In this document: positions 1 to 25,008 of the stretch, piece by piece
How positions within the stretch are numbered: position 1 is the first letter of the stretch
How the letters are laid out: every line of letters begins with the position of its first letter
Assembly (NCBI RefSeq): GCF_000003605.2
Contig: NW_003139817.1
Coordinates: 155,013-180,020, forward strand
Direction of reading: 5' to 3'
Origin: Saccoglossus kowalevskii
Taxonomy: Eukaryota > Hemichordata > Enteropneusta > Harrimaniidae
DNA length: 25,008 bases
Program-made: the position numbers and the translations under genes
Notes under the pieces: generated by a model
The model's input: the letters and a program-made list of their open reading frames with translations, nothing else
Told to the model about the DNA's origin: nothing
Database searches by the model: none

Positions 1-195
1 TAGTAGTCACAGAGTAGCGTCCATCTAAAAACAGTGTCACGGTGTTTTTCGGAACCGGGAAATATCCGCTGGATCATGTATTGTCAGTAAGATCATTCAA
101 TAAGAAGCAACCTCATTCAGTTAAAGCCAATGCTCCTTTTTCATACACTATTTGATACTTTTTGTGTTTCGTCCATATATATATTTATAGTTCTC

Positions 196-245
196 TGACC
201 ATGGTCTCATTTTAAACAATTTATCACAAAACCAGGCATTGCATT
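196..245 (+). repeat. Direct repeat partner of 1238-1285
   Basis: ACCATGGTCTCATTTTAAAC and AATTTATCACAAAACCAG recur at 1238-1285 with a few differences, indicating a small duplicated or dispersed unit about 1 kb apart. Confidence 0.6.
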
Positions 246-703
246 TAATATGTTAATGTGAATACTAAGGATACAACTATAAGTGGAATCGTGCGTATAC
301 TAAACTCAATACTATATTTAAAATTAATGGGGTTCATTACAAATAATTAAATATTAACTATGTTATAAACCAAATTCAATGTAGTAATGAGAAACGAGTA
401 AGAATAATTAATTAATAAGTAAGTGATAGTATTTTTGGAGAATATGTAATAGTTACAATTAAGCTTCTATAAAGGTTAAAGTGCATTCGAAATTAGGTTA
501 TGTACTAGTTTATGTGTTCACGGCAAGTATATGGAATTTGTGACTACATGTTGAGTAATTCACACTATAATGACTTGTAAATGGAGTAATTATAATTTAA
601 AACAATAAACTAATGTAAATATTGTATAAATTCACATTTGTTTTGTTGCGATGTAAATTACTCCCAGAGCCTTGTGTAATGTAGTGTAGTGCTTACTTTT
701 TTG

Positions 704-757
704 CCGCGTTCTGTTCTGCGTGTAAAATACATTGTTTATTTACATAAAATTTACATG
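704..757 (+). repeat. Dispersed repeat, partial copy 1
   Basis: Shares the GTGTAAAATACATTG...TTTACAT stretch exactly with 6435-6460, preceded by a CGTTCTGTTCTGCG block; the rest of the repeat is not recognisable. Confidence 0.6.
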
Positions 758-1237
758 ATGTTTCATCAATCAACACAAATATTTTTTATACAAAACGTGT
801 TTGAGAACAAAACAGAGCTTTGGATTTGTTTCCTGTTAAACATGTACGTAAATATCAAACTGTCTTTACGAAACTGGATAATAACTTTGCGTAACACCGG
901 GTCAGATTACAATATTTTAGCTGGCCTAAACCAATCAAATGCACTTGTGTGCCTCAGCTATTGTTGTACTTAAACTTGAACAAAATATCTCAGTATTCCA
1001 TTTATTGAATTCGGAAAACTTGTGACTTTCTGGGATAGACTGTTTTTTTTGTTTTGTTTTTTTTGGATTGTTGACATCAAAATAATCTAGCTGCAATAAG
1101 CGTCATATTGGTTTCAATTAAACATGTAGACAAGCATATCAAACAGAGCCTGTGGCATTTCCTTAATTTACGTAAATTTATTTAGTCGGGCAGCAATCTG
1201 TCAATGAATGTCTATATCACCTACGTATGTGTTTATA

Positions 1238-1285
1238 TATCACCATGGTTTCATTTAAATCAATTTATCACAAAACGAGAAACTA
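1238..1285 (+). repeat. Direct repeat partner of 196-245
   Basis: Same orientation as the copy at 196-245 (ACCATGGTTTCATTTAAATC, AATTTATCACAAAACGAG). The AT-rich surroundings make the true borders unclear. Confidence 0.6.
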
Positions 1286-2326
1286 TATCCAATTTGAAAT
1301 ATACGTGATATCACCGCTATGATAGTCTTAATCTTTTTGTTATGTGATGTGTGGGTTAATGCATTATTGCTGTCAAATACCTCATATAATCTGTAATGTT
1401 CAGTGAATATAATATAATATAATTATCACTAAATAAATTGATGTTTTGCTCATATTAATTCTATTGATATTTTGTACACGAGTCGCCGGAGAATGTTTCG
1501 CCGATGTCACGTTTTACTATTATCTCAAATCTACATGCCGTAACATAAAACCAGAAACATCGTGGTATTCAATCATCTCTTAAAGTAGGACACACCCTAG
1601 TCAGTTTCGAATTATTCTTCAAGGACCAACACTATACAACTATACACGATATCTAGGTTTAGGGTTGGGGAAATATAGATATCAATGTTATTGTCAATGT
1701 TAGAATCAACGCTCTCACGTGGAATAGTTGTTTTATTAGTGGTTAGTTCGTTGTCGCTGGTGAGAAAGAGAAATGAGCAACAAGTAAACCAAAATGCGTT
1801 TCAAGCACCATTTCCAGCCAGAGAAGTTATTATTGCTTCTGTGAGGCGAATCTAGTAGTGCCACAAAGGCTTTTAGAACAGCTTGCTTTAACATGTGTGG
1901 ATGATTTTATTTTTATGCTGACATATAATCACACCCTAGTTGACACTTAACTATTATTTCCTTTTCCAGAATACACCATCACTTGCACAAACTTCTGAAC
2001 TTGATTTATATAATTCTGGTCAATTAATGGTTTTTTACCAATAGCACTTAAAAGCATAACATTTTCCGGGCTCTTCATTCATTTTTCAATAACCTTTACC
2101 TTCCCAACATTCTAGTGTATCACCCAGTTAGTGCAATCATTGTTGGTAGACACAGGCGCATATTTGGCTTACATCTGCTTTCTTGTCACAATCGTTCTTT
2201 AAAAAAACAATTAGTATCGTTGGCGACTATGGCGGCATCTTTGTTGGTAATAGAATGGCAAATTAAGTGAGTTTCACAGTCTTGCTCTCAAGACATTTCA
2301 ATTCTTGCATCATGTTGTTATCATAG

Positions 2327-3240
2327 TCATTTAGGTCTTAGTTTCAGTGAATGAACTGCAGCCATGTCATCAGCTACCCATATTGCATTCTGTGCTAGTT
2401 CTACTTGGATGCAATGTGATTCATCTAAGCATTGCAACGATGCTTTGTCGGGCTTGGCAATAGACAGTGGCACTGACGTATTCAAATGGCACAAGTCTCA
2501 ATTTAAACTTCATGCCATTTAGACAAGAAGTCCGAATCATTGACGATCTTCTTTAATCACTGTAGTGGCAGCAGGAGTAATTTTGTTCTTGTCAAGTTCT
2601 GTGTTTAACTTCAGTGATCAAAAGATGTCATTAGTAACTTTGGAGTAATCTAACTCCAGTTGATATTGAATTTGTTTTAAAGAGTTTGCAAATGGGTTGA
2701 TGCCATCATACCTTTGCAGAGTATTATTGGGGTTTGTGACATGCTGCTAGTGAAGTTTTTTTCCATATTGTACGTTTTCTAGATATTCCACAGGTACACA
2801 CCAGAGACATGCAATGTCTTGTATGAAACATGTTTCAAGCAAATTATCATTTTGAGATCTTGAAATATTGCCATCTTGAAATCTAAGAAAAAATGGTGGT
2901 CCACATCGTTACCCATTACTCACTTGAATTGCAAACTTAGCATCAAATTCTAGAGGCACTCAGCGATAGTTGTCACGGTGTTATTTCCATTACTCTTTGT
3001 GTCTTGTGCTGCATCAATATCTTTTATTGTGCTATGTATAACTATACCTTGTCTGGAACGTACAGCTTGTGACTGTGAACCATTCTTGACCAAGCCATGT
3101 TCTCTAGTCTATTATCATTGTAGAAGTGGTTTATCTTAACCGTTGCCCTTTTTCCTGCCATTTGTTCTGTGCAATACCAACCCCAATATAAGCTTTGCTG
3201 CTTACTTCTCACGATCATGTGCCAATTTTGTTGCTCGAAT
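2327..3240 (-). pseudogene. Decayed protein-coding sequence (multicopy invertebrate family, unnamed)
   Basis: Read on the minus strand, protein-like blocks survive across stops and frameshifts. In order: IRATKLAHDREK, GVGIAQNKWQEKG, GLVKNGSQSQAVRSRQG, NDNLLETCFIQDIACLWC, LQRYDGINPFANSLKQIQ, VIKEDRQ, VPLSIAKPDKASL and IWVADDMAAVHSLKLRPK. The last three recall an uncharacterised protein family common in marine invertebrate genomes (DRQLFGxLL, PxSLAxxDGSLRKT, xxDGMAxxQ motifs). That link is from memory and inferential. More than ten in-frame stops make it non-functional. Confidence 0.6.
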
Positions 3241-3810
3241 TTGTGAGATTGTTATGTTGTATCCATATTAATCCTTCTTCCTATAATCCTTGAACCTGTA
3301 AAATATCGTCGTGTGTTCAATCTCATTATTTAACTGTGCATGGCCAATGTATGGTTTCATTTTACTTTGCTTCAATCTTTGACTGAATCCGGCCAAAGGT
3401 GTTTGCAAGAGTATCGTTTAAACAACAGCCATGGAGAGTAGCTATTGATTGATTGATGTCAGCTGCATAAACTAAGGTATTCGCCAGGAAAAATTCTGAA
3501 CCAATATCATGTTATACACCACTTAATAGCAATTATAGAATTATTCCACCTGCACAAGTATCATACTAGTATTTAAATACAGATAAAGCACGCCACATCT
3601 GATTTGTAAGCGTTGTTTATGCAGTGCTTAGATATTTAACAGGTTCCCTGTTATTCTATAATTTCCAAATTCTGTGGGGGAAATTAGGGTTAGGCAGAGT
3701 GGTAAGTGTGGTAGAAACAGCTTAATGTGTGCGCTGTCGGTTGCTCATTTATAAATCAACCTCCTTCGGAATCCGAAATAGCTAAGTCGTTGAAGTCTAC
3801 CTTTATAGCC

Positions 3811-4085
3811 CCGTCACACCAGAACGTTTTGGTCAGCGTTCTCTGAACGTTCCAATCGTCCAATTTCCGAGCGTTCTGGAACGAGGTAGACACATCCAGC
3901 GTTCGATTAACGAGTGCCTAACGTATGACTAGCGTGTTCCTAACGCACGAGGAGCGTGTAATGAGCGACCAAGTAAGATACCCCTGGAAATCATTTACGT
4001 GTGCTAACGTGTCACTAGCGCGCGACGAACGACTTTTAAACGTTAAGTGAGCGTGTTGAGTGTGTATCTAACGTTACGTCGTTAA
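3811..4085. repeat. CpG-dense, ACG/GCGT-rich block
   Basis: Against a CpG-poor background this stretch is packed with CpG in recurring words: AACGTT, GAGCGTG, AGCGTTC, CTAACG. It begins CCCCGTCACACCAGAACG, which looks like a DNA-transposon end, but no inverted partner is visible at the right border. It has no open frame of note. It is probably a non-autonomous or truncated element; a gene-free CpG island is the alternative. Confidence 0.55.
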
Positions 4086-6395
4086 TTTGACAACCATTTA
4101 GCAATCATTTTGCCCTCGTTTTTAACATGCACATTAGATCATGCCGCACACTCTATCATACGTATGCTGTATACTCTGCTATACGTATACTATGTGGCTC
4201 AAACATGTACATATCGCATATTCTTGCAACTACATTATTGTGTACATTTGTCAGTGGTTATGACAATGTGAAACATTTATATAAAATGTATTCTATTCTG
4301 GGCAGCATAAGAAGTTTATAAATAGACTTGTTTCTTGTCACTTGCTTCCTCATTTGAGATTTTCTTCTACAAACAAGTGCGCAATAAAAGGTGTACAATT
4401 TGTGTTTCGTGCACACTATAAAAACCATCTTTTGTTTATAACCTTGTTTCGTACATTTATGTTTGCGATTCCCAGTGCGCAGAAATTGTTTGTGCACACT
4501 TTAGGACACGAGATTTTCACAGTCATGTAATTAACACTTGAATACACTACTGAAAAATACGTATGGGAATATTTTAACTATAGATTATATTTCACTAATT
4601 TGAGCGAGATAATGAATTGTTTGAGCAACGGACATCGAGTTACGAAAACACTGAGTTACAAAAATACTACGGCCGGATATTTGAATCCAAGCCACTTTTG
4701 CGAAACCACGCCCAAATTGTGAAAATCGTAAAAGAACATGTCCAATAAGTATAACGTCAACATCATCCACACTTACAGACTTTTCAGGGGCAACATAAAC
4801 AAGCTGAAAAAATAATTTTCACAATTGGTTTCAGTATCAGTAGTGGATTCACCTTCCATTAATTCATGCACATCTATGTATTTGTCAATATACCACCCAC
4901 ACCATCCACTCATACGCCATTAATCACGTTCACTACGAGTTGTTATCATACTGTAAAGATCTGAAAGACCTTCCACAGCATCAGAGTATGTAAATAAGGA
5001 ATATAAACATCAAGTCAAGCATAAAATATAATATAATGTTTGCAATACAAACACTTATCAACATCGTGGAATTTTGAAATACGCTTTGTATCTGTTTTTC
5101 CAGGCACCATTCACAGAAGCTACATATCATGTAAAGAAATGGTGACAATTTACTTCATAGTAAAACAGCAATAGGCGTAATGTAGATGTTCTCAACAAGG
5201 AAACTAGAAGAGTGAAAGTGTCTATATTATTAACCAGAACAGTTAAAACAGGGTCTAATCACAGGTTAAGAAATCATTGAGCAGATTCTGCTTTGTGATC
5301 TGAGTCCACCAGATTCTATAAATCAGAAAAATATGTTACAACTCCAGTACCAAAAACTTCATATAATACATAGATCCATAACAGAAATTAGTGCCACGAT
5401 TTCTGTGATGTTGTTTTTACTCTATGTCAGTCTTCGCAGCACCTGTGAACTTGTAGTGAATATCTAGAATCCAATGTAGGAGTTAACCTTTACGATACAC
5501 ATAGTTCTCAGGAAATTGATGTGGTAGCCAAGTTAAAACAAGAATGTAAATACATACTATAAAAGATTGAGGAATTCCATAACCACATAATGTATAAAAG
5601 AATAACTAAGACCTAAATGTCATGCTGCTGTAAAACCAGGTTGATGGGTGGAACACATTCCAAAAATACACTAAGAATGGATTCAGTACATGCAAAACTC
5701 CATGCATTTACTCTGTTTAACATACTCACAAAAACATTGCCAAGTGGATAACAAAATCTGTTGTTTATTGGAAAAGGATCGTACAAATATTTATCTACAG
5801 TGCAGCGAGGTATAAATACAATGCATAAATTACTACATATTAATTGCACAAATGGTTAGACTCGGATGGCGTAGTTTGTGAATGTCATTGATCATTTATA
5901 TTCTCATTGGGGATTACCCTATTGAAAATTGGAGGAGTGTTTGAAGGTAAGATGGACATGAGAAAAAGGAGGCAAAACACACAATGACTGTTCAGCACCT
6001 TGGGGACAAATAGGGAGAAGATACTAGACTACCAATTTACTGAAGTTTCTTTTAGAATGGGTAACCCCTTTACAAATGACAGTTTGATATCTAAAAAAGA
6101 AACTAAACAATTGAAATATCACAAAAACAATAGATTTAATAATAATAAATACAGCATGTATAGCAAAATATAAGGCTGAAAAGCTGTTTACTCTTAGGAA
6201 AATTGGGACATAATTTTGTTGCATATCGATCATAATGGAAACATTCCTTTTCAGAATGATTATTCTGTAAAAATTACCATTTATTGCACACATGTGTAAT
6301 GTATTTATATAGTCAATGCAGCAAATATACTTGTATGAAATACTCATATTTACATTTTTCACTGAACATTGTCACAGATGGTTTCAGAATCATTT
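4086..6395. other. No gene seen
   Basis: Several open frames under 115 codons occur on both strands, with low-complexity or membrane-like composition expected from AT-rich DNA. None resembles a known protein or sits between convincing splice sites. Confidence 0.5.
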
Positions 6396-6502
6396 AAAGT
6401 CCTGTTCAATATGGGACTAATAGCGACGTATACGTGTGTAAAATACATTGTTTATTTACATGAAATTCGAACACGCGCTGCGCGACGACCACCGCGCTTT
6501 AA
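6396..6502 (+). repeat. Dispersed repeat, copy 2
   Basis: Matches 17052-17153: GATATGGGACT/AATATGGGACT, then a GTATAC block, TTTACATGAAATTCGAACA, GCGCTGC and CTTTAAG. It also shares a 26-base identical stretch with the segment near 720. It carries more CpG than copy 3, where CG is often changed to CA or TG. Confidence 0.75.
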
Positions 6503-9002
6503 GTTATCCAAAGTACCTTCATTTGTTATCTATTGATATGTAAATTAGTTTATTGTTTTGATCTAATTACACAATATATTAAATTCAAATGATCTCTAAA
6601 ACCACTCATCCAATTAGTTACAAGTACAAAACCAAGCTGATACCAAATTTCTGAATAATATAACCTGTTTTTGTCTTTATGATTTATTTTCAAAAACACA
6701 AAAGCATAATGCAAGAATACAAAATGCAATTCACTTTTTGTTCAAGTTTTATAATGGTTTCATGTGCTCTTTTCATTAATTAACATAATAAATGGTTTTG
6801 TATATATCCGAAACTATGTAGGTGGCATATTTTACTTTATTAATGTCGCTACAAGTGTTTTCAACAAAAAGACTATAGACAAGAGTGGTTATAAATGTTG
6901 GCAGACTTATTTTACCCAATTTATATATTGCAGTGTTAAGTACACTGTATGTGAATTATTATGGCTTGTCATCTTAACTTTTATTCATTTCATTAAATAA
7001 ATGGGTTTCTACATAATGCAAAAAAGCAAATACATGCTAGTCCAGTATGAGTATCCACAATGACATCAAATAATGTCTATCCCATGTTACAAATACTGCA
7101 AACAAGTATACACCATTCACATTATCATGTTTATAGCTATTGAGTTTTGAAAATTGGTAAAACAGCATAAAATATATAAAAACTTATTAATACATGTGCA
7201 TTAATAAAATTTTAATAAAATTATTTCATTTCTACCATAAATAGCAATAAAATATGGCTTTATTACAATAAATAGAAATAAATAGAACATATTGGTGAAT
7301 CTAAGAAGACAACATAAAAGTTATGTATATACAATATATTTACATGATGACTGGAAAACCTTTGTAATTGTAGTGGTTACCAATGTCATAAATAGTGCAG
7401 TTGTCATGGCAAATAACAATATGATTACCTAACCCTAATTAATGCTAAAATTCAAATTTCACAATTATAGTAATTATTGAGCCATTATCTCTGAGATAAA
7501 TTAACACTACAGTTTATTATTAATATGTTATTATATTAGTTTATCATCTAAATTTACACACCTCGACAACCAACCATCATTTGGCACGACCAAAATATAA
7601 AATGCCGGATTCATGATTCTTTGGTATGTGTATCATCAATAAAGTGATAACATAAGTAAGATTGCACAACCCAAGTTATATTTACTCAGGGAAAATATAT
7701 AAAAACAAAACAAGTAGTATACTTCACTGTTAAGCAATCTTGTAAATAACATGCATCAACAATATTACATAGATAAAATGAAGAAGAAAAAATGTTGAAC
7801 TGTACAAAATTTAAACTTTATACAAATTGACGTGGCAGTTTATAGTTAATGCTTCAAAAGAAACTCAATCCAGCAACTACATCCAATAAAATACTACCTA
7901 TCAATACTTGATTATCTAAGTTTTAAATTCTCAGAAAACAAGTTTAATTGTTCACTACGTATCTGCTGTTAAAATGGTTCAGTCAATATAGATGTGAATA
8001 GCAGCAAAGCAATTACATGTTACAAATAAAAAGGTGTCCCAAAGAACTGACAATCGTATATAGTGTACTTATTAACACATAGCTGGCTGATATTGTTTTT
8101 TTCACAATTTCACTATTGGCTAGAGGCTTTCAGCAGGAAATGTGTTAAACATAATAGCTCAATTAGAAGTATACAGACTTAAATGTTCAAGGTGCATTTA
8201 AAAGTCAGAATGAAATCTGTAAGCATTTCATTAATGTTTTAGAAATTTTCATCTTAACATTTCCATGGCTATTTCAAAACACTGAATGGTAGCCAGGTCA
8301 GCAAACACTAATCTGGTGTCAATACAATTATGATCTATGATAATGGAGCAGAAATTGAATGCTTTCAATGAGTTTCTAAAAAACAAGTACATTTTTGTAT
8401 GACCTTCATCAATAACATTAGCAATGAAAAATATTAAAAACTTGCTATGACTAGCTACATATATGTATCTAATCAGGACATATTAGGTGTTTTGATAATT
8501 GTATGCTACTAAAAATGTCATGGCTAATGAGAGGTATATGTAAATATTCAATATATGAACCATATTAGACAACTAAAAACTGCAACATAAATAAAACTAC
8601 TGTACATACGATCAGAGGTAAATAGAAAACATTCCAGGGAAAAAACACTATCATTCTTATTAATAAATACAAATTTGGCATTATTGTAAAAAACTGTCAC
8701 CTGTTGTTAATGCTGTAGTACAAGTTTTTTGTTTGTTCTTTTTTCTAAAGAGAAATCAATTAAATATTTTCTGGACCATCAAAGCGAGACTTTGCTAAGC
8801 AGAGATGACAGTGAACCTGTACATGTTTAATCTGGTGCTTATTCTACATCAGCAATGCCAATTCTCCCTGAGTGTTTAAAATTGGCAATACACATGATCT
8901 AACTTACCTACATATTATCATGCAAAGTATGAGGCAGCAGTCTACTGTGATAGGTGGGATGACATTTTAACATTCTAGCCTATATTATTCATATATTTTT
9001 TT
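6503..9002 (-). other. 3' untranslated region and downstream flank of alpha2/delta
   Basis: The message must continue left of the stop at 9003. No AATAAA signal on the minus strand is seen in the first 500 bases. Minus-strand AATAAA occurs at 7259-7264, 6980-6985, 6836-6841 and 6683-6688, so the 3' UTR may be long, but the true end cannot be chosen. No other gene is seen here. Confidence 0.4.
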
Positions 9003-9104
9003 TTAGAAAAGCCGGACTATCAAAAATGCACATGTTAGATGAGTAAGTACAGTGAATATTGATGCTGATATGCTAGATCCTTTGCCACAATCACTGTAAT
9101 CAGC
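9003..9104 (-). CDS. alpha2/delta terminal coding exon 22 (residues 567-599, stop)
   Basis: 102 bases, acceptor TTGCAG, stop TAA at 9003-9005. It encodes ADYSDCGKGSS followed by a hydrophobic tail to LIVRLF, equivalent to DYTDCGG plus hydrophobic tail in vertebrates, where the tail is a GPI-anchor signal. The Cys-Gly-Lys-Gly-Ser-Ser stretch is the likely anchor-site region (inference). Confidence 0.92.
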   Translation of the reverse strand, partial: ADYSDCGKGSSISASIFTVLTHLTCAFLIVRLF

Positions 9105-12100
9105 CTGCAATCAAAACAGATAGTCATAATGAGACAAGAAATCATTGTACAAGACAAAGACATCTGATTACTACTAAATTATAGACCCTAACACTATGAT
9201 GATATTTCACAAACCTTACAACTAACCCTAGAATCATGCAATCATGTAATTTTGGACAAAAGGCAATACTTTCCATTTGATAGTAATAAATATGTGTGAA
9301 TTAAAGAATATATTTTGAAATGTACAAATTTTTATGCAAATCTTGTACTTGTCTTCAAATGTTTTCTGCATTTCTTGTTATTGTATTCAGTTAGTGGCAA
9401 TCTGCATTATTATGCACAGTCAGTCTCCCGAGGTTCACACTTTAAGTGTTTCAAAAGCACATACAATGTATGACATACAATTGTTCCAAAACACCAAAGA
9501 ATCTGATAGTGTCATCAGAGGACAAGTTCAGGACATGTATGCATCTAGTGAGCTTATTAGTGTACATTGATTACATATTACTTACTTGTGGATGATTATT
9601 ATAACAAAAACCAGGCCTCATTCTATATCTTGGCTGTGTTGCAGCTACACAGGGATCTGGGCCATCTAGTGAATCAGGCGGTCAAGAAAAAACAACAAGA
9701 AAACTATTTGGGATTGCATATCACATACACTACACACTAGTGAATAACGTTCTGCAATTGGAAGCACATTTTCAGATCAACTGAAAAATATTTAACATCC
9801 AAAGGCAGTATTCTTTAACAATTCAGTTAGTGGCTTCCAAAAACTACTGAATATTTGAACCGAAACATTTTAATATATTTGATTTTCTTCAAATTATAAA
9901 ATTAATCACTTTTTTTTGTTTTTGGATTTTCACTCTTGAAGTAGAAATTTAATAATAATTCATACCACATTATAAAACAGATAAAACAGATAAAACAGAT
10001 AAAATGACATTAATACATCAGGTTCCCAACCACATGCAAGATTAATGAACACTTGTTTAAAAGGATATCTTTCTCTGGTTCTTGCTTAACTATAATATTA
10101 GGACAAGACCCACAATCAGGTTCAATTATTACTAGAAGCAAATTAGTACCAGGAACTCGACTCACACTCCAGTCCCTAGAAATATAAACAAAACACACTT
10201 AATATACACAGTATTAACCTCAATATTCAAAAATATATACACTTAAATTTATATACAAATCTATTTGTATGTATCAATGTATACAACTCTATTTCTATTA
10301 ATATATATACCTATATACATTTATTTTTATATACCTATACACGTAAAAACTTGATACAAAGCAAATTAGCAAACCTATATAGAAAGGCCACCTGTCTATA
10401 AAGGCCAAAATCCCAAAGTCTGTATTTGTATTAGTGTAGACATTGTTCTGTATAATATTAGAGACATAGATAATGGATTCAAAAAAAAAACTTGCATGAA
10501 CAAAATTGATGTTTTGACATCATCTTTTAGTGGTCTGATTTTAGTGGTTTGGGACACTATGCATATAAACAATAGCACGTCTGCAAAGGTTTGTAAGGTG
10601 AACATTATTCTGTTAATTCTACTGAATTGCACCTGATACAAATTCTTTTAGTGGTCTTAGATATTACTTTTTATCATCATCTTTAGAAATCATTATTGAG
10701 ACCAAAGCAGTTGGCAGATATCCACAAATCAACAATAGTTCTCACCTGCTGCAGTTATTACTACATACAAGTTGGTCACTGTATTCTTGACTCATTGGAC
10801 CATAATAATATTGTTTTTCAAGTTTAATACAACTTATATTTTCTTCTTTCTTGGCACTTTCTTCCTCTTGAGCAAGAACTGCAATAATAAATCGTTAAAA
10901 CAAAACCTATTAATGAGTTTTTGGAGCAAGTAGGTAAAGTAGCAAACAACCATGTCACATTTGGAAGGTTAGTTTATAACTTTGTATCCACATGCACCAA
11001 GACATTGTTAATCATCTTGAAATGAACAGCAAGCAAACATTGTTGCTGAACGGATTGATAAAACTGGCAAACACAGGCTAATCTACACAGTTTCCTTATA
11101 GATAAATTAATGGCACACCAACAAAAGTGTTAACTAAACATACTTGACAGCTCCCAAAACCAAATTTCCAGCATGTACCTACTGCCGAAAAAGTGAGAAA
11201 CTATATTCTACAGGTACAGGTGATGTGTACCTGGTAGGTGATACTATAATTATTCTTAATTCTGGGGCTGTCAACTGGCTGGCAGTAATAAGGCATACTT
11301 TGTCTGATTTAGACACACAGTAGTAGAAATTGGTGTCGCGCCATAAACAAGAACATAAAACTCCAGTAGAACTTACCGGTTGTTGACCAGGATGAGAAGA
11401 GTATATTATAAAGATTGTACTGAATATAACTCCTAAAAAAAATGAAATCAAAGAAAGCTTTGTAAGAACTCTTATGTCTTGTGAGTATGGAAGGCATATG
11501 AAGTAAAAATAGGGGTTTTAAAATTAACCATTAGTCTTGATGCATTTTGTCTTCTAAGGTATGTAAAAAAAGTGTGAGTACTCACCATGAAGCTTTGGTT
11601 GCCCACCAGTTAAGGGTGAGAGCTTCTGGTAAAGATGGCTGCAAAGAAACCAAGCATATCCATCAAAAATAATACGTAATAGACTGATCATCCATATAAA
11701 TTCTGGGTTTACATAAATGCATGAATTCATCTTCAGAGAACAGAACAGAATATTACTTCATGTAAGCTACAAACATGAAATACTGTCGACCTGATGAAGG
11801 ATGCCCTCAATATTTTTGTTAAAGTTCCCTCCATGTACATGAAATTTTACAGATGTTTTGCTAAGAAGTGAATTAATGAACTTACAATATGCAATGATCT
11901 AGCACCTGCTGCTGTAGCTTGTTTTTCTTCCGTTTTCAGACAAGATGCTTGAAAATCAAAAGATTCAACTCTGTAAAAAAAAAAAAAGAATTGTTAAATT
12001 GTGGACAGAAAACTATTGAACCTTCGGGAGATTGTTCAGTTAGTTNNNNNNNNNNNNNNNNNNNNNNNNNNNNNNNNNNNNNNNNNNNNNNNNNNNNNNN

Positions 12101-15100
12101 NNNNNNNNNNNNNNNNNNNNNNNNNNNNNNNNNNNNNNNNNNNNNNNNNNNNNNNNNNNNNNNNNNNNNNNNNNNNNNNNNNNNNNNNNNNNNNNNTATT
12201 CAAGTTTTTTGAATATATTTACGACAATTATTAAACTACCAAATACACAGATTCAAAATAAGGGGGCTACAACACCAAACATGACTATTTAACTTACTTG
12301 TCATAGACACTAGTATTCACCATTTCATTTAATATATCACCTTCTATTAAACCAAAGAAACTGCCAATCTGAAAATAATATATATTATAATTGAGTACCA
12401 AGTTAGAAAAAAATGTCAAACTTTATGTAGATTTGTAAAAAAAATGTTCTTATGTCCCTATATGAATGCACAATGTGTGTACTTAGAGGAAAAATAAAAT
12501 ACCGGTAAATATATTTACTAGATTAAAGAAACATCTATACAACAAAACACAGGCACACTTGTGAACATATGCAATGCCACAATCCATTATTGCACTTACA
12601 TATGAAACATGTTCCTCTTGGTTGCTAGCAACAACAAAACCACCATTGTCCAATAAATAGCAATTTAAATGCTGCAGAATAAAAAAACAAAACATTTGAA
12701 TTTGGAAAATATATGGATGACACAAAAATTAGCCAAATTCATTTGAACAATAAAATCAATTGTCAATTTCAAACAATATTAAACCAATCAAGTTGCAGAT
12801 TTTCAAGCTAAGATTGCATCAGCAGTAATGAAAACCAAACAGATTGGCCATATACTAGACTGTTGACAGTCCTCTGGCCTAATGTACCCCGGTAATTGTG
12901 TTTTGTAGACACTCGAACGCTGAATGCGTTCGATGGGAAATGTGAACCAATTCATGCGAGGGACTTTAGTCCTGAGTGACTGTCCCCTTCTGCAGGTTTC
13001 TAGTTGATATGAATAATTTATAGTTGATACTGACGTCACAAAATGAATTATATTAACATAATGTATGCAAATTTATTCTAAATAACCCCTAAATGACCCC
13101 ATGAGTACAGTTGTTCACGTTATGAACTCAATGAATACAGTCACTCTTAATTTGCATATGAAAGTACCCGATCTGGTAATCTTAACAGTGAATTGCAGCA
13201 CCGAACAGTCGGTCGCGCCTAACGGCATTCCATACTTCCTGTCCCGACATTCGCAATTTATTCACGCCTGTTACGCTTATACACAATATTTATTAATAAT
13301 AACAGATTAATATTAGGTACGACCGACTGTTGACAGTCTAGCCGTATACATGTATGCAAGCACAAATTGCATGTCCAAAGATTAGACTTACATGGTTTTC
13401 ATTGCTACATGTACGGTAACAATCCTCACCAAAACACTGTGATAGTATCAAAAAAGAAATATACAAGTCAAGTATGAAACATGAACAGTGACAAAATTCA
13501 ACACAGGGTGGATATGGAATTTTCAATGTGTCTAAATCAACAAACATAACTAGGATAATTATAATACTCATTTATTATATAAGATTGAAATATAATAAAC
13601 TAAACTATTCATTATTACTTCATTTTTACAATAATCACCATAGCATTCATAAACACTGAATCAGCCATCTTGACAACAAAAACTTCAGACATAAATGCTG
13701 CATATTTCCAGAAGTTACATACAATATGTAAAAATTACAGTTTAATTGGACACAGGTGCCTGGCTTATTAGGATAGGAAATTGCCATATAAGGGATGAAG
13801 AACCTATTTGGCTTGTGCAATTCCCCAAGGCACTCTATCAGAACTTACATTTCAGTTGTTATTACAAGGATACCAACAAATATGAATTCAGACAGTGTGT
13901 AGTAACATCATGGGTTACCTTATCAGTTTGTTCTTTCCAGCCCATATTGAAAAATTCTTGTTGTAATGTAACTTTGATCACAGCTGGCATGACATCTTTT
14001 TCTAAGCGCACTGCTTTACTGGCACTGACGACTGTCGTATAATTGTCGTCTCTGTTACGTCCTGTGACATAACAGTAAATATATGTAATCTAACTAGTAC
14101 AAACTTTGTTTTCTAACTTTCCAATATTGAAATGAGGAATTATGCTCATTTTCATAGCTGGAGCTATAGAATAAAACTATAGAATACTGTAAAACACTTT
14201 ATTTTCGCTTGGAATTAATTTTCGCTAAAGGAATGATTCAGTGAAAATAAAATCCAGCGAATATACCTTTTTTCCTATATTTTACATTCAACTTGTCAAA
14301 AATCAGTGAAAATAAATTCCATACACATCACCAAAAATGTCTTTTCAGCGAAAATTAATTCCAGCTAAAATAAAGAATTTTACAGTAGTTATACAGAAAT
14401 AGTGACTGGCATATACAGGTATATGTTTGTCCATTGCATATTTACAGGGAAAATAATTAAAGATGGACAACTTGATATACCGAGAGTGAGAGTGAGAATT
14501 ACCCACAACACAACACAAATGAAATATGAAAAGAGTGAATGAATCACTTACCACTATTATGGGGTACTGATATAACATAATCATTGATATACAAAGCTCT
14601 TTCATAATAATCTTGCTTCCATGGATCACGTAGGTTATCCAACTCCACATCACTCAATTCAAGGGCAACTCTGATTTACAAAATACAAACAACAAAGCGA
14701 GCAAGATTAGATACAAAGCATCGGGTAGATTTTTCCATTAAAACCACTAAAAAATTAAAATTACATTCATCATCAGTGAAATTAGGAACAGATCAATTAA
14801 TAAATATCTAACTCTTTAAGGTGTAGCCATGAAAACAAGAGATGTAGTTTCATCAATAGGATTTTTGTCAATTTCAGTTGACATCAAGATTTATCGCCAC
14901 TGTGTGTTATTCACATTAGACAACCCTGGTATATTGTCTATTTAACCACAGATTGTATAATTAACAAGCATTTCATGGCAGTCTCCATTATCAAATTTAA
15001 GATTATATAGTTTTGTTTATAGTAATATAGTTTGAACATAAATATGTCAGAGATATGGATTCAGAAGCTGATTTTTTTAATATTAAAATGATTGACATTC

Positions 15101-18100
15101 AGTCATCTTGTATCTGATATCAAACTAGTACTTGTTCATATTGGAAGGTATTGCTCTGGAACAGCATCAATTAAAACAAAATGGCTGACTGGTCGGCCAT
15201 TTTGAATTGGATTGTCATACAAATATATCTGTATATCTATGACATGATGTATAATGAAAATATATAAAATGTGAACATAATCAGTCAAAGCATGTCAGAC
15301 ATATGGCTATGGAACCGCATTCATCAAAACAATCTGCCATTTTGAATCAGACTCAAAAAACAAAATGACATGGATTAGGGGCCTATAATGTCCAATGTAT
15401 GTACAAGGTTTGAACAAAATCCATCTGTAAACAGTCAAGATCCGGTTCTGGAATGCCATAAAATGCTCGATTTCAAAGATTTGTCAGCACAAAAATGGCC
15501 ACCATTTGGCCATCTTGTATCAGATCGTAAAACAAATTGATGTGAATATATATAATATTATGTATGTATGAAGTTTGAATGTAATCGGTCTAGGGATGTC
15601 TAAGCTACACGTCTGAACACACACACAGACGAACAGAGGGCAACATAAGTCGCCATTGGACTTAAAAACATGCTCTTGACCAATATCAGAACTTTTTACA
15701 ACGTATTCAGACAATTGAAATGCTGATTAATAAAATAACCAGTAGTCCGAGGTTTCAGGGATGTGCAATTGGAACATAAACTGTCCCCCTTCTAGTTAGC
15801 TCATTATCGGTACTGAATCATTCATACTTCACAAACTGGTACGTCTAGGTTGTATTATTAAATTTAATATTAATATTATGAGAAAATTACAAACTCACTG
15901 TTTTCATGTAAACAAATCAGAACCCCACTTATAAAAGCCCTTTTTGCGATTCATTTCAGGGAACATTTAGCGATGATTTAAAATTATCTGCGTTTTGACA
16001 ATTAAGATTTTGCTTAGAATGGTATGGGAATAGTAAAAACTCTACATACATACGTTTTAGGGTATATCCTTGTGAGGCCACCCATAGTACCAACAATTAG
16101 TGACTCAACACCAAGCCTAAAGAAGAGAAAAACAAACAGAAATCATTATGGCAAACAAATTTCAACTAAAATCAAGAAACGAACAGGTTAGAGTTAGAGT
16201 TAGAGTTAAATTGAAACTGCAATCATATGACGCAACTAACTAGGCAATGCAAATATGTTCTTAAACTGAGGAAAAATTACATGAAAAAACTATAAACAAT
16301 TATATTGTTAACATCAAGATACAAAGTTGAGTCTCATCTGTCTTCTTTAAATTATTGAATTCACATAAAACTGCAACTCAATAATAAATATGACATACTC
16401 TATCAATGATGCCAGTGAATCATTTCCTTGCCCAGGGAACTTAGCAACCCAGTAATTCTGCTCCAAATCTTCAGTGGCATAAAGATCAATCAATAGTCTT
16501 GTTAACATCTCATGGTCACCTAATAGGAGAACAATTATTTTAATTTAAAATAATGATGGTATTGATTATTATCATAATAGTATAAAGCAATATCACTCAG
16601 TAAAGTATTTCATAGAAATATATGTGATGTACAGGATCAGATGTGAACTGGCTGATCAATGAAATCTTCACGAGAGAGTGTTTGACAATCATTCTGTGAA
16701 ATAGCTACGACAGGGAATTAGAGTAGAAAAAATTGAAAGATTACAAACCTTGATAATATGTGTATACTTACAATCTGAGTTATTATGATTTTCTAAAAAA
16801 TCAGATATGAATGAATCTACTACTTCAGCTGTTGCATTGTGTTTCTGATCTGGACAGAACATCCTGCAAATACAAGGAAAACAATCTTCTTTCAATCAGA
16901 GACACAAGAAGAGAAAATGTTTTAAAATTTGTACAATATTTGATGGCGAGGAAAAAATCATGAATTATGAAACTTTGTTTCTGTCAAAATACCGGTCCTA
17001 ACAAATGCCTTCAGATTATCCATCAATTGTTGAAGGGTGGGGTTTGTCGGCGACGTTCTGTTTGATATGGGACTCGTAGTGATGTATACAATGTATGTTT
17101 TGTTTACATGAAATTCGAACATGCGCTGCACAATGACCACTGCCCTTTAAGACAATGCCTGCTTAACACAGTGTTTTTCCCATTCATTTTGGCTTTCAGC
17201 AGGTCGTAATAAGGTGTATGGAAACCCATAGCTTTAAATTAAAGAAAAAAGACATCAGTGAGGAAGTGATTGTTTTGATACACATACTTACCACGGTGCT
17301 ATAAGAATATAACAGTCATCTGAGTGTAACTGATCTTTTGTCTGAACTACAAAAATAGATCACAAACAATTTTCAAAAATAATCCTAATTGTTAATATAA
17401 TGCAATTTTATTATACATTGGCAGTGAAAATAGAATCATAAAACATGTACAGATGGGTTTGAAAGTGATAGATGAATCTTCTTTATTTGGAAAATGTGTA
17501 CCACACTTAAAGTGCCAATCTGCATGTAGCAGACATTTTAAAATACATGTATGATGATATCCATGGTATTCACTTTATTGTCAATCCATTCACTATAAGT
17601 AAATGAACTATAATCTGTGAATTATAGACTTACACTCATTAAAACTTCTATTATTTAAATCCATACTCCATAAATTGAATGATGGAAGAGCAATGGCCAT
17701 ACTGAAATATAGAACCATTTCATGATAAGACTTTCAGAATAAAATTCAATGATCATGTGTAAAACAAGAGGGAATTACAGTGAATCATAGAAAAAATGTA
17801 CACTTTTCAGTTATTTTTCCTTACCTGAATGATGTACTGTTTATAAAGCGATACCAGTAGGTCATATTTATTAAAAATACATATCTCTGAAGAAAAAAAT
17901 GACGTACATCCAAATTACATACCACCAGTGATATTCCTTTAATATGCATGAAATGATGATGATGATATTCATCCAAGCTTAAAATAGTATTTACATAACC
18001 CAAAATGAAATAAATCTCACCTCAAATAACAACTCATTTGTATTTCTATGAAGGGTTTCTGTAACAATGGTCCCATTTTTGCCATCAATCATAGCTTTTC

Positions 18101-21100
18101 TCAACTACAAATGGAAAAAAAACATGTACATGATTGTATATGATGTATACCTTGGAGGCTGCATACACAGTTGTCATTTACAGACAAGTATGGACATCTT
18201 TGGGAACATAAGGGTCCCTGTAATAAATACTATAATATATACTAAGCAACTCAATAATAAACATTCCCTGTTAGTTATCAAATTTAAGATATATACCGTA
18301 GTTCGTTTATAGTAATATAGTTGGAACGTAAACATGTCAGAAGTATGAATCCAGAAGATGATTCTTGTATCTGATCATCAAACGAGTATTTATCCATATT
18401 GCTCCGGAACAGCATTAATTAAAACAAAATGGCCACCGGTCGGCCATTTTGAGTACATCTATATATCAATAACATGATGTAAAACGAATATATAAAATTT
18501 GGACATAATCAATCAAAGCATATCAGACATATGGCACTATAGAAGCGAATTCATTTAAACAAAATGGCTGCCAGTCAGCCATTGTGAATCCGATCGAAAA
18601 ATAAAATGACGTGCATCAGGAACTCATAATCTCTAGTGTGTGTACCAAATTTGAACAAAAATCCATCCATAAATGCTTGATTTTGATGATTTTTTAGCAC
18701 AAAAATGGCTACCATTCGGCCAAATTGTGACAAATTGATATGCATATGTATAATATTATGTATGATGTATGTGTGAAGTTTGATTGTGATTGAGAGGACG
18801 CACAAAGGTCAAAACATAACTAATAAATACCTGCTCTTTTTCTGCTGTCGGCAATTCAACTTCTAACAGATCAACATTTGGTGGTTCTATCAGGTAACCT
18901 AACTGTATATATATACACACACAAAATACAAACAAAATGCAAAAGAGTTAGCAATCTTGGTAGAAAAAAACACATTCGTATTTGCAGACACACACTAGCA
19001 TACAATCTGTCATCTCATTATGTACATGAATTGGCCAATCAGAGGCCAAGATGAAAGTGCATGTGAGAGGAAGAAAATTTGAACTCTATGCATGCAGTGG
19101 TATATATTTCAACTCAAGTCAAAATAATAACTTTGATTAATTTCTCTGTCATTAAGAGGTTTCTTGCCAGATCCAACATCAGATTCAGTAATTTCTCAGT
19201 AGTATGTGTACATCGTTGAAACATAAAATACATCAATGAGAAAATGTCAGTGCTGATTGGTTATCAGTCACATGTTATCTTCAAATGGCATGTGATATGC
19301 AAATGAGGTATATACAGTCAAAAATAACTAACACGCATCATTTGTACATCAGGGTGTGCAACAAGGAGACTCAACTAATAACACATATAATGACATCACC
19401 AAGATTTGTATGCAAGAAATACAAGGTTACAAATGATGCAAAACTAGAATAAAATATTTTTTTCAATAATAAGACTACAGCAGTGAGTGAACTGAATACA
19501 ACTATGCAAATCTGGAAAACTGAAAATAATTGATGGTAGGCATGACAACCAAGACAAAAAAGGTAAATGAAAATTGACATGGAAGAAGCTGCACATATAC
19601 TCACACTGAATTTACCCTACATTAAACACAAACAAAAAAACATAATGTACGATCATTTTTTTTTTCGCTATTTTTACACAAACTTTCTGGTAAAATACAG
19701 AATCTGTCAAAAAAGTAATTTATGCCAACACAAAAGACACTCATGGCCAATTGAATTTGTTCATTCACTCTGAGGAAATTCAAAGTGAGGTTCAAAAAAA
19801 AAAAAGTATATAGCAAGCAGCTGATGGCACCGATATCTGAAAAATGTGGCAAAAAACATGAATAAAAAAGTAACGAGGTGAAAATAATGCTTCATTTCCA
19901 GTGGTTTCTGAAATGAAAAAGTTGGAAACACAATTGGGATGACAAGGAAAGCATGGAATGGTGCTATGCAGAAAACACCAACAAACTTTGGAAGCAAACA
20001 ATATCATCACTATGGATACAAAATAATAATTAATGTGATGGAAGGTGCCTGATAAAGTGGAAGGACAGCGGATTAAAAAAAATACACATATACACAAATA
20101 CACCAATTAATACTGACGCATACTGACAAACTATCAACATCTAGATTCCCCACCTGCCACGGCCAAAATAAACTCCACTCTGATATATTCTACACAATTT
20201 GGCTTTGGGACCGATGAATCAATGTATAGATATCTATACATTGATTAATGATTTGTAGAGATTTACCCACCATTAGGAAGTAACATTAAAAAAACATGCA
20301 AGAAAGGTTTCTTGAACTGGCTGCATACTGTCACATGCAGTATATGCCTTAATAAGTTCTTCTCAACAACAACAAAAATAGATTTGATATTATTATCATT
20401 ATTATTATTAATAATAAGATACAATCATTCACTGGACAATTTACAACCCTGCTAAGTAGCAAGGCATTAACAGAGAATACTGACAATGTTCACAATACAA
20501 GTACATCACAAAGGATGTACCATTTGAAATAAACCAACACGAATATTATCATTATTGAATTAATGTTCATTATCACATTCAGTTAAATAAAAAAAAAGAG
20601 TACATTACAAAGAAATAGGCAAAAACAAGGTTATGAAATACCATCTTGTTGATGGATAATACTTTCAATAAATTTGACATGCAGACAGAGACAGACAGAC
20701 AAAAAGTTCAATGGTGGGTAAATGTGGTGATTGGGAAATTTTATCAACGCAGTGAATCTATACTTTAGTCCCAATGTCAACTAAGAGGCAGTCAATATGA
20801 AAGTTACTTGATTTTATCATGAAAACATGAATTCTAGCTCTCAGCACAAATTTGTTCGGAAATTTTATGATCATTTGTAATATATCAGAATAGGTGAGAA
20901 GTGGTAAAATTACCCAATATATACCAAATATGACCAGTTTGATATTTTGCACTCAAATAACATTGGTAGAAACTACTACATGTTACAACCAATTTGATTC
21001 ATGCTGAAAACTAGCTAATATGTTTCCACATTCAAACAGGTAACAAGAACTCAAGGTTTCATTATTTGCCAGTCTTGTAATATGGTCCTTGCCTCATTGA

Positions 21101-23354
21101 AATTCACACCTAGTATACCCGGAAGACATATACCTTGAGCCCTTCCTGATCAGTTTCTCTCGCTTTCTCTTCCTGGATATTGAAATATGGTCAAATACTA
21201 AATACGTCTAAACATGCAAACATCATGCAATATATCACATGCATTCATGTGAATTAGCCATGCACTGTTCATGCACGTATCATGTGATCGGGACTAAACA
21301 GCTGTGTGTGGATTCCAGCCACCGACTAATTTCAACAGAATTTGTATTTTTTTCTCTATATAATTAACAGCGAATGCCTGACCACATATTGTAGTCACGA
21401 TCACATATTACGAACATTCCTCATGCTACCAGTTAATGGCAGCATCTGTAACAGAACACCCAGCCAGACGAGGTCCCTGTGAAAGAAAATGCCTAGAATG
21501 GAAAACACAGTTAGACATAGACACATGAGTCTACACAATTCCTAAATCAAATCAGTGAATGTAATAAAAGAATTTATTTGAAAGCATGTATATTTGTCAA
21601 TAAAAACTTTTCCATTTCTTGCAATCATGAAAGTGATTATTTCCACTACTCTTGATGCAACAAACCCATTTCCTTCATCTTTATAAATATTTATAAATTG
21701 CAATGGCAGTAGAATCCAACTAGCCAATCAAAGAGCACAGTATTCAATGACGTCATTTGAAAACAGTTCTGTATCTTTTAATCAGCCAACAGAAACCACT
21801 TTGAATTGAGAAATTTATAAATAATTATAAAAATAAAGGAAATGCCTTTGTTGCATTGAGAGTATACAGCTATGTTGTGAGTATAAATCATGATCTCAAT
21901 ATAGACCCACCAATTCATAGTAGAATAGCTAAGAATTAAATGTCTACAGTGCCTGTGTATGCATTTGAATCAATATATGCATAAGATGATGAAAATTCAT
22001 CTTAATTAGTCTACTCACTTTTTTTTGACAATTTATTGTGAAAAAATGTATTTTTGAATGTTATAGTTGAATAGTCCTGAAATTACCTTTTGAGTAAGAT
22101 GGTGGTGAGATAGAAATAAATTATTGACAGTACATGCTGGTGTTTTTACAGTAGTCATGGAAATGCGAACATTTACAGTGTCAACAGTATAGTCAGACTG
22201 CTAAATCTGTTTGTGAAGAAGAGTGTTTCTAAAGTGTAAACACTACTGACTACTAAAACTAGTATGATAAATGATTTGTTAATATAAGACGCTTAATAGT
22301 GTACTAGTAGAGTACTACAAACTTATAAATAGGAAAAACAAAAAAATAAATAAATTTGAAACCAGAGCAACAGCATAATGTATACAAGCTGCCATAATAC
22401 AGCAACTCATAACCTAAAAACATATTTTACTTTGCTTTTCATCTTTCAATGGCCCATTTCATTTCCTGCATTAAGTATGGAGCAAACAGGACGGAAAACA
22501 AAAGACAAAATGCACACAAGACAGTCAATAAATATTACTTCCTGTCATCACAAAGGCCTTTTTTACTATGTATGTATATTTGTATATACATGTTAAATTT
22601 TAATTAGAAGAAGTCAAGGTTGTTTTATGATTGTAGGTGGTTTATGAGTATGTTCTTTCCAGAATAATACAAATTTATCCATGGCGCCCTCTATATATTG
22701 GAGTGTTACTTGAATTGCGCCCTCTAGTGTCCAACTATTGCTTTACTTATTACGTTATTACTTTGAAATTCTGTTTTGTGTCTCAGCCAGCCAATTGGGG
22801 TGCTAGTAGTGAGGGAAGTATTGTAAGTAAGTATTGTATTGTAAGTAACGGAAATTGCTTGATGAATAAATTACCTTCAGAAAAGAAAACCAGTTTTCAT
22901 ACAGAGTTTAGATAAAGCTGATATGTAAACAAATAAGACTTTTTTTGTGAAAACTGTTTATATATGTAGTTTGAAAAAGAATAACCTTGAATCATAGAAT
23001 GGTCTCTTCCATACTTCCAATAAATATATGTTGAAGATGATTGTTATATTGCCTGGTATCTCAAATATTCAATGTAGTACATCCCACCTCTGAGAAGTAA
23101 CATGTTATATTGATGTTTTTTTAATTCCTTTGAGATTTTGTAATCTCAAACACAGTTTCTTCTTCAAAAACCTGTTTCACTAAACGATAATAATGAAAGA
23201 TGTGTATTAAAAAAACATGCAAATGGTGAAAAAAGTGTAAAGTGAAGTTTATGGTGATTTTGTAAATGTCTTTCCCTACCTGTCCCTTGAGCCGAGGATG
23301 GATCAGAATATATCCATTTGTATTAATACCAAACGCATAACTAGCAGGTCCAAG
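9003..23354 (-). CDS. Voltage-gated calcium channel alpha2/delta subunit, C-terminal part (22 exons, partial gene)
   Basis: Extracellular, membrane-anchored auxiliary subunit of Cav1/Cav2 calcium channels; it promotes channel trafficking and surface density. The joined exons give 599 residues plus stop (exon lengths sum to 1800) and every junction keeps phase. Fragment landmarks: YAFGINTNGYILIHP at 6-20 (the family's GYxFxIxxNGYxLxHP motif), DCYILIAP near 145, GTMGGLTRIYPK near 232-243, NCYLLDNGGF near 349, FFGLIEG near 374, a WWAT stretch near 432 at the start of delta, CSNNCSR near 497-503, DGPDPC near 540, and a hydrophobic C-terminus (577-599) resembling a GPI signal. About 11 N-glycosylation sequons are visible, as usual in this family. 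NVDLLEVEL, QEFF and NCYLLDNGGF resemble alpha2delta-3/4 more than alpha2delta-1/2; this subtype call is an inference. Family members are about 1000-1150 residues, so the VWA domain and N-terminus lie right of the window. Confidence 0.93.
9586..9668 (-). CDS. alpha2/delta exon 21 (residues 539-566)
   Basis: 83 bases, phase 1 in and 0 out, donor GTAAGT. It encodes DGPDPCVAATQPRYRMRPGF then CYNNHPQ, matching [26 protein letters not shown]. It begins directly after the AC end of the AT-AC intron. Confidence 0.94.
9669..10068 (-). other. U12-type AT-AC intron in the alpha2/delta gene
   Basis: The 400-base intron starts ATATCCTTTT, the minor-spliceosome 5' consensus for AT-AC introns, and ends GATTCAC. 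The branch-site-like TTCTTGAC lies at 9681-9688, with its adenosine (9682) 13 bases before the intron end, inside the 10-20 base range typical of U12 introns. Splicing here joins E-K to V-D-G-P-D-P-C in phase. No ordinary GT donor restores this frame except a poor T/GTTCAT. Confidence 0.85.
9972..10005. repeat. 9-base minisatellite (ATAAAACAG)
   Basis: Three full tandem copies of ATAAAACAG plus a partial fourth, inside the AT-AC intron, about 60 bases downstream of its donor in transcript direction. Confidence 0.9.
10069..10175 (-). CDS. alpha2/delta exon 20 (residues 503-538), ends at an AT-AC donor
   Basis: 107 bases, phase 2 in and 1 out. It encodes DWSVSRVPGTNLLLVIIEPD then CGSCPNIIVKQEPEK, matching IFHVEKLMNTNLIFIMVES...CPC. 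Reading on past 10069 gives only non-conserved residues to a stop. Ending the exon at 10069, just before ATATCC, restores the conserved DGPDPC in the next exon. Confidence 0.92.
10746..10878 (-). CDS. alpha2/delta exon 19 (residues 459-502)
   Basis: 133 bases, phase 1 in and 2 out; acceptor TTGCAG, donor GTGAG. It has an acidic start, then ISCIKLEKQYYYG and QLVCSNNCS, equivalent to QSCITEQTQYFF...LDCGNCSR. NIS and NCS sequons are present. Confidence 0.93.
11377..11432 (-). CDS. alpha2/delta exon 18 (residues 440-458)
   Basis: 56 bases, phase 2 in and 1 out, after a T-rich TAG acceptor, donor GTAAGT. It encodes SYIQYNLYNILFSSWSTT, corresponding to the hydrophobic SILQQFLLSLTF stretch of delta. 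Confidence 0.9.
11586..11638 (-). CDS. alpha2/delta exon 17 (residues 423-440)
   Basis: 53 bases, phase 0 in and 2 out; acceptor TTTGCAG, donor GTGAGT. It encodes PSLPEALTLNWWATKASW, matching PSIADILQIGWWATAAAW. In alpha2delta-1 proteolysis that makes the delta peptide falls here; cleavage in this protein is inferred. Confidence 0.94.
11886..11970 (-). CDS. alpha2/delta exon 16 (residues 394-422)
   Basis: 85 bases, phase 2 in and 0 out; acceptor TTTTACAG, donor GTAAG. It encodes VESFDFQASCLKTEEKQATA, matching SYDYQSVC / LYDYQAMC and the variable segment before the alpha2/delta cleavage point. The assembly gap lies in the intron just upstream, but phase continuity shows no coding sequence need be missing. 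Confidence 0.9.
12046..12196. other. Assembly gap (151 N)
   Basis: A run of N lies inside the intron between exons 15 and 16 (11971-12297). The flanking exon phases (2 out, 2 in) match, so a missing coding exon is unlikely. Confidence 0.99.
12298..12368 (-). CDS. alpha2/delta exon 15 (residues 371-393)
   Basis: 71 bases, phase 0 in and 2 out; acceptor ATTTTCAG, donor GTAAGT. It encodes IGSFFGLIEGDILNEMVNTS, equivalent to TGDFFGEIEGAVMNKLL and QIGRFFGEIDPSLM. It has an NTS sequon. Confidence 0.95.
12600..12671 (-). CDS. alpha2/delta exon 14 (residues 347-370)
   Basis: 72 bases, phase 0/0, acceptor TTCTGCAG, donor GTAAGT. It encodes HLNCYLLDNGGFVVASNQEE, matching NCYLIDNNGFILVS of alpha2delta-3 and MDCVILDDGGFLLMAN of alpha2delta-1. 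Confidence 0.95.
12855..13341. mobile_element. Non-autonomous terminal-inverted-repeat element
   Basis: 487 bases bounded by CTAGACTGTTGACAGTC and the inverted GACTGTTGACAGTCTAG (15 of 17 matching). Flanks CCATATA and CCGTATA look like a 7-base target duplication with one difference. Inside are an 8-base-stem hairpin (TCGAACGC...GCGTTCGA, about 12913) and a second inverted pair (13203-13215 with 13320-13332). It is richer in CG than the surrounding intron and has no transposase. Confidence 0.65.
13392..13436 (-). CDS. alpha2/delta exon 13 (residues 332-346)
   Basis: A 45-base exon, phase 0/0, acceptor ATCACAG and donor GTAAGT-like. It encodes CFGEDCYRTCSNENH, three cysteines spaced like the family's DPCAGPVCDCKRNSD. 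Confidence 0.92.
13919..14061 (-). CDS. alpha2/delta exon 12 (residues 284-331)
   Basis: 143 bases, phase 1 in and 0 out; acceptor GTCACAG, donor GTAACC. It encodes TTVVSASKAVRLEKDVMPAV and then IKVTLQQEFFNMGW, equivalent to VSKAVEI...PAVVGIKIDV. The QEFF form is nearer alpha2delta-3/4 (LEFF) than alpha2delta-1. It has an NYT sequon. Confidence 0.95.
14187..14385. mobile_element. Tc1/mariner-like MITE
   Basis: A 199-base element has terminal inverted repeats of about 39 bases. The left end starts CTGTAAAACACTTTATTTTC; the right end, read on the other strand, starts CTGTAAAATTCTTTATTTTA; both continue to GGAATTAATTTTCGCT. TA dinucleotides flank it (14185-14186 and 14386-14387), the target duplication of Tc1/mariner elements. 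No transposase is inside. It lies in the intron between exons 11 and 12. Confidence 0.85.
14552..14670 (-). CDS. alpha2/delta exon 11 (residues 244-283)
   Basis: 119 bases, phase 2 in and 1 out; acceptor AATCAG, donor GTAAGT. It encodes a segment with WKQDYYERALYINDYVISVP, matching the family's FYKRSLDNDNYVFTAPY strand. The acceptor at 14671-14672 rather than two bases downstream is fixed by the reading frame. Confidence 0.94.
14988..15592 (+). repeat. Long intronic repeat, copy A
   Basis: It begins TCAAATTTAAGAT and is collinear with copy B at 18275-18795. It contains several short palindromes of the form CAAAATGGC...GCCATTTTG, the best at 15177-15204 (13-base arms, one mismatch, 2-base loop). 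It ends near a CACACACAGACGAACAG simple-repeat stretch. It is diverged from copy B by substitutions and small indels, so not a recent duplication. Confidence 0.8.
16054..16116 (-). CDS. alpha2/delta exon 10 (residues 223-243)
   Basis: 63 bases, phase 2 in and 2 out; acceptor TTTAG, donor GTATGT. It encodes LGVESLIVGTMGGLTRIYPK, equivalent to GVKARFVVTDGGITRVYPK of alpha2delta-1. This is one of the clearest matches in the window. Confidence 0.95.
16186..16208. repeat. Short (GTTAGA)n tandem repeat
   Basis: About three and a half copies of GTTAGA/TTAGAG, in the intron between exons 9 and 10. Confidence 0.85.
16399..16519 (-). CDS. alpha2/delta exon 9 (residues 183-222)
   Basis: 121 bases, phase 1 in and 2 out; acceptor ATTAG, donor GTATGT. 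It encodes CDHEMLTRLLIDLYATEDLE followed by QNYWVAKFPG, corresponding to the conserved CNxxLIxxxLxDA...xxYW stretch. It has an NDS sequon. Confidence 0.94.
16772..16863 (-). CDS. alpha2/delta exon 8 (residues 152-182)
   Basis: 92 bases, phase 2 in and 1 out; acceptor TTTGCAG, donor GTAAGT. It encodes WMFCPDQKHNATAEVVDSFI and a downstream NNSD segment, equivalent to PRDYCNDL...FLLNFNEFID. It has NAT and NNS sequons and the conserved cysteine after the IAP motif. Confidence 0.92.
17052..17153 (+). repeat. Dispersed repeat, copy 3
   Basis: About 100 bases homologous to 6396-6502 in the same orientation, in the intron between exons 7 and 8. CpG sites of the other copy read CA/TG here, as expected of older methylated repeat copies. 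Confidence 0.72.
17292..17346 (-). CDS. alpha2/delta exon 7 (residues 134-151)
   Basis: 55 bases, phase 1 in and 2 out. The TTTTTGTAG acceptor is chosen over a downstream TTCAG five bases away because only it keeps frame with the preceding exon. It encodes DDCYILIAP, matching the family's SGYTFIAP; donor GTAAGT. Confidence 0.9.
17634..17701 (-). CDS. alpha2/delta exon 6 (residues 111-133)
   Basis: 68 bases, phase 2 in and 1 out; acceptor ATTTCAG, donor GTAAGT. With the split serine it reads SMAIALPSFNLW, the counterpart of the conserved YSLALVLPTYS strand. It contains an NRS sequon. Confidence 0.92.
17825..17886 (-). CDS. alpha2/delta exon 5 (residues 91-110)
   Basis: 62 bases, phase 0 in and 2 out; acceptor TTCTTCAG, donor GTAAGG. 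It encodes RYVFLINMTYWYRFINSTSF, aligning with the family's NRTYTWTPVNGTDYS region. NMT and NST sequons are present. Confidence 0.92.
18021..18104 (-). CDS. alpha2/delta exon 4 (residues 63-90)
   Basis: 84 bases, phase 0/0, TTTGTAG acceptor and GTGAGA donor. It starts LRKAMIDGKNGTIVTETLHR, equivalent to the RNKMIDGxxG motif of alpha2delta-1. It contains an NGT glycosylation sequon. Confidence 0.93.
18275..18795 (+). repeat. Long intronic repeat, copy B
   Basis: Collinear with copy A in the same orientation: shared TCAAATTTAAGAT start, GTTTATAGTAATATAGTT, GGAACAGCAT, TTGAACAAAA and TATAATATTATGTATG segments. Palindrome units occur at 18425-18451 and about 18562-18585. It lies in the intron between exons 3 and 4. 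Confidence 0.8.
18831..18902 (-). CDS. alpha2/delta exon 3 (residues 39-62)
   Basis: 72 bases, phase 0/0, between ATACAG and GTATTT. It encodes a segment with EPPNVDLLEVELPTAE, which matches the family's xVDLxEVE / VTLDFLDAE linker just before the RxKMIDG motif of the next exon. Confidence 0.9.
20217..20246. repeat. Perfect 30-base palindrome
   Basis: Arms AATCAATGTATAGAT and ATCTATACATTGATT with no spacer are perfectly self-complementary, inside an intron of the alpha2/delta gene. Symmetry breaks at the next base on each side. Confidence 0.9.
20383..20415. repeat. ATT microsatellite
   Basis: Imperfect ATT repeats followed by the inverse AATAAT, in an intron. Confidence 0.8.
21134..21172 (-). 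CDS. Probable 39-base cassette exon (residues 26-38)
   Basis: Encodes EEKARETDQEGLK, bounded by a TATCCAG acceptor and an AAG/GTATAT donor. It is phase 0 on both sides, so including or skipping it keeps the frame. It falls in the charged, poorly conserved linker after HPxL, where vertebrate alpha2delta proteins carry a Lys/Arg-rich insert. Highly charged content and exact frame fit support it; there is no conserved motif, so it could be a decoy. Confidence 0.62.
23280..23354 (-). CDS. alpha2/delta exon 1 of fragment (residues 1-25)
   Basis: 75 bases, phase 0 at both ends. It follows a TATAG acceptor and is followed by GTAGGG. It encodes LGPASYAFGINTNGYILIHP and RLKGQ, the near-invariant GYxF...NGYxLxHPxL signature of the region after the first Cache domain. 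This is the most N-terminal exon I can place with confidence. Confidence 0.93.
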
Positions 23355-23971
23355 CTATAATAGAGGTATACAACGAAATTACAACGAAAATGGAAATCAA
23401 GCTAACAACTAAAGCAAGAGATATAACATATCTGGATGGAAACTTTGAACAGTTTGATTAACTGCACATACCAAACACTGGCAATGGATTCAGAGAACAG
23501 TATAGTTAACTGAAATGTCAATCCATCCAGAGATAGTAAAAGTTATATTATTCCACAGACTGAAACAGAAATATTTAGAACCAGGCATTTCATTTGCAAT
23601 AACGGTATGAACGGCAAGTGGACATAACATTCCATATGTACAACATCAAAGCATCATTTTAGGATATGTGGAATACATGCTGGCCTGTATCAAAACTAAT
23701 CAAACTTAATTCTCAAGAAACTGTTTGTGTTTAAGTTGGCGTGAAATATTACTATGAACGTAAGTAAGCAAGTGAAAAAAGTGCGTTTTTTCCAAGTGCA
23801 AGTCACGCGTTATGGAAAGGAAAATATGTATAAACAAGACCAGATAGGAAAATAATCTCACAAGGCATTGGGTCTTTACAAAATATTCATGCAAACATTT
23901 ATAAGAATACAATTAAAGCGAGGAAAGAATCTATGCAGGAAAAAGGTACCTGCTCTCTCTAATGAACTTAC

Positions 23972-23998
23972 TGTCTTTGTGTCTGATTCAGAAGCGTG
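23972..23998 (-). CDS. Candidate 27-base exon
   Basis: A good CTTCCCTCAG acceptor and a strong GTAAGT donor flank 27 bases encoding HASESDTKT, phase 0 on both sides. It would sit just before the LGPASYAF exon. It is not needed to match the family, so it would have to be an alternative or lineage-specific insert, or a chance pair of splice sites. Confidence 0.33.
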
Positions 23999-24524
23999 CT
24001 GAGGGAAGACACCAATATAGACCAGAAAACATTACAACTATTACTACTACATGTTATTATCAGAGGAAATATAGAACTAGGTTGACAATTGCGATTTAAA
24101 TATAAGCAGCATAACAAAAGGAAGGGGGAGGGGATGATTACATGTAGTGAAAGCATGGGGGTTTGTTATAGATAAAAAAACTAGGTTTTGCTGGAGTGTT
24201 ATTTAAAAAAAATATCATGCTATGTTTATTATTTAAAAAAAAGGCTTGTATTTGGCACAATATGTGTGTTATTATGTGTAAATTTTGCTATCCAGTTGCA
24301 TGTTGAAAAAAAATTGCAAATGAATTGGCAGTTTTCAATCATGAAGCTATTTAAAAGTAACTGAAGACAATGCAGTAAACCAGCAAGCTGAATTTGCAGT
24401 TTTGCATTTCAAACATAAAGCCACTGTTTTATTCTGGGGGTAATTGAAACCTGAATGCACAACTGAAAACTAATTGGAATAATATTTTTAATTAGTACCG
24501 GTAATGAAGCTCTATAAGTATTAC

Positions 24525-24539
24525 CTTCCAGTAGATGCA
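24525..24539 (-). CDS. Weak candidate 15-base microexon
   Basis: Fifteen bases encoding CIYWK sit between a GTGTAG acceptor preceded by CTAAC and a GTAATA donor, phase 0 both sides. Joined to exon 1 it gives YWK-LGPASYAF, resembling the family's PRYK-LGxxGYxF. Such a short match may be chance. Confidence 0.18.
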
Positions 24540-25008
24540 CTACACACATTCCTTAGTTAGTAGGGATTCAGAATTAAAAACAGGGGAACTTAGAGGGGAA
24601 GTAATTGTGCATTCAGTCTCCAATCACCTGTCTGTACAAAATAAAATATTTACAGCCAAGTCTTGTGTTGAGGAACAAGACCTTATCATAACATGTTCTT
24701 GCCAAAGATTGCAAAGATGGAATAAATCAATTGGCAGTTGATTCTTGTACACAGCACAGCAACTTGTGGGGGAACATTATAATGTGAATATATATGAAAT
24801 AGAAGATAACAGAAGCACAACACCATAGATATAAAATATTAATTTGAAAAAGGGAATGATATTCACTACCAACTATGAGTAATAATAAATTATGGGTGTA
24901 TGACATTTGAATATGATGCATGCATAACAACAAATATGGTACAATAATGAGAATATGATGGACGATTAACAGCATATATAGTAATTAAAAATCAATATGA
25001 TGGGATGC

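Follow-up and report, generated by a model that had tools for sequence, protein, structure and literature searches.

We propose that a gene on the minus strand of the window (the whole stretch of 25,008 nucleotides analysed here) contains a U12-type intron close to its 3' end, with the donor at 10068. Homology identifies the host as an alpha2/delta (CACNA2D) family calcium-channel subunit gene. From the sequence we put the probability of a U12-type intron at this donor at roughly 0.92, a figure that spans both of the 3' ends considered below, AC and AG. In its preferred AT-AC form, the intron and the exons around it are laid out as follows.

10746..10878, minus strand: exon M, ...QEEESAKKEENISC...VCSNNCSR, with a GT donor at 10745; ends picked by eye
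10069..10175, minus strand: exon N, 107 nt, DWSVSRVPGTNLLLVIIEPDCGSCPNIIVKQEPEK, directly upstream of the AT-AC intron
9669..10068, minus strand: predicted AT-AC (U12-type) intron, 400 nt, phase 1
10060..10068, minus strand: predicted U12-type 5' splice site, ATATCCTTT, an exact consensus match
9681..9689, minus strand: U12-type branch-site-like TTTCTTGAC, 13 nt separating its A from the exon
9586..9668, minus strand: exon O, 83 nt, VDGPDPCVAATQPRYRMRPGFCYNNHPQ, with a valine codon split by the AT-AC intron
9105..9585, minus strand: ordinary GT-AG intron, 481 nt, GTAAGT ... TTGATTGCAG
9003..9104, minus strand: last exon (P), 102 nt, ADYSDCGKGSSISASIFTVLTHLTCAFLIVRLF and then the stop, encoding a C-terminal hydrophobic tail

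The family assignment is carried by the tail that the last four exons encode. This tail matches the Pfam family PF08473 (VGCC_alpha2) with 86.7 bits (cut-off 22) and an E-value of 2e-24, and it matches 13 distinct alpha-2/delta-1 chain sequences in the PDB at E up to 0.01, the best being 7jpk chain F at E = 1e-20. Exon M aligns with that chain starting at residue 973, and the first part of the last exon (9104-9003) falls within the alpha-2/delta-1 alignment of the four-exon tail; exon O by itself gives a weak match (E = 0.13). In 7jpk chain F the segment corresponding to the start of exon O reads SDGPDPC, its serine being residue 1040 or thereabouts. In exon N, DWSVSRVPGTNLLLVIIEPDCGSCPNIIVKQEPEK is preceded by a single base that completes a split codon and followed by a single base, in keeping with a phase 1 intron. 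When 10175-10069, 9668-9586 and 9104-9003 are joined, the result is a stop-free frame reading ...EPEK-VDGPDPC...NNHPQ-ADYSDCG...RLF, which terminates in ...NNHPQADYSDCGKGSSISASIFTVLTHLTCAFLIVRLF and a stop codon.

Farther upstream the homology is sparser. All three minus-strand frames of 9500-24501 were run against solved structures, and two of the three minus-strand frames of 9501-24501 against Pfam. Segment 12689-12591 matches PF08473 (3.3e-7), and 23378-23244 together with 12401-12300 gives a weak alpha-2/delta-1 match, with E = 0.047 for the whole frame and neither segment significant singly; the third minus frame of 9500-24501 returned nothing against solved structures at E up to 1. The remaining upstream exons were assigned by eye. 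A run of 151 N lies within the gene at 12046-12196, between exons I and K. The GT-AG intron at 9105..9585 includes a 32-bp tandem repeat (2.1 copies, 9325-9389).

U12-type introns have the donor consensus ATATCCTTT and a branch consensus of approximately TTCCTTRAC. At the joint AAAG/ATATCCTTTT...TTTTCTTGACCGCCTGATTCAC/TAGATGGC, the donor matches its consensus exactly and TTTCTTGAC departs from the branch consensus at one position. The 13 nt between the branch A and the exon fall inside the optimum of 11-13 nt given for U12-type introns in two papers (PMC6717393, PMC3584512). The last 25 nt ahead of the AC are 76% pyrimidine and overlap the branch site; U12 introns are described as being without a distinct polypyrimidine tract (PMC3584512). 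Other donors of the gene, 13 listed and two more (H and I), are all GT, although they were chosen by eye as GT sites and serve as a yardstick only. Within the AT-AC intron there is also a perfect 9-bp tandem repeat (ATAAAACAG, 3.7 copies, 9972-10004). An earlier note on this DNA had claimed these coordinates, the AT and AC termini, the donor, the frame and a branch site with its A 13 bases from the intron end, and each of these holds on the minus strand.

Taken singly, such signals arise by chance at an appreciable rate. Among 300 dinucleotide shuffles of the window, with both strands counted, the exact donor ATATCCTTT was present at least once in 101, and is thus not rare alone in DNA this AT-rich; 145 of the shuffles contained a match to the branch pattern followed at the right distance by AC or AG. 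An ordered pair of donor and branch site, 40-3000 nt apart, appeared in 3 of the 300, a count that flatters the AT-AC intron because the branch pattern was defined after the site had been seen. The stronger argument is one of location: the donor/branch pair sits exactly where alpha2/delta homology breaks off and resumes, at the joint that the homology requires.

Other joints can also keep the frame open, and we enumerated them. Pairs were required to leave the frame open to NNHPQ, with donors lying 20 to 420 nt inside the exon and introns of at least 40 nt; GT-AG, GC-AG, AT-AC and AT-AG pairs were covered, which places other non-canonical ends (AT-AA, for example) outside the enumeration. This yielded 80 in-frame, stop-free pairs: 28 AT-AG, 25 GT-AG, 18 AT-AC and 9 GC-AG. 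Ten versions were scored against PF08473, namely the read-through and nine of the 80 pairs (6 of the 25 GT-AG, 2 of the 18 AT-AC, 1 of the 28 AT-AG and none of the 9 GC-AG). The AT-AC pair ending at 9669 scores highest of the ten (86.7 bits), followed by the AT-AG pair ending at 9666 (82.8) and an AT-AC pair ending at 9681 (79.5). GT-AG joints in frame do exist, yet all six of those scored fit the family worse than the AT-AC joint: 76.1 bits for 10050/9666, then 74.3, 70.8, 60.8, 57.7 (donor 10113) and 39.7.

A second yardstick orders the two leading joints differently. In local alignment to a 60-residue piece of alpha-2/delta-1, scored with BLOSUM62, the AT-AG joint 9666..10068 comes first (128) and the AT-AC joint second (118), with the best GT-AG joint in fifth place (112). 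The two yardsticks thus agree on the donor and differ over the last three bases of the intron, which concern the following site.

9666..9668, minus strand: alternative AT-AG 3' splice site, TAG right behind the AC, 3 nt downstream; in frame, with loss of the valine

Read on the minus strand, 9666-9670 is AC/TAG, which places an AC and an AG acceptor in one frame at a distance of 3 nt. It is conceivable that the U12-type intron ends at the AG, giving EPEK-DGPDPC, or that both ends are used and produce isoforms differing by one valine. We regard this as unlikely, and its share of the probability is contained in the 0.92 given above. Minor introns of the AT-AG type do exist (PMC8280824), and this end keeps the frame and takes the top BLOSUM score; its Pfam score is lower, however, and the AT-AG combination is apparently disfavoured (PMC3584512). 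It would also lengthen the branch-to-exon distance to 16 nt, beyond the optimum. Because AT-AG looks disfavoured in U12 introns and the branch spacing would be stretched in this way, we propose that the intron probably ends in AC. The earlier note had held that only this splice restores V-D-G-P-D-P-C. Taken literally that is true, but an in-frame D-G-P-D-P-C also results from the AT-AG end at 9666, as an in-frame G-P-D-P-C does from the GT-AG joint 10050..9666; the rival AT-AG acceptor, 3 nt further on, escaped the note.

That GT-AG joint belongs to a further possibility, a U2-type intron running from a donor at 10050 or 10113 to the CACTAG acceptor (end 9666). A T-rich stretch precedes this acceptor, and GT-AG pairs make up 25 of the 80 that keep the frame open. 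In a rough U2 matrix, in which 13 other donors of the gene score 1.2 to 6.6, the donor at 10050 (AGT/GTTCAT) reaches only -8.2, and the one at 10113 (ATT/GTGGGT) 0.2, not far under the weakest of the 13. Donor 10113 could therefore conceivably serve as a splice site, but the product it would give reaches just 57.7 bits, and its use would remove CGSCPNIIVKQEPEK, in which an alignment shows conserved residues. With the product of donor 10050 also below the AT-AC joint in Pfam score, we consider a U2-type intron very unlikely. The sequence is best read, in agreement with the earlier note, as an alpha2/delta gene with a U12-type intron of the AT-AC kind.

The intron might instead be kept in the main transcript, in which case the read-through translation would end at the following site.

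10010..10012, minus strand: stop codon reached on intron retention

Translation through the intron yields ...EPEKDILLNKCSLILHVVGNLMY and then this stop, in line with the early stop at about 10010 given in the earlier note. No stop interrupts the frame before 10010, and the protein would then be an alpha2/delta subunit with no anchor. We find it barely credible that this is the main product: the Pfam score drops to 47.6 bits, and two intact downstream exons with a conserved C-terminus would be left unexplained.

If the U12-type intron is removed as we propose, U11 would recognise the donor and U12 the branch site, as follows from established knowledge of this intron class. The minor spliceosome would join EK to VDGPDPC, and the last two exons would then be translated, supplying the remainder of delta along with the hydrophobic signal for anchoring. 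In mammals, membrane anchoring of alpha2/delta is ascribed to its hydrophobic C-terminus. Retention of the intron, by contrast, would lead to the stop at 10010 and to a product without the conserved DGPDPC...YSDCG segment and the hydrophobic tail. Because the junction of exons O and P lies about 425 nt further on, such a transcript would be expected to be exposed to nonsense-mediated decay.

In searches for other genes at E up to 0.01, no Pfam family was found in the three plus-strand frames or in the three minus-strand frames of 1-9002, and 1-9000 is apparently DNA downstream of the alpha2/delta gene. No tRNA and no Rfam match at the gathering score were found in the window.

The value of the AT-AC intron lies mainly in annotation and, upon comparison of its position, in dating the alpha2/delta minor intron. 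Introns of this rare class escape most gene finders. A predictor limited to GT-AG would probably cut short or scramble the C-terminus encoded here, which makes it a clean example of relevance to annotation. Should the position prove to be the human one, the alpha2/delta minor intron would date to the common ancestor of both lineages, and the case for a long dependence of channel expression on the minor spliceosome would be stronger. The known dependence of channel expression on the minor spliceosome is itself unchanged by the intron at 9669..10068. Minor introns in the alpha2/delta family are already reported for human, and the one described here is a further example.

A search for relatives carrying this joint found none encoded in 69 candidate stretches from viral contigs and none in 93 from bacterial and archaeal contigs; an animal relative was hardly to be expected among the 93, because that collection consists of bacteria and archaea. 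In the literature, all four human genes for the auxiliary alpha2/delta subunits of voltage-gated calcium channels are given as minor-intron genes (PMC6865273), and CACNA2D1 to CACNA2D4 are each named as such (PMC8767276). With a minor intron reported in all four, finding one in this family is to be expected and no surprise. The earlier note had left open whether alpha2/delta relatives share the intron, as an ancient minor intron or a lineage-specific state; the four human genes, each reported to carry a minor intron, favour the ancient branch. Among the matches listed, the parts of the literature available contained no statement of the position, or of the AT-AC or GT-AG subtype, of a minor intron in any alpha2/delta gene.

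By analogy with the human genes, we infer that this minor intron is most likely both ancient and conserved and would be removed by the U12 spliceosome, and that the intron at 9669..10068 is most likely the counterpart of the human alpha2/delta minor introns. It is improbable that the minor intron instead occupies a position unlike the vertebrate ones, having been gained or moved in this lineage, with the ACTAG end giving two isoforms that differ in the valine before DGPDPC.

Among known systems, the minor introns of human CACNA2D1 to CACNA2D4 resemble the present one in gene family. A fruit-fly list of 19 U12 introns includes an AT-AC intron in a T-type channel gene; its entries 3 to 19, with part of entry 2, name pore genes of calcium channels and none for alpha2/delta (PMC2831892). 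The minor introns of the CACNA1 and SCN pore genes, according to the same source, are of the same intron class; those genes encode pore proteins, however, whereas the intron described here lies in the gene of an auxiliary subunit.
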